DNA from: Enterococcus hulanensis
GTDB taxonomy: Bacteria > Bacillota > Bacilli > Lactobacillales > Enterococcaceae
Assembly: GCF_005405485.1 (NCBI RefSeq)
Contig: NZ_BJED01000015.1
Span: 62,001 to 126,000, forward strand
Length of the DNA stretch: 64,000 bases
Direction: 5' to 3'
Shown here one piece after another: positions 1 to 64,000 of the stretch. The notes under the pieces were generated by a model. That model worked only from the letters and a program-made list of their open reading frames with translations. It was not told where the DNA came from and did no database searches. The position numbers were made by a program, and so were the translations under genes. The stretch's first letter is position 1; every line of letters begins with the position of its first letter.

Positions 1-360
1 GAAAAATTGTTCGATCGGCAGCAACGAAATATATCTCATTCCTATCCAACTTGCGACAACCGTTAGAATCACTGACATCATAATTACATTGACCAGACAG
101 CTTACGATCATATGGGAGTTAAAACTATCCTCTTTCCGAATCAATTTGGCAGTCAATTTTGATGCTGGTTCATGGGTGAGTAAAACCAAGACTACTACAA
201 TGAGCCAAATAGCAGGCATTACTTCGAACGTGTGCTTCCATGTAGTCAAACTAAACCCCATTTCGAAACAAGATATGAGCGGGGCAATGATATTGACAGA
301 GAGAATAGAGACGATCGCCAGAAATAAAGTGAATTCTGCTTTGTTGCGGGGGAGTTTCAT
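1..360 (-). CDS. DUF2798-like membrane protein, partial at window edge
   Basis: A minus-strand frame of 120 codons starts with ATG at 358-360 and is still open at base 1, so the C-terminus is outside the window. The protein begins MKLPRNKAEF and alternates hydrophobic stretches (about residues 11-31, 46-61 and 84-107) with short charged loops such as HEPASKLTAKLIRK. The opening and the helical-hairpin arrangement match what I know of the DUF2798 family of small membrane proteins, whose role is not established. The ribosome binding site is weak. The family call is by pattern only. Confidence 0.65.
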   Translation of the reverse strand, partial: MKLPRNKAEFTLFLAIVSILSVNIIAPLISCFEMGFSLTTWKHTFEVMPAIWLIVVVLVLLTHEPASKLTAKLIRKEDSFNSHMIVSCLVNVIMMSVILTVVASWIGMRYISLLPIEQFF

Positions 361-545
361 ATAAAAATCCAAAATATAACCTCTTTCTGGGCCTTTGCGC
401 AAAAAAAGCGCAAAGACACCTTTTATAGTGTGCTTTACGCTGAACAATTATACGCAGTAAATACTACGATAGTTTATACGAAATATTGTTCTAAATCAAG
501 TGCAGAGGGATGGAAAATAGTCATCTATATGAGTTTTAATCCTCT

Positions 546-723
546 TCATAAAAAAATAGCAGGGACTTTGATTATAGAGAGATTATCTTCGTTATCAAAT
601 GGAAAATAAGGATCTGGAACAACCAAATAATCTACAGACTCTTTATTAATAGTTGATCGATACATCCTAATGTCTAGAAAAATATTCTCTCAAATCAGTA
701 TTGTCACTAAAATTAACAGGCAT
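546..723 (-). pseudogene. Decayed paralogue of the 2102-2404 secreted protein
   Basis: Read on the minus strand from ATG 721-723, this stretch resembles the middle and end of the gene at 2102-2404. After an in-frame TAG and a frameshift, the segment KESVDYLVVPDPYFPFDN can be read, against KDSVDYLVVPDPFPPFDN in the intact gene, followed by IIKVPAIFL before a stop. The first half retains the DLREYFS-like part. No signal peptide precedes it, so it is an N-terminally truncated, frameshifted copy. It sits about 1.4 kb from its intact relative, which suggests local duplication followed by decay. Confidence 0.75.
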
Positions 724-765
724 CTTCTATCTGTTTAGGCTGGTAACAATCAAAAAAGCGATCAA

Positions 766-945
766 TTAATGATTGCTTTTTAGGTGGCTATTGATCAATT
801 TCGTGATATCGCTGGAAAAAAGTATAAGAACGAAGCCTAGGATGTTCATAAGAAAATTGAAATTCATAAAAAGCGCATTAAGTAAAACGATCATCATTCC
901 GATGAATAAGAATATATTGGGTTTAAGTCTGCTCATGAGTGTCAT
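766..945 (-). CDS. Small two-helix membrane protein (59 aa)
   Basis: A 59-codon frame starts at ATG 943-945 behind a good ribosome binding site (AAAGGAGGGCTACT read on the minus strand). The protein begins MTLMSRLKPN and contains two hydrophobic segments, about residues 10-26 and 30-45, followed by a polar tail ending KSNH. It resembles the many short membrane proteins of unknown role in this stretch. I do not recognise a family. The strong Shine-Dalgarno and sensible hydropathy are the grounds for calling it real. Confidence 0.55.
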   Translation of the reverse strand: MTLMSRLKPNIFLFIGMMIVLLNALFMNFNFLMNILGFVLILFSSDITKLINSHLKSNH

Positions 946-1062
946 AGTAGCCCTCCTTTTTTCTCACTATATTGAAAAGAGGAGGGCTTGTAAATGTATT
1001 TTTTATGTAATCAGATAAGTTTAGTCAGAAGAGCTGAGTCTTCATCGGAATTTCAAAACCGT

Positions 1063-1092
1063 TAAAAAAAAGCACATGGGTTACATGCGCTT
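1063..1092 (-). terminator. Hairpin terminator
   Basis: The stem AAGCaCATG / CATGcGCTT (1070-1078 with 1084-1092) has a run of A on its left, which becomes a U-run on the minus strand. It would stop transcription entering from the right. Confidence 0.6.
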
Positions 1093-1397
1093 AATGATCT
1101 ATTTGAATACGATTATTGTATCACGGCTTCCAGCATGATATTACTAACCCCAACGTAGGTACTGTAATGACTGCTTTCTCAAGTACTTTTCTACGAAATC
1201 AATATATTCTGTTATACTATCTGCTTTTTTTCTCTGAAATGATAGTAGGATAGATATTGGTATGAAAGCTTATATTTGATTGGTCATGATTTTTATCATT
1301 AGTTATTTTAAGTTATCCTGAACAATCAAAAATCAGTATCTTTTATGAAATATTTTTAATTTTGAAATTCAGCTGAAAGGATAACAGAGGGAGAAAT

Positions 1398-1421
1398 AAA
1401 AAAAGAGACATCGCGTCTCTT
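1398..1421 (-). terminator. Hairpin terminator after 1440-1628 gene
   Basis: The stem AGAGAC/GTCTCT is followed on the minus strand by a long U-run. It lies about 20 bases beyond the stop of the gene at 1440-1628. Confidence 0.75.
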
Positions 1422-1439
1422 AATTAAAGCGTAGGTAAT

Positions 1440-1628
1440 CTAAAAAAAGCAAGAGATCGCAATGCCTAAAAACGTGATGGCAAATAACAAGCCGCTCCAT
1501 AGTGCTAACATAATAAAAGGAGAGGTATTCTTGTCTCCCTGTTGCTTAAAGTGGGTGAGTGATCGCTTAAACATGACAAACTGCCAGACACTTAATAATA
1601 AGAAAATGGTTCCCAATACGTAACTCAT
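1440..1628 (-). CDS. Small two-helix membrane protein (62 aa)
   Basis: The 62-residue protein MSYVLGTIFLLL... has two hydrophobic helices (about 3-20 and 40-60) joined by a charged loop, FKRSLTHFKQQGDKNTSP. A purine-rich site (AAGGGGGGC) lies about eight bases before the ATG, and a hairpin terminator follows directly. It is therefore probably a single-gene transcript. The family is not recognised. Its neighbours on both sides are also short membrane proteins on the same strand, but the separate terminators argue against one operon. Confidence 0.65.
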   Translation of the reverse strand: MSYVLGTIFLLLSVWQFVMFKRSLTHFKQQGDKNTSPFIMLALWSGLLFAITFLGIAISCFF

Positions 1629-1734
1629 TTACTAGCCCCCCTTTTAAGATAATTATACACCTATAATGGAGCCCTATTATATATTATGTGTAGATAATTA
1701 AGAAACAGTCTAGTTTCATGTTAGGGAGATTAAA

Positions 1735-1765
1735 GAAAAAAATCATCCAAAAAAATGGATGATTA
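1735..1765 (-). terminator. Hairpin terminator overlapping the stop of 1763-2020
   Basis: The stem ATCATCC/GGATGAT (1742-1748 with 1757-1763) is followed on the minus strand by a U-run. Its first arm overlaps the stop codon of the gene at 1763-2020. Confidence 0.75.
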
Positions 1766-2020
1766 CGAGCTAAGTTTATCTTTGAATTTTGAAAACAATA
1801 GTGCAGAACCGATAACAATTCCATAATACACCACAGGTAGGATTAGGGATTTGGTCCCTTCGAAATAGTAGTAATAAAAGACTAATGATCCTCCAGAAAA
1901 GAATACAGTGACAAACATTTTCGCTAGTGACGGTCTTTTGCCGGATAAAGCAATCGTATAGGCGCCTAGAATAGCACCAAGAGCACAAATGAGGAAAGCA
2001 ACAATATCTCTGGACAACAT
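1763..2020 (-). CDS. Membrane protein of unknown function (85 aa)
   Basis: I place the start at ATG 2018-2020 because a near-ideal ribosome binding site (AGGAGGTGGTATC) precedes it. A longer frame to 2098 has no such site and adds an unlikely N-terminus. The product, MLSRDIVAFLICALGAI..., has three hydrophobic segments (about 6-24, 34-53 and 58-75) and a basic tail ending KFKDKLSS. No family is recognised. It lies 81 bases downstream of the secreted protein gene at 2102-2404 and may be cotranscribed with it. Confidence 0.6.
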   Translation of the reverse strand: MLSRDIVAFLICALGAILGAYTIALSGKRPSLAKMFVTVFFSGGSLVFYYYYFEGTKSLILPVVYYGIVIGSALLFSKFKDKLSS

Positions 2021-2101
2021 GATACCACCTCCTATTATTATTTTACCGTATTTTAGCAGCTGAATGAAGCAAGCTTTAGAAAAGCTATGTGAAATCAATT
2101 G

Positions 2102-2404
2102 TTACACTATTAAGGAAAAATAATCATCAATATACGTCTTTATTTGTTCAAAATCTCTTTGCATAAATAAGAGCGCGGGTACTTTGATTATTGGAAGATG
2201 ATTTTCATTGTCAAAAGGTGGGAAAGGATCGGGAACTACCAAATAATCAACGGAGTCTTTATCTCTAATATAGTTAGTCGAAACATCATAGTAATCGGAA
2301 AAATAGTCTTTGAAATCATCGGTATCCATGAGAGTTGGTCCGGCAAATATTGAGACATAGTTTATGAAGGAGCTAACGGTTAATACAAAACATATTTTCT
2401 TCAT
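2102..2404 (-). CDS. Secreted hypothetical protein (100 aa)
   Basis: The protein starts MKKICFVLTVSSFINYVSIFAG, a short Sec-type signal peptide with no lipobox, followed by an acidic, aromatic-rich mature part (FKDYFSDYYDVSTNYI, DYLVVPDPFPPFDN). A GGGGGG-containing ribosome binding site lies about ten bases before the ATG. No domain is recognised. A decayed relative is found at 546-723, so the family has duplicated locally. Confidence 0.6.
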   Translation of the reverse strand: MKKICFVLTVSSFINYVSIFAGPTLMDTDDFKDYFSDYYDVSTNYIRDKDSVDYLVVPDPFPPFDNENHLPIIKVPALLFMQRDFEQIKTYIDDYFSLIV

Positions 2405-2533
2405 GATGCATCCCCCCTATATAATTAATGATAAATCTAAGAAAGCGCTTTGTAAATGCGGAGATCATTAATTCGAAAAGTTAAATATGAATCAATAACT
2501 CTGTTAAATGGGGCTATTACAGAGGATTGACAA

Positions 2534-2710
2534 TTATTTTTTTTGTTTGATTATCCAATTTCTAATTAAAGAAATAATCAAGTGGACTGGAAAAGCTAAT
2601 ATAGCAAATAGAAAAAATTCTTTATAATCCGATGTGTAATTCAACGAATATATCATTAAAGCTACAGCAACCAAAATAAGGTATTCCCAAACGAACCTAT
2701 AAAAATTCAT
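2534..2710 (-). CDS. Small two-helix membrane protein (58 aa)
   Basis: A 58-codon frame begins at ATG 2708-2710, with AAAGGAG about eleven bases upstream. The product MNFYRFVWEYLILVAVALM... has hydrophobic helices at about residues 8-22 and 31-50, then a basic end (RNWIIKQKK), the charge pattern of a small integral membrane protein. Another ATG four bases upstream opens only a five-codon frame. No family is recognised. Confidence 0.55.
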   Translation of the reverse strand: MNFYRFVWEYLILVAVALMIYSLNYTSDYKEFFLFAILAFPVHLIISLIRNWIIKQKK

Positions 2711-2836
2711 GCATTAATTCACTCCTTTAGAAAAGGATATCTTTGAAATTTAGGATTGTAAAGATAGTTTCAAGGGTACACAAGTGGACGCTATCAACTA
2801 GTTACATAAGTTGTATTTAAAACAAGCGCCCCTTTC

Positions 2837-3217
2837 TTAATAAAATAAGTGTAATCGTGGATCGACTCTAGTTTGGCTAACCAAGAATTTGGACTCCTCT
2901 AGCTGAAGTTCTTCAACAATCAGTTCTTTTAATTCTAACTGTTGGAGCAGGGTATTTACGCGATACAGTTTTGTGCCGTAATTGATCCATTCACCGGCAT
3001 AGAGTAAGCCGCCCACCCCGCGGATATCTGGCTTACCTTTATAAAATAGAACCATGAAGTCTTGGATCGGTTTTCCATCACTTGAACGTAATGGATTTTC
3101 AGGATCGCGATCAATCGGGCGTCCGATTTTTTCATAGAGTTCTAAAGGTTCTCGTCCCCATAAATCAGGTTCATTATTACTACTATTCTTGTCTTTAGTT
3201 TTCTTCTGAAAAAACAT
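2837..3217 (-). CDS. Hypothetical cytosolic protein (126 aa)
   Basis: The start is placed at ATG 3215-3217 because GGAGGTTCTCCT directly precedes it; the frame extends to 3253 without a better site. The product MFFQKKTKDKNSSNNEPD... has a polar N-terminus, then a compact mixed region (MVLFYKGKPDIRGVGGLLYAGEWINYGTKLYRVN) and a Glu/Leu-rich helix (LQQLELKELIVEELQLEE). There is no signal peptide or membrane segment. I do not recognise the family. Confidence 0.6.
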   Translation of the reverse strand: MFFQKKTKDKNSSNNEPDLWGREPLELYEKIGRPIDRDPENPLRSSDGKPIQDFMVLFYKGKPDIRGVGGLLYAGEWINYGTKLYRVNTLLQQLELKELIVEELQLEESKFLVSQTRVDPRLHLFY

Positions 3218-3414
3218 AGGAGAACCTCCAATTAATTTTTTTATCATCAGCATATAACGCTTTCAAAATTTCCGTTGAACAAACCAACTCATCTGCTGCT
3301 GAATAGTTTACTAAAATAATACGCCTTATTAAAAGAAAGACAAGTCATAAAAGCTTGTTAATGGACGGAATTTTGACAATCTAGTGAGCAGCATAAGTAT
3401 TGAGATCTGAAATA

Positions 3415-3717
3415 CTAGCTTCTGGTTCTTTTTGAAGTGTTGCCCAGAATTACTACAATGATTGATGATAATATTAATAGAGTAATCAGAAGATTCGCGG
3501 GCAGAATTTTATGCAACAAACACACTAAGGAAACGAATATAAGATATGAGCCTACAAGTTTTCCTAAATAGGGACCATTATAGCGCTTCTTTTCTTCTTT
3601 AGGCATTGTGTTATAACCTGCAATCAGGAATAACCATTTGCCGCGAATAAGTTGAATCCCCATAACCATTATCAAAAGGCCCAAGAATCCCATTAAAGGA
3701 TCGACAGTATTTACCAT
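3415..3717 (-). CDS. DUF3784-family membrane protein
   Basis: This 100-residue protein has an N-terminal helix (about 9-26) followed by GKWLFLIAGYNTMPKEEKKRY, the diagnostic segment of the DUF3784 family. Two closely spaced hydrophobic segments (about 50-68 and 73-90) and a basic tail follow. The family consists of small membrane proteins common in Firmicutes, without an assigned function. It lies 54 bases downstream of the SdpI-like gene on the same strand, so cotranscription is likely. Such proteins often sit beside SdpI-like ones. Confidence 0.75.
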   Translation of the reverse strand: MVNTVDPLMGFLGLLIMVMGIQLIRGKWLFLIAGYNTMPKEEKKRYNGPYLGKLVGSYLIFVSLVCLLHKILPANLLITLLILSSIIVVILGNTSKRTRS

Positions 3718-3770
3718 AAAAAGTTCCTCCTTCTAAAAGAATAAAGTGTTATTCTAGGAAATCTCATGGG

Positions 3771-4103
3771 TTAATCTAATTTGCTGTTGACATAGATACA
3801 TTGGCTTAGCAATAAAAGAAAGAAAACCGAAGCATTCAAAATCAAAAAGAGATCATCAGAAAAAGAAGTCATAAGTTTAAATAAAAGAGTGAATGCTAAT
3901 TGAACAAAACCTAAAATGATGGACGTATAGCAGCAAAGCCGCTGAGAGGCTTGCCAATTTGAGGGGTTTTTAACAGCTTTCGTCGTTCTAAAACCGAAAG
4001 CAGAATTGGTGCGGTATTTATCGTGTTTTGATAGATAGCTGTATAGCACTGGAAATATAAAAAGAAAAGCAATAACCGGCAGTGCGCTAACAAAATAGTG
4101 CAT
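3771..4103 (-). CDS. SdpI-family membrane protein
   Basis: The 110-residue product carries an N-terminal helix (about 5-23), then GFRTTKAVKNPSNWQASQRL, which matches the conserved loop of the SdpI/YhfL family (FGxRT...NxxxWxxAQ). Two further hydrophobic helices follow. In Bacillus subtilis the larger SdpI confers immunity to the SdpC toxin and binds its repressor. Short one-domain relatives such as this are widespread and mostly uncharacterised, so immunity is only a possibility. The gene diverges from the XRE regulator at 4307, which could control it. Confidence 0.75.
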   Translation of the reverse strand: MHYFVSALPVIAFLFIFPVLYSYLSKHDKYRTNSAFGFRTTKAVKNPSNWQASQRLCCYTSIILGFVQLAFTLLFKLMTSFSDDLFLILNASVFFLLLLSQCIYVNSKLD

Positions 4104-4306
4104 GATAAATCTTGCCTCCTTTTCTTTTATAGTAACACTATCAATACGCTCATGCTACGGAGCGTTGCGTCCTTGCTATAATAAGTTTCTTGCCTACTAT
4201 AGACGTCCAATTGTAGACTGGTAGTAACAAAAAAACTATTCAGAATAGAAGGTGGCTGCATTAGACAATATAAAGAAAAGCAGTCATTATTGGAGGTGCC
4301 ATTGCT

Positions 4307-4894
4307 ATGACATTGGGTGAAAAGTTGAAGACTGCAAGAAAAAATAGTGGGCTGACACAGGAACAATTAGCGGTAAAGCTTGGGGTATCGAGACAGGCGA
4401 TTTCTAAATGGGAGTCAGATAATGGACTTCCCGATGTTGAAAACCTGCGCCTGCTATCAAAGCTGCTTGGCGTCAGTATTGATTATCTTCTTGATGATGG
4501 AAACACATTGGATGTTGCTGTCATAAGAGAGGCGATTGATTTGAATCTTTACGACAAAGGCAGAAAAAAGGTTAAGAAGGATAAAATCGTAAGGGAAAAA
4601 TATCCTGATGCAGAAATTCGAACCTTGATCGGAAGTCAAGTGCCGACAAAAGGCGAGAAGGTGATCGATATTGGTCTCGGAATTTTATTGGCCTTTGGAA
4701 TTCCAGACCTGATCAACGGGGTAAATAACTTGGGCAAAGAGTTTTATTTGGTTAATCAAGGAAACAAGCAATTTTTAGTAGTCGTTACGGATGAATTTAT
4801 AGAGAGCCGTCAGTTGGCGCAAGCGATAACTGAAAAGAAATTCAGGATTGGGGACTTTTCTTTCGTAGACTGCGGTCCAATTGTTTACGCATAA
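4307..4894 (+). CDS. XRE-family (Cro/CI-type) transcriptional regulator
   Basis: The N-terminus (residues 1-62) is a classical HTH_3 domain: MTLGEKLKTARKNSGLTQEQ, then LAVKLGVSRQAISKWESD, with the recognition helix around residues 28-37. The C-terminal 130 residues contain a hydrophobic segment (IDIGLGILLAFGIPDLI) and a compact mixed domain, likely sensory, that I cannot name. TTGGAGGTG precedes the ATG. It is divergent from the SdpI/DUF3784 pair across about 200 bases that contain an imperfect inverted repeat (TACTATAG...GGTAGTA near 4174-4205), a candidate operator for autoregulation. Confidence 0.85.
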   Translation: MTLGEKLKTARKNSGLTQEQLAVKLGVSRQAISKWESDNGLPDVENLRLLSKLLGVSIDYLLDDGNTLDVAVIREAIDLNLYDKGRKKVKKDKIVREKYPDAEIRTLIGSQVPTKGEKVIDIGLGILLAFGIPDLINGVNNLGKEFYLVNQGNKQFLVVVTDEFIESRQLAQAITEKKFRIGDFSFVDCGPIVYA

Positions 4895-5252
4895 AAAATA
4901 CGATTTAGCGGTTTGTAAAAGTGAATCGATGATAAATTCTGCTGCTCGCAATAAAGATTGTACTTTTTTAACGAGAGCCAAACCTAATCCGACACCGAGT
5001 AATGCGATGGCTAGGACATATAAAATGGATAGCGACAATGTTGAGACCACAGTTCATTTTCTACTAGAGGCGATGGAGCGTTACGAATCTTGGGAATCGC
5101 TTGACAACGAGAAGTCCGACAGAGATCACTGAAGTAAACGAAATAGCATTTGCCGGACACGTCTTCTCCTATAAGGAAATTTTTGCAAGTTCCTTTTCGT
5201 GTATAGATTTCTCTAAATACGCTATTCTTTATAGCATAGAGGAGGAGCACTA
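4895..5252. other. Intergenic stretch without a convincing gene
   Basis: A minus-strand frame near 4895-5050 encodes one hydrophobic segment but has only a GTG start without a ribosome binding site, and it runs 120 bases into the regulator gene. A short hairpin (GCTATTCTTTATAGC) lies just before the ribosome binding site of the adhesin at 5253. I call no gene here. Confidence 0.4.
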
Positions 5253-7319
5253 ATGAAAAAAATGAAGAGTATCATTTTATTTGGCGTTTTGTTGTTTGGT
5301 ATTGCCTCGCCGATGTATGGGAATGCTGAGGAATTGACCAGCACCACGACGAGTGAAACAGCCTTAATTTCAGAAGCGAAAGCTGCTGAAGAAAGCACGA
5401 CTCAACCTACTAGTGACCATACTTCTTCGGTTGGAACAAATTCAACTGATAAACATAAAACAACCACTGCTTCAACACAAGAATCGACCGACAAATCATC
5501 GGCTGCCACTGAAAAAGCTGCACCAACGGCAGCGGTGGATCATGGGAGTCAGTATTTTACCGATGTGTCATTTACAGATATTGCTGGTAATCCACTAGCC
5601 AAAGTGAGTGATTCCGATAAGATCAAAGTTCATTATACGTTTGCCATTCCTGAAGCGGTTCATCCAAATGAAACGATGACCATTCAGTTACCAGAGCAAT
5701 TGAAGCTGGTTAATTATACCGATTTTCCTTTAATGGACGCTGCTGGAAATATTATTGCGAATGCATCAACCGATGCAGCGACAGGATTAATGACTTTGAC
5801 CTTTACCGATTCGGTTGAAGGGAAAACCGATATTAACGGCTCTTTGTTTTTCTGGGCTAAATTCGATAAAACGAAGGTAACTGATGGAGCCAATACACTT
5901 GCGATGCCTGTGAATGGCGCGACCACCGATGTCCAGCTAACTGTCCGGAAAAGCGCTGGAACGACAACCGGCAATAACAATCCAACGGTAGTCTTCAAAA
6001 GCGGGACCTTTGATAAAAATGATCCATCCATTATTAATTGGACAATTACCATTAACAATGCCCAGCAGCGACTCATTCAGCCGCAGATTCTCGATACGAT
6101 TGGACCGGGGCAAACCTTACTGACGAACTCATTTATAGTCAATTATCGTGACACAAATAAGAAAAGCTTGAAGAAATATTCCTTAGTGCCTGGTCAAGAT
6201 ATCGAAAATTCTTGGACAAAAGTGGCGCAAACGGATACGGGCTTCCAGTTATATTTAGACAATCTAGGCAGTGCGAGTACGATAAATAACTACGCCTCCG
6301 CAGTCATTACCTACAAAACAAAAGTCGATGCCTCCACAACACGCTATATTAATGGCGCAGGTACGAATGATGAAGCCGGTCAGCCGCAAAATCGAAATGC
6401 CTCGGTGAACGTATACGGAAGCGGCGGCTCAGCCAGTGGAACGATCAATGAAGCGATTGACCAGCTAACAGATATCATTGATGAAGCTGAAAGTATCGAT
6501 GAAACTGAACTAACGCCGGATGATGTTGCGAAACTGAATGACGAGATCCACAAAGCGCACGAGATCGTTGATAATGAAGAAGCCACACTCGAACAATTAG
6601 ATGCAGCCTCTGATAACTTAGAAGGAGTGATTCAAGAAGTCGCACCTTCTACGGAGCAGCCGCCTGTAGATACGAAGGAAATCGAGCAGGCTTTGAAAGA
6701 GCTGCAGGCAGCAGTAGATGAAACGAATAACAAAAAAGCAGAAGAGTACACCCCTGAATCATGGCAATCCGTTGCTGATGCAAAGGCTCAGGCAGAAAAA
6801 GTTCTCAAAAAAGGACAAGAAAATCCAGCAAACGTAACGCTGAACGAAGTAAACAGCGCAAAAGAAAATTTAGCCGCAGCAGTACAAAAGCTGGTAAAAA
6901 GAGAACAACCACAATCCAATAAATCACTAAAAGAAGCACTAGCAAGACTGGAAAAATTACTCGCTGATCTCAATCAAAAAGTTCGCTCACTATATACAGA
7001 AGACTCTTGGCAAAAGGTCATGGATTTAAAGGACGAAGCGAATCGCCTGATTGCATCCGGCAAAGCAACATTAGCGCAGGTAAATGATCTGATCCAACGT
7101 TTGACTGCCGCAATGAGTGAATTGAAATTAAAAACAACCACTCCCAACGCAGAAAATACAAACGTACCAATCAGCACTTCTTCATATATAAGCAAAAGTC
7201 CAACTACAAGCTATCAAAGCAGCCTGCCGAAAATGGGAGAAGATAAAGGAACCGCGCTCCTGATCTTAGGTGTATTAGCGATTAGTCTGGCAACAGTGAT
7301 AATCTACTACAAGAAATAA
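5253..7319 (+). CDS. Cell-wall-anchored adhesin with FIVAR repeats and LPKMG sorting motif
   Basis: This 688-residue surface protein has a signal peptide (1 to about 25) and a Ser/Thr-rich spacer (27-95). Next come two Ig-like adhesin domains (about 96-390) with the look of SdrG/collagen-adhesin N2-N3 modules (SFTDIAGNPLAKVSDSDKI, then NPSIINWTITINN-type segments). Three FIVAR-type helical repeats (about 396-460, 475-550 and 560-625) follow, the second and third showing YTPESWQ and YTEDSWQ. The C-terminus has LPKMG at 658-662, a hydrophobic helix and KK. The sortase motif has Met where Thr is usual. GAGGAGGAGC precedes the ATG and a terminator follows. The ligand is unknown. Confidence 0.88.
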   Translation: MKKMKSIILFGVLLFGIASPMYGNAEELTSTTTSETALISEAKAAEESTTQPTSDHTSSVGTNSTDKHKTTTASTQESTDKSSAATEKAAPTAAVDHGSQYFTDVSFTDIAGNPLAKVSDSDKIKVHYTFAIPEAVHPNETMTIQLPEQLKLVNYTDFPLMDAAGNIIANASTDAATGLMTLTFTDSVEGKTDINGSLFFWAKFDKTKVTDGANTLAMPVNGATTDVQLTVRKSAGTTTGNNNPTVVFKSGTFDKNDPSIINWTITINNAQQRLIQPQILDTIGPGQTLLTNSFIVNYRDTNKKSLKKYSLVPGQDIENSWTKVAQTDTGFQLYLDNLGSASTINNYASAVITYKTKVDASTTRYINGAGTNDEAGQPQNRNASVNVYGSGGSASGTINEAIDQLTDIIDEAESIDETELTPDDVAKLNDEIHKAHEIVDNEEATLEQLDAASDNLEGVIQEVAPSTEQPPVDTKEIEQALKELQAAVDETNNKKAEEYTPESWQSVADAKAQAEKVLKKGQENPANVTLNEVNSAKENLAAAVQKLVKREQPQSNKSLKEALARLEKLLADLNQKVRSLYTEDSWQKVMDLKDEANRLIASGKATLAQVNDLIQRLTAAMSELKLKTTTPNAENTNVPISTSSYISKSPTTSYQSSLPKMGEDKGTALLILGVLAISLATVIIYYKK

Positions 7320-7326
7320 TCTGATG

Positions 7327-7353
7327 AAGAGCCTGTGATAGGCTCTTTTTTCA
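7327..7353 (+). terminator. Terminator after the FIVAR adhesin
   Basis: The stem AAGAGCC/GGCTCTT (7328-7347) is followed by a T-run. It lies directly after the adhesin stop. Confidence 0.85.
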
Positions 7354-7518
7354 CGTCTTTGTCATTTTCGTGGTCATTCAAGCCTTTTATCCGAGAAGAA
7401 AATAGGGCTTTGGTTGGACGAAACGCTTCCGATTATCTCTTATTATGAGAGTGTAGTAATAAAGCAGAAAAAATAGCGTTGGTTGTTACGGTTGGTAGAA
7501 AACGGGAGGATATATAAA

Positions 7519-7839
7519 ATGAAAAGAAATGGATTAGAAATTACAGTATTGATTTTGGGGATTGCCTGTATTGGATTAATGACAGTGAACCGGTACATTT
7601 TCCGCCCGGTATGGAAATCAGAAATTCGGACAGAATTAAGAGAAGTGAAGAAAGAAATCAAGAACGACTTATACGACAGCAGAGATGAAGTCAAAGAAGC
7701 TTCTAAAGAAGTGAAAAGCGAACTCAAAGAAAGCGGTAAGGAAAGAAAACAAGCACTAAAAGAAAGTCACAATGAAGTCAAAGCAGAAATCCAAGAAGCA
7801 AAAACTGAACTCAAAGAAACCTTGCCCCTGTCGTATTAA
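7519..7839 (+). CDS. Membrane-anchored coiled-coil protein
   Basis: The start is placed at ATG 7519 because GGGAGGATATATAAA precedes it; the frame upstream to 7483 lacks such a site. The 106-residue product has one N-terminal hydrophobic helix (about 5-24), then roughly 70 residues dominated by Lys and Glu with a heptad-like pattern (EVKKEIKNDLYDSRDEVKEA and similar). It is therefore a single-pass protein with a long charged helix, probably outside the membrane. The repeated KEE/EVK units suggest internal duplication. No family is recognised. Confidence 0.65.
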   Translation: MKRNGLEITVLILGIACIGLMTVNRYIFRPVWKSEIRTELREVKKEIKNDLYDSRDEVKEASKEVKSELKESGKERKQALKESHNEVKAEIQEAKTELKETLPLSY

Positions 7840-7847
7840 TATAGATT

Positions 7848-7914
7848 TAAAAGGGGAAGCTCCCCTTTTATAAAGAAATAGCCGGTCAAATCTTTTAAGA
7901 TTTGACCGGTTATT
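7848..7914. terminator. Two consecutive hairpin terminators
   Basis: AAAAGGGGA/TCCCCTTTT (7848-7869) is followed by a longer perfect stem, CCGGTCAAATCTT/AAGATTTGACCGG (7882-7909). The second works in both directions and separates the coiled-coil gene from the convergent phosphatase gene at 8032. Confidence 0.8.
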
Positions 7915-8031
7915 TGTGTTTTGAATAAAAGATATAAATTGATTTATGGGATTTTCGTTTTGCGGCAACTAGAGTAGCAGAGGATTAAATGAGTGAATAG
8001 GTAATCGAAGTCCAGAAACTGTCTGGGCTTA

Positions 8032-8676
8032 TCATGCAAGGATAGAAAAACTTTTACCATCCCATTTAATACAAATAATATCGACATTTTTGATTTTAGG
8101 TTTTGTTCGCAACATTTCTTTTGAAAACAAATACAGCAATGTTTTAATAGCAAAAGCATGAGTAACGATCAGGACGTTTGGATTATTCAGGTGAATAAAT
8201 TTATCACCTGTATCTTTGAGAAAACTTTCCAATCTATCCATAATCATATGAAACGGTTCAACCATACCTGTTATGTCGGATTTATAAATAACCTCATGAA
8301 CTTCTGGCAGACGGAAATTAAGTTCTGAAAAATCATTTTGTATCTGTAATTCATTCATCATACTGGAAATAAACTTATCATTATTTTCCGCTTCCCAGCA
8401 GCCCAAACACCACTCACGGAGCCTTTTATCAGTAATAACTTGCAGTTCATTTTGCCCCTGTGCAGTTAATATGGTTTTTCCAGTCTGTAAAGCTCTGGAT
8501 GTATCACTGGAAAATGCAGCCGAAAATTGGACATTTTTCAGTTGCAGTCCTAATTGTGTGGCTGTTTGGATTCCTCTTTCAGTTAAAGGGGAATCTACCC
8601 AACCTTGTGCTTTATGTAACTGATTAAGTAATGTTTCCCCATGTCGAGTAACATAGAAAGTAACTGTTGAATTCAT
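8032..8676 (-). CDS. Histidine phosphatase family protein (phosphoglycerate mutase-like)
   Basis: The 214-residue protein begins TVTFYVTRHGETLLNQ, containing the catalytic RHGE motif (His at about 12) of the branch-1 histidine phosphatases. It continues with WVDSPLTERGIQTATQLG and closes the active site with VLIVTHAFAIK near residue 172. FSSDTSRALQT is the usual SxxxRAxxT segment. Substrates of such enzymes range from sugar phosphates to cofactors and cannot be told from sequence. An AGGA-containing site precedes the start. It appears to be monocistronic. Confidence 0.88.
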   Translation of the reverse strand: MNSTVTFYVTRHGETLLNQLHKAQGWVDSPLTERGIQTATQLGLQLKNVQFSAAFSSDTSRALQTGKTILTAQGQNELQVITDKRLREWCLGCWEAENNDKFISSMMNELQIQNDFSELNFRLPEVHEVIYKSDITGMVEPFHMIMDRLESFLKDTGDKFIHLNNPNVLIVTHAFAIKTLLYLFSKEMLRTKPKIKNVDIICIKWDGKSFSILA

Positions 8677-8795
8677 GTTTTATCCTCCAAAAGAATCCTA
8701 TGTAATCGCTTCACCTTATCGGCAATAGTCGAACCAAGAAATTACTAGCAGTATAGCAAAACCACTCGCCCAAAACAACGCTGTAGGAGGAAAGA

Positions 8796-8831
8796 ATGTT
8801 GACGAAAGAGGAGTTTGAAAAAGAACTATAG
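8796..8831 (+). pseudogene. 5' remnant of a lost gene
   Basis: A strong ribosome binding site (TAGGAGGAAAGA) precedes an ATG that opens MLTKEEFEKEL and then a TAG stop. The following bases can be read on as EVRSRK before losing coding character, and a terminator follows at 8885-8903. This looks like the surviving start of a truncated gene rather than a functional peptide. Confidence 0.45.
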
Positions 8832-8878
8832 GAAGTAAGGTCAAGAAAATTTGCCTACATAGCTAACTATCACGGAAA

Positions 8879-8903
8879 TAAAAAAGCTATCAAATTGATA
8901 GCT
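8879..8903 (-). terminator. Hairpin terminator after 8916-9119 gene
   Basis: The stem AGCTATC/GATAGCT (8885-8903) has a U-run on the minus strand. It lies 13 bases beyond the stop of the 8916-9119 gene. Confidence 0.75.
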
Positions 8904-8915
8904 CATTCTAAACAA

Positions 8916-9119
8916 TTATCGTTTTTTGAAATATATACCGAAACCCAAAAATATTACGCAAGGGAGAAAATTGTCGACTATTCTATCAACAATCAGACTT
9001 GTTGTATAAACTCGATGAAACACGAATAAATCTAGAGATATTCTTAAAATCATAAGAAGAAATACCAGAAGCGCAGCACCCAAAAAACACTTTGATGTAA
9101 GCTTATTATTTACTTTCAA
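8916..9119 (-). CDS. Small membrane protein (67 aa)
   Basis: The 67-residue product has two hydrophobic helices (about 11-32 and 45-63), a short loop (FHRVYTTSLIVDRIVD) and a basic end, FKKR. The start is TTG at 9117-9119, with GAGGTGAAAT correctly spaced upstream. The terminator at 8885-8903 follows. No family is recognised; the topology resembles other short membrane proteins in the window. Confidence 0.55.
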   Translation of the reverse strand: MKVNNKLTSKCFLGAALLVFLLMILRISLDLFVFHRVYTTSLIVDRIVDNFLPCVIFLGFGIYFKKR

Positions 9120-9222
9120 AATTTCACCTCAGCAGACTTTTTACTAATTATACAGTTATTCTTAGTAATTGGGAGAAGAAATCAAAAGATCTATACTAAC
9201 CACGCGAATCATGGAAGTCATG

Positions 9223-9250
9223 AAAAAAGACACTAAAAAATTTAGTGTCT
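9223..9250 (-). terminator. Terminator after the Fic gene
   Basis: The stem GACACTAAA/TTTAGTGTC is followed by a U-run on the minus strand. It lies just beyond the Fic stop. Confidence 0.8.
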
Positions 9251-9257
9251 AAATCAT

Positions 9258-10385
9258 TTAATTTTGGATCGCTCTGATTAAATCATAATTGTAGTATTTT
9301 TGATTTCGTTTCTTTGAGTCATCTCGATCAAGCATGTTCTTAGTAACCAAGAAATCCAATCCTCTTTTTGCTGTAGCTGGATGTATATTGAGAAAAGAGC
9401 TAATTTCTTTCGCTGTAGCAATCGGGTTAGTAAAGGTAGCGAGCCAGATATTTTTTTGCATGTCTGTCTCACAATTATCCATACCGGTAGTAGCTAATTG
9501 CTCAGCACTTAGTAGTTTTTGAATGATATTGTTTGCCATTCGTTCAGATGCTTGTAGGAAAAAGAGCAACCAAGTGCTCCAATCCGGTTTCTGACCACGA
9601 GTGCTGTTTAGACTGTTATAGTATCTGATCCGTTCTTTTTCTAGTTCTTCACTTACAAAAAATATTGGTGAAGAAACTAAAGATTCTTTTACAGAGACTA
9701 GTACAAGTAAAATCCGACCTAATCGCCCATTCCCATCCAAGAATGGATGAATAGACTCAAATTGAGCGTGCGCGATCGCCATTTTCAACAAAGGAGAGGC
9801 ATCGTATGGAAAATACTCTTCGGAATCTTTTTTGTCAATGTCGAAAGAGTAGTGATTTTCTCCATTGATAAAGAATTCTAAGTTTTCCATATATGAGTTA
9901 ATTTCGTTTGGAGGAATAGGGATGTATACAGCATCTTCAATTTTATTGTTTGGACCAATAAAGTTTTGAATTTTTCTGAATTCGCCACTTGCTGAAGAAG
10001 TCCCGCGCGCATCTTCCATTAAGATAGAATGAATCCTTCTCAATAAACGTGTGGAAATTGGCATGTGATGATTTTGAATTTGATCTACACCATACATCAA
10101 AGCTTCATGATAATTGCTAACTTCTTTGTTTTGCCAATCCATTTCTTTTTTGTTTTTATTTTCCATGAAGTCGTGAAATGTAACTTGAGTTCCTTCAATC
10201 CTTGTAGATTGAACCGATTCGTTAAAGGATAAAAGGCTCAACAAAGAATCGTTGACTAAGGAACGATTGATGTGCGCATCCATTTTACCGATAACTAGAT
10301 TTGTTTTAGCCAGTTGCTTATAAATTTCGATTGATTTTTCTTTAGAAACACTAATTGGTAGTTTTATTATCCCTTTCAAAACCAT
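9258..10385 (-). CDS. Fic-domain protein (predicted AMP-transferase)
   Basis: The 375-residue protein has the complete Fic motif HPFLDGNGRLGR (residues 213-224), which in this family transfers AMP or another nucleotide moiety to hydroxyl side chains. An N-terminal STRIEG (about 60-65) fits the (S/T)xxxE(G/N) inhibitory helix of class II Fic proteins, so activity is probably self-restrained. The C-terminus (about 305-370) looks like a winged helix (TAKEISSFLNIHPATAKRGL). The start is ATG 10383-10385 with GAGGTG upstream; a GTG nine bases earlier is less likely. No separate antitoxin is visible, and the target is unknown. Confidence 0.9.
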   Translation of the reverse strand: MVLKGIIKLPISVSKEKSIEIYKQLAKTNLVIGKMDAHINRSLVNDSLLSLLSFNESVQSTRIEGTQVTFHDFMENKNKKEMDWQNKEVSNYHEALMYGVDQIQNHHMPISTRLLRRIHSILMEDARGTSSASGEFRKIQNFIGPNNKIEDAVYIPIPPNEINSYMENLEFFINGENHYSFDIDKKDSEEYFPYDASPLLKMAIAHAQFESIHPFLDGNGRLGRILLVLVSVKESLVSSPIFFVSEELEKERIRYYNSLNSTRGQKPDWSTWLLFFLQASERMANNIIQKLLSAEQLATTGMDNCETDMQKNIWLATFTNPIATAKEISSFLNIHPATAKRGLDFLVTKNMLDRDDSKKRNQKYYNYDLIRAIQN

Positions 10386-10530
10386 TTTAATCACCTCGTT
10401 AATTCAATATATATTAAAAAGTGAAATAAGTAAACGGATAAATCACAAATACATTAAATAATAGATAAAAGGAGAGAGGGAGAAAATAAATTAATCACAC
10501 GGATCAAAGATGGAGCTAACGTTTGTAAAA

Positions 10531-10959
10531 TTACTCTTCAGTAGGACCGTATTTTTTCCAAAATTTACCAAAGTCAGCTCCTCTAATATCGCCACAAACA
10601 ATTTTCCGACGCTTATCCAACTTTTCGTCGTAAACATAAATTGGATAAATGGCTGGTGCTTTATATGAAACCTTTTCTCTGACTCCATACGAGACAGCAA
10701 CCTGTGATAGATAAAAGTTCTGTTTGCGAAAATTTCCAATTTTTCGAATAACTAATATGTCCTCTCTGATTTCTATTATTGTGAACTGCATCAACAGAAC
10801 AAACAAATAAAGAAAAGTAAGAGGCAGGACAGATAACCCAAAATCTGTGTTTGCAAAGCTGCCTTCTTCTATGACGATAGACCATGCAGCAATTGGGTAA
10901 AAACTAAAGAATAAAACGAGAGAAACACAGCTATAACTCCAAACGACAATTTTCTTCAT
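10531..10959 (-). CDS. Membrane protein with PH-like C-terminus
   Basis: The 142-residue product has two hydrophobic helices (about 5-30 and 42-62), then a soluble part beginning IIEIREDILVIRKIGNFRKQNFYLSQ, a strand-rich pattern like bacterial PH domains. The overall plan (two helices plus a short beta-rich domain with KR-rich loops) resembles the duplicated pair at 32217 and 32859, although the sequences differ. An AGGAG-like site precedes the start. Function unknown. Confidence 0.6.
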   Translation of the reverse strand: MKKIVVWSYSCVSLVLFFSFYPIAAWSIVIEEGSFANTDFGLSVLPLTFLYLFVLLMQFTIIEIREDILVIRKIGNFRKQNFYLSQVAVSYGVREKVSYKAPAIYPIYVYDEKLDKRRKIVCGDIRGADFGKFWKKYGPTEE

Positions 10960-11060
10960 GAAAGACTCCTACCAAAATGATTGATTATTAGCTAATATAT
11001 CAAAAAACGAAGCAGGAAAGAAAGGGGGAATAATGGTTAGTTAAACACGAGGATTAAATA

Positions 11061-11093
11061 AAAAATCATCTCAAAACTTGAGATGATTTTAAA
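11061..11093 (-). terminator. Terminator after 11097-11630 gene
   Basis: The stem ATCATCTCAA/TTGAGATGAT (11065-11087) is followed on the minus strand by a U-run. Confidence 0.8.
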
Positions 11094-11096
11094 AGA

Positions 11097-11630
11097 TTAG
11101 TCCAGTTCGAAATCACCATAATCAGGATCTTCTGAATAACCAAAACTTAAGCCAAACCTGTATGCTGTTGGACCTGCTGAGTAATTTGTTATTCGAATAC
11201 CAAAATCATGTTCTTCAATTGATTCAGGATAATATGTTGGATTATATGAACCAAATCCATTTTCCTCATATGAGGTATTGCAATAAAAAATTGTGGGATT
11301 TATTCCTGGTACGGTCGTAATTGCTTGATAGGAAAATGTTTCTGGTCGGTTGGATAAAGATCTAATTTTAAAATTACCAGCAAAAGAACCTACGGAAAAT
11401 GATTCAGGAAAAAGAATGCATTTTCTTGAGAACTCATAGGATTCTCCATTTTCTAAAGTAATTTCTTGAATTAATGGAGTAGCCATTGGTGCCACACTAT
11501 CGATCTCACTATAAATACTTGACTTAGGTTCTTGAACAGCTTGATCTTCAGTAGCATTTACAAAGCTTGGCGATAAAATAGTCACACTCAAAAATCCTAG
11601 GAGTAACAAACGAAAAATCTTTTTCATCAT
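11097..11630 (-). CDS. Secreted hypothetical protein
   Basis: The start is one of two adjacent ATGs (11628-11630 or 11625-11627), eight bases after GGAG. The protein opens MMKKIFRLLLLGFLSVTILSPSFVNATE, a typical Sec signal peptide cleaved near NAT. The mature part of about 150 residues is acidic and strand-rich, with aromatic and Cys positions (CILFPESFSVGSFAGNFKI; IFYCNTSYEENGFGSYNPTYY) that could form one disulphide. No sorting motif or lipobox is present. Family unknown. Confidence 0.65.
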   Translation of the reverse strand: MMKKIFRLLLLGFLSVTILSPSFVNATEDQAVQEPKSSIYSEIDSVAPMATPLIQEITLENGESYEFSRKCILFPESFSVGSFAGNFKIRSLSNRPETFSYQAITTVPGINPTIFYCNTSYEENGFGSYNPTYYPESIEEHDFGIRITNYSAGPTAYRFGLSFGYSEDPDYGDFELD

Positions 11631-11785
11631 ACAACACTCCATTTCTATTTTGATAATTCAACCGTAACATTATCCATAAAGAAAATGGTTGATATACCAA
11701 AAGCTTGGAAAAGGAGAAGAAAATCGGGCAACTTTATTTCAAATTAAGTTTATGGGTTAAGTTAGTTAACTCAGACAATTAAAGA

Positions 11786-11813
11786 CAAAAAATAGAGCCA
11801 CGCTCTATTTTTT
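11786..11813. terminator. Bidirectional terminator
   Basis: The stem AAATAGAGC/GCTCTATTT has A-runs before it and T-runs after it, downstream of the VOC gene at 11854. Confidence 0.8.
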
Positions 11814-11853
11814 GAATCCACTCGTATTTAGCAATACCACCACTGTAAAAGGA

Positions 11854-12276
11854 TTAATCTAACCGCTGGTTCATAATATGATCTTCGCCAAATTGAACTA
11901 AATCCCATAAATTCCCGTACAAATCTTTAAAAACGGCGACTTTTCCATAATCTGCCACCTTTGGCTCTCTAACAAATTCAATTCCCTTAGCAAGATAGTT
12001 GTTGTAATCACGGTCAAAATCATCTGTTGCAAGAAACAGAAAAACTCTACCACCAGCTTGGTTTCCAATGAAATCTTTTTGGATCGGTTTGGAAGCTTTT
12101 GCCAACAAGATCGTCGTACTGTTTGAATTTTTGGGAGATACAACGACCCATCGTTTATTTTGCTCTGGCTGATACGTATCCTCTATTAAAGTAAAATCCA
12201 GTTTCTTAGTATAAAAATCAATTGCTTCATCGTAATCGTTTACAACTAGCGCTATATGAACAATGCTTTGCTTCAT
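11854..12276 (-). CDS. VOC (glyoxalase/bleomycin resistance) superfamily protein
   Basis: The 140-residue single-module protein starts IVHIALVVNDYDEAIDFYTKKLDFTLIED, the typical opening of vicinal-oxygen-chelate folds, with His at about position 7 as a possible metal ligand. It ends KVAVFKDLYGNLWDLVQFGE, with Gly-Asn-Xaa-Trp-Asp in the place of the last strand. Members include glyoxalases, dioxygenases and resistance proteins, so the substrate cannot be assigned. GAGAGTACC precedes the start and a terminator follows. It appears to be monocistronic. Confidence 0.82.
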   Translation of the reverse strand: MKQSIVHIALVVNDYDEAIDFYTKKLDFTLIEDTYQPEQNKRWVVVSPKNSNSTTILLAKASKPIQKDFIGNQAGGRVFLFLATDDFDRDYNNYLAKGIEFVREPKVADYGKVAVFKDLYGNLWDLVQFGEDHIMNQRLD

Positions 12277-12417
12277 AGGTACTCTCCTTTTTAAATGATG
12301 GAATCAACGTTACTTTCTTAGCATTTTTCTAAATGGATTCTTTTGGAACCGCAGCATCTTTTTAACTTGGATTGAATGAGAAGATACATGACAGACTTAT
12401 TCCCCGTCGCAGCTAGT

Positions 12418-12762
12418 TTAAATCCCATAATGGATCATATGCTTATCTTCGTTTTTCGCATGAATGATTTTTCTGCAAAGCTCGATTAGATCATCCTGCT
12501 GATTCAAATTCCTAGTAGACAAAACAATATCTAAAAATGAAGGTAATGATTCGGGCGGAATGATTGTCGTCCCATAGTAAGCCAAACCATACTCTGGTTG
12601 ATCCAAGGTATTAAAATAAGTCTTCACTAAAGACAAAGGTTGAAGTAAAGCTTGGATACTGTCATCATTCACTGAAATACAATGATACTTATCAGGTGTA
12701 TATTCTGCATCAGAAAATTCGGTGAGGATATCTATGATTCCAAATTCGTGTACTAAAGCCAT
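12418..12762 (-). CDS. Conserved hypothetical protein (114 aa)
   Basis: The product MALVHEFGIIDILTEF... is soluble, acidic in its N-terminal half, and has an even distribution of hydrophobic residues (YHCISVNDDSIQALLQPLS, YGLAYYGTTIIPPESLPSFLDIV). I recall similar proteins in Bacillus and Enterococcus, where they have been given unreliable names, but I cannot attach a function. AAGGAG precedes the ATG. There is no signal peptide or membrane segment. Confidence 0.65.
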   Translation of the reverse strand: MALVHEFGIIDILTEFSDAEYTPDKYHCISVNDDSIQALLQPLSLVKTYFNTLDQPEYGLAYYGTTIIPPESLPSFLDIVLSTRNLNQQDDLIELCRKIIHAKNEDKHMIHYGI

Positions 12763-12929
12763 CGCTTGCTCCTTTTTATCTTATATAGTAGCATATCTGC
12801 AAATATGATAAGGGGCGTGAAGACAAAAATTTTGCGACCTTCACGGCTGGTAACTCAGAAACTGGAAAAATGGCTATCATGAAAAAGTGACTATCACCTA
12901 CACAAAAAAAGGATTGGAGGACACGTTAA

Positions 12930-13106
12930 ATGACTGAAAGAGAAGAAGTAGAGAAAATCATGATCAAGTACAATCGTAATTTCTCCGAGCTACAAGACAA
13001 TGCGACAGTCAAGGAAATAAAAACCGTATTCAAATATATAGGCAACGAATCCAATCGCAAACAACGTGCCTTAATCGGACTGGATAAGAAGTCCTCTCAA
13101 GAATAA
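12930..13106 (+). CDS. Small helical protein (58 aa)
   Basis: A 58-codon frame starts at ATG 12930 with TTGGAGGACA about eight bases upstream and ends just before the terminator at 13131. The product MTEREEVEKIMIKYNRNFSE... is highly charged and predicted mostly helical, with an ending of KKSSQE. No family is recognised. It is convergent with the Fst-type toxin gene at 13177, and its transcript would run through the shared hairpin at 13131-13155. The gene or its 3' end could therefore overlap an antisense regulator of the toxin; this is inference. Confidence 0.6.
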   Translation: MTEREEVEKIMIKYNRNFSELQDNATVKEIKTVFKYIGNESNRKQRALIGLDKKSSQE

Positions 13107-13130
13107 CGTTCCACCAACAATAACCTACCA

Positions 13131-13155
13131 ACACCTGCGGCACAGCCGCAGGTGT
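13131..13155. terminator. Bidirectional hairpin terminator
   Basis: A perfect 11-bp stem, ACACCTGCGGC/GCCGCAGGTGT, encloses a three-base loop. It lies between the convergent genes at 12930 and 13177, as the shared terminator does in Fst-type par loci. Confidence 0.8.
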
Positions 13156-13176
13156 ATTTTGTCTTCCAATCAGTCG

Positions 13177-13269
13177 TCATGGATCGCGCCCGCTCAGCCA
13201 ATGGTTGACCAGAGCGACGATCAACCCAACAAAGAGCGGAGCGAGGACGTATCGTACCAGCTCACTCAA
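13177..13269 (-). CDS. Fst-family type I toxin peptide (30 aa)
   Basis: The 30-residue peptide has the core APLFVGLIVALVNHWL, with a short polar tail SGRDP. This follows the Fst pattern (APIFVGLVLEM) of the E. faecalis pAD1 par toxin: a single membrane helix and a charged C-terminus. The start is TTG at 13267-13269 behind GGAGG. On the mRNA, ACCTCC upstream can pair with the GGAGGT that holds the Shine-Dalgarno sequence (13281-13301), as in Fst RNA I. The gene is too short for usual gene callers. An antisense RNA II from the left of the shared terminator is expected but not identified with certainty. Confidence 0.82.
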   Translation of the reverse strand: MSELVRYVLAPLFVGLIVALVNHWLSGRDP

Positions 13270-13280
13270 GAGCACCACCT

Positions 13281-13301
13281 CCTTCCATGATGGAGGTTGA
13301 C
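13281..13301 (-). promoter_or_regulatory. 5' UTR hairpin sequestering the toxin ribosome binding site
   Basis: Read on the minus strand, ACCTCC, a nine-base loop and GGAGGT form a 6-bp stem that covers the Shine-Dalgarno sequence of the Fst-type toxin. In pAD1 par, a comparable stem blocks translation until the antisense RNA acts. Confidence 0.65.
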
Positions 13302-13350
13302 GACATGAATGGGGCTTACCTACGCGTATTTGGTTAGAAAATGACCAGGT

Positions 13351-14013
13351 TTAGCTGCGAGTGTCGTCATCAGGCGGACGGACAAGCGGGTCCTCCTTGT
13401 TCCTGTTTCTTCTTCTGCGGAGCCGATCGAGCAGTCGGATTCGTGGCTTTGGCTGTTCTTCGGGCTCTTGCAGATTTGGCGATGGGTCGGGCATTTGTCC
13501 TTGTTCTACAGGCGTGGCAGCAGACTCATTTGTAATTTGTGCTAATGCTTCTTTTCCATTTATTTGTGTATTTAATTTTAATGAAGATGAAATCTCTCTC
13601 TTATCTGCTGGTTTTGCGAGTAGAAGGGCAGACTTATCCACAGAAAATAAAGAGTGTGAATAGTTTTCCTCAGGTTTATCCACATTGTCCACAGTTGCCT
13701 TGGGATAAGTCGCAGGAATGCCCACAGTTTCTCCCTCAGTTGTGGATTTATCTGTGAATTTTTCTGTGGATTGTTTATCCACTGGTTCTGCCTCATCATC
13801 AAAAAGAGTCGTATCGGTGGTGGTGACGATCTTAGCCGTTACCACAGAGTCAAATAGTTTTACGCCGTCTTTTTCAAAAATGTCTAAGCTGGTCAACAGT
13901 TCGCAGGCTTCTTTGATCTCTGGGATCGGCACAGACGCGTCCAGCCCCTTGTAGGTCCAATCATGTTCTTTTCCTAGACTGTTGGTAAATGTCGCTACTA
14001 AATCATGGGTCAT
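13351..14013 (-). CDS. DUF2922-domain protein with long acidic/basic tail
   Basis: Residues 1-70 (LVATFTNSLGKEHDWTYKGL..., then IFEKDGVKLFDSVVTAKIV) match the DUF2922 family, as does the 70-residue protein at 14592. Here the domain is followed by about 150 extra residues: a Thr/Glu/Lys-rich low-complexity linker, then PKPRIRLLDRLRRRRNRNK, a strongly basic patch, and an acidic end. DUF2922 proteins are normally about 70-80 residues, so this is an extended version. The start is ATG 14011-14013 with AAAGGA upstream; a GTG 33 bases earlier is less likely. Function is unknown; the Arg patch could bind nucleic acid. Confidence 0.72.
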   Translation of the reverse strand: MTHDLVATFTNSLGKEHDWTYKGLDASVPIPEIKEACELLTSLDIFEKDGVKLFDSVVTAKIVTTTDTTLFDDEAEPVDKQSTEKFTDKSTTEGETVGIPATYPKATVDNVDKPEENYSHSLFSVDKSALLLAKPADKREISSSLKLNTQINGKEALAQITNESAATPVEQGQMPDPSPNLQEPEEQPKPRIRLLDRLRRRRNRNKEDPLVRPPDDDTRS

Positions 14014-14061
14014 CTTCTCATATCCTTTCTCAAATTTTTTCTTCACGCAGGTAAACAGTTA

Positions 14062-14445
14062 TCATGGTTCGCTTGTTTCTTCGGGACGGACTTTTGCAAT
14101 TAGGGAACGGACAAGGGACATGGCTTTTACGCCAAAGTTACGGACAGGAAAGACCTTCGATGTGAGTGCGCGCCATTCCGGTGCCATGAAGTAATCTTGG
14201 AAATAATAAAAGAATCGCTTCATGGTCCGAGTTGCCTTGGTGTGCATGAAAATATCGCGGACAAGGTCTTTTAAAATGTGCTGGAACTCCTTTGCCCCAA
14301 GCTGCCAGCGCACACGCAAGGTCAAAATATATTTAATCGTCAGAGAACTATTCTGGGTCTCATAATAGTATTCGCTGATACGTTTTTCTAAGGTCTTTGG
14401 TTTCAAATTGAACAATTGGCGACACGTTAAGAGTTGCTCATTCAT
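14062..14445 (-). CDS. Hypothetical protein in DUF2922/DUF1659 cluster
   Basis: The 127-residue product MNEQLLTCRQLFNLKPKTLE... is basic and predicted helical, rich in aromatics (RISEYYYETQNSS, MKRFFYYFQDYF), with no signal or membrane segment. GAGGAGGATATG lies upstream of the ATG. It lies between the two DUF2922 genes on the same strand and is probably part of their operon. The C-terminus, KVRPEETSEP, is polar. I do not recognise a family. Confidence 0.6.
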   Translation of the reverse strand: MNEQLLTCRQLFNLKPKTLEKRISEYYYETQNSSLTIKYILTLRVRWQLGAKEFQHILKDLVRDIFMHTKATRTMKRFFYYFQDYFMAPEWRALTSKVFPVRNFGVKAMSLVRSLIAKVRPEETSEP

Positions 14446-14534
14446 AGGATCATATCCTCCTCATCTATTTTCATGCCGTCTACCATCCAGCTCATTGCTG
14501 CGTTCAAGTTATCCACAATAAGCTGGATCGGCAA
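14442..14534 (-). CDS. Possible 30-residue peptide gene
   Basis: An open frame from TTG 14532-14534 encodes (M)PIQLIVDNLNAAMSWMVDG and ends DEEDMIL. Its stop TGA overlaps the ATG of the next gene as TATGA, a common sign of translational coupling. The composition is protein-like and amphipathic, but there is no clear ribosome binding site, so the call is tentative. An internal ATG could give a shorter peptide. A GC-rich hairpin (GGAT...GGCGA) lies just upstream. Confidence 0.3.
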   Translation of the reverse strand: MPIQLIVDNLNAAMSWMVDGMKIDEEDMIL

Positions 14535-14591
14535 CCGACTATTTAGTAAGGATAGGCGACAGCGCTATCGCCCATCCTCAAATTCTTGGGA

Positions 14592-14804
14592 CTAAAAGAT
14601 AATTGTTTCGACAGTTTCCACATACTTTGCACTGACGACGTGGTCGAAGAGCTTTTCGCCGTCTTTTTCAAAGATCGTCAAGAGTGTCAGTCTTTCTAAG
14701 ATGCCTCGGATCTCATCACTGGATCGGTCTTGTGCGGGATTTTGGTAGCTCCATGTTTGGGAGCGTCCGCCGCTGGTTTTAAAGATCGCTACTAATTTTT
14801 TCAT
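14592..14804 (-). CDS. DUF2922-family protein
   Basis: This 70-residue protein, MKKLVAIFKTSGGRSQTWSY..., contains the family's IFEKDGEKLFDHVVSAKYVET segment near the C-terminus and is of typical family length. Its gene starts 17 bases after the DUF1659 gene on the same strand, with AGGAGGAAAAG as ribosome binding site. DUF1659 and DUF2922 genes are regularly adjacent in Firmicutes, which supports both calls. Their function is not known. The longer DUF2922 protein at 13351 is a paralogue. Confidence 0.82.
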   Translation of the reverse strand: MKKLVAIFKTSGGRSQTWSYQNPAQDRSSDEIRGILERLTLLTIFEKDGEKLFDHVVSAKYVETVETIIF

Positions 14805-14821
14805 TTATGCTTTTCCTCCTC

Positions 14822-15028
14822 TTATTTGCTCACTCGTGATTGGCTGGTGATAATCACGCCGTCTAACTGTGTGTCTTCTACGTCAAGTTCCTTCATAAGC
14901 TGTCCTAGTTTAAGGATTTGTGCTTCATCTGGATTTTCCACGACGTTTTGGAACGTGACTTTCTTTAATTTCTCTGCTCCTGGTAAAGAAAGCTGCACCT
15001 GTAATTTTGTACTTAATCGTTGGATCAT
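14822..15028 (-). CDS. DUF1659-family protein
   Basis: The 68-residue product MIQRLSTKLQVQLSLPGAEK... with KVTFQNVVENPDEAQILKLGQLM and a C-terminal VIITSQSRVSK has the length and pattern of DUF1659 proteins. It is the first gene of the cluster read on the minus strand, followed by DUF2922 (14592), 14062 and the extended DUF2922 protein (13351). Its ribosome binding site (GGAGGCGTTA) is good. The function of the family is unknown. Confidence 0.8.
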   Translation of the reverse strand: MIQRLSTKLQVQLSLPGAEKLKKVTFQNVVENPDEAQILKLGQLMKELDVEDTQLDGVIITSQSRVSK

Positions 15029-15103
15029 AATTAACGCCTCCGTGTTTTTGTATTGTTGTACCGGCCGGTGACTAAAAGATAAATGATTTCAAAAAAGAAT
15101 GCG

Positions 15104-15214
15104 AATTTGAATTTGGCAGCTACTCCCCCCAATTTGGCAGGTTTTGGAGCGAAAATGGCCGATTTCGGCAAAAAAGCTGCCAAATTGAGGGGGGTACGAG
15201 CCAAATTGTAATTT
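15104..15214. repeat. Long nested inverted repeat
   Basis: The arms 15104-15140 and about 15177-15214 form an imperfect hairpin of about 37 bp. Each arm contains two copies of the AATTTGGC(AG) word separated by a C-rich (CCCCCC) or G-rich (GGGGGG) tract. A second small hairpin (GCCGA/TCGGC, 15158-15169) sits in the loop. It lies between the ComK-like gene and the DUF1659 cluster and could be a transcription barrier, a processing site or a mobile repeat. No T-run follows it. Confidence 0.75.
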
Positions 15215-15276
15215 GAGAAAAAAAGAAGGTTGAGTTATAATTGAAAGTTTTTACCTAAAAATGCGAAGAAAGACAG

Positions 15277-15319
15277 AAAAATAGCTGAACACTCGGTCAC
15301 TCAAGCGTTCAGCTATTTT
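15277..15319 (-). terminator. Terminator after the ComK-like gene
   Basis: The stem AAAATAGCTGAAC/GTTCAGCTATTTT encloses a 16-base loop. It lies immediately beyond the ComK-like stop and ends in U on the minus strand. Confidence 0.75.
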
Positions 15320-15326
15320 GTTAAAT

Positions 15327-16052
15327 CTAAAGCCAGTCAATATGGTCACTATCATCTGGATCGTACATCAAGGGTTCGCAATGGTAGAGGGAGTAGGTCT
15401 GTTGATATAGGCGATTAATCTCGCCAAGTGGTGTTCGAAATTCTTTCAGACTAGAGCGTTTGCTTAAAATTTTCGCAAAAGGGCTGTTTGGAAAATATAA
15501 GAAATCTAGCGGAATCTCTCCATCGAGACCGTAATGTAAGACCCCGCGGCGAATCGTCGCCAAGACCAGACAAGCGATCTCCGCCCGTTCAATGAAGCGG
15601 CGGTAATGAAGTGGCAGAAGTAGGCAGAGTCCATTCGTCAGTTCTGCGAAGAATTGCTCCTCCACACTAAAGACGGTGGAAAGCTTGATAGGGTTGAGCC
15701 AGATCGTCTGGTCCTTTCCCTCAAGTGGAAATAATGCAAAGAACGGACAGACCCAAGGCATTTTATATTTTCCGAAATGCCCCAGCTTCTTTAGACAAAT
15801 AGATAAGACTTTATAATCAGAAAATGAATGTGCCGAAGAAAAGCGATGCAAGGTTTTCATAGCATTGATTTTGCTGAAATGGATCTCTGTATCCGTGAAG
15901 ATCAATACTCCTGCTCTATCTGGAATAGGAACGATACAGTTTATCTCATGGACAGTCAACGGATCGAATGCGACCGCCTCTTTAAGGTAGTGTTCCCATA
16001 ACGGTGACCACTGTCTGTCATCTAAAGCCTCTATTTTATTCATTTCATCCAT
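15327..16052 (-). CDS. ComK-like competence transcription factor
   Basis: The 241-residue protein has a central segment of the form LGHFGKYKMPWVCPFFALFPL...IWLNPIKL. This corresponds to the ComK pattern in which a short basic loop precedes hydrophobic strands (KxPxMxxxxxxIFLFPT in B. subtilis). ComK activates DNA-uptake genes in Bacillus; enterococcal relatives are somewhat longer and mostly untested. Several Cys residues and a WSPLWEHYL N-terminus are not informative. AGGAGGAATTACT precedes the ATG. An AAAGCGCTTT palindrome (around 16073-16082) upstream is a possible catabolite control site. The identification is from pattern memory only. Confidence 0.55.
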   Translation of the reverse strand: MDEMNKIEALDDRQWSPLWEHYLKEAVAFDPLTVHEINCIVPIPDRAGVLIFTDTEIHFSKINAMKTLHRFSSAHSFSDYKVLSICLKKLGHFGKYKMPWVCPFFALFPLEGKDQTIWLNPIKLSTVFSVEEQFFAELTNGLCLLLPLHYRRFIERAEIACLVLATIRRGVLHYGLDGEIPLDFLYFPNSPFAKILSKRSSLKEFRTPLGEINRLYQQTYSLYHCEPLMYDPDDSDHIDWL

Positions 16053-16254
16053 AGTAATTCCTCCTTATAGTAAAGCGCTTTATTTATGCTTACAATAAGA
16101 ATATACGACAAAAAACAAGAAGTGAGTTGTTGAAAATTAAGGGGTTATAACAAAATAGTCAAAAAACCTAATTTTTTTGTTATATATTAAGGAGTTGGAG
16201 ATTAGCTATTTTTTCTTCTTTTTATAGGATATAAATACTGGTTAATGAACAAAC

Positions 16255-16291
16255 AAAGACATCTTCTCGGCGGGTTCGAGAAGATGTCTTT
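16255..16291. terminator. Strong hairpin just outside the invertible segment
   Basis: A perfect 15-bp stem (16255-16269 with 16277-16291, loop GCGGGTT) is flanked by TTTATTT on the right and, on the minus strand, TGTTTGTT. It lies 55 bases outside the left inverted repeat. It would stop transcripts leaving the segment leftwards from the promoter at 16425-16453, protecting the ComK-like gene side. Confidence 0.8.
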
Positions 16292-16345
16292 ATTTGTAAG
16301 GGATGTAAATAGTTGATAATTACATTAAAAATGTATAGATTATTA

Positions 16346-16370
16346 CATGGTTTAACCAAAACTATGAATA
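16346..16370 (+). repeat. Left 25-bp inverted repeat of the invertible segment
   Basis: It begins CATGGTTTAACC and ends CTATGAATA. The exact reverse complement is at 17926-17950, with divergence immediately outside, as expected for recombinase crossover sites. Confidence 0.9.
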
Positions 16371-16424
16371 ATTTCATTTTTCTAACCTAAGTATTTCAGT
16401 GAAAAAATGATTTGATTTGTATTA

Positions 16425-16453
16425 ATTATAAAATATAGGAGAAGAATAATCAA
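16425..16453 (-). promoter_or_regulatory. Outward promoter at left end of the invertible segment
   Basis: On the minus strand, TTGATT (16448-16453) is separated by exactly 17 bases from a perfect TATAAT (16425-16430). In the present orientation it reads left, through the repeat and into the terminator at 16255-16291. After inversion it would read right, into the WxL operon. Confidence 0.72.
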
Positions 16454-16563
16454 TATCTTTTATTAAAATCACTAAAAAAGAATAAATGTAATCATTTTAA
16501 AACAAGCGTTCTCGATTGAAAGGGTTAGAAGTAAGGTCGAATCAAATTAATTCTTAATTATTT

Positions 16564-16582
16564 ACCGTCAAATAAACCGTCA
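16564..16582 (+). repeat. ACCGTCA repeats near the recombinase start
   Basis: ACCGTCA occurs at 16564-16570 and 16576-16582. A third copy is at 17878-17884, near the other end of the segment. They could be arm-type binding sites for the recombinase; this is inference from position alone. Confidence 0.35.
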
Positions 16583-16596
16583 GAAGGAGAAGCATT

Positions 16597-17703
16597 ATGC
16601 GCAGAGGCGAAAACATTTACAAAAGAAAAGATGGACGTTGGGAAGCCCGCTATAAAAAAGGCTATAAACCCAATGGAAAAATCAAATACGGGTACATCTA
16701 TGGAAGAATCTACAACGAAGTACGAACAAAGCTCTATTTAATGAAAGCCCACTATCTAAACCAGCAAGAAACCTATGGAGAAACGTGTATCTCCTTAGAA
16801 GAATGGGGACATATCTGGCTTAAAGAGGTCAAACAACAAGTAAAGTCCTCTACCTATAGTTCGTATGAATATAAAATAAATAAATACGTTTTTCCACAGA
16901 TCGGAGAACTCTCTTTAAACGAACTCACCGAAACTACAGGAGAACAATTAGTCAACCTGTGGATAAAATCCGGCTTAGAGGTCTCTACAATGAAAGTCAT
17001 TTTAAGAATTACCAATCAATGCCTGAATGAAGCGATCCAAAAAGAATACCTAAAACAAAATCCCTTTCTATCCCTAAAGCTTCCTAAGAAAACCAAAAAG
17101 CCCATTCGTGCATTGAATAGAATAGAGCAGGAAAAACTACAAAAAGCAGCTCTAGCCGAAAAAAAGGATGCAGGCTTACCAACCTATTTAGCCCTGCAAA
17201 CAGGACTACGAATTGGAGAAATCGCTGCACTACAATGGAAAGATATCGACTTTGACCGCCATCTGATCACAGTCAATAAGACCTATCAACGAATCTACCT
17301 AGCCGATAAAGGAGAAAAAACACAGCTAGTCACAGGCTCTACTAAAACAGAATCAAGTACACGAACCGTACCCATGGGACAACACCTGCAAAAAATCCTA
17401 ATGAAACACCACAAACAATCGAAAGGAGAATTTGTCTTTTCCACAAAAAACCATCAGATGGAACCTCGATTAATCACCTATCACTTCCATCGAATCAGAA
17501 AACAATGCGGCTTGGAGAATGTCCACTTCCATCAATTACGCCATACATTCGCAACCCGCTGCATAGAAACAAAAGGCGATATCCGATCAGTCAGTGAACT
17601 CCTAGGACACAGCTCGACCAAGCTAACACTGGATACCTACGCAGACTCGATGACAGAACAACGCTTTGAAGTCATCTATCAAATGGAAGCCGCCATTTGT
17701 TAG
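16597..17703 (+). CDS. Tyrosine recombinase (phage-integrase family)
   Basis: The 368-residue recombinase has an N-terminal AP2-like DNA-binding region (about 4-48), a SAM-like core-binding domain (about 65-165) and a catalytic domain with all expected residues: R205 (TGLRIGE), K250, H312-x-x-R315 (HQLRHTF), H338 (LLGHSS) and nucleophile Y348. AGAAGGAGAAGC precedes the ATG. No excisionase or phage genes accompany it. It is the only gene between the inverted repeats 16346-16370 and 17926-17950, so a role in inverting its own segment fits better than phage integration. A weak forward promoter (TTGATT-16-TATAGG, 16412-16439) may drive it. Confidence 0.93.
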   Translation: MRRGENIYKRKDGRWEARYKKGYKPNGKIKYGYIYGRIYNEVRTKLYLMKAHYLNQQETYGETCISLEEWGHIWLKEVKQQVKSSTYSSYEYKINKYVFPQIGELSLNELTETTGEQLVNLWIKSGLEVSTMKVILRITNQCLNEAIQKEYLKQNPFLSLKLPKKTKKPIRALNRIEQEKLQKAALAEKKDAGLPTYLALQTGLRIGEIAALQWKDIDFDRHLITVNKTYQRIYLADKGEKTQLVTGSTKTESSTRTVPMGQHLQKILMKHHKQSKGEFVFSTKNHQMEPRLITYHFHRIRKQCGLENVHFHQLRHTFATRCIETKGDIRSVSELLGHSSTKLTLDTYADSMTEQRFEVIYQMEAAIC

Positions 17704-17770
17704 AAATAAAAGTATGAAAAATTTTAAAAAATCCCTCCCAAAAATTCTGCCACTCTTTTTTCAAAACCCA

Positions 17771-17784
17771 AGAAAGCGCTTACT
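17771..17784 (+). promoter_or_regulatory. cre-like catabolite control site
   Basis: The site AGAAAGCGCTTACT matches the CcpA operator consensus TGWAANCGNTNWCA at 12 of 14 positions, with the two end bases off. It lies 10 bases upstream of the -35 element of the rightward promoter at 17795-17824, a place where CcpA could act. Confidence 0.4.
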
Positions 17785-17794
17785 ATTTTTTGGT

Positions 17795-17824
17795 TTGTTA
17801 AAAACCACCTATTTCCTTTATAAG
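17795..17824 (+). promoter_or_regulatory. Rightward promoter inside right end of the invertible segment
   Basis: TTGTTA (17795-17800), an 18-base spacer and TATAAG (17819-17824). In the present orientation it points across the right repeat to the WxL operon. It is a weaker match than the promoter at the left end. Confidence 0.45.
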
Positions 17825-17865
17825 AAATTAAAAGAAAAGTTTTTTTTTATTTAAAAACATTTTAT

Positions 17866-17918
17866 ACGCCGTCGCTTACCGTCACCAAGCTCCGCTAAGC
17901 CTTGGTACATAAGGCGTT
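17866..17918. repeat. GC-rich nested hairpin next to the right repeat
   Basis: An outer stem of the ACGCC/GGCGT type encloses ACCAAG/CTTGGT. In an otherwise AT-rich region it lies a few bases inside the right inverted repeat and contains one ACCGTCA word. It may be part of the recombination site or an attenuator; there is no T-run. Confidence 0.45.
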
Positions 17919-17925
17919 AGAGGTA

Positions 17926-17950
17926 TATTCATAGTTTTGGTTAAACCATG
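17926..17950 (-). repeat. Right 25-bp inverted repeat of the invertible segment
   Basis: This is the exact reverse complement of 16346-16370. It lies 116 bases before the start codon of the first WxL gene. Confidence 0.9.
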
Positions 17951-18002
17951 AAAAAAATAATCAGAACATATCTTATTTAAAGGTCCAACTTAACCCAATA
18001 TC

Positions 18003-18025
18003 AAATGTACCATTTTAGTACATTT
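18003..18025. promoter_or_regulatory. Palindrome in the WxL operon leader
   Basis: AAATGTAC and GTACATTT (8 bp each) flank a 7-base centre, outside the invertible segment and about 40 bases before the first WxL gene. It could be an operator, or a weak hairpin in the transcript. The winged-helix regulators at 23303 and 24085 are obvious candidate ligands. Confidence 0.5.
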
Positions 18026-18066
18026 TAGATATAAAAACACTAAATTATATTAAGGAGAGAAAAGAG

Positions 18067-18867
18067 ATGAATAAGAAAAAATTAGTCACAGGTTTGCTAA
18101 GTGCAGCATTCCTAGGCGGGGTATTGGTTACCACTGCATTACCAGCAGAAGCGAAAGATTACGACGGACAATCAAAAGGGTCTGTAAAATTTAAAGAGGG
18201 TACATTAGAATTACCAGAAATCACAGATCCAATTGTTGATCCAATTGATCCACCAGATAGTAATTTTGGTTTGCTTTATGTACCAAAAGAATTTAACTTC
18301 GCAGAAACAGCTGTTCCAACCTCCGTTGTCTCAGGAAATACCACAATTCCCCTTGATTCAAACTGGGAATGGGATAATGCTCTACACGCAACCGATACAG
18401 GTGGATCTGGTGGAACTAACCCAACGACGAAACATTTTGCGGTTGGTGATGTTCGTGGGAAACGTGCGGCTGGTTGGAAATTAACAGCTAAACTAACTGG
18501 TGCTTTGAAAGACGGTGGTTCAGGTAAGCTTTTATCTGGTGCTACTATTACTATGGCTCAAGGAATCAATGAATTGACGCCTCAACCGAAACCAACACCA
18601 TGGATTGAAACAGCGACAACTGCTGGAGCTGGTACACATACTCCTGATGTTGTTCCCGGAACTGTGACATTAGATTTATCAGCAACAACTGTCATGAGTG
18701 CATCTGCCGAAACAGGACCTGGCAAGGCCGATGGTCGCGGTGAAGGGTACTGGCAAGGTGAATTCAAAAATATTAATCTAGTTGTTCCAGATACAGCAAT
18801 GAATGCTGTTGCAACTGGTGAACAGTACGAAGGAACAATCGACTGGACATTAACAGATTCGATTTAA
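18067..18867 (+). CDS. WxL-domain surface protein
   Basis: The 266-residue protein has a signal peptide cleaved after AEA (about 29) and then a WxL domain with its two signature motifs, GWKLTAKL (W137) and the C-terminal DWTLTDSI (W260). WxL domains bind peptidoglycan non-covalently and act in complexes with the DUF916/DUF3324 protein and LPxTG partners encoded in the same operon. AAGGAGAG precedes the ATG. It is the first gene after the invertible segment. The short linker DPIVDPIDPPDS is typical of these proteins. Confidence 0.93.
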   Translation: MNKKKLVTGLLSAAFLGGVLVTTALPAEAKDYDGQSKGSVKFKEGTLELPEITDPIVDPIDPPDSNFGLLYVPKEFNFAETAVPTSVVSGNTTIPLDSNWEWDNALHATDTGGSGGTNPTTKHFAVGDVRGKRAAGWKLTAKLTGALKDGGSGKLLSGATITMAQGINELTPQPKPTPWIETATTAGAGTHTPDVVPGTVTLDLSATTVMSASAETGPGKADGRGEGYWQGEFKNINLVVPDTAMNAVATGEQYEGTIDWTLTDSI

Positions 18868-18885
18868 TAAGAAAGTATGAAAAAG

Positions 18886-18925
18886 GACAGGTTGAAGATA
18901 GAAGTTGTCTTCAACCTGTCTTGTC
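18886..18925 (+). terminator. Intercistronic hairpin, probable attenuator
   Basis: A perfect 13-bp stem (GACAGGTTGAAGA at 18886-18898 with its complement at 18908-18920) lies between the WxL gene and the DUF916 gene. Only TTGTCT follows, so termination is likely partial. This would give the first WxL protein higher expression than the rest or stabilise the upstream mRNA. Confidence 0.6.
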
Positions 18926-18939
18926 TAAAGGAGCCAAAT

Positions 18940-20013
18940 ATGAAGCGACTACTCCCGATTTTAAGCTTAGTAGTAATGATCTTTTTCCCTATCACAGGGT
19001 TTGCGAAAGATACCAAGGAATCACAACAAGGGATCACTGAAAATGAACAACGTGCGGGCTTTACCGTACAGGCGGTATTACCAGACAATCAGATCAATGA
19101 TCGTGTGGGCTACTATCAATTATTAGTGACCCCTGAACAGAAACAAACGATCCAAGTAAAGATCGTAAATACTTCTGATAAGAAGCAGACCTATAAAGTA
19201 GAAGTCATCAATGCCGCAACAAATAAAAATGGCTTGATTACATACGACGAGCGAGAGAAGAAGCCGGATGCTAGTATGAAGCTGCCGATTGCAAATGTGG
19301 CGAAGCCAAAGAATAAAGAAGTCTCAGTGGATGCTTACACCGAAGGCAAGGCGGATATCGACATTCAGATGCCGGCAGAATCCTTTCAAGGTATCTTGCT
19401 TGGCGGGGTTCGAATCTCCTTGAAATCTGATGAAAAAGAAGAGGAGTCCGAGGGTATGTCTGTTAAGAACACTTATGGGTATGCCATTGGATTGGTGTTG
19501 ACGGAACAAGACTTCGCACCTGTTTATGGTGAGACAGAGCTGAAGCTGACAAAGGTCCAGCCAGAACTTGATTACGGGAGTAAAGTCTTGGAGGCTAGTA
19601 TCCAAAATCCACACCCAGAAGCTATGCAAAAACTGGTGGCAGAAGGGAAGATCGTCCGTAAAGGGCAAAAAAGAGCTTTGGCGAAGAACAAGCTGGAAAA
19701 TGTCAAGATCGCGCCGAACTCAGTCCTTCCATTTCAGATTGATTGGGGACTGCAAGAGGTCGCTGCTGGGGATTATACCTTTATCGGCAAAGTAACCGGA
19801 AAGACGAAAAGCTGGGATTTTAAGCAGGATTTCACAATCACTCGTGAGCTGGCGAAGAAGATGAATGAACAAACAGCGTTCCGTATCTTTATCCCCATTT
19901 GGTGGACGACAAGTTTCTATGTGGTAGGGACGATCACTGCTATCGTGACTGCTTGGCTCATCATTCGCTTCGTCAAACGAAAGAAAGGGAGGGAGATACA
20001 TGAAGAAGAATAA
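18940..20013 (+). CDS. DUF916/DUF3324 WxL-interacting membrane protein
   Basis: The start is placed at ATG 18940 because AAAGGAGCCAAAT precedes it. The 357-residue product has a signal peptide (1 to about 23), the DUF916 domain (about 35-160, GFTVQAVLPDNQINDRVGYY) and the DUF3324 domain (about 170-310). It ends with a C-terminal membrane helix (about 322-345) and RFVKRKKGR. In other enterococci and lactobacilli this protein holds WxL proteins at the cell surface. It overlaps the small LPxTG gene by 14 bases. Confidence 0.9.
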   Translation: MKRLLPILSLVVMIFFPITGFAKDTKESQQGITENEQRAGFTVQAVLPDNQINDRVGYYQLLVTPEQKQTIQVKIVNTSDKKQTYKVEVINAATNKNGLITYDEREKKPDASMKLPIANVAKPKNKEVSVDAYTEGKADIDIQMPAESFQGILLGGVRISLKSDEKEEESEGMSVKNTYGYAIGLVLTEQDFAPVYGETELKLTKVQPELDYGSKVLEASIQNPHPEAMQKLVAEGKIVRKGQKRALAKNKLENVKIAPNSVLPFQIDWGLQEVAAGDYTFIGKVTGKTKSWDFKQDFTITRELAKKMNEQTAFRIFIPIWWTTSFYVVGTITAIVTAWLIIRFVKRKKGREIHEEE

Positions 20014-20443
20014 AGTTTGGTATGTGCTTGTTGGGTTGTTTTGTTTATGTACAAGTAGTGCCACCGTTTATGCGACTAGTTACAACGGTCAAAGTCCAAT
20101 AGGCGTTCGTTTCTATGATCCGACAAGTACTTCATCATCAAGTAGTAGTACATCAAGCTCTACGACCAGTTCCACGACGAGCGCAAGTTCGTCTAGCTCT
20201 ACCAGTTCCAGCAGCAGTACAGTTCCAAGTGCGTCCTCGCTACCAGATACGAATGAGAAAAAGAGCAGCTTTTTATGGTGGGGAAATGGTGATGGAGGAT
20301 CAGGTGGAACGACTCGCTATTACGCCGATAACAAGCTCCTGCCTAGTACCGGAGAACTCGTTCATTTGGCATTGCCATTTGCGGGTGTGTTCTTAGTGAT
20401 GCTGGTTTTCTTCTATCTAAAAAGAGGGAGGAAACGAGTATGA
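20000..20443 (+). CDS. Small LPxTG-anchored protein of the WxL operon
   Basis: The 147-residue protein has a signal peptide (1 to about 25), the sequence YNGQSPIGVRFYDPTS, and a long Ser/Thr-only stalk (about 42-78). A short region with WWGNGDGGSGG follows, then LPSTGE, a hydrophobic helix and KRGRKRV. It is a sortase substrate of the kind usually found with DUF916 and WxL genes. The gene overlaps its neighbours on both sides (14 and 4 bases), so translational coupling is likely. GGGAGG lies upstream of the start. Confidence 0.9.
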   Translation: MKKNKVWYVLVGLFCLCTSSATVYATSYNGQSPIGVRFYDPTSTSSSSSSTSSSTTSSTTSASSSSSTSSSSSTVPSASSLPDTNEKKSSFLWWGNGDGGSGGTTRYYADNKLLPSTGELVHLALPFAGVFLVMLVFFYLKRGRKRV

Positions 20444-22980
20444 AATCAAGAATAAAAGGTCTTTTTGCAGTAGTCATCGTTTTATCAGGGGTTATCGTAG
20501 GAAGTATAACTTATCCGGATGAGTCGCTTGCACAACAAACAGGGACTTATACTGGTAAAATTGATTTCGATATGCGTATGGATGATGGTAGCCTTATTCC
20601 AGCAGGAAAGGTTCCGGTGGCAAAAGTTGAATATGCAGTAAGGACAATTGATCAAGAATGGTTAGATAATGCTAACATTGTATATCAAACTGACGCCTAT
20701 GCTAATCCAGAAACTATTACCATTCCATATAATGGTGCAGGAAATTATTCTTTTACTAAACCAGCTCAGACATGGAATTACGGTACATTTCAGCCTAGTA
20801 GCAACCCCCCGTATCGATTGCGGGGATGGACGTATTATCATTTATTTCGTAGGTTGAATTTTACGAATGTACCTGCTTATATTCGAACTATTTCAGCTAA
20901 GTCTTCTGTTTTAGGAGATTATTCTCGCTATACTTTAGCATATGATACTTATATTTCTCCCACACTTGGTGGAGTAGGTATCCTAGAAGCTTCCTTTAGT
21001 GACGACAATACAAGTATTAAAAATGCAAACTTAACTAGAGTATCGCAAGGGAATTTTAGTTATCAGGGGGGGCCGCCGTTTGGTGCAGTGCCTGAATTTG
21101 ATCCAAACACAGTGGAATTTGCTGTTACTGGTGGAAGACCTGGGACTAGCTATCCCAGTCGTTATGCAGAACAGTCTATAAAGAACTCAAGCGCAGGTGC
21201 TCTAGGTAGAAAAATTACCTTCTTCATGAAAGGATTCCAAACAACGGAACAGTTTATGGATCCAGATGGTGGATGGGTGCCAGCCCCACCTGGATTTACT
21301 CAAAATAAAACAACAGATGCTAATGATGATCATTTTACCCATACAATGAACAAACTTCCAACTTCTTATGAATCTGGTGGGAATTTGTATGTGCTGCAAG
21401 GCTGGCATCAGAAATATGCAAAACCAGCAATCTTAGAGCAGTCTAATCCTCCGTCTATTACAGTTGACTATAATCAACCGAAAACTATTAGTCAGTTGGA
21501 TGAAGAAGGATATATTCGTGTAATTTACGCTAAGGCATTTGCAGTGAAGGAAAAGTATGTAGATAGCAGTAATACATCAATCGATAGTGGAAGTTGGGAT
21601 ACAGTAAATCCTGTTGCTAACAACGGCAATTTCACAGGAACGCCAGCTGCAACCAAGACAGATAGTAGCGGTGCTATATGGGAATATCAAGGTTGGAAAG
21701 AAGGAATCTCTGGAACAGTAAATGGTACAGCAGTACCAGTTACCATTAATAATATTACTGGAAATAAAGATATTTACTATATTTACAAAAAGAAACTACA
21801 TGCGATCACTCGAAAATATGTAGATCACACAGATGGAACTACTCTATTACAAATTCCTTCAAATCCAAATACTTCTTGGAAGAATGACGGCGACCTATTA
21901 ATGTATGCCAATCCCACATCGCAAACAGATACAAATGGTGATGTGTGGGATTATGTTGGTTGGGAAAATGTGACGGATGCTCCGGGTATAGTTAATCCTA
22001 CGAGTACACCTATATCCATTAGTAGTATCAAAGGACCTAAAGAACTTCGTTATCACTATCAAACACGAAAGACTACCGCGACTTTAGATTTGAAGCCAAC
22101 ACCGCAAATTGTCGATAGTGGTGACACGGTTTCTTGGTCTTCGAAATTAACCAATACGGGTGCCTCAGACTTAAAAGATTTAGTTTTGAAGTCTACGTCT
22201 AATTGGGCGGCAGGTCTAACTGATCCTGTTAAAGTGACGGTAACACCAGCAGGTGGAGCACCACAGGACTTTACTGTTAACTCAGGTGATTGGGCGACTG
22301 GGGTGAATCTGACTGGGATTTCGATTCCAAAAACTGGTCCAAATAATTATGCGGATATTACCTTTACAACTACTGCCACAGGTGCAGCAAATCAAGTGTT
22401 GCCAGCAGAAATTGAAGTGGACGGGAATATACCAACACCATTGAAAGCAGAAAACTTTGTCCGCATCGACGATCAAGATGAACCGAATTTGCTACCTTCA
22501 GGAAATTCAGGACTACTCAACATTCCTAATTTCAAATTTGGAGAAGTAGAGGTCAAACCTTTTGCACAAAGGAAAGGGTTAGATTCAAGTGAATATGCGA
22601 ATCCTAGTTACAACCCTTACATTCGCTATATGGATAACGAAAGTATAGGGACTTACAGCCTTTCAGTGAAGATGGGACCATTTACCAGCGGATCGAAAAC
22701 CTTGCCTGCTGCTACAAGTATTATATTGGGTACTGGTACGGTGAAAGAAGTTCAAAACTATAACAAACCTAATGAAACTTTGTCTGCTGGCAGTTCTATT
22801 GGACCAATGAGGATCGAATCGGATAATACGACGTCTATTATTCACCTTGGAAATACTCAAGGAGTTTATCAGATCGACTATGACTTTAATGATGTGGAGT
22901 TAGACTTAGTTGCACATTCTGGTATCGCTGGATTGGACTACAAGGCTGTTATGGATTGGACGTTGACCACAGCTCCGTAA
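20440..22980 (+). CDS. Large multi-domain WxL surface protein
   Basis: The 846-residue secreted protein has a signal peptide (1 to about 31) and an N-terminal region of about 320 residues without a recognised domain. MucBP-like or bacterial repeat modules follow around residues 360-545 (KEKYVDSSNTSIDSGSW, then RKYVDHTDGTTLLQ). A DUF11-like module (about 548-665, LDLKPTPQIVDSGDTVSW) comes next, then a WxL domain that ends MDWTLTTAP (W840). The first WxL motif is degenerate (YSLSVKM). The last gene-level adhesin of the operon, it probably reaches beyond the wall while its WxL end binds peptidoglycan. The ATG overlaps the preceding stop. Confidence 0.9.
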   Translation: MKSRIKGLFAVVIVLSGVIVGSITYPDESLAQQTGTYTGKIDFDMRMDDGSLIPAGKVPVAKVEYAVRTIDQEWLDNANIVYQTDAYANPETITIPYNGAGNYSFTKPAQTWNYGTFQPSSNPPYRLRGWTYYHLFRRLNFTNVPAYIRTISAKSSVLGDYSRYTLAYDTYISPTLGGVGILEASFSDDNTSIKNANLTRVSQGNFSYQGGPPFGAVPEFDPNTVEFAVTGGRPGTSYPSRYAEQSIKNSSAGALGRKITFFMKGFQTTEQFMDPDGGWVPAPPGFTQNKTTDANDDHFTHTMNKLPTSYESGGNLYVLQGWHQKYAKPAILEQSNPPSITVDYNQPKTISQLDEEGYIRVIYAKAFAVKEKYVDSSNTSIDSGSWDTVNPVANNGNFTGTPAATKTDSSGAIWEYQGWKEGISGTVNGTAVPVTINNITGNKDIYYIYKKKLHAITRKYVDHTDGTTLLQIPSNPNTSWKNDGDLLMYANPTSQTDTNGDVWDYVGWENVTDAPGIVNPTSTPISISSIKGPKELRYHYQTRKTTATLDLKPTPQIVDSGDTVSWSSKLTNTGASDLKDLVLKSTSNWAAGLTDPVKVTVTPAGGAPQDFTVNSGDWATGVNLTGISIPKTGPNNYADITFTTTATGAANQVLPAEIEVDGNIPTPLKAENFVRIDDQDEPNLLPSGNSGLLNIPNFKFGEVEVKPFAQRKGLDSSEYANPSYNPYIRYMDNESIGTYSLSVKMGPFTSGSKTLPAATSIILGTGTVKEVQNYNKPNETLSAGSSIGPMRIESDNTTSIIHLGNTQGVYQIDYDFNDVELDLVAHSGIAGLDYKAVMDWTLTTAP

Positions 22981-23010
22981 GTGAAGAAAGCGAGAAAGAG
23001 AGAGGAATCT

Positions 23011-23226
23011 ATGTACAATTATGTTTGGCTATCTGCGGGTATGGGGGTTCTTTCCCTCATCCTAGCGATCTTTTTCCTGGTGAAGGATCTGTCTTATTGC
23101 GAACAGACGCAAAGGAAAAAGCTGACTTATCTGCTAGCAAACTGGGGGATGTTCCTCTTGGCGATCGTCTGGATTGGTCTGGGGATCAGTCTGTATGTCA
23201 TCATCCAGAACCAGTTAACAGCTTAA
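23011..23226 (+). CDS. Small membrane protein at the end of the WxL operon
   Basis: I place the start at ATG 23011 behind GAGAGGAATCT; the frame can be read from GTG 22981, but that lacks a site. The 71-residue product has two hydrophobic helices (about 4-24 and 41-62) with a charged loop, CEQTQRKKLTYLLANW. It follows the large WxL gene by 30 bases and is followed by a weak hairpin (about 23235-23257), so it closes the operon. Possibly an accessory membrane partner; no family known. Confidence 0.6.
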   Translation: MYNYVWLSAGMGVLSLILAIFFLVKDLSYCEQTQRKKLTYLLANWGMFLLAIVWIGLGISLYVIIQNQLTA

Positions 23227-23302
23227 AAAAATGACCGCTCGATGTTTCGGGCGGTTTGTACATATTAACGTGGTGTAACGCCACACAAGAACGAGGTGGA
23301 AA

Positions 23303-24055
23303 ATGAATCGCATATTGATCTTAACAAAAAATATTTCAGTGGAGACCTATTTGCAGCAGCAGCTCCAAAAACTGAATTACGAAGTGTTGGTTTCCGTATC
23401 AATCTGGGAAATGTGGGAGAACGTGCGCCGCGTGGATCGTTTCATGAAGTCCTTTCAATGGATCTTCCTAAGTGAGACGATCTCCGATAACGAAGCGCAG
23501 GAATTCGGTGAGCAGTTCACCACAGATTGTCTGGTACGGATCGTCGGCGAGGAACCTTTGGAAGCGACTTCAGCAAAATGGCACGACTGGCATGTTTTTG
23601 ATTGGATACTGGCGAACACTTCCCTAGAACGGCTGCGCGAAAAGCTGGTCTACAAATCCCTGTTGTACCAAGTCGAATTTCGTGAGGAGAAAAAGGAATT
23701 GGCAGCCTACGGCAATCATTCGCTGGACTATCAGAAAAAGGCCTTTCCTTTGTATTACTCAGAGATTCACTTTACCAAACTAGAAAAAGATATCATTCAG
23801 CGGCTAATGACGGCGAAGAACCTGTCCTTAGCCAGAGAAGAACTATGCCGCGGCTGGCGCTCCAAAAATCAAAACTCCAAGCTGAGCCAACTATCCTCAG
23901 CCATCACGAAGATCCGAAAAAAAGTGGCAGAGACCTATGGAATCGAGGAAGCCGTCCACACATTATGGGGTGAAGGGTATCAGTTGAACACGTACTTTTA
24001 CAACTGTCTCTTAAAAGGAGAATTCCACAGCCAATCAATGAGCCTTAATCAATAG
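23303..24055 (+). CDS. Winged-helix regulator with degenerate receiver domain (copy 1)
   Basis: The 250-residue protein has an N-terminal receiver-like fold (ILILTKNISVETYLQQQL..., about 1-120) that lacks the acidic pair. It carries Ser-Glu (WIFLSETISD) where the phosphorylated Asp would be. The C-terminus (about 150-235) is an OmpR/PhoB-type winged helix (LARE ELCRGWRSKNQNSKLS, ending LWGEGYQLN). It should bind DNA without phosphorylation control. Such regulators accompany WxL loci in enterococci. The neighbour at 24085 and the protein at 39750 are paralogues. Confidence 0.82.
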   Translation: MNRILILTKNISVETYLQQQLQKLNYEVLVSVSIWEMWENVRRVDRFMKSFQWIFLSETISDNEAQEFGEQFTTDCLVRIVGEEPLEATSAKWHDWHVFDWILANTSLERLREKLVYKSLLYQVEFREEKKELAAYGNHSLDYQKKAFPLYYSEIHFTKLEKDIIQRLMTAKNLSLAREELCRGWRSKNQNSKLSQLSSAITKIRKKVAETYGIEEAVHTLWGEGYQLNTYFYNCLLKGEFHSQSMSLNQ

Positions 24056-24084
24056 AAGAAAAAAATCAGAGAGTAGGAATACGC

Positions 24085-24801
24085 ATGAGTCAGATATTAT
24101 TATTTACCAAAAACCCCTTGAACGAACAAGCCTTTGAGGAATGCCTCAGACAGCTAGGCCACGAAGTCTTTACCACGAAGGAGCTGGTGGACCTATGCCT
24201 AATGGATAACGCCAAACACGACTTTATCCAAATCTTCCACCAAATCATTCTCAGCGAAACGATCGCCAATGTCGAAGTAAAAGAACTCGTGAAGCAGCTG
24301 CGCAGCTACACGATCCCGATCTTCCGCAAATCCGATGAACCACTAGAAGAAACACAGCTAGAAGAATGGAAAGCACTCGGCGTCACCGAGTGGATCGAAA
24401 GCCGTCCCAGCATCGAAGTGCTAAGAGAAAAACTCAGCTGCGACAAACTCCGCACCGACAGCAAGATCGTCTTTCTTCCAAAATCAGAAGAAAGAATCAA
24501 CCTGACCAGCCTATCGCTCAGCAGCGGCGAGCTGAAGCTCTTCCGCATCCTGCACGAACAAAAGAACAAAACCGTCTCCCGCGAAGAACTCTGCCTCCGC
24601 ATGTGGAATAGACAAAAAAGCAACTCCAGCATGTCCCAGCTATCCGTCATGGTCAAACACCTAAAAGACAAACTAGCCGGCCAAGGCATCGAAGGACCAA
24701 TCATCGAAACCTGTTGGGGCCGCGGGTATCGACTGGATGGGAAAGTTTATGAACAGGTTGGGGTGGATGAAGTTGATGAAGTGCTGGTGGGTCAGCAGTA
24801 G
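24085..24801 (+). CDS. Winged-helix regulator with degenerate receiver domain (copy 2)
   Basis: This 238-residue paralogue of the protein at 23303 has a pseudo-receiver of about 115 residues with QIILSETIANVE at the phosphoacceptor site, and a C-terminal winged helix (SREELCLRMWNRQKSNSSMS... GRGYRLDG). The gene is 30 bases after copy 1. The codon choice is noticeably GC-richer than in flanking genes. The last 120 or so bases recur in broken form at 27230-27371, so a duplication ended inside or beyond this gene. Confidence 0.82.
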   Translation: MSQILLFTKNPLNEQAFEECLRQLGHEVFTTKELVDLCLMDNAKHDFIQIFHQIILSETIANVEVKELVKQLRSYTIPIFRKSDEPLEETQLEEWKALGVTEWIESRPSIEVLREKLSCDKLRTDSKIVFLPKSEERINLTSLSLSSGELKLFRILHEQKNKTVSREELCLRMWNRQKSNSSMSQLSVMVKHLKDKLAGQGIEGPIIETCWGRGYRLDGKVYEQVGVDEVDEVLVGQQ

Positions 24802-24880
24802 ATAAGTAAAAACGATAGGGGGATAGGGATTATTTTGACGCTTTGTTTGCTAAAAGTGTTCAAAAGAGAGGAGAAAAAGG

Positions 24881-25918
24881 GTGAGAAAGTATGGATTCAT
24901 TGTAGGGTTGTTACTGGTATTGAGTGTAATCAGCGGGTGCGGCGGAGGTACGAATCTCCAAGAGGAATATCAAGCAGAGCTGCAGAAGCAAGCGAAGATG
25001 AACAGTGGAACCTTTGAGCTTGTCATTGACAGTGTTTCAATCGATGCCGGGGATAAGGATTCCAGCGTTGAAGATAAAATGATGTTTGATGTGATCGAAA
25101 AGCAGCTAAGAGGAGTATCACTCGCTGGTTCCTATCAAGTGGACAAGAAAACGATGAATCAATACGTGAAGCTCCAATTAGATGCACTTGGACAGAAACT
25201 GCCGCTTGATTTTTATTCAAATCATCAAGCGAAGGAACTCTATATTAATGCCGCACTCCAACAGTTTGCTCAATTCAACTCAGACCTTTCCGCTCATACC
25301 CAGAAAATGGAGAACAGCGAGGGCAAATATATCTCAATGACACAAAAAGAGGCGCTCAAGGCAATAGGACAAAAAGACTTGGCGGCTCCTAAAACAACTA
25401 TTTCTGATTTCATCAAGACACTAGAGAAAGACTCCTTCAAAAAAGATGGTGACAAGCTAACCCATCGCTTTACGAAGGAAGAAATCCAAAACTATCTATC
25501 AAAGCAAAAAAATACAGACTTAGAAAAACTAGAAAGCTTATCGATCGACCTAACCTTGGATACAAAAGAACATACAAAACAAGGCAAGATCACAGCTAAA
25601 AGTTCAAACGACGGTGCAAGCTATACTGTAAAGATGACGATGAATCAAAAACCGAAAAACAACAATAAATCCGTTCAACTGCCGAAAAAAGAAGCACTCA
25701 TCCCAATCGAAGAATTTCTCAAAGAAATTACTTCTCCAACACAAGTAGACGATGAAGCAATGGCGAGAGTTCTTAAAAATATAGAAGACGAAAAAGATGT
25801 TATCGACGCCGAATCCGCAGAAAAAATAAAAGAGACGTATCGTCAATATTTGAATGATGAACAGTATCAACAAGTCGTTCAAGCATTGGATAAGGTGCTG
25901 GCAGAAAAGAAAGAATAG
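24881..25918 (+). CDS. Lipoprotein of unknown function (345 aa)
   Basis: The signal peptide ends with a lipobox, VISGC, so the mature protein is anchored through Cys at about residue 20. GTG 24881 is the start, behind AGGAGAAAAAGG. The extracellular part has an alternating strand pattern (FELVIDSVSIDAGD..., LDLTLDTKEHTKQGKITAKS) recalling large lipocalin-like lipoproteins such as LppX/DUF6612, and a Lys/Glu-rich helical C-terminus (EKDVIDAESAEKIKETY). A terminator at 25935-25985 makes it monocistronic. No family is confirmed. Confidence 0.75.
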   Translation: MRKYGFIVGLLLVLSVISGCGGGTNLQEEYQAELQKQAKMNSGTFELVIDSVSIDAGDKDSSVEDKMMFDVIEKQLRGVSLAGSYQVDKKTMNQYVKLQLDALGQKLPLDFYSNHQAKELYINAALQQFAQFNSDLSAHTQKMENSEGKYISMTQKEALKAIGQKDLAAPKTTISDFIKTLEKDSFKKDGDKLTHRFTKEEIQNYLSKQKNTDLEKLESLSIDLTLDTKEHTKQGKITAKSSNDGASYTVKMTMNQKPKNNNKSVQLPKKEALIPIEEFLKEITSPTQVDDEAMARVLKNIEDEKDVIDAESAEKIKETYRQYLNDEQYQQVVQALDKVLAEKKE

Positions 25919-25934
25919 CGAATAAAATCAATTT

Positions 25935-25985
25935 AAAAACCTAATTTACATTCTTAAAGCAGCAGAATGGAAACTAGGTTTTTAA
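25935..25985 (+). terminator. Terminator after lipoprotein gene
   Basis: AAAAACCTA pairs with TAGGTTTTT around a 30-base interior and ends in T. It lies 17 bases after the stop. Confidence 0.65.
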
Positions 25986-26137
25986 ACGTGTATATAAAAG
26001 AAAAAATATTTTTACGTCAGAAACCGCCACATTTATGCGTACCTTTATAAGTGGAGAGCTTTGATTGAACAGAGCACACGCCCCTGACTTAGCAGTAGCA
26101 ATATCTTTTAATCCTCTGTTAAGGTCAGCTTAGAAGA

Positions 26138-26166
26138 TTGTTTCAAAATCTTGAATTTGCTATACT
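26138..26166 (+). promoter_or_regulatory. Promoter of the nucleotidyltransferase pair
   Basis: TTGTTT (26138-26143), a 17-base spacer and TATACT (26161-26166), about 43 bases upstream of the first gene. Confidence 0.5.
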
Positions 26167-26208
26167 ATTTATAGATAGAAATGTGAAAAATGAAAGAGGG
26201 TGGATACT

Positions 26209-26466
26209 GTGAAGAGAATGAAGTTTTTTTGGAGAAGATTTACATTGCAAAGATTGCAGCTTAAATCATTGAGAAATAGCAAAGATTCTGAAAGATACTC
26301 TGAGCAGAAGCGTGTCCTCTTTTTACTGTTTAAACCCACTGTAATGTTTTCTACGGAAAATAAAAATTACGATCAAAATAGATTGTACAAATATACGAAT
26401 GCTCTAAATGCTTATTGTAAAAGTGATGAATTGTATAAATTAGCTAAAAAAGAATTGGTAGCATAA
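26209..26466 (+). CDS. Small basic protein upstream of the nucleotidyltransferase
   Basis: GTG 26209 is the favoured start (AAAGAGGG eight bases upstream); GTG 26200 and ATG 26218 are alternatives. The 85-residue product is rich in Lys, Arg and aromatics (MKFFWRRFTLQRLQLKSLRN) and has no recognised domain. Its stop overlaps the ATG of the nucleotidyltransferase as TAATG. The coupling with a MNT-like gene suggests a toxin-antitoxin or defence pair, with this protein as the partner. That is inference from context only. Confidence 0.55.
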   Translation: MKRMKFFWRRFTLQRLQLKSLRNSKDSERYSEQKRVLFLLFKPTVMFSTENKNYDQNRLYKYTNALNAYCKSDELYKLAKKELVA

Positions 26467-26990
26467 TGAAGAACATACCAATTTTAGAGAGCCAACTGGA
26501 AGCGTTGAATCAGGCAATGGTTGAACAAAATATTTTTACTACAGTAATTTTGATTGGCGGCTTTGCTGGTCGTTTCTTACTAGATGGCTATAGACAAACT
26601 TTGGATATTGATTTTTTACTGAGTTCAATTGATGATAATTCAAAATATGATATCTGGCGAGAGTTATTGTTTTCTAGAGGGATGGAAGAAGTTTCGGTCG
26701 TAGAAGTGCCGCCAGTTGAGGACATTGAACCATTTGCTACTTTAACATATTCGAATTTAAAAGTTATTGTTCCTACAGTAGAGTATTTCGCTGTAACGAA
26801 AATATTTAGCGACCGAAAAAAGGACGAAGAGGATTTGGTTCAGCAGGGGATTTTAGCAGCTTGTGATCCGAAAAAACTTCAGCAAATGCTAGATGAGTAC
26901 AAGGATTATGTTTTAAATCCAAATAGTTTTAATAGTAATTATGTTACATTAAAAGAAGTATTAAAAAGCTACGGAATTACAACTAGCTAA
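26466..26990 (+). CDS. Nucleotidyltransferase-like protein (DUF6036/AbiEii-type)
   Basis: The 174-residue protein has IGGFAGRFLLDGYRQTLDIDFLLS near residues 23-45. The Gly-Gly followed by a D-x-D pair (LDIDF) is the active-site signature of minimal nucleotidyltransferases such as the DUF6036 and AbiEii groups. A later YFAVTKIFSDRKKDEEDL (about 110-127) matches the conserved K...R..K..D segment of these families. They transfer nucleotides to RNA or protein and commonly act as toxins or phage-defence effectors. Translationally coupled to the upstream small gene; a hairpin terminator follows at 27107-27148. Confidence 0.75.
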   Translation: MKNIPILESQLEALNQAMVEQNIFTTVILIGGFAGRFLLDGYRQTLDIDFLLSSIDDNSKYDIWRELLFSRGMEEVSVVEVPPVEDIEPFATLTYSNLKVIVPTVEYFAVTKIFSDRKKDEEDLVQQGILAACDPKKLQQMLDEYKDYVLNPNSFNSNYVTLKEVLKSYGITTS

Positions 26991-27229
26991 CTAAAGGGGC
27001 AGTTCAACAACTTATAGTTTGCTTTTTGTTTGATAAACAGGAGAAATAGACTCAAAAACAGATTAACGTTCCTGTCATCTAGAATAGATACGCAAATGTC
27101 AAATAAACTTGGAGCAGAATTGAAAACTCTCGCTTCAAGTTTTTTATTTTCTAAGTATTCTAAATTGAAAGTTGGAAGAGTTGAAAAAAGATCAGGAATA
27201 GAGCAATCGTCTGTTTGATGAAAAAAAGC
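26991..27229. other. Intergenic region after the nucleotidyltransferase
   Basis: It holds a hairpin terminator (27107-27148). A short open frame (about 27030-27218) runs through that terminator and has no ribosome binding site, so I do not call it. Confidence 0.45.
27107..27148 (+). terminator. Terminator after the nucleotidyltransferase gene
   Basis: The stem ACTTGgAGC/GCTtCAAGT is followed by a T-run. Confidence 0.65.
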
Positions 27230-27371
27230 ATCTCAAGAGAAGAAATCTGCTTGCCCTAGCTATCCGTCATGGTCAAACACCTAAAAGACAAGCTAGCCGG
27301 ACAAGGCATCGGTTGGATGGTAAGGTTTATGAGCAGGTTGGGGTGGATGAAGTGCTGGTGGGTCAGCAGTA
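27230..27371 (+). pseudogene. Broken copy of the winged-helix regulator 3' end
   Basis: From about 27256 the bases are nearly identical to the end of the regulator gene at 24085: CTATCCGTCATGGTCAAACA, AAAGACAAgCTAGCCGG, and then GTTTATGAgCAGGTTGGGGT to the shared stop. Internal deletions remove the segment encoding the wing. Upstream bases 27230-27255 resemble the REELC region. The copy cannot encode a domain. It marks one edge of the accessory block 24802-27229. Confidence 0.85.
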
Positions 27372-27397
27372 AGAGGTCTTAGGGCCTCTTTCTTTTT
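27371..27397 (+). terminator. Terminator at regulator remnant
   Basis: The stem AAGAGG/CCTCTT is followed by TCTTTTT. Confidence 0.6.
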
Positions 27398-27570
27398 AAA
27401 TAAGAAAAATGAATAAATAGCAATAATCACAGCTTTCGTAATTGAGATCAAAAAATATTAATATAAAAATATTTTTATTTAATTTAACGATATGTATATG
27501 GGTTTGAAAAGAACTAAATGCGATACTTTACGACTAATTTCCCTTTTATATAACAAGCGTGATTCAATTG

Positions 27571-27579
27571 TGGTAAAAT
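27571..27579 (+). promoter_or_regulatory. Extended -10 promoter of the ABC-3C operon
   Basis: TGGTAAAAT has the TGn extension before TAAAAT, 38 bases upstream of the SIR2 gene start. No good -35 element is visible. Confidence 0.45.
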
Positions 27580-27616
27580 TGTCGTAAGAATTTTTCTAAT
27601 CTAGGAGTGTAAACTT

Positions 27617-28906
27617 ATGACTCAATATTTCATTGATGAACTTAAAAGAAGATATCAAGAGAAAAAAATAATCCCATTTATTGGGGCCGGATTATCTATC
27701 CCATTCCAATTGAAACCTTGGCCAGAGCTGATTAATGAGTTGAAAGAGCAATTACTAAAAGAATCTTTTTGGGAGGTAATTGATTTTGATTTAGAATCAA
27801 AAAACTACCAAGAAGCTATTGAAGCTATAAAAAAATACGGACATATAGATGATCAGCCTATACAAGAAAAAATTTCGAAAGATTACTCATTAAGAAAAGC
27901 AGACTTAAATAGAGCTATTGACAATAACTATGTTGATTTGAAAAAGGATAATTTCAAAATTTATTTAACTACTAATTATGACAGATTACTGGATGATTAT
28001 ATGCAAGGTATAAATGGATTCAAATCATTAACGGAATACACATCTAATGTACAAAGATTATTTGATAATGATAAAGAAAAATATCTTTTCCATATTCATG
28101 GATGCGTTTCCGATCCTGATTCTATAGTGATTTCATCACAGAAATATGATGAGGTTTATTCAACTCCAAATTTTGATAAACTTATGAGTGCATTCTCTAG
28201 CAATTATAGTTTTCTCTTTTTGGGTTTCTCTTTTGATGATGACTTTGTAAAAACGCTTGTCAAGAACCACAAAAACTTCTTTAAAGGAACACATTACATG
28301 ATAACAAATTCTGATTCGATAGATAGCAGAAAAAAAGACAGTTTAAGCAAAGAATATGGAATACGAGTAATAGAATATAATATAGAGAATTCCTCTCACG
28401 TTGATGAAATAAGGAAGTTATTAAACGAGATTACTGAGGAATCTTCTGATGTAAAGAGTGAAAAGAAAGATGCAATCGATTATCCAGCTGTCGGAATAGA
28501 TGAGCTGCTCACTAAAGGAATAACTTATGAAGACAATCTATTTTACCGTAAGCTTAGACTTGCTGATATAGGGGAAGATTTACGGGATATTAGTAAGTAT
28601 TTTTATATTGCAGCAGAGAAATTTATAAGAAAAAGCCAAAAACTTGGATTGCCTAAAGAATTTATTGATGGGATTTTAGCTGAAGTTTTTATGACTTATA
28701 AAGAGAAGTATAGTCAGATTTACTATAGAGAAGGAAAATCCAGCGAAGAATTACTTATGGTCATTCATGAGAACCTAGGGCAAATCAACATAGATCGATT
28801 AGTGAATGAATCAAACAAACCAACAGGTTCAGAAAATAAGGGATTCATTCATGTTCTTGCTGACGATCGTGAAAAAGATATTTGGTGGGGGAGCGAGCGT
28901 TTATGA
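27617..28906 (+). CDS. SIR2-domain effector of an ABC-3C-type defence system
   Basis: Residues 1 to about 270 form a SIR2-like NAD-binding domain: PFIGAGLS (20-27), TTNYDRLLD (118-126, with N120 and D122), HIHG (159-162, H161 the likely catalytic His) and FLGFSFDD. Such domains in defence systems usually hydrolyse NAD to stop phage growth. The C-terminal 130 residues (VGIDELLTKGITYEDNLFYRKL to DIWWGSERL) resemble the C-terminal module of ABC-three-component effectors. The next two genes supply the middle component and ATPase, and the first overlaps as ATGA. TAGGAGTG precedes the start. Confidence 0.85.
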   Translation: MTQYFIDELKRRYQEKKIIPFIGAGLSIPFQLKPWPELINELKEQLLKESFWEVIDFDLESKNYQEAIEAIKKYGHIDDQPIQEKISKDYSLRKADLNRAIDNNYVDLKKDNFKIYLTTNYDRLLDDYMQGINGFKSLTEYTSNVQRLFDNDKEKYLFHIHGCVSDPDSIVISSQKYDEVYSTPNFDKLMSAFSSNYSFLFLGFSFDDDFVKTLVKNHKNFFKGTHYMITNSDSIDSRKKDSLSKEYGIRVIEYNIENSSHVDEIRKLLNEITEESSDVKSEKKDAIDYPAVGIDELLTKGITYEDNLFYRKLRLADIGEDLRDISKYFYIAAEKFIRKSQKLGLPKEFIDGILAEVFMTYKEKYSQIYYREGKSSEELLMVIHENLGQINIDRLVNESNKPTGSENKGFIHVLADDREKDIWWGSERL

Positions 28907-29373
28907 CAAAATTGAATAGACCATCTCATCTACCAGTTGAAATCGATTTACTATTTGATAATAAAAAATTGGATATTTTGAAGTATCTTAGTATTTTATA
29001 TCAAGCGAAAATCAGTTTGAGGCAAAGGAAGCTAACACTGGAACAATTATTATATTATTACTCGGTTTTATATTTTAAAACTAGTAGTGGTAACACACCG
29101 TTGATTTACAAATATCTTAGAGACAAAAAGAGAATTAATGAGATTATAATTTATCTTGAAAATCTGGGGTTCGTAAAGGTTGATGGAGATATAACTACAC
29201 AGTTAAACGGTTTAAAAGTCTCGATATCAAAAGATGGGATTGCAGCTATCGATTCTTGGCAATCTGAAAGTATCAATGTGTATTTAAATCATATATCAAT
29301 TATTATGGATGAATGCTCTTATGGAACAAAAAATTCTGAATTTCAAAATTTGCTGTATGAGGGAGAGTTCTAA
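28903..29373 (+). CDS. ABC-3C middle component
   Basis: The 156-residue protein MTKLNRPSHLPVEIDLLFDN... starts at ATG 28903, overlapping the SIR2 stop as ATGA. It is soluble and helical, with the segment RKLTLEQLLYYYSVLYF and a C-terminal winged-helix-like part (IIIYLENLGFVKVDGDITTQLNGLKVSISKDG). Proteins of this size between an effector and a Rad50-like ATPase are the middle components of ABC-3C systems, thought to link sensor ATPase and effector. The call depends mainly on position and length. The next gene starts one base after its stop. Confidence 0.7.
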   Translation: MTKLNRPSHLPVEIDLLFDNKKLDILKYLSILYQAKISLRQRKLTLEQLLYYYSVLYFKTSSGNTPLIYKYLRDKKRINEIIIYLENLGFVKVDGDITTQLNGLKVSISKDGIAAIDSWQSESINVYLNHISIIMDECSYGTKNSEFQNLLYEGEF

Positions 29374-29374
29374 A

Positions 29375-31279
29375 ATGATTATTAGAAAATTGATAGTTCG
29401 TGGAGATTCATATCAAAGAACTCTGGAATTTTCTGCAGGATTAAATATTATCAGAGGAGAAAAAACTTCTGGAAAGTCTTTGGTTCTTTCACTTATTGAT
29501 TACTGTTTAGGAAAAGGGAGCAGTATTTCTTTAAAAGTACAGACCGAGTTAGATGCTAATGTGGATTTTATTTTTTTGGAAATAGAAATATCAGGAGAAA
29601 TTTTTACAATTTCTAGAAGTATTAAAAAGGGAGTTTCAATTTTCTGGGTTTATTACTCTGAATATAAAGATATTGACGAGTATATACCAGAAAAATTTGA
29701 TAAAAAGAAACTACAAAGTTTTTTAATGGACAAACTTGGGGCTATTGAATTTACAAAAACTAAAAACAAAGCTAGAACGAATAGATTAACTACTGAAACT
29801 ATTTCTTTTAGAGATATCTATAGGTACTGTTTTGTTAATCAGCATGATCTAGGGACGCACAACTTTCTTTCCCATAATGAACCGATGAAACGATATAAAA
29901 ATCCTATTTGCTTTGAAATGATATTTGATCTAATTGATTACTCTCAAAATAATATTCAAACCGAAATAGTTAAAATTCAAAATCGTATTGAAGACTATAG
30001 AAAGAGTAAAGAGAATCTAGAAGGCTATTTAAAACAAAGAGGAAATTCAAATTTTGTAGAACTTTTAGATCAGATAGAGAATCTAGATGAGCAAATTGAA
30101 AAATTGCAAAAAAGAAAAAATGAGATTGTTCAAAGACAAAGTGAAAATCAAGAAGTTGTAAAAAGTAATAGAGACTACGTAGTTTTAAATAACGAGATAC
30201 GAGAATTGGAAAACGAAATTCAATCATTTAAGAAAAGAGTAAATGAATTACAATTAGGTGTAAATAGTAATCAAATACTTTTAAAAGACTATGCTCTAGA
30301 AGAGAAAGATATCAAAACTACTGAAGAAATAAATTACAAACTGAGGATAAATGAGCATGAGTTAACATGCCCATTGTGCAATTCTAAAATAAAAAATAGT
30401 TTTCATGAAGAAAAAATTGAGAAACAATCCAAGAATAATTTTAAAACTATTATGAAGGATATAGAAAATAAGATAAGCATGGTGGAAGGGGTAATAGAAA
30501 CTAGCAACATAAAAATTTTAGATTTAAAAAAGCTGATTGATAAAAAGAATAGAAAAAAAGAAATTTTATTATTAGCTCTAGAGGAATTTGCTAAGGATAT
30601 ACAAACTCCCTTTTTGCCAGAACTAAATAGTATTAATGTAAATATAAATAACTATGATAAAAATCGAGAGATATTGCTTGAAAGCAAGCGAGTTTTTAAT
30701 AAAATAGATGAGTTAACCAAAAATATAGACGTTGAAGAAACAAAATTAATGAAATTAAAAGAAAAACTGAAAGGTATGGAAGAAAAAGGACGAAGAAAAG
30801 ATTTAATCATTGAAACGCTGAATAAAAGCTATTTAGAAGACATGAAAAAAATGAAATATTCCGAATTACAGGGTTCTTTTATCGATCCTAAAGATTATAT
30901 TCCGTACTATAAAAATGCTAGTGTTTATGAACAGGATAGTGGTGGCTTATTAGAATGTATGCAACTTTCCTATTTGAATGCCATCATTTCAAATAAAGAA
31001 TCTAAGTTTCATCCTCAGATACTCCTACTCGATTCTATTAGTAAGTATTTTGGTACGAATAAGAATCAAGAAATTGAAGAAGGAGAAAAAATAAACGATC
31101 CAGAAGTATACTTAAACATATTTTACATGTTGCAGAAACTCTCTACTGAAGCCCAGGTAATTGTTGTTGAAAATACGCCACCAACTGAAATGATAGGTAA
31201 CGTTAAGTACACATTTAGAAGTGGTAAACATGGATTTATTGATCAAAGTAAGAATGAGTTTCTTGAAGAAGAACAATAA
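29375..31279 (+). CDS. ABC-3C SMC/Rad50-like ATPase with zinc hook
   Basis: The 634-residue protein starts at ATG 29375. It has an N-terminal Walker A loop GEKTSGKS (28-35) and a coiled coil (about 190-325). CPLC (332-335) forms half of a Rad50-type zinc hook and a second coiled coil follows (about 345-500). The C-terminal ATPase half has QILLLDSISK as Walker B, with Ser in place of the usual Glu after the Asp. That replacement is shared by some conflict-system ATPases and may slow ATP turnover. In ABC-3C systems the ATPase is thought to detect invading nucleic acid and trigger the effector, here SIR2. GAGGGAGAG precedes the start. Confidence 0.87.
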   Translation: MIIRKLIVRGDSYQRTLEFSAGLNIIRGEKTSGKSLVLSLIDYCLGKGSSISLKVQTELDANVDFIFLEIEISGEIFTISRSIKKGVSIFWVYYSEYKDIDEYIPEKFDKKKLQSFLMDKLGAIEFTKTKNKARTNRLTTETISFRDIYRYCFVNQHDLGTHNFLSHNEPMKRYKNPICFEMIFDLIDYSQNNIQTEIVKIQNRIEDYRKSKENLEGYLKQRGNSNFVELLDQIENLDEQIEKLQKRKNEIVQRQSENQEVVKSNRDYVVLNNEIRELENEIQSFKKRVNELQLGVNSNQILLKDYALEEKDIKTTEEINYKLRINEHELTCPLCNSKIKNSFHEEKIEKQSKNNFKTIMKDIENKISMVEGVIETSNIKILDLKKLIDKKNRKKEILLLALEEFAKDIQTPFLPELNSINVNINNYDKNREILLESKRVFNKIDELTKNIDVEETKLMKLKEKLKGMEEKGRRKDLIIETLNKSYLEDMKKMKYSELQGSFIDPKDYIPYYKNASVYEQDSGGLLECMQLSYLNAIISNKESKFHPQILLLDSISKYFGTNKNQEIEEGEKINDPEVYLNIFYMLQKLSTEAQVIVVENTPPTEMIGNVKYTFRSGKHGFIDQSKNEFLEEEQ

Positions 31280-31365
31280 GAGATGTTTTAGGTTAATTCA
31301 GAGGAAATTACATGGGATAGTTCCACTGATAAAAAAAGGATTATCATCTCAAAAAGGAGATTTCT

Positions 31366-32109
31366 ATGAAAAAACTCACATTTCTATTTTTTATCCTATC
31401 CTCACCATTTTTTCTAGCTAGCTGCGGAAAAGACAATGGACAAAGTACCGAGTCTACTCACAGTCCTTCATCGGTGAAGGTCGAAGTGTCTTCGACAACA
31501 AAAAGTTCGAGTTCTTCTGAGGAAACGCAAGTGACTTCTAGTACCACTGCGCCGAGTTCATCTAGCCAATCAGAAGAAACGAATGAAGTAGATACGAAAA
31601 ATTTAAGCGCTGCACAGGTTAAAGAATGGGTTGCTTCTATTTGGATTAAAAGAAAGAACATCGATCCATATAATGATCCTGATTTTGAAATTGAATTAGA
31701 AACTAGAGACGATGGTTTGCTGTATGCGACAGTAGAGATGACGACGCAACAGATTGATACATTAGATTCGTTTAGGATTAGCAGCGATGAATTTCTTGAA
31801 GAGTCAGGCTATTTCCAAAGTATGCCCGATAAAGGTTGGATCGTGGTTTCGAAAAAATATTTGGATACCAGTCTGGTCAATAAGGAAGGACAGGCATCAT
31901 CTTCTACAGAAGGAAATACTGCATCGGATCACGAAAGAGCAAATATGATTAGAGATATTATGGAGAATAATCAAGAGCTGGATGCAGATGTTTTAGCTTC
32001 GATTCCAGATGAAGAAATACTAGAAGCAAACGCTGGCAATGCGACAAACAGTCAAATCGCACAAACAGCGGAAAACTTGATTAGACTGTATCCAGATTTG
32101 AGACCGTAG
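31366..32109 (+). CDS. Lipoprotein with Ser/Thr-rich linker
   Basis: A signal peptide ending LASC makes Cys at about residue 20 the lipid anchor. A Ser/Thr/Glu-rich linker of about 50 residues follows, then a folded part starting KNLSAAQVKEWVASIWIKRK, which resembles small secreted domains annotated only as hypothetical in enterococci. A second linker and an acidic helical end follow (DADVLASIPDEEILEA). AAAAGGAG precedes the ATG, and the bidirectional hairpin at 32146-32192 separates it from the convergent duplicated genes. Function unknown. Confidence 0.75.
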   Translation: MKKLTFLFFILSSPFFLASCGKDNGQSTESTHSPSSVKVEVSSTTKSSSSSEETQVTSSTTAPSSSSQSEETNEVDTKNLSAAQVKEWVASIWIKRKNIDPYNDPDFEIELETRDDGLLYATVEMTTQQIDTLDSFRISSDEFLEESGYFQSMPDKGWIVVSKKYLDTSLVNKEGQASSSTEGNTASDHERANMIRDIMENNQELDADVLASIPDEEILEANAGNATNSQIAQTAENLIRLYPDLRP

Positions 32110-32145
32110 CATAATCTCTATATTTGAATAGCGATTCTTCGCGTG

Positions 32146-32192
32146 AAAAAGGAGCATGGAATGAACGATTCGTCATTTCATGCTCCTTTTTT
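32146..32192. terminator. Bidirectional terminator
   Basis: AAAAAGGAGCATGgAATGA pairs with TCATTtCATGCTCCTTTTTT. It serves the lipoprotein gene and the convergent gene at 32217. Confidence 0.85.
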
Positions 32193-32216
32193 AAATTATG
32201 CTCAAGTTCTTTTCTT

Positions 32217-32732
32217 TTAATCTTTTTCACGTTTCATTTCTTCGATGGGAATATTTGCCTTTTCGATTCGTTTGAGAAAAAGGTTCGCGCCTTCCATCAT
32301 TCGGTCAACGAAGAAGGCTTTTCTGTGTCTGCCATTGACATATACTTTCCAGCCGCCGCGTGTTTCTTTGCAGTGGGTGATCTCTGAAAATAAGAACTGC
32401 TTTTTAAAGACAAATAATTTGATGGCTTCGATGTTGTCTCCATCTACTTGGACTTCCCACATGCCAGCGATAGGTAAGATCATCAGCAGCAGACCCGGAG
32501 AAGCAGCAATAAAAAATGCCAAAATATAAAAAAGTCTTAGCTGGTCAGTTAGTTCGCTCCATATCAAAACTCCGCCCATCACTCCGGCTTCGACGGCACC
32601 AAAAATAAAATAAGACCTAGGCGTCCGAATCGTGAATTTCTTTTGTCCTCGCTTAATACCTTTTTTCTTCGTATTGTTTTCTAAAAATGCTAGTACCACT
32701 CCAACGATGCACACCGTAATCAAACTTTTCAT
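32217..32732 (-). CDS. Membrane protein, downstream copy of a tandem duplication
   Basis: The start is ATG 32730-32732 (AGGAAGGTGATTGG upstream). The 171-residue product has an N-terminal helix (about 2-15), a basic linker KKKGIKRGQKKFTIRTPRSY, two hydrophobic segments (about 45-62 and 68-93) and a beta-rich soluble domain (WEVQVDGDNIEAIKLFVFKK..., KVYVNGRHRKAFFVDRMMEG). The protein at 32859 is almost identical. The soluble part resembles bacterial PH-like domains. Function unknown. Confidence 0.7.
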   Translation of the reverse strand: MKSLITVCIVGVVLAFLENNTKKKGIKRGQKKFTIRTPRSYFIFGAVEAGVMGGVLIWSELTDQLRLFYILAFFIAASPGLLLMILPIAGMWEVQVDGDNIEAIKLFVFKKQFLFSEITHCKETRGGWKVYVNGRHRKAFFVDRMMEGANLFLKRIEKANIPIEEMKREKD

Positions 32733-32858
32733 TACCCAATCACCTTCCTTATGCAATGATACGCTTTAACATTTTCCCATGTCTCCAATAATACCGCTCA
32801 TTGCTCCTTTTCGAACTATGCAAAATTTCTTTTCTTTGGCGTGTATTCAGATCATCTT

Positions 32859-33374
32859 TTAATCTTTTTCACGTTTCATTTCTTCGATGGGAATATTTGC
32901 CTTTTCGATTCGTTTGAGAAAAAGATTTGCGCCTTCCATCATTCGGTCAACGAAGAAGGCTTTTTTGCGTTTGCCATTGACATATACTTTCCAGCCGCCG
33001 CGTGTTTCTTTGCAGTGGGTGATCTCTGAAAATAAGAAGTGCTTTTTTAAGACAAATAATTTAATGGCTTCGATGTTGTCTCCATCTACTTGGACTTCCC
33101 ACATGCCAGCGATAGGTAAGATCATCAGCAGCAGACCCGGAAGGGCACCAAGAAATAATACTATAATATAAAAAATATTTAGTTGGTTAGTTAGTTCGCC
33201 CCATATTAAAATTCCGCCGACCATTCCGGCTTCGACGACACCAAAAATAAAATAAGACCTAGGTGTTCGAATCGTGAATTTCTTTTGTCCTCGCTTGATG
33301 CCTTTTTTCTTCGTATTGTTTTCTAAAAGTGCCAGTACCACCCCAACGATGCACACCGTAATCAAACTTTTCAT
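32859..33374 (-). CDS. Membrane protein, upstream copy of a tandem duplication
   Basis: This 171-residue protein is nearly identical to the one at 32217, with most differences in the second and third hydrophobic segments (MVGGILIWGELTNQLNIFYII against GVMGGVLIWSELTDQLRLFYIL). The duplication unit is about 642 bases and includes the upstream non-coding sequence, as TGCAATGATACGCTT recurs before both copies. Purifying selection on the ends and drift in the membrane part suggest both are used. GGAGGGTGATTG precedes the start. Confidence 0.7.
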   Translation of the reverse strand: MKSLITVCIVGVVLALLENNTKKKGIKRGQKKFTIRTPRSYFIFGVVEAGMVGGILIWGELTNQLNIFYIIVLFLGALPGLLLMILPIAGMWEVQVDGDNIEAIKLFVLKKHFLFSEITHCKETRGGWKVYVNGKRKKAFFVDRMMEGANLFLKRIEKANIPIEEMKREKD

Positions 33375-33713
33375 TAATCAATCACCCTCCTTGTGCAATG
33401 ATACGCTTCAACATTTTTCCATGACTCGAAACAAAGCCGCTCATTTTTCTAGTTTGCTTAATAATACCAATTTTAAAGCATGGGGGATGCGGTGTCTATT
33501 GGAATTGAGGTTCTCCGCTTCGAATAGATAGACCAATAGTTGATAATTGCCAAGAGGCCTTTTTTTATTGGTTATTTGAACGTGTCTTTCATTAAGTTTA
33601 AAAGCCGTGGGGAATAGTGATTTGGTATAATGTTATGAAAAGACTATGAACGGAAAGTTGACTAATAGCCGGATGTGCACAATGTGTAAAAAAACGATAG
33701 AGGAGGGTGAGCG
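33375..33713. other. Region upstream of the two-component system
   Basis: It holds part of the duplicated leader (33375-33430) and an imperfect hairpin (GGTGTCTATT...AATAGATAGACC, about 33493-33532). An extended -10 promoter TGGTATAAT (33623-33631) lies about 83 bases before the regulator start. I see no AgrD- or AgrB-like gene. Confidence 0.5.
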
Positions 33714-34445
33714 TTGAGAATCGCCATATGTGATGACGAACAAACAGTGAATGCGGTGCTTCAAAAACTGGTCGCTGAAGTCGTAGCCGAGCTGGGTTAC
33801 CAGTGTGAGATAGGGCTATATTCTTCTGGCGACGCGCTTTTACAAACGTTAGAGGTGCATCCTCGGCAATTTCAGATTTATCTTTTGGATATTGAAATGG
33901 CTGGAACGAATGGACTGGAGACAGCAAGGCGAATACGAGAACAGGATGCGGATGCCATCCTTATTTTTGTCACAGGGCATCGTGAGTTGATGCCAGAGGC
34001 GTTTCGTGTCTTGGCATTTCAGTATATTGTAAAGCCCTTTGAGCAAGAATCGGTGAAGGGTATCTTTTTGTCAGCGGTGCGGCTGTTGGAGAAACACCGT
34101 ACAATCTACACTTATACTATTCGCAAAAAGAAACACAGTCTGTTTTTATCCCAAATAGAAAGTATAGAAAGCCAAGGAAGAAAGCTGATTATCCACACCA
34201 CGGACGGGCAGCAAATTGAATATTACGGCAGGATGAAGGATGCGGTAGAGAAAGCTGCTGGTCTTACCTTCGTGCAGCCACATAGATCTTACCTTATTAA
34301 TCTGGAGCAGGTTAAGAATCTGGAAAGCTGGCTGATTGAGATGCGCAGCGGTGCTAAAATTTCGATCAGCAATCTTCATCATGATACCTTTCATGCGGCG
34401 TATCGTCGATTTGTTTTGGCGCGTACAGGCGGGGTGCGGCTATGA
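33714..34445 (+). CDS. LytTR-type response regulator (AgrA-like)
   Basis: The 243-residue regulator starts at TTG 33714 with AGAGGAGGGTGA upstream. The receiver domain has the acidic pair D7-D8, phosphoacceptor D59 (YLLDIEM) and a Lys near 107 (YIVKPF). The C-terminus (about 140-240) is a LytTR DNA-binding domain (FLSQIESIESQGRKLIIHT, FVQPHRSYLINLEQV). It is paired with the sensor kinase at 34442 through a 4-base overlap. Such pairs regulate virulence, bacteriocin or cell-density responses; no peptide gene is nearby, so the signal is unknown. Confidence 0.92.
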   Translation: MRIAICDDEQTVNAVLQKLVAEVVAELGYQCEIGLYSSGDALLQTLEVHPRQFQIYLLDIEMAGTNGLETARRIREQDADAILIFVTGHRELMPEAFRVLAFQYIVKPFEQESVKGIFLSAVRLLEKHRTIYTYTIRKKKHSLFLSQIESIESQGRKLIIHTTDGQQIEYYGRMKDAVEKAAGLTFVQPHRSYLINLEQVKNLESWLIEMRSGAKISISNLHHDTFHAAYRRFVLARTGGVRL

Positions 34446-35728
34446 TCAGTATCTTGATTCTAGTCATTCACGAAATCTTGACTGTAAGTGTAGGGTACCT
34501 GTTTCATGGACTATATCTTGAGAAAAAAAGAGGCTGGAGCAGTTCTAGGGTGGTAGGGTTGCTATTGGCTGCCGGCATTCTTTGGTCATTGCTTAGCGAG
34601 CTGGTGGAGTCAGCTTTTCCGCTGAACACGATTGCATTTGCTTTAGGAAGCATCTTTAAAGCGGCACTTTGTTTTTTCATCGTGACGCTTCCGTATGCAG
34701 GAAAACTGTCTAAACGCTGCTTTTTGACACTCTTTCTGATCGCGCTTTCCACTATGGCTGAAGCGATCTCGATGACGCTTTTTTTGTGGTGGAAGCAGCT
34801 GGACTCCATCCTAAGTGTCAAACCTGTGGAAGCGTACGCCGTCAATTGGATGCTGCTTTTGTTGATGTACGGACTCGTAGTCATCATTAAAAGGGTGCGC
34901 AAAAATAAAGGCTTTATCACAAAGCCCTTAAGTCTGTATGCACTGGAGTCGCTGGTTCCGCTGCTGAGTCTACTGTTGCTTTTTCTGGGGTTCAAGTATC
35001 TGGAAAGGACTGGATTACTGGTCATCGCACTGATCATTGTTGTTATGGATGTAGCCGCTTTTTTCTTTTTTGAAAGGATAGAGCAGTATTACGCTCAAAA
35101 TCAGAGCTATGCCTTACGAGAGCAGCAGAACCAAATGCGGGAGGATTATTATCAGCAGGTTGAAGCACATCAGAAGGAAATTCGCATCATGAAGCACGAT
35201 ATGCAAAATCAGTTGATTGCGCTTGACGGGCTGCTGCGGACAGGCAACTTAGAAAAAGCGGAGAAGAATGTGCAGCAGTTGGTTGCCCGGCTAGCTGCGG
35301 ATACCCAGTATGATTTTACGGCGCATCCTGCGATCAATGCTTTGTTGGGAGCCAAGTACAAGCAGGCGCGGGAGAACAATATTCTGTGCGACTTTGATGT
35401 GAAGCTGCCGGAGGATGTACAGATGAACGGCAGTGATTTGGTTGCTGCTTTGGGGAACATTCTGGACAACGCCATCGAAGCCTGTCAGCACTGCACCAAT
35501 AAGCGGTATATCCGTTTGCGTGTGGTGTATTACAATGCATCGTTGATTGTGAACTGTGAAAACAGTACTGACGGGAAGCATGTTGATCTGCAAACGAGAA
35601 AAAAAGCCCCTGCCAACCACGGTCTTGGTCTGGAAAGCGTCCGTTCCATCGTAAATAGTTATCGCGGTGATCTGCAAAGTCAGTATACTGATCAACACTT
35701 TCAAATTGAGTTTACGTTGTTTGAATAA
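34442..35728 (+). CDS. Sensor histidine kinase, GHKL/AgrC type
   Basis: The 428-residue kinase has six to seven N-terminal membrane helices (about 1-200), then a dimerisation helix with phosphoacceptor H252 (RIMKHDMQNQ) and a GHKL ATPase domain. The latter shows LGNILDNAIEAC (N box) and HGLGLESVRSI (G box). This is the arrangement of AgrC/FsrC/ComD-type peptide sensors. The ATG overlaps the regulator stop. No pheromone precursor or AgrB protease is next to it, so it may sense a peptide from elsewhere or an envelope cue. Confidence 0.92.
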   Translation: MISILILVIHEILTVSVGYLFHGLYLEKKRGWSSSRVVGLLLAAGILWSLLSELVESAFPLNTIAFALGSIFKAALCFFIVTLPYAGKLSKRCFLTLFLIALSTMAEAISMTLFLWWKQLDSILSVKPVEAYAVNWMLLLLMYGLVVIIKRVRKNKGFITKPLSLYALESLVPLLSLLLLFLGFKYLERTGLLVIALIIVVMDVAAFFFFERIEQYYAQNQSYALREQQNQMREDYYQQVEAHQKEIRIMKHDMQNQLIALDGLLRTGNLEKAEKNVQQLVARLAADTQYDFTAHPAINALLGAKYKQARENNILCDFDVKLPEDVQMNGSDLVAALGNILDNAIEACQHCTNKRYIRLRVVYYNASLIVNCENSTDGKHVDLQTRKKAPANHGLGLESVRSIVNSYRGDLQSQYTDQHFQIEFTLFE

Positions 35729-35768
35729 GAATCCAAGCGGGCGAAAAATAGTTATGACGAGAAACCAC

Positions 35769-35902
35769 CCTGTTTAATACATTGTAGCGGGTATCACCTT
35801 GTAACGCTCTATCCTAGCAGGTAGAATTGTTCTCACAAGTTGGCTGAAGCGGCTATCTAGCATCCTCTCATGGAGGAAGCTCCGCAAATAATGTTAAACA
35901 GG
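35769..35902 (+). ncRNA. Structured leader upstream of the 35920 gene
   Basis: A 9-bp closing stem, CCTGTTTAA (35769-35777) with TTAAACAGG (35894-35902), encloses about 115 bases with at least three internal stems (AGCG/CGCT, GCGG/CCGC enclosing CCTC/GAGG). The 3' strand of the closing stem runs into the AGGAAGG ribosome binding site of the next gene, as in translation-controlling riboswitches. It does not match the riboswitch or T-box signatures I remember. A protein-binding leader or sRNA is equally possible. Confidence 0.45.
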
Positions 35903-35919
35903 AAGGAAAAACTATTCCA

Positions 35920-36489
35920 ATGAAAGTGTTATCCGTATTCTTGCAGATTGTCGCATTCCCGGCAGCAATTTTTGTCGTATCATTTTTGCTCCATCGTTTG
36001 GTAAGTAAAAAAGGAACAGTACTTCATACGCTCACAGCCGCCATTGATTTTTCTGTGGCTGGTTATCTGATTGGCGGGCTCGCACTATTTCCACTCTACT
36101 TTCTATTTCAACCGGTCAAGATTGATGGGATCACTTATTTGCTTGGTCCGAATCTTTGGGCCTATTGGCTTGTTTCTTTTATTGTGGTAACACCGCTGGT
36201 TATCGGGTGGTGTTCGTATTTTTTCTATTTCAAAGAGGTTGCCTACAGAAACATTTATCTGAACGCTATTTTTATCGGACTGTTTCAAGTGCCATTAGGC
36301 TGGATTATGGAAATTATCATCTACGTATATTGGAGAAAGACAATCCCTACCATTTATGATTACTTTTTCGGGAAGAACTTTCCTTGGATCATGATTAACT
36401 GGGTAATTGGCGCTATCGTTCCTTTAGCGGTAGCCTATTTGCTGAAAAAGGGAAAAATAGGAAAGCATCCACGTAAAATAAGGACGTAA
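35920..36489 (+). CDS. Polytopic membrane protein of unknown function
   Basis: The 189-residue protein MKVLSVFLQIVAFPAAIFVV... has five hydrophobic helices (about 5-25, 42-62, 80-100, 115-135 and 155-175) with few charged residues until the basic end GKIGKHPRKIRT. AGGAAGG precedes the ATG, at the base of the structured leader 35769-35902. A terminator follows at 36522-36556, so it is monocistronic. No family is recognised. A structured leader implies specific regulation of the product, perhaps a transporter or sensor. Confidence 0.7.
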   Translation: MKVLSVFLQIVAFPAAIFVVSFLLHRLVSKKGTVLHTLTAAIDFSVAGYLIGGLALFPLYFLFQPVKIDGITYLLGPNLWAYWLVSFIVVTPLVIGWCSYFFYFKEVAYRNIYLNAIFIGLFQVPLGWIMEIIIYVYWRKTIPTIYDYFFGKNFPWIMINWVIGAIVPLAVAYLLKKGKIGKHPRKIRT

Positions 36490-36521
36490 ACAAGTGACAG
36501 GCATCATTTGAAAAATACAAT

Positions 36522-36556
36522 CGGGCGGAGCGAATTCAATTCGCCCGCTTTTTTTG
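36522..36556 (+). terminator. Terminator after 35920 gene
   Basis: A GC-rich stem (CGGGCG...CGCCCG with GCGAATT/AATTCGC inside) is followed by a seven-base T-run. Confidence 0.8.
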
Positions 36557-36656
36557 TTATCCGGCTAAACATTCAAGGTGACGAAAGTTCTGCTTTGCAA
36601 GTTGTCGTCTATTCTTCATCCCACCGCACAAAATTAAAATCCCCTGAGTATTTCCT

Positions 36657-36685
36657 TTGACAGGAGTTTCTCGCTGTGGTAAATT
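36657..36685 (+). promoter_or_regulatory. Promoter of the cysteine operon leader
   Basis: TTGACA (36657-36662), a 17-base spacer and TAAATT (36680-36685), 44 bases before the leader peptide start. Confidence 0.7.
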
Positions 36686-36729
36686 TTTAAAAACATTACG
36701 ACCGTTCTAAATTTTGGGGAGGCAGAGAC

Positions 36730-36816
36730 ATGACATTCGGCAAACAATTCGCAACTAAATCTTGCTGTTGTTGTATGGTGCTAAAAAGCAGCATACCATT
36801 TTGTCGTGTCTATTAA
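36730..36816 (+). CDS. Cysteine-rich leader peptide (28 aa)
   Basis: The peptide MTFGKQFATKSCCCCMVLKS... has four Cys codons in a row (TGC TGT TGT TGT) and a fifth near the end. GGGGAGG precedes the ATG at proper spacing. It sits between a promoter (36657-36685) and a terminator (36888-36919), in front of a cysteine-synthase-type gene. This is the arrangement of ribosome-mediated attenuation: low charged tRNA-Cys would stall the ribosome on the Cys run and favour the antiterminated structure. The GGTGCT just after the Cys codons equals the terminator's left arm and can pair with its right arm. The peptide is too short for ordinary gene callers. Confidence 0.85.
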   Translation: MTFGKQFATKSCCCCMVLKSSIPFCRVY

Positions 36817-36887
36817 CTGCCCAACATTCGCTTATTTTTGATACTGCCCGCTTCGGGGATTTTCTGGTATCGACATAGTGGAAGCTC

Positions 36888-36919
36888 AAGGTGCTGATTA
36901 ATAGTCAGCACCTTTTTTG
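36888..36919 (+). terminator. Attenuator terminator of the cysteine operon
   Basis: AAGGTGCTGA and TCAGCACCTT form a perfect 10-bp stem followed by a T-run, about 100 bases before the structural gene. An upstream hairpin with GATAC/GTATC and CCCG/CGGG (about 36839-36870) may act as the pause or antiterminator element. Confidence 0.85.
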
Positions 36920-37019
36920 TTACCCAAAAATCTGATAACTATTTGAACGGCGTAGTTGAATGAGAAGGAAATACCCATTTTTCGAAATAAATCCTTAAGT
37001 ACAAGATAGGAGTACAACC

Positions 37020-37952
37020 ATGATTATAGATTCGATTCAGGCGGCGATCGGGCATACTCCGCTGCTGCGTTTTACCCATCAGCATTTCACGGAAATTCCC
37101 GAGGGATCGGCGATCTATGCGAAGCTGGAATATTTGAATCCAGGCGGCAGTATCAAGGACCGGTTAGGCGTTTATCTGATTGATGAAGGTCTTGAACAAG
37201 GCAGGATCAAGGAGGGCACGACCATTATTGAGCCGACTGCTGGGAATACTGGGATCGGTGTCGCGCTTGCGGCATTGGGGGCGGGCTTGCCGACGATCTT
37301 TGTGGTTCCAGAAAAGTTCAGTATGGAAAAGCAGGCGTTGATGAAGGCATTGGGTGCAAAGATTGTTCACACGCCGACTGATGAAGGGATCAGCGGTGCG
37401 ATCGCGGAGGCGAAAAGGCTCCATGAGGAAATCGCCGACAGCTATTTGCCGTTGCAGTTTGAAAATCCAGCCAATCCAGAGGCGTATTATCGGACATTGG
37501 CTCCTGAGCTGGTGGCGGATCTTGGAACGGAGATCACGAGTTTTGTGGCGGGGATTGGCAGCGGCGGAACCTTCAGCGGTGTGGCTCGTTATCTGCTGGA
37601 AAGAAATCCGGCGATCCGTTTGATCGGGGTGGAACCTGAAGGCTCGATCCTAAATGGCGGTGTGAGTCATGGTCATGAGATCGAAGGCATTGGTGTGGAA
37701 TTTATTCCTGCTTTTCTTGAAGGATTGCCGATCAGCGGTTTTACGACGGTCAGTGATACGGCTGGTTTTGCGATGACTCGGCGGCTGGCGAAGGAGCATG
37801 GTGTTTTGATCGGCAGTTCGTCGGGTGCGGCGATGGTGGCTGCCCTTGCGGAGATTGCCAAGCTGCCTGCGGGAAGTCGGGTCGTAACGGTTTTCCCAGA
37901 TGCGGGGGATCGCTACTTATCAAAGGAAATTTATTCGCGGGAGGAGTATTGA
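37020..37952 (+). CDS. Cysteine synthase / O-acetylserine-dependent cystathionine beta-synthase
   Basis: The 310-residue fold-type II PLP enzyme has IGHTPLLR at the start and the PLP lysine K46 in NPGGSIKDR. It also has the phosphate-binding or substrate loop PTAGNTGIG (about 72-80), [10 protein letters not shown] (about 179-188) and SSSGAA near the C-terminus. It joins a sulphur donor (sulphide or homocysteine) to activated serine; which one cannot be decided from sequence. The operon partner luxS releases homocysteine from S-ribosylhomocysteine, which favours the cystathionine-forming (MccA/CysO-type) role. Expression is probably controlled by the Cys attenuator. Confidence 0.88.
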
Positions 37953-38144
37953 GGCATTCTCCAGCTTGCCAAGTTATGGAATTTATAGGTTGGCAAAAAT
38001 AAATGCGGGCATCATCGCACGTCTTCATCTAAAAAATGAAGCTTTGCGAGCGTATTTATAAAAGCAATACAGAAGGTTACGTTCTGCGGCGGTCTTACTA
38101 ACAGGAGCGGACCGTCGCGGAAAAAATAATGGAGGCGAACGAAG

Positions 38145-38612
38145 ATGAAAATGAATGTAGAAAGCTTCAACCTCGATCACACGAAGGTGCAGGCACCGTA
38201 TATTCGCGTGGCGGACAAGAAAACAGGAGCGAACGGCGATTTGATCGTGAAATACGATGTTCGGTTAAAGCAGCCGAACCAAGCCTATATGGAAATGGCG
38301 GCGTTGCACTCGCTGGAGCATTTGACGGCGGAATTGATTCGCAACCATGCGGATTACATCGTGGACTGGTCCCCGATGGGCTGCCAGACAGGCTTTTACC
38401 TGACCGTCTTAAACCATGACGACATCGAAGCAATCATGGATGTGGTGGAGCTGACAATGAAGGACGTATTACAAGCAACCGAAGTTCCCGCAAGCAATCC
38501 AGTTCAATGCGGCTGGGCGGCGAACCACACATTGGAAGGCGCGCAAGCATTAGCAGAAGAATTTTTAAACAAACGCGACGAATGGGATACGATCTTCGCG
38601 GCGGAAGAATAG
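38145..38612 (+). CDS. luxS: S-ribosylhomocysteine lyase LuxS
   Basis: The 155-residue protein has the metal-binding HSLEH (H55, H59), C80 in MGCQTGFY, the likely catalytic Cys, and C122 in PVQCGWA, the third metal ligand. LuxS splits S-ribosylhomocysteine into homocysteine and the AI-2 precursor DPD, in the activated methyl cycle. AATGGAGGCGAACGAAG precedes the start. A long imperfect hairpin (GCGGCGGTC/GACCGTCGC, about 38081-38117) lies in the gap after the cysteine-synthase gene. The length is normal, and the gene is followed by a terminator. Confidence 0.97.
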
Positions 38613-38620
38613 ATTATCAG

Positions 38621-38656
38621 GAGCCAACTCAAAGAAGAGTCGGCTTTTTCTTTTTC
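38621..38656 (+). terminator. Terminator after luxS
   Basis: AGCCaACTC/GAGTcGGCT is followed by TTTTCTTTTT. Confidence 0.8.
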
Positions 38657-38787
38657 CAATAGACCTGCTGGAAATGCTGCTACACCAACAATGCTTGTAA
38701 CTCTTGCTTGTCTTTTTTAGGAAGCTTTGGTACGTTGCTTGTAACTTAACTTTTCGACAAGTAAGTTTGATTTAGGGGGATGAAGTA

Positions 38788-39351
38788 TTGCTAGGAGAAA
38801 AATTAAAGACACAACGAATGAGCTTGGGATTGACCCAACAGGAGGTCGCCGATCATTTGCATGTATCGCGACAGACGATCTCGAACTGGGAGGTGGGCAG
38901 GAACTTTCCCGACATTCCGATGATTATTTCCATCAGCGATTATTACGGCATCTCCTTAGATGAATTGTTGAAGGGGGATGAAGGACTTATGGATAAGATG
39001 AAGAAGGACGCAGAGCTGGTCAAACGGACCAAGCGGCGGAAGGTGTTTGATGGCGTGTTTGTCGGCTTATTGGTGCTGACGGTTGCATTTGCTTTTGTGG
39101 TGACTCGGATACCTAAGATTGCCGATCAAAAGCTGTGGCCGATGTTGATCGTAGGGATCGTGTTTCTCTTTTCGATGGTGCGCTTCTTTCTGATTATTCC
39201 GAAAGAAGATGCTACCAGCGGAATGCAGGCGCCGTTGATCATTCCGAAATCGTTTGGTGTCGGCTGGGCGATCAATCCGTACCATCCATTAGGAAAGGTT
39301 CTGTTGATCGGTATTTTTGTTGCACTTGAAGTGATGATTTATTTGGGTTAA
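38788..39351 (+). CDS. XRE-family regulator with C-terminal membrane helices
   Basis: Residues 1-65 are a HTH_3 domain (KLKTQRMSLGLTQQEVADHL, VSRQTISNWEVG). After a basic linker (KRTKRRK) come two or three hydrophobic helices (about 92-112, 118-135 and 168-186), so the regulator is membrane-tethered. TTG 38788 is the start, with AGGGGGATGAAG upstream. Such membrane-bound XRE proteins are common in Firmicutes and are thought to respond to envelope signals. It lies upstream of the WxL-type regulator and MucBP adhesin, but about 400 bases separate them. Confidence 0.85.
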   Translation: MLGEKLKTQRMSLGLTQQEVADHLHVSRQTISNWEVGRNFPDIPMIISISDYYGISLDELLKGDEGLMDKMKKDAELVKRTKRRKVFDGVFVGLLVLTVAFAFVVTRIPKIADQKLWPMLIVGIVFLFSMVRFFLIIPKEDATSGMQAPLIIPKSFGVGWAINPYHPLGKVLLIGIFVALEVMIYLG

Positions 39352-39749
39352 ATAGGAAAAGCTTTGCGACATGAAACACAATAAAAATCAATAGATAAAA
39401 ACTTTCAAATGATTGATTTCGATTATTTTCTCAAAAATATACTGCTAAAAGAATAAAAATAAAGCTCCTATTAAAGAGTAATTACATTTTATGATGATTT
39501 TTAAGTTAAAATAATCTTGACAAAGTTAGTGTTTACTAGTATATATAAATAAACTAGTGAGCGCTAGTTTATATATTAGTTAACTTTCAGTGTAAATATA
39601 AAATGAAAATAATTTGTATGGAAAAGCGCGAATGAATGAAGCGACAGCGCATCATTTTAAGGAAGGTTTGATCGGCGTAAGAGGAGCTTTTTCTTATGTC
39701 TTCATTTTTAGATTGAACAAGATTTTTAAAAAAAGGGAGGAATCAGGTA
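39352..39749. other. Long leader region of the regulator at 39750
   Basis: AT-rich, with a good promoter and adjacent palindrome (39517-39570). A 5' untranslated region of about 190 bases follows, holding small imperfect hairpins (GCGC...GCGC near 39627-39650). No protein gene is visible. Confidence 0.5.
39517..39570 (+). promoter_or_regulatory. Promoter with downstream palindromic operator
   Basis: TTGACA (39517-39522), a 17-base spacer and TATATA (39540-39545) are followed at once by AAACTAG-TGAGCG-CTAGTTT (39551-39570), a perfect 7-bp inverted repeat with further ACTAGT words around it. The position at the transcription start suggests a repressor or activator site, perhaps for autoregulation by the winged-helix regulator at 39750. 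Confidence 0.6.
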
Positions 39750-40511
39750 ATGACAAAAGTATTGCTGCTGAGTAAAAATCATACGATTGAACCTAATCTT
39801 GAGAATATTTTGCAACGAGTGAATGCCGAATTTTATTGCTCTTCAAGTTTATTTTATCAAGCGAAGGAACACATTCAGGTGATCCAATATTTTTCACTGG
39901 TGATTATTTGCGATACGATTTCCAACGTTGAACTAACCCAATACATCAAGGGAATCAAGGACTGCGGTATCCCGCTTTTCAGAATGGGAAACAAAAGTCA
40001 GATCGGCGCGACAGAATTTGCTTGGCTGGATAATGATATCGACTATTGGATCGAACCAGGCGACAGTGATTCTGAGATCATCGACAAGATCGCCCGCGCG
40101 AGCTTTTACAAGAAGCAATCCGTGCAGCCGGCTAAGGAAGAAGGTTTTTCGGGTCAGAATTATTCGAACTTTATCAACCGTCTTTCAAAAAGAGAGCTGC
40201 AGCTGCTGGTCTATCTTTATGAAGCGAATGGCGACACAGTGGCTAGAGAGATCCTCTGCCAAAAAATGTGGCAGAAGAAAATGTCTCACGCGGGCTTTTC
40301 TAATCTGTCTGCCATCGCGAAACGTCTGAAGCTGAAAATGTTAGCGGCCGGCATCGATACAGAAGGTATGGGCTCTAGCTGGGGGCAAGGCTATTTTCTT
40401 CAGGCACCATTTCTGCAATTTCTGAAGAACAATGATTTCGATAAGTATTTAACGATCATTTCTCAGACTGTTGAAACACAATGTGAAGTAACAACGCAAA
40501 CCGAAAACTAA
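39750..40511 (+). CDS. Winged-helix regulator with degenerate receiver domain (copy 3)
   Basis: This 253-residue relative of the proteins at 23303 and 24085 begins VLLLSKNHTIEPNLENIL, a pseudo-receiver without the acidic pair. LVIICDTISNVE occupies the phosphoacceptor position, where an Asp is shifted by one residue. The C-terminal winged helix (LSKRELQLLVYLYEANGDTV, REILCQKMWQKKM, SWGQGYFLQ) is intact. AAAGGGAGG precedes the ATG. It lies 18 bases upstream of the MucBP adhesin gene and probably controls it, as copies 1 and 2 may control the WxL operon. Confidence 0.82.
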   Translation: MTKVLLLSKNHTIEPNLENILQRVNAEFYCSSSLFYQAKEHIQVIQYFSLVIICDTISNVELTQYIKGIKDCGIPLFRMGNKSQIGATEFAWLDNDIDYWIEPGDSDSEIIDKIARASFYKKQSVQPAKEEGFSGQNYSNFINRLSKRELQLLVYLYEANGDTVAREILCQKMWQKKMSHAGFSNLSAIAKRLKLKMLAAGIDTEGMGSSWGQGYFLQAPFLQFLKNNDFDKYLTIISQTVETQCEVTTQTEN

Positions 40512-40529
40512 ATTCAAAGGAGCGAACAC

Positions 40530-42539
40530 ATGAAAAAGTTAGGTATGAAGTTGGTTGTTTTATTGTTTTGCTGCAACATCGTTTTAGGCGGAGGAGCTTC
40601 GGCATTAAGTGCGTATGCAGCTGAGGACAACACGAGTCGAGCGAGCGAAGCGGTCGAAACGTGGATGCCTGATCCAAATCTAAGAAAAGCGGTCGCCTAT
40701 TATTTGGGAGAGATCGATCCCAGTCAGATAACCAAAGAGGCGATGGCGAGTTTGAATATGCTTACCTTCGACCAATACACCTTAGATATTCCGGAAGGGA
40801 CGGTCATTGATTTTACAGGACTGGAATATGCCGGTGAGCTACTGACTCTTGATACGACCTATATCGTTGCTGAAAATGTTCCAACGATCAAAGTAGCAGC
40901 AGATTCGTTTGTGTATGTGATGCCAAATGTATTAAAGCAACTGGAAAATTCAGGTAATGTTGCACAGCTGCAAATTGGCAATCGCAACGACGATGGTGTT
41001 CCGGCTAGTGAGCTTGTTGGTTTAGGAGAGTATATCCATCGTTTAAATCCTACAAACTCTTTGCGAATCCTTTCTAAAGACATGGCGGACTTTTCTTCGA
41101 TCGGAATTCAGTCAGAAGCTTTAACTGAGCTTTGGTCCGCTGAATTTGTTACGCAATCAGAATTAACGCTGCCGAATTTAATGCTGGAAAAAGGTCATAC
41201 TGGAGAGTTTCTCTACAAACAAGAGACACTCAAGGATTTCATGGGAAATTCGCTTCTTTCAAGCACGACACATTCATCACCACCAATGACTTGGTTTTTG
41301 AATGAGGATAAAGAACAAATCACGTATCCAATGGTTGATTACACCGAGGAAGGAATGGAGTTTGAGAGTATTCCTGATGAGGCGGCTTATGTTCGCGTTG
41401 AATTTATGAGACTTCCTACTCGTGCTGGTACGAGGGCATTAGAATATGGGGTTTATAGCTTGCGGGCTTTGATCCCGATCGTAAGATTCCAGCCTGGAGC
41501 TGATGTTACGGTGAAGTATCAGGATGAAGACGGGGAACAAGTTGCTGACGAAGAGCTCTTGACGGGAAATGTTGGAGACACGTATGTTTCCGAACAAAAG
41601 ATTGTTGACGGCTATACCTTCAAAGAAGTCCAAGGCGAACCAACCGGACTGTTTACCGATCAGCCTAAAACAGTCACTTATATCTACACGAAGAACCCTG
41701 AACAAGCAGGAGACGTGACAGTAAAATATCAAGACACAGCAGGAGAAACGATTGCTGACGATGTGCTTTTGACAGGAAATATCGGCGACACGTATGTTTC
41801 CGAACAAAAGACGATTGACGGCTATACGTTTAAAGAAGTCCAAGGCGATCCAACTGGCCCATTCACGAATCAACCGCAAACAGTCACTTACGTGTATAAG
41901 AAAGACACTTCAGCCGAAACTGCGAAAGTCACGGTAAACTATCAGGATGAAGCTGGAAAAGCGCTCGCTGATACTATTACACTGACAGGTGAAGTAGGCG
42001 GAAAATACACCTCTGAACAAAAGGAAATTGCTGGCTACACCTTCAAAGAAGTACGGGGAAATGCAGCCGGCACCTTTACCGCGCAGCCGCAGGAAGTCAC
42101 CTACGTCTATACCAAGGCAACAGTGAAGACCAAAGCTTCGACGGTGACAGCCAAATATCAAGACGAAGACGGCAAGAGCATTTCCGAGGATGTCGTATTA
42201 ACTGGAAATATCGGAGCAGACTACAAGACAGAGCAAAAAACAATTGACGGCTACGACTTCAAGGAAGTAAAAGGAACCGCCGCCGGAAAATTCACGGACA
42301 AAGCACAGCAGGTAGTCTATATATATAAGAAGAAACTCGCTGCTGCTGACGATCCAACGGATACGAATGGCACGACGACCAACGTCCATTCCGTTACCAG
42401 CATCTACGGCTGGCAGGGAAAAATCCTCCCTAAAACTGGGGAAGAAACAAAGCTTTCTCACGTCATGACTTTAGCGGGAATCACGTTGATTTTCGGATTA
42501 GGAAGTTATCTATTTGTACTAAAAAGAAGAAAAAGCTAA
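40530..42539 (+). CDS. LPxTG-anchored adhesin with four MucBP repeats
   Basis: The 669-residue protein has a signal peptide (1 to about 30) and an N-terminal region starting WMPDPNLRKAVAYYLG, the cap found in internalin-like and other enterococcal surface proteins. About 290 residues without clear domains follow. Four MucBP repeats come next (about 324-387, 395-456, 467-527 and 537-600), each with VxVKYQDxxG...GYTFKEV. LPKTGE starts at 633, followed by a hydrophobic helix and KRRKS. MucBP domains often bind mucin or act as stalks. AAAGGAG precedes the ATG and a terminator follows. Confidence 0.93.
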   Translation: MKKLGMKLVVLLFCCNIVLGGGASALSAYAAEDNTSRASEAVETWMPDPNLRKAVAYYLGEIDPSQITKEAMASLNMLTFDQYTLDIPEGTVIDFTGLEYAGELLTLDTTYIVAENVPTIKVAADSFVYVMPNVLKQLENSGNVAQLQIGNRNDDGVPASELVGLGEYIHRLNPTNSLRILSKDMADFSSIGIQSEALTELWSAEFVTQSELTLPNLMLEKGHTGEFLYKQETLKDFMGNSLLSSTTHSSPPMTWFLNEDKEQITYPMVDYTEEGMEFESIPDEAAYVRVEFMRLPTRAGTRALEYGVYSLRALIPIVRFQPGADVTVKYQDEDGEQVADEELLTGNVGDTYVSEQKIVDGYTFKEVQGEPTGLFTDQPKTVTYIYTKNPEQAGDVTVKYQDTAGETIADDVLLTGNIGDTYVSEQKTIDGYTFKEVQGDPTGPFTNQPQTVTYVYKKDTSAETAKVTVNYQDEAGKALADTITLTGEVGGKYTSEQKEIAGYTFKEVRGNAAGTFTAQPQEVTYVYTKATVKTKASTVTAKYQDEDGKSISEDVVLTGNIGADYKTEQKTIDGYDFKEVKGTAAGKFTDKAQQVVYIYKKKLAAADDPTDTNGTTTNVHSVTSIYGWQGKILPKTGEETKLSHVMTLAGITLIFGLGSYLFVLKRRKS

Positions 42540-42548
42540 TTAAAAAGG

Positions 42549-42578
42549 AAGCCGCGACAAATTTGTCGGGCTTCTTTT
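42549..42578. terminator. Terminator between MucBP adhesin and TetR gene
   Basis: AAGCCgCGACAAATTTGTCGgGCTT is followed by CTTTT. It lies between convergent genes. Confidence 0.8.
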
Positions 42579-42581
42579 GCT

Positions 42582-43229
42582 TTACTTAGGATCAACGCGG
42601 TAGAGCTGGTCGAATTGTTGGATATGGTTTTCTAAATAGGTGAGGTTCTCCTGAACCAGATCGGGGCGGATGTCACAGCGCCGAATAAGAAAGTGCATCG
42701 GTGCATAAAAGTGCATAGCGGTAGTGTAGGGGTCCGCCTTAATAAAGGTTCCTTGCTGGATCAACTCGTTAAACAGGGAAGTCAGGTAGTGCATGGGGGA
42801 ATCAAAGAACAATTCGTTGTATAGATCGCCGGCGAATTTTTGGATATGCTGTTCAGAAACAAGCAGCTTTCTGATTTTGGCCGCCGTTTCATCCGTTAAA
42901 TAGAAGATAAACGCATCAACAAACATTTCTGTCAGGTCCTCTGCCGATATATCTACATACAAGCCTTCCGTCTCAAGGGCCAATGGCAAAAGATAGGTAT
43001 CGTTCGCCTCATTTAAAATCTCAGCCGCCTCAATCAAGATCGTATCGAAGATTTCTTGCTTGCTCTTATAGTGGTTGTAAAGCGAGCTGTCCTTGATGCC
43101 TACAGCTTGCGCGATCTCTTTTACGGATACACCGTCATAACCATGCTCAGAAAAGAGCGTTAAAGCCTCTTGCCAGATCCGTTCTTTCGTATTCTTTATA
43201 ATCGTTGCCTCCTTTGACAGCTTTTCCAT
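42582..43229 (-). CDS. TetR/AcrR-family regulator
   Basis: Residues about 14-60 are a TetR HTH (IWQEALTLFSEHGYDGVSVK, EIAQAVGIKDSSLYNHYKSK). The rest is the helical ligand-binding domain. The 215-codon frame opens with ATG 43227-43229, but no ribosome binding site precedes that ATG. A perfect AAAGGAGG lies inside the frame, eight bases before an ATT-ATA pair, so a rare ATT start (about codon 10) is possible. Upstream, AGTAT...TACT words (about 43320-43335) may be its operator. The target is unclear; the ring-cleavage-type gene at 43479 is a neighbour on the same strand. Confidence 0.87.
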   Translation of the reverse strand: MEKLSKEATIIKNTKERIWQEALTLFSEHGYDGVSVKEIAQAVGIKDSSLYNHYKSKQEIFDTILIEAAEILNEANDTYLLPLALETEGLYVDISAEDLTEMFVDAFIFYLTDETAAKIRKLLVSEQHIQKFAGDLYNELFFDSPMHYLTSLFNELIQQGTFIKADPYTTAMHFYAPMHFLIRRCDIRPDLVQENLTYLENHIQQFDQLYRVDPK

Positions 43230-43430
43230 AAATTAATTATTACAAAAAAACTTAGTTCGCTGAATATTCAATAATCGCGTGGTATTTGATGTCGTATATA
43301 CAAGATTATAAATACATTTAGTATCATATATACTAATAAAATTTTGCATTGTCAATGGTTAGCGGGTGTGAGTATAAACGATTAATTAGGTGGAGTGTAA
43401 TAATTTGCGGCTGTCGTGGCGGACAAAACA

Positions 43431-43472
43431 AAAAAGCATGGAGTGAACGAACTCACGTCATTCCATGCTTTG
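43431..43472 (-). terminator. Terminator after 43479-44366 gene
   Basis: AAAGCATGGA pairs with TCCATGCTTT around an inner hairpin (with GTGA/TCAC-type pairing), and there is a U-run on the minus strand. Confidence 0.8.
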
Positions 43473-43478
43473 GATTTA

Positions 43479-44366
43479 TTAGCTTTCTGGATAGAGATTC
43501 GCTTCGATCTCCGCCCGCTGATCCGCTAAAAACGGCGGCAGGACAAAATTTGTGCCTAAGCTTTCTAAGGATTCATCGATCGTAAAGCCGGGAGTAAGCG
43601 TAGCGAATTCCATCCGATTCCCGCCAGGCTCACGAATATAAAGGCTCTTAAAGTACTCGCGGGAAACCATTTTTTCGATCTGCCAGCCTTGTTTCTCGGC
43701 GCGACGATAAAGCTCATCCAGCGCCGCATCATCCGCGACCGCAAAGGCGATGTGATCCACACTGCCTCGCCCCATATGCGTAGGCTCATCCGAATCAGTC
43801 GGCAAAATCTCAAGAAAGTCCGTATTATTTAACTGAATACGTCGATCAATCGTTGACCAACCCAGAAAATGTTCAAAAAATTCGCTCGTTGCCTGCGGCT
43901 CCTTCACATGAATCTGGCTAGAATTCAAGCCTAAAATCTGTTTATCCGCGGGAATCTCATTTTCGACCTGCTGCTCTGGCGCTAACGGCGGCAAATCCGT
44001 TTCTGTCAAAACAACCGCCACCTGATCCGCATCAAAGAAGTGTAATTGCCGTCCATTGATCGTATAGTCGACCTGATAACGAGCCAAGCGCTCTTGCCAA
44101 TAAGCCAAACTATTTTGCGGCAGCTTCAAACCGATCGTCGCGATAAAATTCCGATTCTCATAGCGATGTCCCAAATGCGGCACGATAAAAAACGTCACGA
44201 CACTGCCAGGCGAACCTTGATAATCACCATAATAGTAATGAAGCATCCGATGATTCTCCTGATTGACCGTGTTTTTAACAAATCGCAGCCCTAAAATTTC
44301 GGTATAGAAGCGCACATTTTCCTGCCAATCTTTGGTTAGTAATGAAATGTGGTGAAATGCTGCCAT
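43479..44366 (-). CDS. Two-module VOC ring-cleaving dioxygenase family protein
   Basis: The start is placed at ATG 44364-44366 (GAGGGATTCTC upstream). The 295-residue protein contains two VOC modules, beginning FHHISLLTKDWQENVRFYTE and SSQIHVKEPQATSEFFEHFLG. It has His residues at about 5 and 152 and Glu near the end of module 2 (RMEFATLTPG), a typical HHE metal site. This is the MhqO/YkcA-like group, linked in Bacillus to detoxification of hydroquinones and catechols. A terminator follows. The neighbouring MarR and flavodoxin genes fit a quinone-response role. Confidence 0.85.
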   Translation of the reverse strand: MAAFHHISLLTKDWQENVRFYTEILGLRFVKNTVNQENHRMLHYYYGDYQGSPGSVVTFFIVPHLGHRYENRNFIATIGLKLPQNSLAYWQERLARYQVDYTINGRQLHFFDADQVAVVLTETDLPPLAPEQQVENEIPADKQILGLNSSQIHVKEPQATSEFFEHFLGWSTIDRRIQLNNTDFLEILPTDSDEPTHMGRGSVDHIAFAVADDAALDELYRRAEKQGWQIEKMVSREYFKSLYIREPGGNRMEFATLTPGFTIDESLESLGTNFVLPPFLADQRAEIEANLYPES

Positions 44367-44485
44367 GAGAATCCCTCGCTTTTTACTTACTTTTGATAAG
44401 TATAAATGGAAAGACTTTTTTAGACAAGCCAAGCGACTTTGCATCGAAAAGGAATATTCTTTATAACTCTTTTTGAAGCAGGGGC

Positions 44486-44923
44486 TTACGTTTCTTTTAA
44501 CAAGCTTATCGCTGCCTCTATTTTTTGAATGTCGATTCCTCTTAATTCTTGGTCTTCTTTTAAGGGAAGCCAGTGCTGCTTATACCCGCCAAATGATTCT
44601 GCAAATAGGGCGTGTTCACGCAGCTCTGGTTTAAAGACTTTATTGAGAATTTCCTCGACTGATTTAGGTTTTCCATTACAAATAAAAAGCGCCAACTCTT
44701 TTGTCAGCAGCACCGCCAAATTTTCTTTCAAAAAATCCCTCATTGGTTTATAGATGGTATTATTTTTCACACCAGCGCCTAAAATAATTCTGTCGTAGTC
44801 CTGTAAATTAAAGGAGTCTGTTTCTAGGTTATAGAGATCGCAAGCAGGAAGCTCCTTTTGGATAAGTTTTGCACATTCGAAGCTTGCACCGCTGTTGGTC
44901 GCATACACAATAATTGTTTTCAA
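44486..44923 (-). CDS. Flavodoxin-domain protein (protoporphyrinogen oxidase HemG-like)
   Basis: The 145-residue protein starts KTIIVYATNSGASFECAKLI, where ATNSG matches the FMN-phosphate loop TxTGxT in modified form. It has DRIILGAGVKNNTIYKPMRD, the segment seen in the flavodoxin_5 (HemG-like) group. It is of single-domain length. These proteins carry FMN and pass electrons to small molecules, perhaps quinones. It is divergent from the MarR gene at 45049, with a palindrome between them (44985-45023), so MarR control is likely. Confidence 0.8.
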   Translation of the reverse strand: MKTIIVYATNSGASFECAKLIQKELPACDLYNLETDSFNLQDYDRIILGAGVKNNTIYKPMRDFLKENLAVLLTKELALFICNGKPKSVEEILNKVFKPELREHALFAESFGGYKQHWLPLKEDQELRGIDIQKIEAAISLLKET

Positions 44924-44984
44924 GCTGAATCCTTTCTAAGCCCCGCTTTGCTATTTTCAAGAAGATTTGATAAGATAAAAAAAG

Positions 44985-45023
44985 TTTATCTCTTTTGAAG
45001 AGTATCTTGATAAACGAGATAAA
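44985..45023. promoter_or_regulatory. MarR-type operator and promoter between divergent genes
   Basis: TTTATCTC (44985-44992) and its exact complement GAGATAAA (45016-45023) form a widely spaced inverted repeat with internal TATCTTGATA. A candidate forward promoter, TTGAAG (44995-45000), 17 bases, GATAAA (45018-45023), overlaps it, so a bound MarR dimer would block transcription of its own gene and probably the flavodoxin gene. Confidence 0.55.
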
Positions 45024-45048
45024 ATCAGTATAGGATGGAGAATTGATA

Positions 45049-45519
45049 ATGTCAATAAATCAACAACCAGACGACTATCAAGAATTTACGAAAACACTTA
45101 GAAAGTTCGGTGTGAAGAACATTTTAAATCAGCAGCAAATCGCCTCTGCACTTCATATTTCCAACTATGATTTTATTACGATTCAGATATTGGAGGAGAC
45201 AGGAGCAATCACAGCAGGGGAGCTTGCCAAACGCACTAGTTTATCGACCGGATCAGTCACCGCATTAATTGACCGTTTGGAAAAGGCGAACTTCGTCAAA
45301 AGAGAGCTGGACACTAAAGACCGACGGAAGGTGAATATCGTTCCGATCTATGACGAACGTAAAGATGTTCAGACACTTTATGAACCTCTGAATGAATCAA
45401 TGTTAGCGCTGATCCAATCCTATGATGAAACAACCAGAGCTCAGATCATTGATTTTTTGTCAAAAGCAAGCGATGTGTTAGAAGAATCCAAGCAGCAGGT
45501 AAAAGATCTGAAGCTTTAG
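45049..45519 (+). CDS. MarR-family regulator
   Basis: The start is ATG 45049 behind GGATGGAGAA; a TTG six bases upstream is less likely. The 156-residue protein has the MarR winged helix: DFITIQILEETGAITAGELA, KRTSLSTGSVTALIDRLEKA and the wing VKRELDTKDRRKVNIVPI with the usual D..D.R. MarR proteins respond to phenols, quinones or oxidants. It is divergent from the flavodoxin gene and near two ring-cleavage-type VOC genes. A strong bidirectional terminator follows. Confidence 0.92.
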   Translation: MSINQQPDDYQEFTKTLRKFGVKNILNQQQIASALHISNYDFITIQILEETGAITAGELAKRTSLSTGSVTALIDRLEKANFVKRELDTKDRRKVNIVPIYDERKDVQTLYEPLNESMLALIQSYDETTRAQIIDFLSKASDVLEESKQQVKDLKL

Positions 45520-45573
45520 TCCGATCGTTAGTGTAGGGTAGCAACGTGACCTAAATAATAGATCGTATAATTC

Positions 45574-45617
45574 AAAGAGCTGGCTTCCCTTGTTGAACAA
45601 GAGGAAGCCAGCTCTTT
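45574..45617. terminator. Bidirectional terminator
   Basis: AAAGAGCTGGCTTCC and GGAAGCCAGCTCTTT form a perfect 15-bp stem around a 14-base loop, between convergent genes. Confidence 0.9.
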
Positions 45618-45658
45618 CTCGCTTAAAAAAAATTCATGAGGAACTGGAAACCGTAGAA

Positions 45659-46150
45659 TCAATTTATTGGAATATAGATATCGGTAAAGCTCCTATCCTT
45701 AAAATTTTTCGGCGGTTCAGTTACAAATAGTTCGAAAGGTACAGCATCGCGCGCCTTTTTTTCGTCTTTAAAGAGCCATTCTTGATACATGTATTGCCAA
45801 GCATCCCCGTATTCTTTTGCGGATAATTCAAAATGCCCCACTCCGAACTTGCCTGAGATACTAGACAAACAGATATTGCCGCGCTCTTCTACTACTGCAT
45901 CGTTTGGGATAGTCATGGCTACACTTGTCCGCAGGTTCTTCTCATCTGTAATAAATGGATTATCATCGTAGATTGTTAGTACCTTGGTTTTATTTGGGAT
46001 GATGAGATTATTTTCTGTTGCGAATTGAAAAAGTTCGTTAAACAGTTTTCGGCTTTGCTTCCTGAATTCCGCGTAGCTTCCTCTGAAACGAATATAGATG
46101 ATTCTCAAGTCATCTAAGCTTTCTGTTGTAATACTTGTAGGTTCAATCAT
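45659..46150 (-). CDS. GyrI-like (AraC effector-binding) domain protein
   Basis: The 163-residue protein starts at ATG 46148-46150 behind GGAGGGCG. An alternative ATG 36 bases upstream overlaps the stop of the AraC gene as TAATG. It matches the GyrI-like small-molecule-binding fold (LDDLRIIYIRFRGSYAEFRK, FGVGHFELSAKEYGDAWQYM, FELFVTEPP). In most relatives this domain is fused behind an AraC-type DNA-binding domain; here it is a separate gene directly downstream of one. The two products probably act together as a ligand-responsive activator. Confidence 0.82.
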   Translation of the reverse strand: MIEPTSITTESLDDLRIIYIRFRGSYAEFRKQSRKLFNELFQFATENNLIIPNKTKVLTIYDDNPFITDEKNLRTSVAMTIPNDAVVEERGNICLSSISGKFGVGHFELSAKEYGDAWQYMYQEWLFKDEKKARDAVPFELFVTEPPKNFKDRSFTDIYIPIN

Positions 46151-46185
46151 TTTTACGCCCTCCATCTTCGTTAAGAATAACTCCA

Positions 46186-46563
46186 TTATTTCATGCTTTT
46201 ATTGAAACCTCTTGTCATTTCTTGCTGTTTCCGATAGTTTGAGGGGTTGATTCCGAAATGTTTTTTGAAAGCTCTGCTGAAAGAACTGGCATCGTTATAC
46301 CCATATTTCAAAGCAATTTCGGTTAGTGAGATGGAGGAAGCGACAGATAGAAAAATAGCTGCACGCTCTAACTTGAATCTTGTTACAAATTCCTTCAATG
46401 TTTCGGAAGAATATTTTTTAAAGATTCGGTGGAAATGAAACGCTGAGAAGTGAGCGTTATTAGCTAGATCGCTTAAAGATATTGGCTCTGCGAGATGTCG
46501 TTCAATGTAATCTTCGGTTTTATTGATTAACCGTATATAGCTTTGTTCTGTTGACTCTTCCAC
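46186..46563 (-). CDS. AraC-type DNA-binding protein
   Basis: The 125-residue protein is almost only the double-HTH AraC domain: EDYIERHLAEPISLSDLANN, AHFSAFHFHRIFKKYSSETL, then ISLTEIALKYGYNDASSFSR and AFKKHFGINPSNYRK. There is no sensor domain, and the adjacent gene encodes the GyrI-like domain usually fused to it. AAAGGAGAG precedes the start. The pair is either a natural gene split or the result of a stop mutation in a fused ancestor; the presence of a second ribosome binding site supports a stable split. Confidence 0.88.
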   Translation of the reverse strand: MEESTEQSYIRLINKTEDYIERHLAEPISLSDLANNAHFSAFHFHRIFKKYSSETLKEFVTRFKLERAAIFLSVASSISLTEIALKYGYNDASSFSRAFKKHFGINPSNYRKQQEMTRGFNKSMK

Positions 46564-46814
46564 AACCTTGCTCTCCTTTAAGTGATTTCTTTATTCCATT
46601 ATAGAAGACTATCCTCCTTTTTCGAAATAAAAAAAGTTGGAAAGGATCGTTCTTCTTTTGTTTAGGTAAAGAAGATCATTTTTTTAACTTATTTAACGGA
46701 TAACAGATTAATGATAAGCTGGAAATTTTACTTACAAATAGTAAGATGTTATGGTGAACTCAAGAAACTAATAGAGAGACTTCACTTGAGTTATCTCATT
46801 CAAGAGGATTTACC

Positions 46815-47675
46815 ATGACAGTGATTATTCCAACCTTTCAATTAAACGCCGCTGCCCACATCGGACGAGTAGCCTTGAAAGTAGCAGACTTAGAAAAAAT
46901 GACCCATTTTTACCAAGAAGTGATTGGCTTACAAATTTTAGACCAGACCGCAGCTCAAAGTACTTTAGGCATCGGCAATACAGTTTTACTAGAATTGCAT
47001 AAAGTACAGAACCCTCTGCCGGTGACACCAAAAACAGGCTTGTACCATGTGGCTTTCTTATTGCCAAGTCGTAAGGATCTGGGCAATACCCTACGCCACT
47101 ATTTACAAACCAACGCCCCTTTAATCGGCGCCAGCGATCACGGCTATAGTGAAGCCTTGTATCTCAATGATCCAGAGGGCAATGGCATCGAAGTCTACCA
47201 TGACAAACCACGAAGCGAGTGGGATATTCGTGAAGATGGTGAGATCGTAGGTATCACACTTGAGATGGATGCAGAAGGAGTGGTTGCTGCGGGTGACGGT
47301 ACTTGGGAAGGATTTCCAGTGGGGACGACGGTCGGACACGTTCACTTAAAAGTAGCCGATCTGCACCAAACAGAAAAATTTTTCACCGAAGTCTTAGGCT
47401 TATCCTTGAAAAATAATTTTGGGCATCAAGCCAAATTTTTTGCCACGGGGGATTACCATCATCACGTCGGGTCCAACATCTGGATGGGAAAAAATATTCC
47501 GGCGATGACAGAGCAGGACTTAGGATTAGATTATTTCAGCTTTTTAGTACCAGATCAAGCCGAGCTGGATCGTTTAGAAAATCACTGGAATAACCAGATA
47601 GAATATACCAAGGATGAGAGCGGCAGTTTATGGCTCGTTGATCCAAATGGAATTAAGCTGAAGTTTGAGAAATAG
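46815..47675 (+). CDS. Two-module VOC protein, catechol 2,3-dioxygenase type
   Basis: The 286-residue protein has two VOC modules starting IGRVALKVADLEKMTHFYQE and VGHVHLKVADLHQTEKFFTE. It ends LWLVDPNGIKLKFEK, with conserved His in HVHL and Glu in the final strand as possible metal ligands. YHHHVGSNIW is the segment seen in the CatE/YfiE group of Firmicute catechol dioxygenases. Its gene is divergent from the AraC/GyrI pair, which may control it. It ends in a perfect terminator. Confidence 0.87.
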   Translation: MTVIIPTFQLNAAAHIGRVALKVADLEKMTHFYQEVIGLQILDQTAAQSTLGIGNTVLLELHKVQNPLPVTPKTGLYHVAFLLPSRKDLGNTLRHYLQTNAPLIGASDHGYSEALYLNDPEGNGIEVYHDKPRSEWDIREDGEIVGITLEMDAEGVVAAGDGTWEGFPVGTTVGHVHLKVADLHQTEKFFTEVLGLSLKNNFGHQAKFFATGDYHHHVGSNIWMGKNIPAMTEQDLGLDYFSFLVPDQAELDRLENHWNNQIEYTKDESGSLWLVDPNGIKLKFEK

Positions 47676-47680
47676 AAATA

Positions 47681-47721
47681 AGAGGCTGAGCCATTCCTAC
47701 TAAATGAATGGCTCAGCCTCT
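47681..47721 (+). terminator. Terminator after the catechol-dioxygenase-type gene
   Basis: AGAGGCTGAGCCATTC pairs perfectly (16 bp) with GAATGGCTCAGCCTCT. Confidence 0.8.
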
Positions 47722-47744
47722 GTTAGTTACCAACACGTGATCGA

Positions 47745-47897
47745 TCATTTTGATAATGGTCGGCCGCGTTTATTTTGTACATGGGGAACATTTTGTTTTC
47801 CCGACACTTTATTTTTAGAGTGCTGCTGCGAGCGTTCGAACGCTCTTTTTTTCTTCTCATGAAGCAAATCCTCCAGCTTCGCCTTTGACTGTGTCAT
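47745..47897 (-). CDS. Small basic protein (50 aa)
   Basis: A 50-codon frame starts at ATG 47895-47897 with GGAGGAATCTTC directly upstream. The product MTQSKAKLEDLLHEKKKRAF... is highly basic and ends NKRGRPLSK, where RGRP resembles an AT-hook-like minor-groove motif. It is too short for standard gene calling. It lies downstream of the CD3324-family gene on the same strand but behind that gene's terminator. No family is known. Confidence 0.5.
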   Translation of the reverse strand: MTQSKAKLEDLLHEKKKRAFERSQQHSKNKVSGKQNVPHVQNKRGRPLSK

Positions 47898-48032
47898 GAA
47901 GATTCCTCCTTTCAGTGAAATTTGCGATTAGCAATCCGTAATAAATCTCATCTGAATCAAATCCTTTCGTTGTTCTACCTTTAGTATAAAAGAGAAATCC
48001 GTAGACGGAGGAACGCTCTTTTATATAAAAAA

Positions 48033-48059
48033 AGAAAGAGCCTGAAGTCGGCTCTTTCT
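48033..48059 (-). terminator. Terminator after CD3324-family gene
   Basis: AGAAAGAGCC/GGCTCTTTCT is followed on the minus strand by a U-run. It abuts the stop codon. Confidence 0.75.
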
Positions 48060-48334
48060 TAACATCGTTTTTTCATTGTGCGAATGATTCGCTGGATACT
48101 CTTGATATCCAAATAATAGCTGCCAGCCAGCTCACGCGTACTTTTTCCCATCTGATATTCCTGATAGATTTGTTGGTTTCGTCGCTGAAGCATTTCTTTA
48201 CTAGCAGTTTTGCTGCCCCAGGGCAAGCGGTCCTTTGGTCTCTTTGGAATATAAAGGACGGTACCATTCACATATTTTTGGATCTCTTTTACGATTTCCT
48301 CTGGTAGAAGTTCGAATGCGTTTTGATAAGCCAT
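48059..48334 (-). CDS. CD3324-family HTH protein
   Basis: The 91-residue protein opens MAYQNAFELLPEEIVKEIQK YVNG and has WGSKT, RRNQQIYQEYQMGKSTRELA and a C-terminal HTH ending YLDIKSIQRIIRTMKKRC. This is the pattern of the small CD3324 family found in Firmicutes, of unknown targets. AGGAGGATAAGA is its ribosome binding site. Upstream there is an eight-codon mini-frame and a perfect 10-bp hairpin, which may regulate it. Confidence 0.8.
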   Translation of the reverse strand: MAYQNAFELLPEEIVKEIQKYVNGTVLYIPKRPKDRLPWGSKTASKEMLQRRNQQIYQEYQMGKSTRELAGSYYLDIKSIQRIIRTMKKRC

Positions 48335-48369
48335 TTCTTATCCTCCTAATAAAATAATCTTTAGGATTC

Positions 48370-48407
48370 AGCAAAAGCTATTCAAGCATTCCTGCCAAGC
48401 TTTTGCT
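48370..48407 (-). repeat. Leader hairpin of the CD3324-family gene
   Basis: AGCAAAAGCT (48370-48379) and AGCTTTTGCT (48398-48407) form a perfect 10-bp stem with an 18-base loop, between the mini-frame at 48406-48432 and the ribosome binding site of the gene. It has no T-run. Confidence 0.6.
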
Positions 48408-48432
48408 AGGCTTCTAAAATAATTACTCCCAT
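48406..48432 (-). CDS. Possible leader mini-gene (8 aa)
   Basis: AAAGGAG correctly spaced before ATG opens MGVIILEA and a stop. The stop codon touches the first arm of the hairpin 48370-48407. An extended -10 promoter (TGCTATAAT on the minus strand, about 48462-48470) lies upstream. The layout resembles a translated leader that controls a downstream gene, but no specific codon run is present. Confidence 0.35.
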   Translation of the reverse strand: MGVIILEA

Positions 48433-48498
48433 GATAATGCTCCTTTCTGGTACTAGTTAAATTATAGCATATCAACTGTGAGCAACCGTTGCATTCTA

Positions 48499-50109
48499 TT
48501 AGTTACGTTCAAAGACAATAACGCCACCGATGACAGTCATTCTTGGCTGAATGTTTTTGATTTCTTCGGTATCTATTTCAAAAATGTCTTCGTCTAAAAC
48601 AGTAAAGTCTGCCAAGTGGCCTTTAGTAATTCGTCCTTTTTCGTTCTCTTTAAATTCCAGATAGCTTGACCCGATCGTATAAGCATCGATGGCGGTATAA
48701 ATATCGACACATTCTTCTGGGTAGAAGCCTTCCTCTGGTTGACCCTGTTGATTCTTTCGTGCGACCGCCGCGTAAATATTCGGGAAGGGATTCAAGTCTT
48801 CGACAGGTGCATCCGTCCCATAACCAATCGGTGCGCCTAACTCCGCTAATGTCTTAAACGCATAAGACGTACGAGCTAACTCTTTACCCACACGATCCTC
48901 CAGAATCTGCAGATCGTAGTCTAAGAAAATTGGTTGGAAAAAGACAGAAATGTCTTTATCTGCGATTTCCTGTAATAATGGTCGATCCGTGATTTGGCAA
49001 TGGATCAAAGCATGGCGCAATTTATTTTTTCCATCAATAAAGCCTTCTTGATAAGCAGCCACTGTTTCAGCGATCGCTTCATCACCGATGACATGAGTCA
49101 CGACCTGCAATCCACGCTGGCTTGCGGCTTTCACTAATTCAACCTGCAAATCATACTCCAATGCGCAAACGCCATGATTGTCCGGCTCATCCAGATAACC
49201 ATCCCGCATCATAGCCGTCTTTGCACCCAAACTACCGTCTTTAAACATTTTAATCGGACCTAATTTCAAATATTCCTCTTGATAGATCGGCTGCAGTGAT
49301 TCTACATTGATAATCTGGTCCATTTCCTCTGGCGAATAGGCACAGATTTGATGACGATAACGAACCTTCGTCAAATCCTTTTCATAGATGGCGCGAATCG
49401 AATCAAAATCACCATACGTATTCGGCGCAGCGATGTCATTTGATTGCACACTCGTTAGACCGACGCTAGCCGCATAGTTCAATGCCTTGGTCATAAACTG
49501 AATCTTTTCCTCAGATGTGTAGCTCGGAATGATTTCTTCGATCCATTGAACGGCATTCTCCGTTAGCACTCCATTTGGATTTCCATCCTCATCACATTCG
49601 ATCGTTCCGCCGCGAGGAGGGGGCGTGTCTTTTGTGATATTTTTCATCGCCAGCGCTTTAGAATTGACCGCGCAAATATGGCCGCATACTCGCTCCAAAA
49701 TAACTGGAATCTCCGTAGAAATCTGATCGACATCATGGACATTCAGCACTCTTTTTTCTCCAGAGGTAAACAAGTCCTGATTCCAGCCCATCGTTCGGAC
49801 ACCATTTTTAGTCAACTCAGGATTTTTTGCGATGAACTCTTTTGTTAATTCGATGATTTCTTCGATTGAACGGCAGCTGGATAAATCCACCTGTAAATAC
49901 GCAGCACCGACACAAGAAATATGGCAGTGGGAATCATTCAAACCTGGAATGATCGTTTTTCCAGTCAGGTCGATAACCTCATCATAGCCTAACTCCTGCA
50001 GATCGGCTTTTTTGCCAACGGCACGAATGCGATCGTCTTCAACCAACACTGCCTCTGCGAACTCATCTCTAGCAACATAAAATTTTCCGCCGGTAAATAA
50101 TTTTTTCAT
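48499..50109 (-). CDS. Amidohydrolase family protein (YtcJ-like)
   Basis: The 536-residue enzyme has the amidohydrolase metal-binding start GLNDSHCHISCVGAAY. It shows GPIKMFKDGSLGAKTAMM with the carbamylated-Lys region, VVTHVIGDEAIAETV, RHALIHCQ and the C-terminal GYGTDAPVEDLNPF with the metal Asp. These are features of the metal-dependent amidohydrolase_3 (YtcJ) group, which cleave amide bonds of small N-acyl or cyclic substrates. It is translated three bases after the permease gene at 50113, so transporter and enzyme probably handle the same compound. Confidence 0.9.
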   Translation of the reverse strand: MKKLFTGGKFYVARDEFAEAVLVEDDRIRAVGKKADLQELGYDEVIDLTGKTIIPGLNDSHCHISCVGAAYLQVDLSSCRSIEEIIELTKEFIAKNPELTKNGVRTMGWNQDLFTSGEKRVLNVHDVDQISTEIPVILERVCGHICAVNSKALAMKNITKDTPPPRGGTIECDEDGNPNGVLTENAVQWIEEIIPSYTSEEKIQFMTKALNYAASVGLTSVQSNDIAAPNTYGDFDSIRAIYEKDLTKVRYRHQICAYSPEEMDQIINVESLQPIYQEEYLKLGPIKMFKDGSLGAKTAMMRDGYLDEPDNHGVCALEYDLQVELVKAASQRGLQVVTHVIGDEAIAETVAAYQEGFIDGKNKLRHALIHCQITDRPLLQEIADKDISVFFQPIFLDYDLQILEDRVGKELARTSYAFKTLAELGAPIGYGTDAPVEDLNPFPNIYAAVARKNQQGQPEEGFYPEECVDIYTAIDAYTIGSSYLEFKENEKGRITKGHLADFTVLDEDIFEIDTEEIKNIQPRMTVIGGVIVFERN

Positions 50110-50112
50110 CCG

Positions 50113-51498
50113 TTATGCCTTCTTTCTTTTAAGTTGTCGATCAAAATACCAATACACCAAGATTCCAAGCACCTGCACACCCATACCTAGAATCGCATTT
50201 TGACTATCTTCGGTAAATGTATTGATCAGCAGTCCGATAAATAAAACCGCAGTGATCAAGACAGTCCAAGGATATCCAGCTACGCGATACGGCCGATGCA
50301 ATTCAGGATAACGTCTGCGCATTACCCAGACAGCAATAATCGTCAAGAGATTATACAGCATCGCGGTAAACACAACTAAGGAAGTTAATTGATCCAAGTT
50401 GCGTGAAAAGACCAAGGCAATCGAAAGAAGCATTTGGACCAAGATAGATGCGGTTGGTACTTTATATTTCGGATGCAGTTTAGCGAAGGATTTAAAGAAA
50501 TGCCCTTCAACGGCCATCGCATAATACATCCGCGGCTGCGCAATAATCAGACCATTGATCCCGCCAAACATTGCTAGGATCATACCCAAAGATACGATGA
50601 TCCCGCCCCAGTTGCCCAGCACACTTCTAGCCGCTTCAGTACCTAGATAAAGGTTCCCGTTCTCAATGTTCGTCGCGATCGCATCATAAGGAAGCACCTT
50701 ATAAATTGCAAAATTAAACAAAGTATACAAAATCGTGATCCCGCCGATCCCAACGATTAGGGCTTTAGGCAAGTTTTTCTTAGGATTTTTCATTTCCTCT
50801 GTCATAGAATTCAGGTTTGTCCAGCCTTCATACGCCCACAAACTGGCGACAGTAGCGAAGGCGATCATAGGAATAATATCGAAAAACGACGCATCAGGAT
50901 TCGTCTTCGGTATCAACGACAGATCCGGCTGCTCCGTTCCTAAAAATAATGCGGCAAATAAAATGATCAAAATCGGAATCAGCTTCGCGACCATAGAAAC
51001 ATTTTGTAAAAAGGCGCCCTGTTTGATCCCGAATAAATTATAGACCGTTAATAAAATAATCAAGAATGTCGCGATTATTTTCACTTCCATATCAGAGATA
51101 GTCCAAAAGCTTCTCATAGCAGTAGGTAAGGCGATCGCCATCGCAGCGATCGAACCAGGACCGCCGATCAGCCAATCCGTAAAGCCCCGCAAAAAGCCGA
51201 CTGCCGGATGAAACGCTTCGGTCAAATAAACCGTCGAACCGCCAGCCCGCGGCATACTAACACCTAACTCCGCATAGCATAATCCCGCCAATAAAGTGAC
51301 TACCCCACCGACGATCCAAGCCAGCAAAGCCAAACCAAGACTCATGCCAGTCCGTTCTAAAACATAAGACCCTAAATAAAAAATCCCAGAACCAATCATG
51401 ATTCCGCCGATAATACTGACCCCGCCAAAGACGCCTAATTCCCGATTAAACTCCGTCTCTGTCGTACTCAATTCCTGCAAATGTTTCTCTTGCTCCAT
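50113..51498 (-). CDS. APC-family amino acid permease
   Basis: The 461-residue protein has twelve predicted membrane helices. GVSIIGGIMIGSGIFYLGSY (about 25-44), the APC-family substrate-binding loop (GSGIF), is followed by AELGVSMPRAGGSTVYLTEA. It is closest in pattern to the LAT-type (serine/threonine exchanger, SteT-like) members. It is the first gene of a two-gene operon with the amidohydrolase at 48499. GGGGGAGT precedes the start. A cre-like sequence lies upstream. Confidence 0.9.
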   Translation of the reverse strand: MEQEKHLQELSTTETEFNRELGVFGGVSIIGGIMIGSGIFYLGSYVLERTGMSLGLALLAWIVGGVVTLLAGLCYAELGVSMPRAGGSTVYLTEAFHPAVGFLRGFTDWLIGGPGSIAAMAIALPTAMRSFWTISDMEVKIIATFLIILLTVYNLFGIKQGAFLQNVSMVAKLIPILIILFAALFLGTEQPDLSLIPKTNPDASFFDIIPMIAFATVASLWAYEGWTNLNSMTEEMKNPKKNLPKALIVGIGGITILYTLFNFAIYKVLPYDAIATNIENGNLYLGTEAARSVLGNWGGIIVSLGMILAMFGGINGLIIAQPRMYYAMAVEGHFFKSFAKLHPKYKVPTASILVQMLLSIALVFSRNLDQLTSLVVFTAMLYNLLTIIAVWVMRRRYPELHRPYRVAGYPWTVLITAVLFIGLLINTFTEDSQNAILGMGVQVLGILVYWYFDRQLKRKKA

Positions 51499-51986
51499 TC
51501 ATTAACTCCCCCTTAAGTAAATGTCCAAATATTCTGAAAAAAACAATTTCAAATTAAGCAGACCAAAAGCTCAGCCTGCTCAACTTAAATGTTTTAATTC
51601 CCTGAGTAATACAACTCTTTTTTAGATCCTAAAAACGACACCAACGTCTTGATGAAAATAGGTAATAGGATACTTTATTAAATTAACGAAAAAATAACTA
51701 CGAACGTTACTAAAAAATATTTCGTTTCGCTAAACAAGATGTTTTTCAGTAAGTCCTTTTTAATTCGTTGAAAGTAATGAAAGCGATTATATAGATTAAT
51801 AATTCCATTCTATCAGAAAAAAACGTTTTGAGAAGGTTGGATTTAAGAAGAGGGATTTTCAAATAGTAACAAGAAGTTCAGAGATGGAAGAGGAGAGTAT
51901 GGCAATCAGATTTCTGATTGGGAAATGCTGGATGATAGCATTATTGAACATGCTATAATGAAGAAAAATTTTGGAGGGCTATATTC
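51499..51986. other. Intergenic region between permease operon and PhnB-like gene
   Basis: It is AT-rich and contains the cre-like site 51778-51791. I see no protein gene or clear hairpin besides short palindromic words (TGGCAATCAGATTTCTGATTG, about 51899-51919). Confidence 0.45.
51778..51791 (-). promoter_or_regulatory. cre-like site upstream of the permease operon
   Basis: The bases TGAAAGCGATTATA fit the consensus TGWAANCGNTNWCA at 13 of 14 positions. They lie about 280 bases upstream of the permease start, rather distant for repression by roadblock, so a role in activation or chance similarity are possible. Confidence 0.35.
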
Positions 51987-52382
51987 ATGGTGACACCTTA
52001 TATAATTTTTTACAGACAATGCGAAGAAGCGATGGATTATTATGAAAAGATTTTTTCTGGCAAAAACAAAGAAATTCTTAGATACAATGACTACATCCCT
52101 GACGGAGTCACCGAAGACGTAAGCAATTATGTCCTTCATGGAAAAATGGAGCTATTCGATACCGAATTTACCTTCGCAGATGAATTTTCTAAGCCCGTTG
52201 TTTCTGGAAACAACATCCATTTAACTATACATCCTAGTGATTTAGCTGAAGGCACAAAAATGTATAACGAGCTAAAAGAAAAAGGCGAAGTATTCCTTCC
52301 GCCTACAGAAACTTTCTACAGTCCGCTGCACACTGTCGTTCAAGATAAGTTTGGAATTGTGTGGAATATCATAGTCGTTTAA
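51987..52382 (+). CDS. PhnB-like VOC family protein
   Basis: The 131-residue protein begins VTPYIIFYRQCEEAMDYYEK IFSG, the start of PhnB/3-demethylubiquinone-methyltransferase-like VOC proteins, and has LHGKMELFDTEFTFADEF and a C-terminal VVQDKFGIVWNIIV. There is no sign of metal ligands beyond HLTIHPS. TTGGAGGG precedes the ATG and a terminator follows. Molecular function is unknown in this group despite the methyltransferase name sometimes given. Confidence 0.85.
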   Translation: MVTPYIIFYRQCEEAMDYYEKIFSGKNKEILRYNDYIPDGVTEDVSNYVLHGKMELFDTEFTFADEFSKPVVSGNNIHLTIHPSDLAEGTKMYNELKEKGEVFLPPTETFYSPLHTVVQDKFGIVWNIIVV

Positions 52383-52858
52383 GCTGTTTCCACAAATCTG
52401 GTTAGCTAGGTTACGGATCTGATAAAAGTTTATACTTTTTAATGATGAAAAAAATCCTTTGCCGTTTTATCGACAAAGGATTTTTTGTAGGGAAGCATAG
52501 CAGCTTTAATGGAAACCAATTTTTGAGTAGTTGAAGAACGTTGATTTACTGGTATTCCCCATCCATATTATGTTCGCTTTTTATTCCCTCTAGGTGTAAG
52601 TTAACTGCCAGGAAACATTGGTTTAATAGTATTCCTGAGAGGTAACATACATCTTATCAGGGGTTTGGTAGTGTAATATTTTTACTGCCTGATTCCTTTA
52701 AAAATCGACTTTTGACTCTTTTGAAAAAGCGAAAATGATGTTGCTAGTCATTTGATCGGTAATATCTTTACGATTTTTAATACGGCATCAATAGTTTTTT
52801 TCGGAATATATATATACGCGGTATGCTGTATATGAAATCATATAGGAGGGATCAGAAA
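52383..52858. other. Intergenic region, no gene recognised
   Basis: It contains the terminator 52451-52486. Otherwise there is AT-rich sequence with promoter-like words but no protein-like frame. It marks the left border of the reverse transcriptase island. Confidence 0.45.
52451..52486. terminator. Terminator after PhnB-like gene
   Basis: AAATCCTTTGcCG and CGaCAAAGGATTT flank a six-base loop, with a T-run after. Confidence 0.8.
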
Positions 52859-53720
52859 TGTTTAGATTACTACAACCAAATAAATAAAAGCCGGAAAGCG
52901 ATTAAAGCAGATCAAAGATGAAATTAATATCTCTTTCACGGAGTTTGGCGGCCGACCTAGATTGAAGAAGCCGACGATTAGTTCTTATTTTCAAGGATAT
53001 AATTTAGCAACGATTGATGTGATTGAAAAGGTGGCTAAGATCAGCGGAAGGTCTGTTGGCTGGTTTTATTTTGGAGAGATAGAAGAATATATCGCGGATT
53101 ATCTGACTTTAACAGAACAAGGTGAGCTAGTGAAGGAATAGCCGGATATGGTGAGGAAGATCAAAGAAGAATTTTTGACTTATGATTTTAAAAATCTGGT
53201 TTGGGAAAATGAAGTAGGCTATTCGATGGAAGAATTCATGGATGATTATTTTGCGGATATTCTGCCAGAGATAATGACTCTCTATGTATCTGACATAGTA
53301 GATGAACAAGTCGCGAGTTCGGAGAAATTGAGGGGGAGTGACCGATAAAGAAAAGGAAGAAGTCACGGTCATAATCGCTTCGGATATAAACGACTTTATT
53401 GATATGAGTGGTGAAATAAAGTTCGGTGAAAAAGAAAAAATCGTCAAGATGGTTGATGCGGGCATCGACAACATTGAAAAAAAAGGGACGGTTGAATTCA
53501 CAGAAGCATATTAAATTGGGAAATTGATCAATGTTCTTGATGATGATAAAGCAACGGAGCAGATGATCTCCGATTTATCACAAGATATGACGGATAAACC
53601 ATTTTCTATTTTTTTGGTGGAGAAGAATTAGTGGAGATATTTCAAGCTATGCGACCAGCGTTGATGAAGTTATATGCGGAGAAGACACCAGATGAAGTTC
53701 ATGAGTGGTTTAAGAAATAA
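52859..53720 (+). pseudogene. Decayed HTH-domain gene
   Basis: A ribosome binding site (TAGGAGGGATCAGAA) and ATG open MFRLLQPNK and stop. In shifted frames the sequence continues as KAGKRLKQIKDEINISFTEF, RPRLKKPTISSYFQGYNLAT and KVAKISGRSVGWFYFGEIEE, which is a HTH domain followed by a connector. There is an in-frame TAG near 53139. It resumes as MVRKIKEEFLTYDF..., shifts frame again near 53345 (EKEEVTVIIASDINDFIDMS) and has further stops near 53511 and 53629. The ancestor was probably 270-290 residues. At least two frameshifts and three stops make it a clear pseudogene. Confidence 0.8.
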
Positions 53721-53752
53721 AAAACATCTATCCGTATTTGATAGATGTTTTA
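53720..53752. terminator. Bidirectional terminator
   Basis: AAAACATCTATC and GATAGATGTTTT form a perfect 12-bp stem. It is shared by the pseudogene and the convergent reverse transcriptase. Confidence 0.85.
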
Positions 53753-53777
53753 ACATGAAGGACTATAATACGCTCGC

Positions 53778-54896
53778 TTATTTATAAATAGAAAAGAATA
53801 TTCTACTTATATTGTTGCTTGCTGTGTTTAAATTAAGACGATTCTTTATTATTTTGAATTGATTTTGAGTTAATCTCGTGTAATCATATCGTTTACTAAG
53901 AAGCTCTAAAGGAGTTTTCTTATAAGAAATAAGACTAAGTAATGTTGAACATTGGTAGGAAGACAATTTACAAGAGAAAATCAGACCTTTTACTATATTG
54001 AGTAGCTCTAACATTTTGGTATCATCATTAATAAATCTATAAGTAAAGCCCAAACCGAATTGCATCTTTCGCTCATATTTATCTATCGATGTAACTCCGT
54101 AAATTCTGTTCATTATTTTATAGTACAGTATCCAAAATTGTTTTTTTGATCTAGAGCTTCTTTTATAATTATAAAAATCTCGTTTGATGTTATTAGCTAT
54201 TTTTTTGAATTTACTTTCAGAGATGCTAATTGATAATTTATTTTTATCAGAGGTGAAATGATATCCAAGGTAATCAAAATTTATTTTTTTATTATTCTCG
54301 AAAACTGAAAATTCAGTTTTTGTTTCGTTTAATAATAAAGAATGAGTCTTGAATACTTCTCTTAGAATGTTCAAATCGTTATTAAAATCTATTCTACTAT
54401 TATTATAATTGATTATTATTATGTCATCTACATATCTAAAATAGAAAATGGGGTTAAAAGCTGTACGTATGTCTTGATCAAAGTTTTCTAGGTAAACTTC
54501 AGAGAGAGCATTTGAAAATGGTAAGCCCAAAGGAATTCCAGAAACAGCACTTGAGAAAAACATTGGTTTTAGGATATCTACCGTGGAGAGAGACAACATA
54601 TTCCCTTGCGATACTTTTTTATATAAAGAATGCTTGTTAATGGAAGGGAAAAAATTCTTAATGTCCGAACGGATGATTCTTAGGTCTATTTTCGGAAGGA
54701 AATAGCTTTCATGATCTCCATGAGTCAATGTTTCAATAAGCTGTTTTATGATTTGCTCTCTACTAGCTAATCTAATTCCATATTTTTTTTCTATTTCTAT
54801 TTTAATATCAAAAAATATTTTTTTTTCATTTTTTGTGGGATTATAAAAAATTCGTTGCCCAGTATTGATCTTATTCAATTTAGGAATAGATTTCAA
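53778..54896 (-). CDS. Reverse transcriptase 1, probable defence RT
   Basis: I place the start at TTG 54894-54896 because AAAGGAG lies nine bases upstream; the frame reaches 54935 without a site. The 372-residue protein is almost only an RT: RIIRSDIKNFFPSINKHS (D78), SGIPLGLPFSNALSEVYL and YFRYVDDIII with the catalytic D157-D158. A short thumb-like C-terminal region follows. There is no maturase or endonuclease domain, so it is not a group II intron protein. It is divergent from a second RT at 55180 with a hairpin-rich gap between. This two-RT layout suggests a DRT-type antiphage system. Confidence 0.87.
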   Translation of the reverse strand: MKSIPKLNKINTGQRIFYNPTKNEKKIFFDIKIEIEKKYGIRLASREQIIKQLIETLTHGDHESYFLPKIDLRIIRSDIKNFFPSINKHSLYKKVSQGNMLSLSTVDILKPMFFSSAVSGIPLGLPFSNALSEVYLENFDQDIRTAFNPIFYFRYVDDIIIINYNNSRIDFNNDLNILREVFKTHSLLLNETKTEFSVFENNKKINFDYLGYHFTSDKNKLSISISESKFKKIANNIKRDFYNYKRSSRSKKQFWILYYKIMNRIYGVTSIDKYERKMQFGLGFTYRFINDDTKMLELLNIVKGLIFSCKLSSYQCSTLLSLISYKKTPLELLSKRYDYTRLTQNQFKIIKNRLNLNTASNNISRIFFSIYK

Positions 54897-54927
54897 TTGA
54901 AAAACTCCTTTTTTTACTAGACTCCTT

Positions 54928-55090
54928 CTCCTCACTCAAGTAAAAGAGTGAGGAGTAAATGCTCGATTAAAGCATTTGGCTACAAATTAATTGAGTAACC
55001 ATCATGTGTGTATTCCGCCCTGCAATTTAAGAAGCCAATCTATTAACTACTTATCAAGGTTGGAATTGTAGTTCTCATTGAGACCTACAA
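54928..55090. ncRNA. Hairpin-rich gap between the two RT genes, candidate RT-associated RNA
   Basis: Three good stems lie here. 54928-54955 is a perfect 10-bp stem, CTCCTCACTC/GAGTGAGGAG. 54957-54977 is AAATGCT/AGCATTT. 55066-55090 is TTGTAG-TCTC/GAGA-CTACAA with one mismatch. Several defence RTs work with a structured RNA encoded next to the RT gene, and this is the only candidate. Strand and ends cannot be told. The last stem overlaps the promoter of the right-hand RT. Confidence 0.45.
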
Positions 55091-55107
55091 GGAGGCTAGT
55101 GTATAAT
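55078..55107 (+). promoter_or_regulatory. Promoter of the right-hand RT gene
   Basis: TTGAGA (55078-55083), an 18-base spacer and TATAAT (55102-55107), 73 bases before the start codon. Confidence 0.6.
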
Positions 55108-55179
55108 ATGAAACATATTACATTAGAATTTTATTATAAAATCGTCCATGTTTCAACTAAAGTATTAAAGGAGAACATC

Positions 55180-57195
55180 ATGAAAAAAAATTTGTTTTTG
55201 AGAACGGATGTCTTACCAGAAGAAATTCCAATTCTTTTTTCTAATAAAGCAGTATATATGAATTTTACTAAACAAAGAATGAAACTTCATAGGGACAGTA
55301 GTAAATTGTTGGAATCTGTAACTGTGCCTCTTTTTTTTCATATACCTAAGTCTTCGAATGAAAAAAGGAAAATAGGACTTCTACACCCAATTGCACAAAT
55401 TCAAACATTCGATTATATGCTCAGATATGAACAATTGATTTTATCTTTTTGTGAAAATTCGACTTATAGTGTTAGATCGCCAATGAAGAGAAATCGTCCT
55501 AAAATTAAGGATATTGAACTTAGAAAAAAAGAGATAGCTAAGATCGAAGAAGAATATAGTTTTAATGAAAAATTATCTGTAACAAGTGAAGAAGATCAAA
55601 TTCTATTTTACAATTTCTTTTCTTATAGAAAATATAAGAAGATTACTGATTTATATAACTCACCTAGATTTAATAGAGATAAATATAAATATAATTTTTT
55701 TTTAAAACTAGATATACAAAGATGTTTTCCTAGTATTTATACACATTCTTTAGCATGGGCAATATTTGGAGATAAGTCTTTAGCCAAATATTATAGAGGT
55801 GTTGATAATTCTTTTCCAAATGCAAGTGATAAAATTTCTCAAAAAATTAACTTTAATGAAACTCATGGTTTGGTTGTAGGACCAGAATTTTCTCGTGTAA
55901 TAGCTGAATTACTTTTTACTCGAATTGATATTGATTTAGAGATTTTCGCAAAAAAAAGTGGTTTACAAAATAAAAGGGAATATTCATTATATCGATTTAT
56001 TGACGACTATTTTATCTTTGCAACGAAAAAGGAGCACATCGAGTTACTACAGTCGTTCCTACGTAGTGAATTAGAAAAGTATAATTTGACTTTAAATATC
56101 GGAAAAACTGAATTGCAAGAAAAACCTTTTGAGATATACGATGCTTCGATAATTGGTTTGAAGAGAGTGATTAAGGAATTTGAATTTGATAAGTTACTAT
56201 CTGCAGTGAAAAAAAATATTGCATTTGAAGACTATAAAGGTGAAAAAAATCAGTGGAATGATCTGTTTTTTAAGATAGAAAATTTGATTGCAATGTACCC
56301 GAATTCTAAAAGTAGAACAATTAATTACTTTCTGAAAACTATTCGAGGAGCAATATTTTATGATGGAGAATATAAACATCGACATGTGATTTCTAATATT
56401 TTGGAAATTATAACTAATATTTTCACTTTAGATATAAACCACAAAAGCACTAACTATCTAATTGCAATATTTGCTAAACTGCTGGGTCAAATTAAGGACT
56501 TGAATCGGGAATATGAAATAAGACGAAAAGAACTCTCTTCAACAAAAAGCAATAATGAAGAGATTGGGAAAAAAATAAAAGAGATAGACAAAGAACTTGA
56601 GTCTTTAAAATATTTACAAGAAAAAATGTTTCAACACTTATTTCTGGTTTTAAAAAACAATATTGGAAAGATTGAGGATATGTATGACATTTTCATACTT
56701 ATGAAACTCCTAAATAAAAAATTGTCATCTAGTTTTTTATGTAAAGTGTTATCAGAAAAAAGGGACTCATATTTTGTTTGTTGTAGCATTGCTTATTATA
56801 TTTTGGAAGATGATTTGTCAAGGTTAGATACTAGATATATAACTGTAATAAACAAATTAAAATCAATTATAGACGAGAAAATATATGATTATTTAGAAAA
56901 GGGCGCAAAATATCCAATCCTTGAAGGTGAATATTTTTATTTTTTAAATGATTTTTCAAAATATCCAGGATTTCGAAATAACCTGCGAAAAAAATATGAC
57001 AAGCTTTTAAAGAAAGAATACAAAAGAACTATTTTAGATGCTAAAGGAAATATAATAGGTGATGAACTTGATATTTGGAAATCTATTACTAGATACTCAT
57101 ATTATGATTGGAATACAACGACTGAAACATTTGTCAGGAAAATCGCTAAGAAAAGCTCTAATATGGCTAGAATAGATAACTCAAGTGATTATTAA
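55180..57195 (+). CDS. Reverse transcriptase 2 with long helical C-terminal region
   Basis: ATG 55180 is the start because AAAGGAGAACATC precedes it; the frame can be read from 55078 without a site. The 671-residue protein has an RT core (about 50-340) with FFLKLDIQRCFPSIYTHSLA (D178), GLVVGPEFSRVIAELLF and YRFIDDYFIF (D275-D276). The remaining 330 residues are predicted helical and Lys/Glu-rich, as in AbiA/AbiK-like and DRT enzymes, and end in polar sequence. Together with the RT at 53778 it resembles two-RT defence systems such as DRT type 3. The type is not certain without comparison. The gene is markedly AT-rich, a sign of transfer. Confidence 0.87.
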   Translation: MKKNLFLRTDVLPEEIPILFSNKAVYMNFTKQRMKLHRDSSKLLESVTVPLFFHIPKSSNEKRKIGLLHPIAQIQTFDYMLRYEQLILSFCENSTYSVRSPMKRNRPKIKDIELRKKEIAKIEEEYSFNEKLSVTSEEDQILFYNFFSYRKYKKITDLYNSPRFNRDKYKYNFFLKLDIQRCFPSIYTHSLAWAIFGDKSLAKYYRGVDNSFPNASDKISQKINFNETHGLVVGPEFSRVIAELLFTRIDIDLEIFAKKSGLQNKREYSLYRFIDDYFIFATKKEHIELLQSFLRSELEKYNLTLNIGKTELQEKPFEIYDASIIGLKRVIKEFEFDKLLSAVKKNIAFEDYKGEKNQWNDLFFKIENLIAMYPNSKSRTINYFLKTIRGAIFYDGEYKHRHVISNILEIITNIFTLDINHKSTNYLIAIFAKLLGQIKDLNREYEIRRKELSSTKSNNEEIGKKIKEIDKELESLKYLQEKMFQHLFLVLKNNIGKIEDMYDIFILMKLLNKKLSSSFLCKVLSEKRDSYFVCCSIAYYILEDDLSRLDTRYITVINKLKSIIDEKIYDYLEKGAKYPILEGEYFYFLNDFSKYPGFRNNLRKKYDKLLKKEYKRTILDAKGNIIGDELDIWKSITRYSYYDWNTTTETFVRKIAKKSSNMARIDNSSDY

Positions 57196-57218
57196 TCCTT
57201 TTAATTTAAATGAAACCA

Positions 57219-57250
57219 ACCCTGCCAGAAAATTTCTTGGCAGGGTTTTT
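57219..57250 (+). terminator. Terminator after RT 2
   Basis: ACCCTGCCA/TGGCAGGGT is followed by a T-run. Confidence 0.85.
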
Positions 57251-57346
57251 GGCAGGAAACTATTTGATTTTTAGTGTTTTTAATCCGTTCTACATTCCAA
57301 GAAACGCTGTAAAATAGGCTTTCTCACTTCAATTTATAGTGGCTCT

Positions 57347-58915
57347 TTATTCCCACTCTACTGTAGCTGGCGGCTTGCTCGTAATATCATACACGATCCG
57401 GTTCACATGAGCGACTTCATTCACGATCCGAACAGAGATTTTTTGCAGGACATCCCAAGGAATTCGAGCAAAGTCTGCGGTCATACCATCGATCGAAGTT
57501 ACTGCACGGATACCGACTGTGTAATCATACGTACGACCGTCTCCCATAACTCCGACTGAACGGATGCCGGGAAGGACAGTGAAGTATTGCCAGATATCGC
57601 GGTCAAGACCAGCGTTAGCGATTTCTTCACGTAAGATCGCGTCTGATTCGCGGACGATTTCTAGTTTTTCTTCTGTTAATTCACCAAGGACACGGATACC
57701 TAGACCTGGTCCTGGGAATGGTTGGCGCCAAACGATTGAGTCAGGCATACCAAGCTGTGTTCCTAATTCGCGGACTTCGTCTTTGAATAGGGTATTTAGC
57801 GGTTCGATCAGTTCGAACTGCATATCTTCTGGTAAGCCGCCAACGTTATGGTGTGATTTGATTGTTTGAGCGGTTTCTGTACCAGATTCGATCACATCGG
57901 TATAAAGCGTTCCTTGAGCTAGGAAGGAAATGCCTTCTTCACCAGCAAGCTTCGTTGCTTCGTCGTCGAATACATAGACGAATTCATTACCGATGATTTT
58001 ACGCTTTTGTTCTGGATCAGAAACGCCGGTTAATTTGTTTAAGAAGCGATCTTTGGCATCGACCTTGATGATGTTCAGGCCGAATTTTCCGCCTAGTGCT
58101 TCCATTACTTGTTCGCCTTCATCTTTACGTAATAGACCGTGGTCTACGAAAATCGAGGTTAATTGATCGCCGATCGCTTTTTGTAAAAGCACACCAACGA
58201 CACTTGAGTCCACGCCGCCTGATAGGCCAAGCAGGACTTTTTTATCGCCGACTTGTTCGCGGATTTTTGCGACTTGCATATCAATGAAGTTATCCATGCT
58301 CCAGTCGCCTTTACATTGACACACATCTAGGGCAAAGTGACGTAATAAGTCGTTGCCGTATTCTGAATGGCGTACTTCTGCGTGGAATTGGATTCCGTAG
58401 AAGTTGCGGTTGGTGTCTTGGATCGCTGCAATCGGGCAGTCTTTGCTGGTGCCGACTTTTTCAAAGCCTTCCGGAACTTGTGTCACCAAGTCGCCGTGGC
58501 TCATCCAAACAGTTTGTTCTTTTGGTGTTCCGACAAATAGGACAGCATCGTCAGAAATAACTTCCAAGGTTGCTTGACCGTATTCACGATTTTTAGCGGG
58601 TTCGACTTTTCCGCCTAAGTTATATGTGATCAACTGCATGCCGTAGCAGATACCTAAGACTGGAATTCCTAATTCAAAGATTTTTGGATCGATGGAGAAG
58701 GCTCCTTCGTCATAGACACTGTTTGGACCACCTGATAAGATGATCCCTTTTGGATTCATGGCTTTGACTTCTTCAGCAGTGATGCGGTGGCTCATAAGTT
58801 CTGAGAAGACACCGAATTCACGGATACGACGAGTGATTAATTGGTTATACTGACTACCATAATCAAGTACAATGATCTTTTCTACGTTTGTCATTTCGGT
58901 AGAAACGTTTGTCAC
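57347..58915 (-). CDS. guaA: GMP synthase (glutamine-hydrolysing)
   Basis: The 522-residue enzyme makes GMP from XMP, glutamine and ATP. The N-terminal class I amidotransferase domain has [27 protein letters not shown] with the catalytic Cys, and QFHAE. The ATP-pyrophosphatase domain has [11 protein letters not shown] (PP-loop), and the dimerisation domain ends [11 protein letters not shown] as in all GuaA proteins. GTG 58913-58915 is the start, behind AAAAGGGG; an ATG seven codons later lacks a site. The length is normal. It neighbours coaA on the same strand, 55 bases apart. Confidence 0.98.
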
Positions 58916-58970
58916 AATTATTACCCCTTTTCAAGTTTTATTATAAAAGAAAGCAAGCTTTCTTTATAAG

Positions 58971-59894
58971 CTAGTATTTACGCAAATAAATTTCATCAAT
59001 GATATGATGCTTTGCCTTGTGCAAGATAATATCAGCTCGACCTCGTGTTGGCAAGATATACTCTTCCAAATTCTTCAAGTTGACATTTTTCCAGACATCT
59101 TGGGCCATCGAAAGGGCGGCTTTGCGATCCCCGATAGCATATTCATAATAGTAGTTGTCCGGATCTTTAAAAGCGGTATCCAGCAAGGATTCGAAACGCT
59201 CCAAATACCATCTTTCCACCATCTTCGGATCAGCATCCACATAAATCGACAGATCAAAAAAGTCGCTGACATAGATTTGCTGGTTGGCCGGCAGCTGCAA
59301 AGTATTGATTCCTTCCACAATCAAAATATCCGGAGAATCGATCATTTCATATTCGCCGTCCACGATATCATAGACATCATGAGAATATTTTGGGATCGGA
59401 ATATTTTCTTTGCCGGATTTCACTTCATTTAAGACATCGATCAATTTCTCCATGTCATAGCTTTCAGGAAATCCTTTGCGATCCATGATTCCGCGTTCTT
59501 CTAAAACAGCGTTCGGATACAAGAAACCATCTGTGGTGATCAGCTGGACCGTTTGATGTTTGAATAAGCGGTCCAATAAGGTTTGTAATAAACGAGCGGT
59601 GGTACTTTTTCCGACAGCCACACTTCCGGCGATCCCGATAATAAAAGGCGGCATCTTTACATAGCGATGCAGGAACAACCCTTTACTTAAAGTTAGCGAC
59701 TCAAAATCTTTCATATAAAGATGGATCAAATGACACAAAGGTACATAAACATCGGCCACATCCTTCATTGAGATTTGGTCGTTCAAACTTTTGATATTAT
59801 CAAGCTCTGCTTGCGTCAACGGTGTGTTTCCCGGTGTGTAGAAATCTTGCCACTGGTCACGGGCGATCCGGAAATAGTTCCCTCTTTCGTTCAT
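58971..59894 (-). CDS. coaA: Type I pantothenate kinase
   Basis: The 307-residue kinase starts the pathway to coenzyme A by phosphorylating pantothenate. It has the P-loop GIAGSVAVGKSTTARLL (about 87-103), VQLITTDGFLYPNAVLEERG and RKGFPESYDMEKLI, followed by EGINTLQ and FDLSIYVDAD, all typical of the prokaryotic CoaA family. AGAAGGAGGTTATT precedes the start. The length is normal. It lies just upstream of guaA on the same strand; the two may share a transcript. Confidence 0.97.
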   Translation of the reverse strand: MNERGNYFRIARDQWQDFYTPGNTPLTQAELDNIKSLNDQISMKDVADVYVPLCHLIHLYMKDFESLTLSKGLFLHRYVKMPPFIIGIAGSVAVGKSTTARLLQTLLDRLFKHQTVQLITTDGFLYPNAVLEERGIMDRKGFPESYDMEKLIDVLNEVKSGKENIPIPKYSHDVYDIVDGEYEMIDSPDILIVEGINTLQLPANQQIYVSDFFDLSIYVDADPKMVERWYLERFESLLDTAFKDPDNYYYEYAIGDRKAALSMAQDVWKNVNLKNLEEYILPTRGRADIILHKAKHHIIDEIYLRKY

Positions 59895-60261
59895 AATAAC
59901 CTCCTTCTAATGAATTCATTTTTCAAAAGGCGAAAAATGAGTTTGATCTTCATTCTGCTAGGTATCTCAGTTCGACTTGGTCAAAGCAATTACGAAGAGA
60001 GATGTTGTCATCCATTGATAACTGCGCTTATTCTACCATAAAAATAGTGTTAGAAAGTTGCCCATTCCCAAGAAAATCCGAATAATTTTCTGTTGAGAAA
60101 CGCTATCTCCCATTTTAGCCGAAAAAAACATAAAAAAGCTATTGTAATGGTAGGAGTTTCATTGTTTTTTTAGTTGCGGGCACGAAAATTCGTGAGATGT
60201 TAAGAATCGACGTTAAAAAGTGTATTATAGAAGCAACTATTTCAATAAGGCAGGTGCCAAA
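59895..60261. other. Divergent promoter region between coaA and the GrpB-family gene
   Basis: No protein gene is visible. An imperfect inverted repeat (GCACGAAAATTCGTGAG, around 60179-60195) could be an operator. Confidence 0.4.
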
Positions 60262-60840
60262 ATGAAAAACCTTGAAGAAATGACGCTGGAGGAACTGTGG
60301 GAATTGTTTCCTATTATATTGAAGGAACATCGTGCTGATTATGCTGATTGGTTTGAAGAAGAGCAGCAGAATTTAACGAAGCTTTTGGCCGAGTTCGAAA
60401 TTCAGCGAATCAATCACATCGGCAGTACGTCGGTTGAAGGATTAATCGCTAAGCCGATCGTGGACATTTTACTGGAATTGCCGGAGGGCTATGATCTTGA
60501 AAAAGTTACGGCACTGCTGCAAAAGGCTGGTTGGATCTTAATGATTAAAGACAAGGAAAAACAAACCTTGGATTTGAACAAGGGCTACACACTTACTGGC
60601 TTTGCGGAAAAAGTCTATCATTTGCATGTGCGAGCGTTGGGTGATTGGGATGAACTTTATTTTAGAGATTATTTGCAAAAATATCCGGAAGCTGCTCGGC
60701 AATATGAAGAGCTGAAATTGTTGTTGAAGGAAAAATATGAACATAATCGCGATGCGTACACTGATGCAAAAGCTGAATTTGTACAGAAATATAGTCAAAA
60801 GGCGCGGGAAGAATTCGGGACGCGCTACATGGCTAAATAA
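60262..60840 (+). CDS. GrpB family (UPF0157) protein
   Basis: ATG 60262 is the start (AAGGCAGGTGCC upstream); a longer frame from 60220 has no site. The 192-residue protein has INHIGSTSVEGLIAKPIVDI, the conserved nucleotidyltransferase-like motif (GSTxxxxLxxKPxxD) of GrpB/UPF0157. It also has VYHLHVRALGDWDELYFRDY, RQYEELK and a C-terminal helical region. A fold related to nucleotidyltransferases is known for the family; a reaction is not. It may be cotranscribed with the next genes. Confidence 0.9.
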   Translation: MKNLEEMTLEELWELFPIILKEHRADYADWFEEEQQNLTKLLAEFEIQRINHIGSTSVEGLIAKPIVDILLELPEGYDLEKVTALLQKAGWILMIKDKEKQTLDLNKGYTLTGFAEKVYHLHVRALGDWDELYFRDYLQKYPEAARQYEELKLLLKEKYEHNRDAYTDAKAEFVQKYSQKAREEFGTRYMAK

Positions 60841-60895
60841 ATCCGGCCATTCGTGCTATGATAAGAAAGAAGTTTAGTAAGAGGAGATGGTATAT

Positions 60896-61477
60896 ATGAA
60901 AAAGATCGTTTTATTTGGCGACAGCTTGTTGGCTGGCGTGATGAATGGCGAGCCGAGCGATATTTTAGATAAATATATCCTTGATGAGCTGGCAGGAATG
61001 GGATTTCCAGGGTATCACTTAGTCAAGTTGGGCAATCGGGGAGAGTCTTCTTCTGATGGATTGGCTCGGATCAATGAGGCAGTAGAGGCAGAAGGCGATT
61101 TTTTGGTAATCTCTTTTGGAACCAACGATTCGCTGAAGCAGAAAAATACTGTTGAGGAATTTGGTGAAAATATCAAAGAGATCATCGAATCCTTCGATGC
61201 GTCAAAAGTGATTTTACTGACGACTGGGTATATTGATACGGATACTTTACCGATTGGTGACAATGATCGCCAACGACGATATGCTGAAAAAGCGAAACAA
61301 GTTGCAGAAGAGGTTGGTGTCAACGTGCTTGATCTTCATCATCACATGACCGTTTATCCAAGACCAAATGAGTTTGTGCAAAAATTCGATGGTATTCATC
61401 CTTCCACAGAAGGCTACCATTTCTTAGGCGCGTTAATTGCACGAGACATCAAAGAAAAATTATTAGCAGAAGGGTAA
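60896..61477 (+). CDS. SGNH/GDSL-family hydrolase
   Basis: ATG 60896 follows GAGGAGATGGTAT; the ATG nine bases earlier would be too close to this site. The 193-residue protein has block I FGDSLLAG with the catalytic Ser, block III FGTNDSLKQ, and block V FDGIHPSTEGYHFLG with Asp and His. This is a complete esterase/lipase-type active site, and without a signal peptide the enzyme is cytosolic. The substrate is unknown. The next gene begins five bases after its stop. Confidence 0.92.
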   Translation: MKKIVLFGDSLLAGVMNGEPSDILDKYILDELAGMGFPGYHLVKLGNRGESSSDGLARINEAVEAEGDFLVISFGTNDSLKQKNTVEEFGENIKEIIESFDASKVILLTTGYIDTDTLPIGDNDRQRRYAEKAKQVAEEVGVNVLDLHHHMTVYPRPNEFVQKFDGIHPSTEGYHFLGALIARDIKEKLLAEG

Positions 61478-61481
61478 GTTT

Positions 61482-62081
61482 ATGGCAAATCATTATTATT
61501 CCGAAAATCCCGAAACAGCTCACGACCTGCATCAATGGTCGTTTGAGTTAGCGGGGAAAAATTTTCAATTCGTTACCGATAGCGGAGTGTTCTCCCGCGA
61601 TACTGTCGATTATGGTTCTCGAGTTTTGATCGATCATTTTGAAGCAGCGGATTTACCTGAAGGAACATTGTTAGATGTAGGTTGCGGCTATGGTCCTATC
61701 GGTATGGCGTTAGCTTATCAGACACAGCGTCCAGTTGAAATGATCGACGTGAACAATCGGGCGGTCGAGTTGGCGCAAAATAATGCCAAGCGCAATGGGA
61801 TCGAAGCAGATATCCATCAATCCAACATTTATGAAACCTTGCATCAAAAAGAGTACGCGGCGATTATCAGTAATCCGCCGATTCGCGCTGGAAAAAAAGT
61901 CGTTCATCAAATTTTAAGTGATGCAGAACCTTTATTAAAAGTTGGCGGCACGCTGACGATCGTGATCCAAAAGAAACAAGGTGCCCCCAGTGCGAAGAGC
62001 AAGATGGAAGAGGTCTTCGGCAACGCGGAGATCGTGACAAAAGACAAAGGCTACTATATTATTCGCAGTGTGAAGGAATAA
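61482..62081 (+). CDS. Class I SAM-dependent methyltransferase (RsmC-like)
   Basis: The 199-residue enzyme begins with HYYSENPETAHDLHQWSFEL, typical of the YbxB/RsmC-like group. It has the SAM-binding LLDVGCGYGPIGMAL (about 66-80) and the catalytic SNPPIRAGK (N-P-P-I, about 130-138) seen in guanine-N2 rRNA methyltransferases. It ends QKKQGAPSAKSKMEEVFG. A target in 16S rRNA is likely by family. AAGGGTAAGTTT precedes the start; a terminator follows. Confidence 0.92.
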   Translation: MANHYYSENPETAHDLHQWSFELAGKNFQFVTDSGVFSRDTVDYGSRVLIDHFEAADLPEGTLLDVGCGYGPIGMALAYQTQRPVEMIDVNNRAVELAQNNAKRNGIEADIHQSNIYETLHQKEYAAIISNPPIRAGKKVVHQILSDAEPLLKVGGTLTIVIQKKQGAPSAKSKMEEVFGNAEIVTKDKGYYIIRSVKE

Positions 62082-62082
62082 T

Positions 62083-62123
62083 AAAATCCTGTTAGTTCAG
62101 ATTTTGGGCTAGCAGGATTTTTT
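62083..62123 (+). terminator. Terminator after the RsmC-like gene
   Basis: AAATCCTGtTAG/CTAgCAGGATTT is followed by a T-run. Confidence 0.8.
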
Positions 62124-62217
62124 CATAAAAGGAAAAGGCTTGCAAGTGGAGTGAAAGAAACGCTATAATCACATTGACTCATGTTTTTCACAAATGTGAT
62201 AAAAGGGGAGCGAGTGT

Positions 62218-63165
62218 ATGCAAAAAGAAGAAGATAAATTATTGGTTCGCATTGCCGAAATGTATTATCAAGAAGATAAAAATCAAAGCCAGATTTCAAA
62301 GGAATTGAATATCCACCGCAGTACGATCAGCCGCTTGTTGAAGCGTTCGCGAAATGAAGGAATCGTGAATATCTCCATCAACTATGATAAGGCGGGAACT
62401 TACAGCATCGAAAAAGAGCTGCAGGAAAAATTCGATCTGGAAAAGGCTATCATCGTTCAAGCCGGCGCGGATCTAAGCCGTACCCAAAAGGATAAATTAT
62501 TAGCACAAGGAGTCGGTGAATATCTTACGGAGATCATCAAGGATGATATGATCTTTGGTTTTTCATGGGGAGAAACGATGTCCGCGATACCTGAGGGGCT
62601 GACAAATTATGATGTGGAAAATATTTTGTGTGTACCGATGATTGGCGGACCTTCTGGCCGATTGATCAGTGACTATCACGTTAACACCATCGCGTATGAA
62701 GCATCGAAGAAACTGAACGGCCGAGCATTATTAATTGATTCGCCGGCATTTCCTGAAACGGTCGCATTGAAGAAGGCATTGATGGAAAATGAGTTCAATC
62801 AGGAATTGATCGATTATTGGCGGAAGATCGATATCGCCATTTTAGGGATCGGTTCGCCAACATTGAAGGCAAGCGAGAGCTGGAAGCAGTTCTATGGCGA
62901 GGATGTTCTGGCTTATTTAGAAGGAAAAAAAGTTGTTGGTGATGTGGTGTCGCGCTTTTATAATATTGAGGGCGAACACATTGATAATACTTTAGATGAT
63001 CGCATGATCGGGATCGATATCTCTGATTTGAAGCGGACACCGTACCGGATCGGTGTGGCCGAAGCTGTCGATAAAGCAGATGCGATCGCCAGTGCACTAA
63101 AAGGCCGTTACATCAATGTCTTAGTTACGACAGAAGAAACGGCACGAGAAGTGTTGAAAAGATAA
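62218..63165 (+). CDS. Sugar-binding transcriptional regulator (SorC/DeoR type)
   Basis: The 315-residue protein has an N-terminal HTH (RIAEMYYQEDKNQSQISKEL, NIHRSTISRLLKRSRNEGIV) and a sugar-phosphate-binding domain (GFSWGETMSAIPEGL, VDIAILGIGSPTL-like ILGIGSPT, GDVVSRFYNIEGEHIDN). This is the SorC family, which includes B. subtilis DeoR and CggR. Ligands are phosphorylated sugars; which one is not told by sequence. AAGGGGAGC precedes the ATG. No metabolic operon follows directly. Confidence 0.92.
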   Translation: MQKEEDKLLVRIAEMYYQEDKNQSQISKELNIHRSTISRLLKRSRNEGIVNISINYDKAGTYSIEKELQEKFDLEKAIIVQAGADLSRTQKDKLLAQGVGEYLTEIIKDDMIFGFSWGETMSAIPEGLTNYDVENILCVPMIGGPSGRLISDYHVNTIAYEASKKLNGRALLIDSPAFPETVALKKALMENEFNQELIDYWRKIDIAILGIGSPTLKASESWKQFYGEDVLAYLEGKKVVGDVVSRFYNIEGEHIDNTLDDRMIGIDISDLKRTPYRIGVAEAVDKADAIASALKGRYINVLVTTEETAREVLKR

Positions 63166-63178
63166 GCGATGCAAAACG

Positions 63179-63233
63179 AACTTCACGAAGCAATTTTTCA
63201 GCGATCGGCTGATGAAGCTCGTGAAGTTTTTTA
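63179..63233 (+). terminator. Terminator after the SorC-type gene
   Basis: AACTTCACGA/TCGTGAAGTT with inner pairing (CAGC/GCTG) is followed by a T-run. Confidence 0.8.
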
Positions 63234-63252
63234 TACTTACGGAGGAAAAGCT

Positions 63253-64000
63253 ATGCAAGTTATTCGTTTGCTTCAAACCATTTTAATTTTACTAAGCCGC
63301 AAGCAGGTGACCGCAAAAGAATTGGCGGAGCGATTTCAAGTTTCTGTCCGTACGATTTATCGCGATGTGGATGCCTTGAGTCTGGCGGGCGTGCCTGTTT
63401 ATGCGAATAAAGGACGGAATGGCGGTATTTTTCTAGATGAATCCTACCATGTCAGTAATGCTTTGATTGAAAAAGAGGAGCAGGATGATCTATTCTTAGC
63501 GCTGCATTTATTACAGTCTGTTGGTTTAGCCGATACAGAAGAGCTGTTGGAAAAAATGGGGACGGTTTATGATTGGAGCGAATGGTTGGAAGTCGATCTG
63601 AGTCAGACGGAGATCACCAGCCAGACCTTTGAGCAGATTAAAGAGGCGCTGTTCAATCATTGTGAGATAACTTGTATCTATCATACTGAATATGGTCAGA
63701 CTCGTCTGTTGTCATTAGCACCAAAACGGGTAGTGTATAAGTATCAGACCTGGTATCTGCTTGCTTGGGAATTGGAAAAAGAAGAATGGCGATTATTCTC
63801 CCTCAAACAAATCAGAGAGGTTGCTTTAAAAGAGCCGATCAACTATTCATTTCCTGAAGAGGTACTGATTTTTCCGCAATTGACCGTTCGTTTACGTTTT
63901 AGTAAGCGGATCGCCTATAAAAAATATGCGGAGTTTGCGGATTTTGATTGGAAAGACAATGCGGATAGTAGTTTCGATGCGTCATTGACCTTTGCGGAAT
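63253..64000 (+). CDS. YafY/WYL-type transcriptional regulator, partial
   Basis: A frame from ATG 63253 (GGAGGAAAAG upstream) is open to the window end, 249 codons. The N-terminus is a HTH_11-type domain: LLQTILILLSRKQVTAKELA, ERFQVSVRTIYRDVDALSLA. The central part (LLSLAPKRVVYKYQTWYLLA, LFSLKQIREVAL) is a WYL-like domain in which KYQTWYLLAW occupies the WYL position. Proteins of this kind are about 300 residues, so only the end is missing. The signals they sense are mostly unknown. Confidence 0.9.
   Translation, partial: MQVIRLLQTILILLSRKQVTAKELAERFQVSVRTIYRDVDALSLAGVPVYANKGRNGGIFLDESYHVSNALIEKEEQDDLFLALHLLQSVGLADTEELLEKMGTVYDWSEWLEVDLSQTEITSQTFEQIKEALFNHCEITCIYHTEYGQTRLLSLAPKRVVYKYQTWYLLAWELEKEEWRLFSLKQIREVALKEPINYSFPEEVLIFPQLTVRLRFSKRIAYKKYAEFADFDWKDNADSSFDASLTFAE

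Follow-up and report, generated by a model that had tools for sequence, protein, structure and literature searches.

Can an Enterococcus turn a whole set of wall proteins on and off by inverting a short piece of DNA that carries the gene for its own recombinase? The question is raised by a 1.6-kb segment (16346-17950) of the window, as we call the entire 64-kb stretch of DNA analysed here, in which a tyrosine recombinase gene lies between inverted repeats, ahead of an operon for WxL surface proteins. The features of this region, with window coordinates and strand, are as follows.

15327..16052, minus strand: 241-aa protein, divergent, left of the putative switch; its family recurs beside other cassettes
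16249..16297, no strand: strong terminator-like hairpin of 21 bp just outside the left repeat, from fold energies
16346..16370, plus strand: left inverted repeat, putative core recombination site, CATGGTTT-aacca-AAACTATG plus AATA
16425..16453, minus strand: outward sigma-70-type promoter-like site, TTGATT-N17-TATAAT, the best match of the region
16565..16581, plus strand: pair of CCGTC motifs ahead of the recombinase start, candidate arm-type sites; CCGTC is conserved in leaders
16597..17703, plus strand: tyrosine recombinase, 368 aa, of apparent three-domain Tn1549/lambda-Int type (Pfam, catalytic residues, AlphaFold, Foldseek)
17774..17781, no strand: palindrome AAGCGCTT, in part similar to a CcpA catabolite (cre) site
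17869..17883, plus strand: pair of CCGTC motifs some 50 nt inward of the right repeat, candidate arm-type sites; CCGTC is conserved in tails
17926..17950, minus strand: right inverted repeat, putative core recombination site, 25/25 complementary to the left arm
18067..18867, plus strand: WxL surface protein, first operon gene (Pfam PF13731)
18877..20013, plus strand: WxL-interacting protein, WxLIP (Pfam PF11797 and PF06030)
20000..20443, plus strand: small LPXTG protein of the EF2685/EF0750 family (NCBIfam NF053819)
20440..22980, plus strand: 846-aa ORF, next in the WxL cluster, with a signal-like start by eye (ORF list)

Anatomy of the segment and its recombinase

The two arms are complementary at all 25 positions, and an extended version of 31 nt matches at 94%. 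With up to three mismatches allowed, the 25-mer occurs twice in the 64-kb window and 0 times in 100 shuffles, and its 24-base core is found at just two places in the 4.74-Mb genome. The only ORF of at least 80 aa inside the segment is the recombinase gene, and 116 bases separate the right arm from the ATG of the WxL gene at 18067. These measurements bear out the initial annotation, which had described perfect 25-base inverted repeats, a recombinase with all its catalytic residues as the only gene between them, and a right repeat 116 bases ahead of a WxL operon. The promoter-like site with its direction, and the presence of ten such cassettes in the genome, were absent from that description. 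No Rfam element was detected within 13000-26000. Downstream, a WxL protein, a WxLIP and a small LPXTG protein stand in one cluster, which identifies it as a WxL operon; the 846-aa ORF that follows them has no Pfam family at E 0.001. The divergent 241-aa protein on the other side has no Pfam match up to E 10, and the idea that it might be ComK-like found no support and was dropped.

The recombinase belongs to the phage-integrase family (PF00589, E 8e-28) and retains R205, K250, H312, R315, H338 and Y348, the complete catalytic set of the family. In a profile search the nearest solved structures were those of the Int protein in 6emy, 6en0 and 6emz, with lambda integrase lower in the list. An AlphaFold model (alignment of 10, mean pLDDT 84, pTM 0.54) predicts an N-terminal domain of three strands and a helix at 7-54, followed by a helical core-binding domain and then the catalytic domain; the best Foldseek matches of this model are 6emy (Tn1549 integrase) and 1z1b (lambda integrase), at TM-scores of about 0.5. 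Among four N-terminal stretches scanned, one gave a weak AP2 match (E 0.042) that lay below the cut-off. By its residues and predicted fold the enzyme thus resembles the three-domain tyrosine integrases of the Tn1549/lambda type. An identity as XerC or XerD was rejected, the scores of 88.6 and 73.4 bits being far under the curated cut-offs of 335.15 and 329.6, as was that of a Hin-type serine invertase, given that the enzyme is a PF00589 tyrosine recombinase.

A family of related cassettes

Ten such recombinases are encoded in the genome that contains the window (4.74 Mb in 47 contigs), and every one of them is directed towards a surface gene. Five face WxL-type genes, the one in the window being assigned by Pfam and the others by a C-terminal motif together with their neighbours; the remaining five face pilin-type genes, of which two were assigned by Pfam (SpaA, pilin D1) and three by homology to those, two of these three being cut by contig ends. 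Matching repeats with a score of at least 17 accompany nine of the ten, those of the tenth (C11b in L010) being decayed. Across the genus, matches at E 1e-40 or better number 127 and come from 12 of 20 genomes, the present one included, with a maximum of 28 in one genome; all 127 loci were taken in, some of them cut by contig ends. At the family level matches at 1e-60 are found in 37 of 105 genomes and 4 of 17 genera, and at the order level those at 1e-75 in 24 of 395 genomes and 5 of 80 genera. In E. pallens the repeats stand at the canonical place in 24 cassettes. The operons behind the switch also include other classes, namely a signal-peptidase/glucosaminidase cluster, a SecA-like gene and a leucine-rich-repeat protein, and some start with a winged-helix regulator.

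The initial annotation had stated that its reading would fall if the repeats were absent around orthologous recombinases. Instead, among genus loci with both flanks long enough, repeats scoring at least 13 are present at 98 of 102, as against 25 of 150 controls in which the downstream flank was reversed, and those scoring at least 16 at 80 of 102 as against 0 of 150, the largest control value being 15. The 108 of the 127 genus loci with repeats of at least 13 at the canonical place served as the base set for the counts below. In two other genera (g12 and g13), 43 of 50 loci chosen among the matches listed have repeats of at least 13 and 7 lack them; two of the 43 (L334 and L336) have them at odd places, likely by chance. 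Farther relatives occur in gut Clostridia: among the 80 matches listed, 36 of 51 non-enterococcal loci have repeats of at least 16, compared with 0 of 49 reversed controls.

A single arm is itself a near-palindrome, with 8-bp half-sites around a 5-bp spacer, and this symmetry reaches at least 5/8 in 100 of the 108 cassettes. Over those 100, which have a recognisable core, a spacer is shared in just 8 of 652 within-genome cassette pairs (5 of the 8 in E. pallens), a comparison that shows difference and not selection for difference. Similarity of half-sites follows similarity of recombinases, the Mantel/Spearman coefficient being 0.375 for the core-binding domain as against 0.199 for the largest of 500 permutations. 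The values for the other two domains, 0.34 and 0.27, are similar, and the correlation consequently speaks of co-inheritance, not of which domain reads the site.

The enzymes are likewise conserved. In 105 of the 108 cassettes the recombinase is full-length and has the residues R, H, R, H and Y; two with internal stops (five in L118, four in L162) were left out of the residue count, and L144, which is missing one catalytic histidine, is the sole exception among the remaining 106. Mean identity across the recombinases is 61% in the N-terminal, 39% in the core-binding and 53% in the catalytic domain, and the N-terminal domain is best conserved, as would be expected if it reads a shared motif. A candidate for such a motif is CCGTC, which is present in the leader of 100 and the tail of 104 of the 108 cassettes, the tail copies lying about 42-66 nt inside the right repeat, and which is paired in 74 leaders and 59 tails. 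The hexamer CCGTCA occurs in 98 leaders and 94 tails, against 0.9 and 1.8 expected, and the reverse word GACGG in 13 of each. The palindrome AAGCGCTT is found in 42 of 108 tails and 0 of 108 leaders; its reading as a CcpA site was set aside, the fuller cre-like pattern TGNAANCGNTNNCA fitting just 2 of 108 tails.

What would turn such a cassette into a switch is a promoter inside it that is aimed outward. In the window the number of promoter matches is at the level of shuffles, TTGATT-N17-TATAAT being the best of them. Within the 110 nt inside the left repeat, a leftward site scoring at least 9.5 is present in 101 of 107 cassettes, mostly as TTGnnn-N17-TATAAT and mostly about 30-78 nt from the repeat, as against 4 of 107 in the 110 nt on the operon side (mean score 7.93, compared with 8.03 in shuffles), although the cassettes are related and these counts are hence not independent. 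As judged from sequence, then, the segment contains a putative promoter aimed outward, and in the window this site (16425-16453) faces the left repeat, away from the WxL operon. Just beyond that repeat stands the hairpin at 16249-16297, whose fold energy is -26.1 kcal/mol on one strand and -29.9 kcal/mol on the other; a T-run terminator scan did not score it as a terminator. Perfect-stem hairpins lie outside the left repeat in 19 of 100 cassettes, outside the right one in 2 of 100 and in 0 of 100 shuffles, so that a terminator at this place is not universal. Since the promoter-like site faces the left repeat and meets a 21-bp hairpin there, we read the WxL operon as OFF.

Other promoter candidates proved unconserved. 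A rightward promoter outside the left repeat, which might have driven the recombinase in one orientation of the segment, scores at least 10 in 8 of 100 cassettes (mean 8.2, against 7.8 in shuffles), and an operon promoter inside the segment near the right repeat (TTGGTA-TATATT, 17902-17929) has tail-rightward counterparts scoring at least 10 in 3 of 108. Our own first reading of the window, with a promoter at the right end and hence an operon that is ON, was dropped on this family comparison. These scans identified no promoter belonging to the recombinase gene itself.

Inverted copies in relatives

A direct view of inversion comes from the assembly of one relative (G091), where the same locus appears near both ends of a contig whose two ends are copies of each other (L293 and L294). 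By offset the ends of this contig overlap by about 40 kb, within which we compared the pairs L323/L324 (99.6% identical) and L325/L326 (100%) and the 13-kb locus. Between L293 and L294 the segment is inverted, while not one difference separates the flanks, which are 5,737 and 5,764 bases long. The only two differences are mismatches of the repeats, which have been swapped into hybrid sites in the pattern predicted by reciprocal recombination; because the outer repeat halves stay in place and the inner halves move, the crossover must have fallen inside the shared core. Besides a WxL protein and an LPXTG protein, the operon concerned encodes a winged-helix regulator and a 1235-aa protein that has an adhesive domain. 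The contig ends may be a true terminal duplication of 40 kb, and such a duplication would also need a very recent inversion.

Two further cases come from other genomes. In E. pallens, L131 is inverted relative to L129 and L127, with operon flanks that are 94.8% and 86.2% identical and that end at the repeats; L327, at a WxL operon, is inverted relative to L319 and L313, with breakpoints at the repeats. The status as a WxL operon was established by Pfam for L293/L294 and for L327. The reverse arrangement that the initial annotation had suggested looking for in related genomes thus exists in L294 against L293, in L131 against L127 and L129, and in L327 against L313 and L319, and a single orientation throughout all relatives, which would have told against its phase-variation reading, is not what is observed. 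That reading now draws support from the inverted relatives, the conserved repeats and the conserved promoter-like site.

The orientations are nevertheless far from balanced. Among genus loci with enough flank, 117 of 120 have a forward ORF starting 150-800 nt past the recombinase; of the three exceptions (L060, L131 and L138), L131 alone could be identified as ON, through the homology of the left-outward gene. In g12 and g13, 2 of 50 loci are ON, and three ON copies were recognised among 177 loci in all; the true number may be higher, because this test overlooks any ON cassette whose operon has no homologue. The complete plasmid records of E. raffinosus, five in number and taken at one of two places each, are all OFF, and at the window locus one orientation is seen, in the assembly of a single strain. 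Where contigs start near recombinases, 5 of 18 begin in the left repeat (L061, L091, L095, L123 and L137), which would fit mixed orientations; a search of G005 and G011 for alternative contigs joined at the repeats found no left-flank contig end, so that the contig breaks are indirect evidence. The ON state is thus rare, or selected against, in sequenced cultures. A frequently flipping switch should look more mixed than nearly all OFF, and this counts against the switch reading.

The switch model, its alternatives and its significance

Based on these observations we propose, with a probability of roughly 0.86, that the segment 16346-17950 acts as an invertible promoter switch which encodes its own recombinase and controls the WxL operon, at present OFF; support from the relatives gives high confidence in this reading for the family and good confidence for the copy in the window. 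The recombinase would bind both inverted repeats as core sites, in each of which a short spacer separates two half-sites of 8 bp. Its N-terminal domain, if it works like that of the lambda and Tn1549 integrases, would also bind the CCGTCA arm motifs. Strand exchange inside the core would then invert the segment together with the recombinase's own gene. In the present orientation the promoter would fire leftward through the left repeat into the hairpin, leaving the operon OFF, and after inversion it would adjoin the right repeat and read into the WxL gene and the rest of the operon, turning it ON; that this strain itself switches, with such an effect, is what its anatomy and its relatives lead us to expect. 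As both sets of arm motifs lie inside the segment, the products of inversion would be the same substrates with other outer flanks, from which we infer that the chemistry itself gives no direction. The excess of OFF would accordingly have to come from selection, from a supply of recombinase that depends on orientation, or from some other factor. With ten recombinases in the genome, nine of them with matching repeats, and with spacers that differ, each surface operon probably has its own bit.

The prevalence of one orientation, shared by the ten copies of this genome and by nearly all relatives, is also what a locked relic would show, that is, a formerly active switch that has lost flipping and keeps its repeats by descent only. 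We consider this quite unlikely, given that the window retains 25/25 repeats, an intact ORF with its catalytic residues, arm motifs and a promoter-like site, and that decayed copies look otherwise (C11b, and L118 and L162 with their internal stops). Somewhat less improbable, though still unlikely, is an either/or selector, in which the promoter serves either the surface operon or the divergent 241-aa gene depending on orientation. The left gene is indeed divergent, and up to 28 of the 64 left-outward genes fall into its family, which recurs in the same position by other cassettes, some clostridial relatives (L230, L261) have large outward genes on both sides, and perfect-stem hairpins that would block such transcription are confined to the 19 in 100 cassettes noted above; but in the window a 21-bp hairpin does sit between promoter and left gene, and 63 of 127 loci, contig ends included, have no left-outward gene within 700 nt.

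Two other explanations would remove regulation or inversion from the picture. That the opposite orientations were produced by faulty assembly, or by occasional homologous recombination across the short repeats, gains from L293 and L294 having come from a single assembly with an untrimmed end overlap, itself an assembly imperfection; yet the breakpoints lie in the cores with hybrid half-sites, the compared flanks are identical over 11.5 kb, L131 and L327 are two independent cases in other genomes, and RecA-type exchange would be expected to need more than repeats of 22-28 bp, so that we regard this as very improbable. Least credible of all, by a narrow step, is an integrase-type mobile element that ends at the repeats and was inserted next to surface operons without regulating them. 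The Tn1549 integrase is the nearest relative of the enzyme, and the clostridial loci L251, L253 and L255, which come from records of different genera, share 99.99-100% identity over 8.8-13 kb, both of which would suit mobility. The element, however, would have one gene only and repeats that are inverted, not direct; also against it are the forward ORF that 117 of 120 loci have at 150-800 nt, the conserved outward promoter-like site, and the co-diversification of repeats and enzymes.

The self-encoded switch that we prefer has parallels in several known systems. As in the Hin/Gin systems, exemplified by the Salmonella flagellar switch, the recombinase gene lies inside the inverting segment and inversion of a promoter would control an adjacent surface gene; Hin is a serine recombinase, whereas the present cassette uses a tyrosine integrase with a predicted arm-type domain and occurs in many copies per genome. 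In fimS, the type 1 fimbrial switch in which OFF can dominate, the tyrosine recombinases FimB and FimE similarly flip a promoter before a surface organelle operon, but they are encoded outside the segment and are minimal enzymes devoid of an arm-binding domain, unlike the present recombinase, whose gene is inside and whose arm-binding domain is predicted. The Tn1549 and lambda integrases share the N-terminal beta-sheet, core-binding and catalytic domains and are, among solved structures, nearest by sequence and predicted fold; they and the Tn916 enzyme integrate and excise elements, while here the sites are inverted and the outcome would be inversion. With the Bacteroides and Clostridioides switches (Mpi, RecV) the cassettes have in common inverted repeats, promoter inversion and surface genes, and with RecV a tyrosine recombinase. 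According to the survey PMC5903667, one recombinase of the Mpi/RecV type serves several switches elsewhere in its genome, in contrast to the cassettes described here, each of which carries its own. The survey cites Hin to illustrate a recombinase that is encoded inside the segment. We found no description of inversion at enterococcal WxL or pilus operons in the open-access literature, and judge that what is new relative to the known kinds is a self-encoded inverton with an arm-domain tyrosine integrase and many copies per genome.

Two surveys report few such elements in Bacilli. One lists a member of the Bacilli as 1 of 15 inversion-positive Firmicutes species (PMC5903667), and in the other the Bacillus-like Firmicutes of one defined gut community have a median of 0 invertons per genome and the main text does not mention Enterococcus (PMC11892184). 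The latter also links a mostly clostridial group of invertons to a group of nearby tyrosine recombinases, and this is possibly the clostridial branch seen here.

As to origin, we lean slightly towards a lambda/Tn1549-type integrase that was domesticated as a one-gene switch module and then multiplied, giving some enterococci dozens of self-inverting, orthogonal bits with an OFF default and a possible CcpA-like metabolic input, each bit guarding one surface operon (WxL, pili or secretion clusters). The arm motifs would be shared and recognised by the conserved N-terminal domain, the cores private and recognised by the domains that diverge. Bacilli, in which the two surveys report few invertons, would then have a combinatorial code of considerable size for their surface. 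Both junctions of each cassette are predictable from sequence, so that existing read archives allow a direct test. If the cassettes function as we interpret them, many independent WxL and pilus switches would exist in several enterococcal lineages, including E. pallens and E. raffinosus. They could account for surface differences that stay hidden between strains and within a strain, could matter for adhesion, for recognition by the immune system and for sensitivity to phages, and could provide a ready set of self-encoded DNA switches.

Genes on either side of the cassette

Among the genes of the window outside the recombinase cassette and the WxL cluster are:
15327-16052, minus strand: gene for a 241-aa protein, left of the cassette, from a family without a Pfam assignment
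23303-24055 and 24085-24801: two ORFs 3' of the WxL cluster

The 241-aa protein gave no Pfam matches even at an E-value of 10, and up to 28 members of its family adjoin other cassettes of the genus, directly to the left and in divergent orientation. A member is also present at L118, a recombinase locus of another genome of the genus (G007), but on the other side of the cassette. The recombinase copy at this locus carries five internal stops and is accompanied by weak repeats; it is a fossil, perhaps frozen in the inverted state. In two loci on E. raffinosus plasmids (L185 and L186) the left gene is separated from the left repeat by two transposase-like ORFs that resemble IS3 by eye; the cassette is intact, and L184 is without these ORFs. 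On the WxL side, the first of the two downstream ORFs (23303-24055) contains an OmpR-like winged-helix domain (Pfam), and in several relatives the switched operon begins with a similar regulator.

Other cassettes of the genome and relatives in other genera

In the same genome, a further cassette (C11b; positions 4600-6600 of locus L010) precedes a second WxL operon; its repeats and spacers are decayed and mismatched, and it is probably a locked switch. The leaders of two pilus operons (L012 and L013) each contain, by eye, a tiny ORF (MFIEGQTY) with a strong ribosome-binding site, possibly encoding a leader peptide. The pilin genes behind the cassettes L013 (C42) and L079 (C44), both on short contigs, are 96% identical over 415 aa; the two either go back to a recent duplication or represent a single region assembled in two ways.

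Among recombinase homologs from gut Clostridia MAGs, L230 and L261 show large ORFs facing outward on both sides of the recombinase. At L230 there is one 726-aa ORF on each side, and an imperfect inverted match spans nearly 500 nt, an arrangement like that of an either/or switch. The cassette regions of L251, L253 and L255, from Butyricicoccus, Blautia glucerasea and Agathobaculum records, are 99.99-100% identical across 8.8-13 kb, which reflects either recent transfer or contamination. In another sampled genus (g13), five homologs (L303, L309, L311, L317 and L321) lack flanking repeats, and downstream of each lies an ORF of some 500 aa in convergent orientation.

Potential regulatory elements near the right repeat

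17774-17781: palindrome AAGCGCTT, between the recombinase and the right repeat
17995-18035: dyad ATATCAA-TGTAC...GTACA-GATAT, within the WxL gene's leader

The dyad pattern was matched at 8 loci. Some matches display paired changes (GTAC to GTGC/GCAC), which suggest an RNA hairpin or an operator. The palindrome is present in 42 of the 108 tails (recombinase to right repeat) of the compared cassettes and in none of their 108 leaders (left repeat to recombinase). It bears a partial resemblance to a CcpA (cre) site, and the fuller cre pattern was matched by only 2 of the 108 tails. Through this palindrome, carbon source may be tied to switching.
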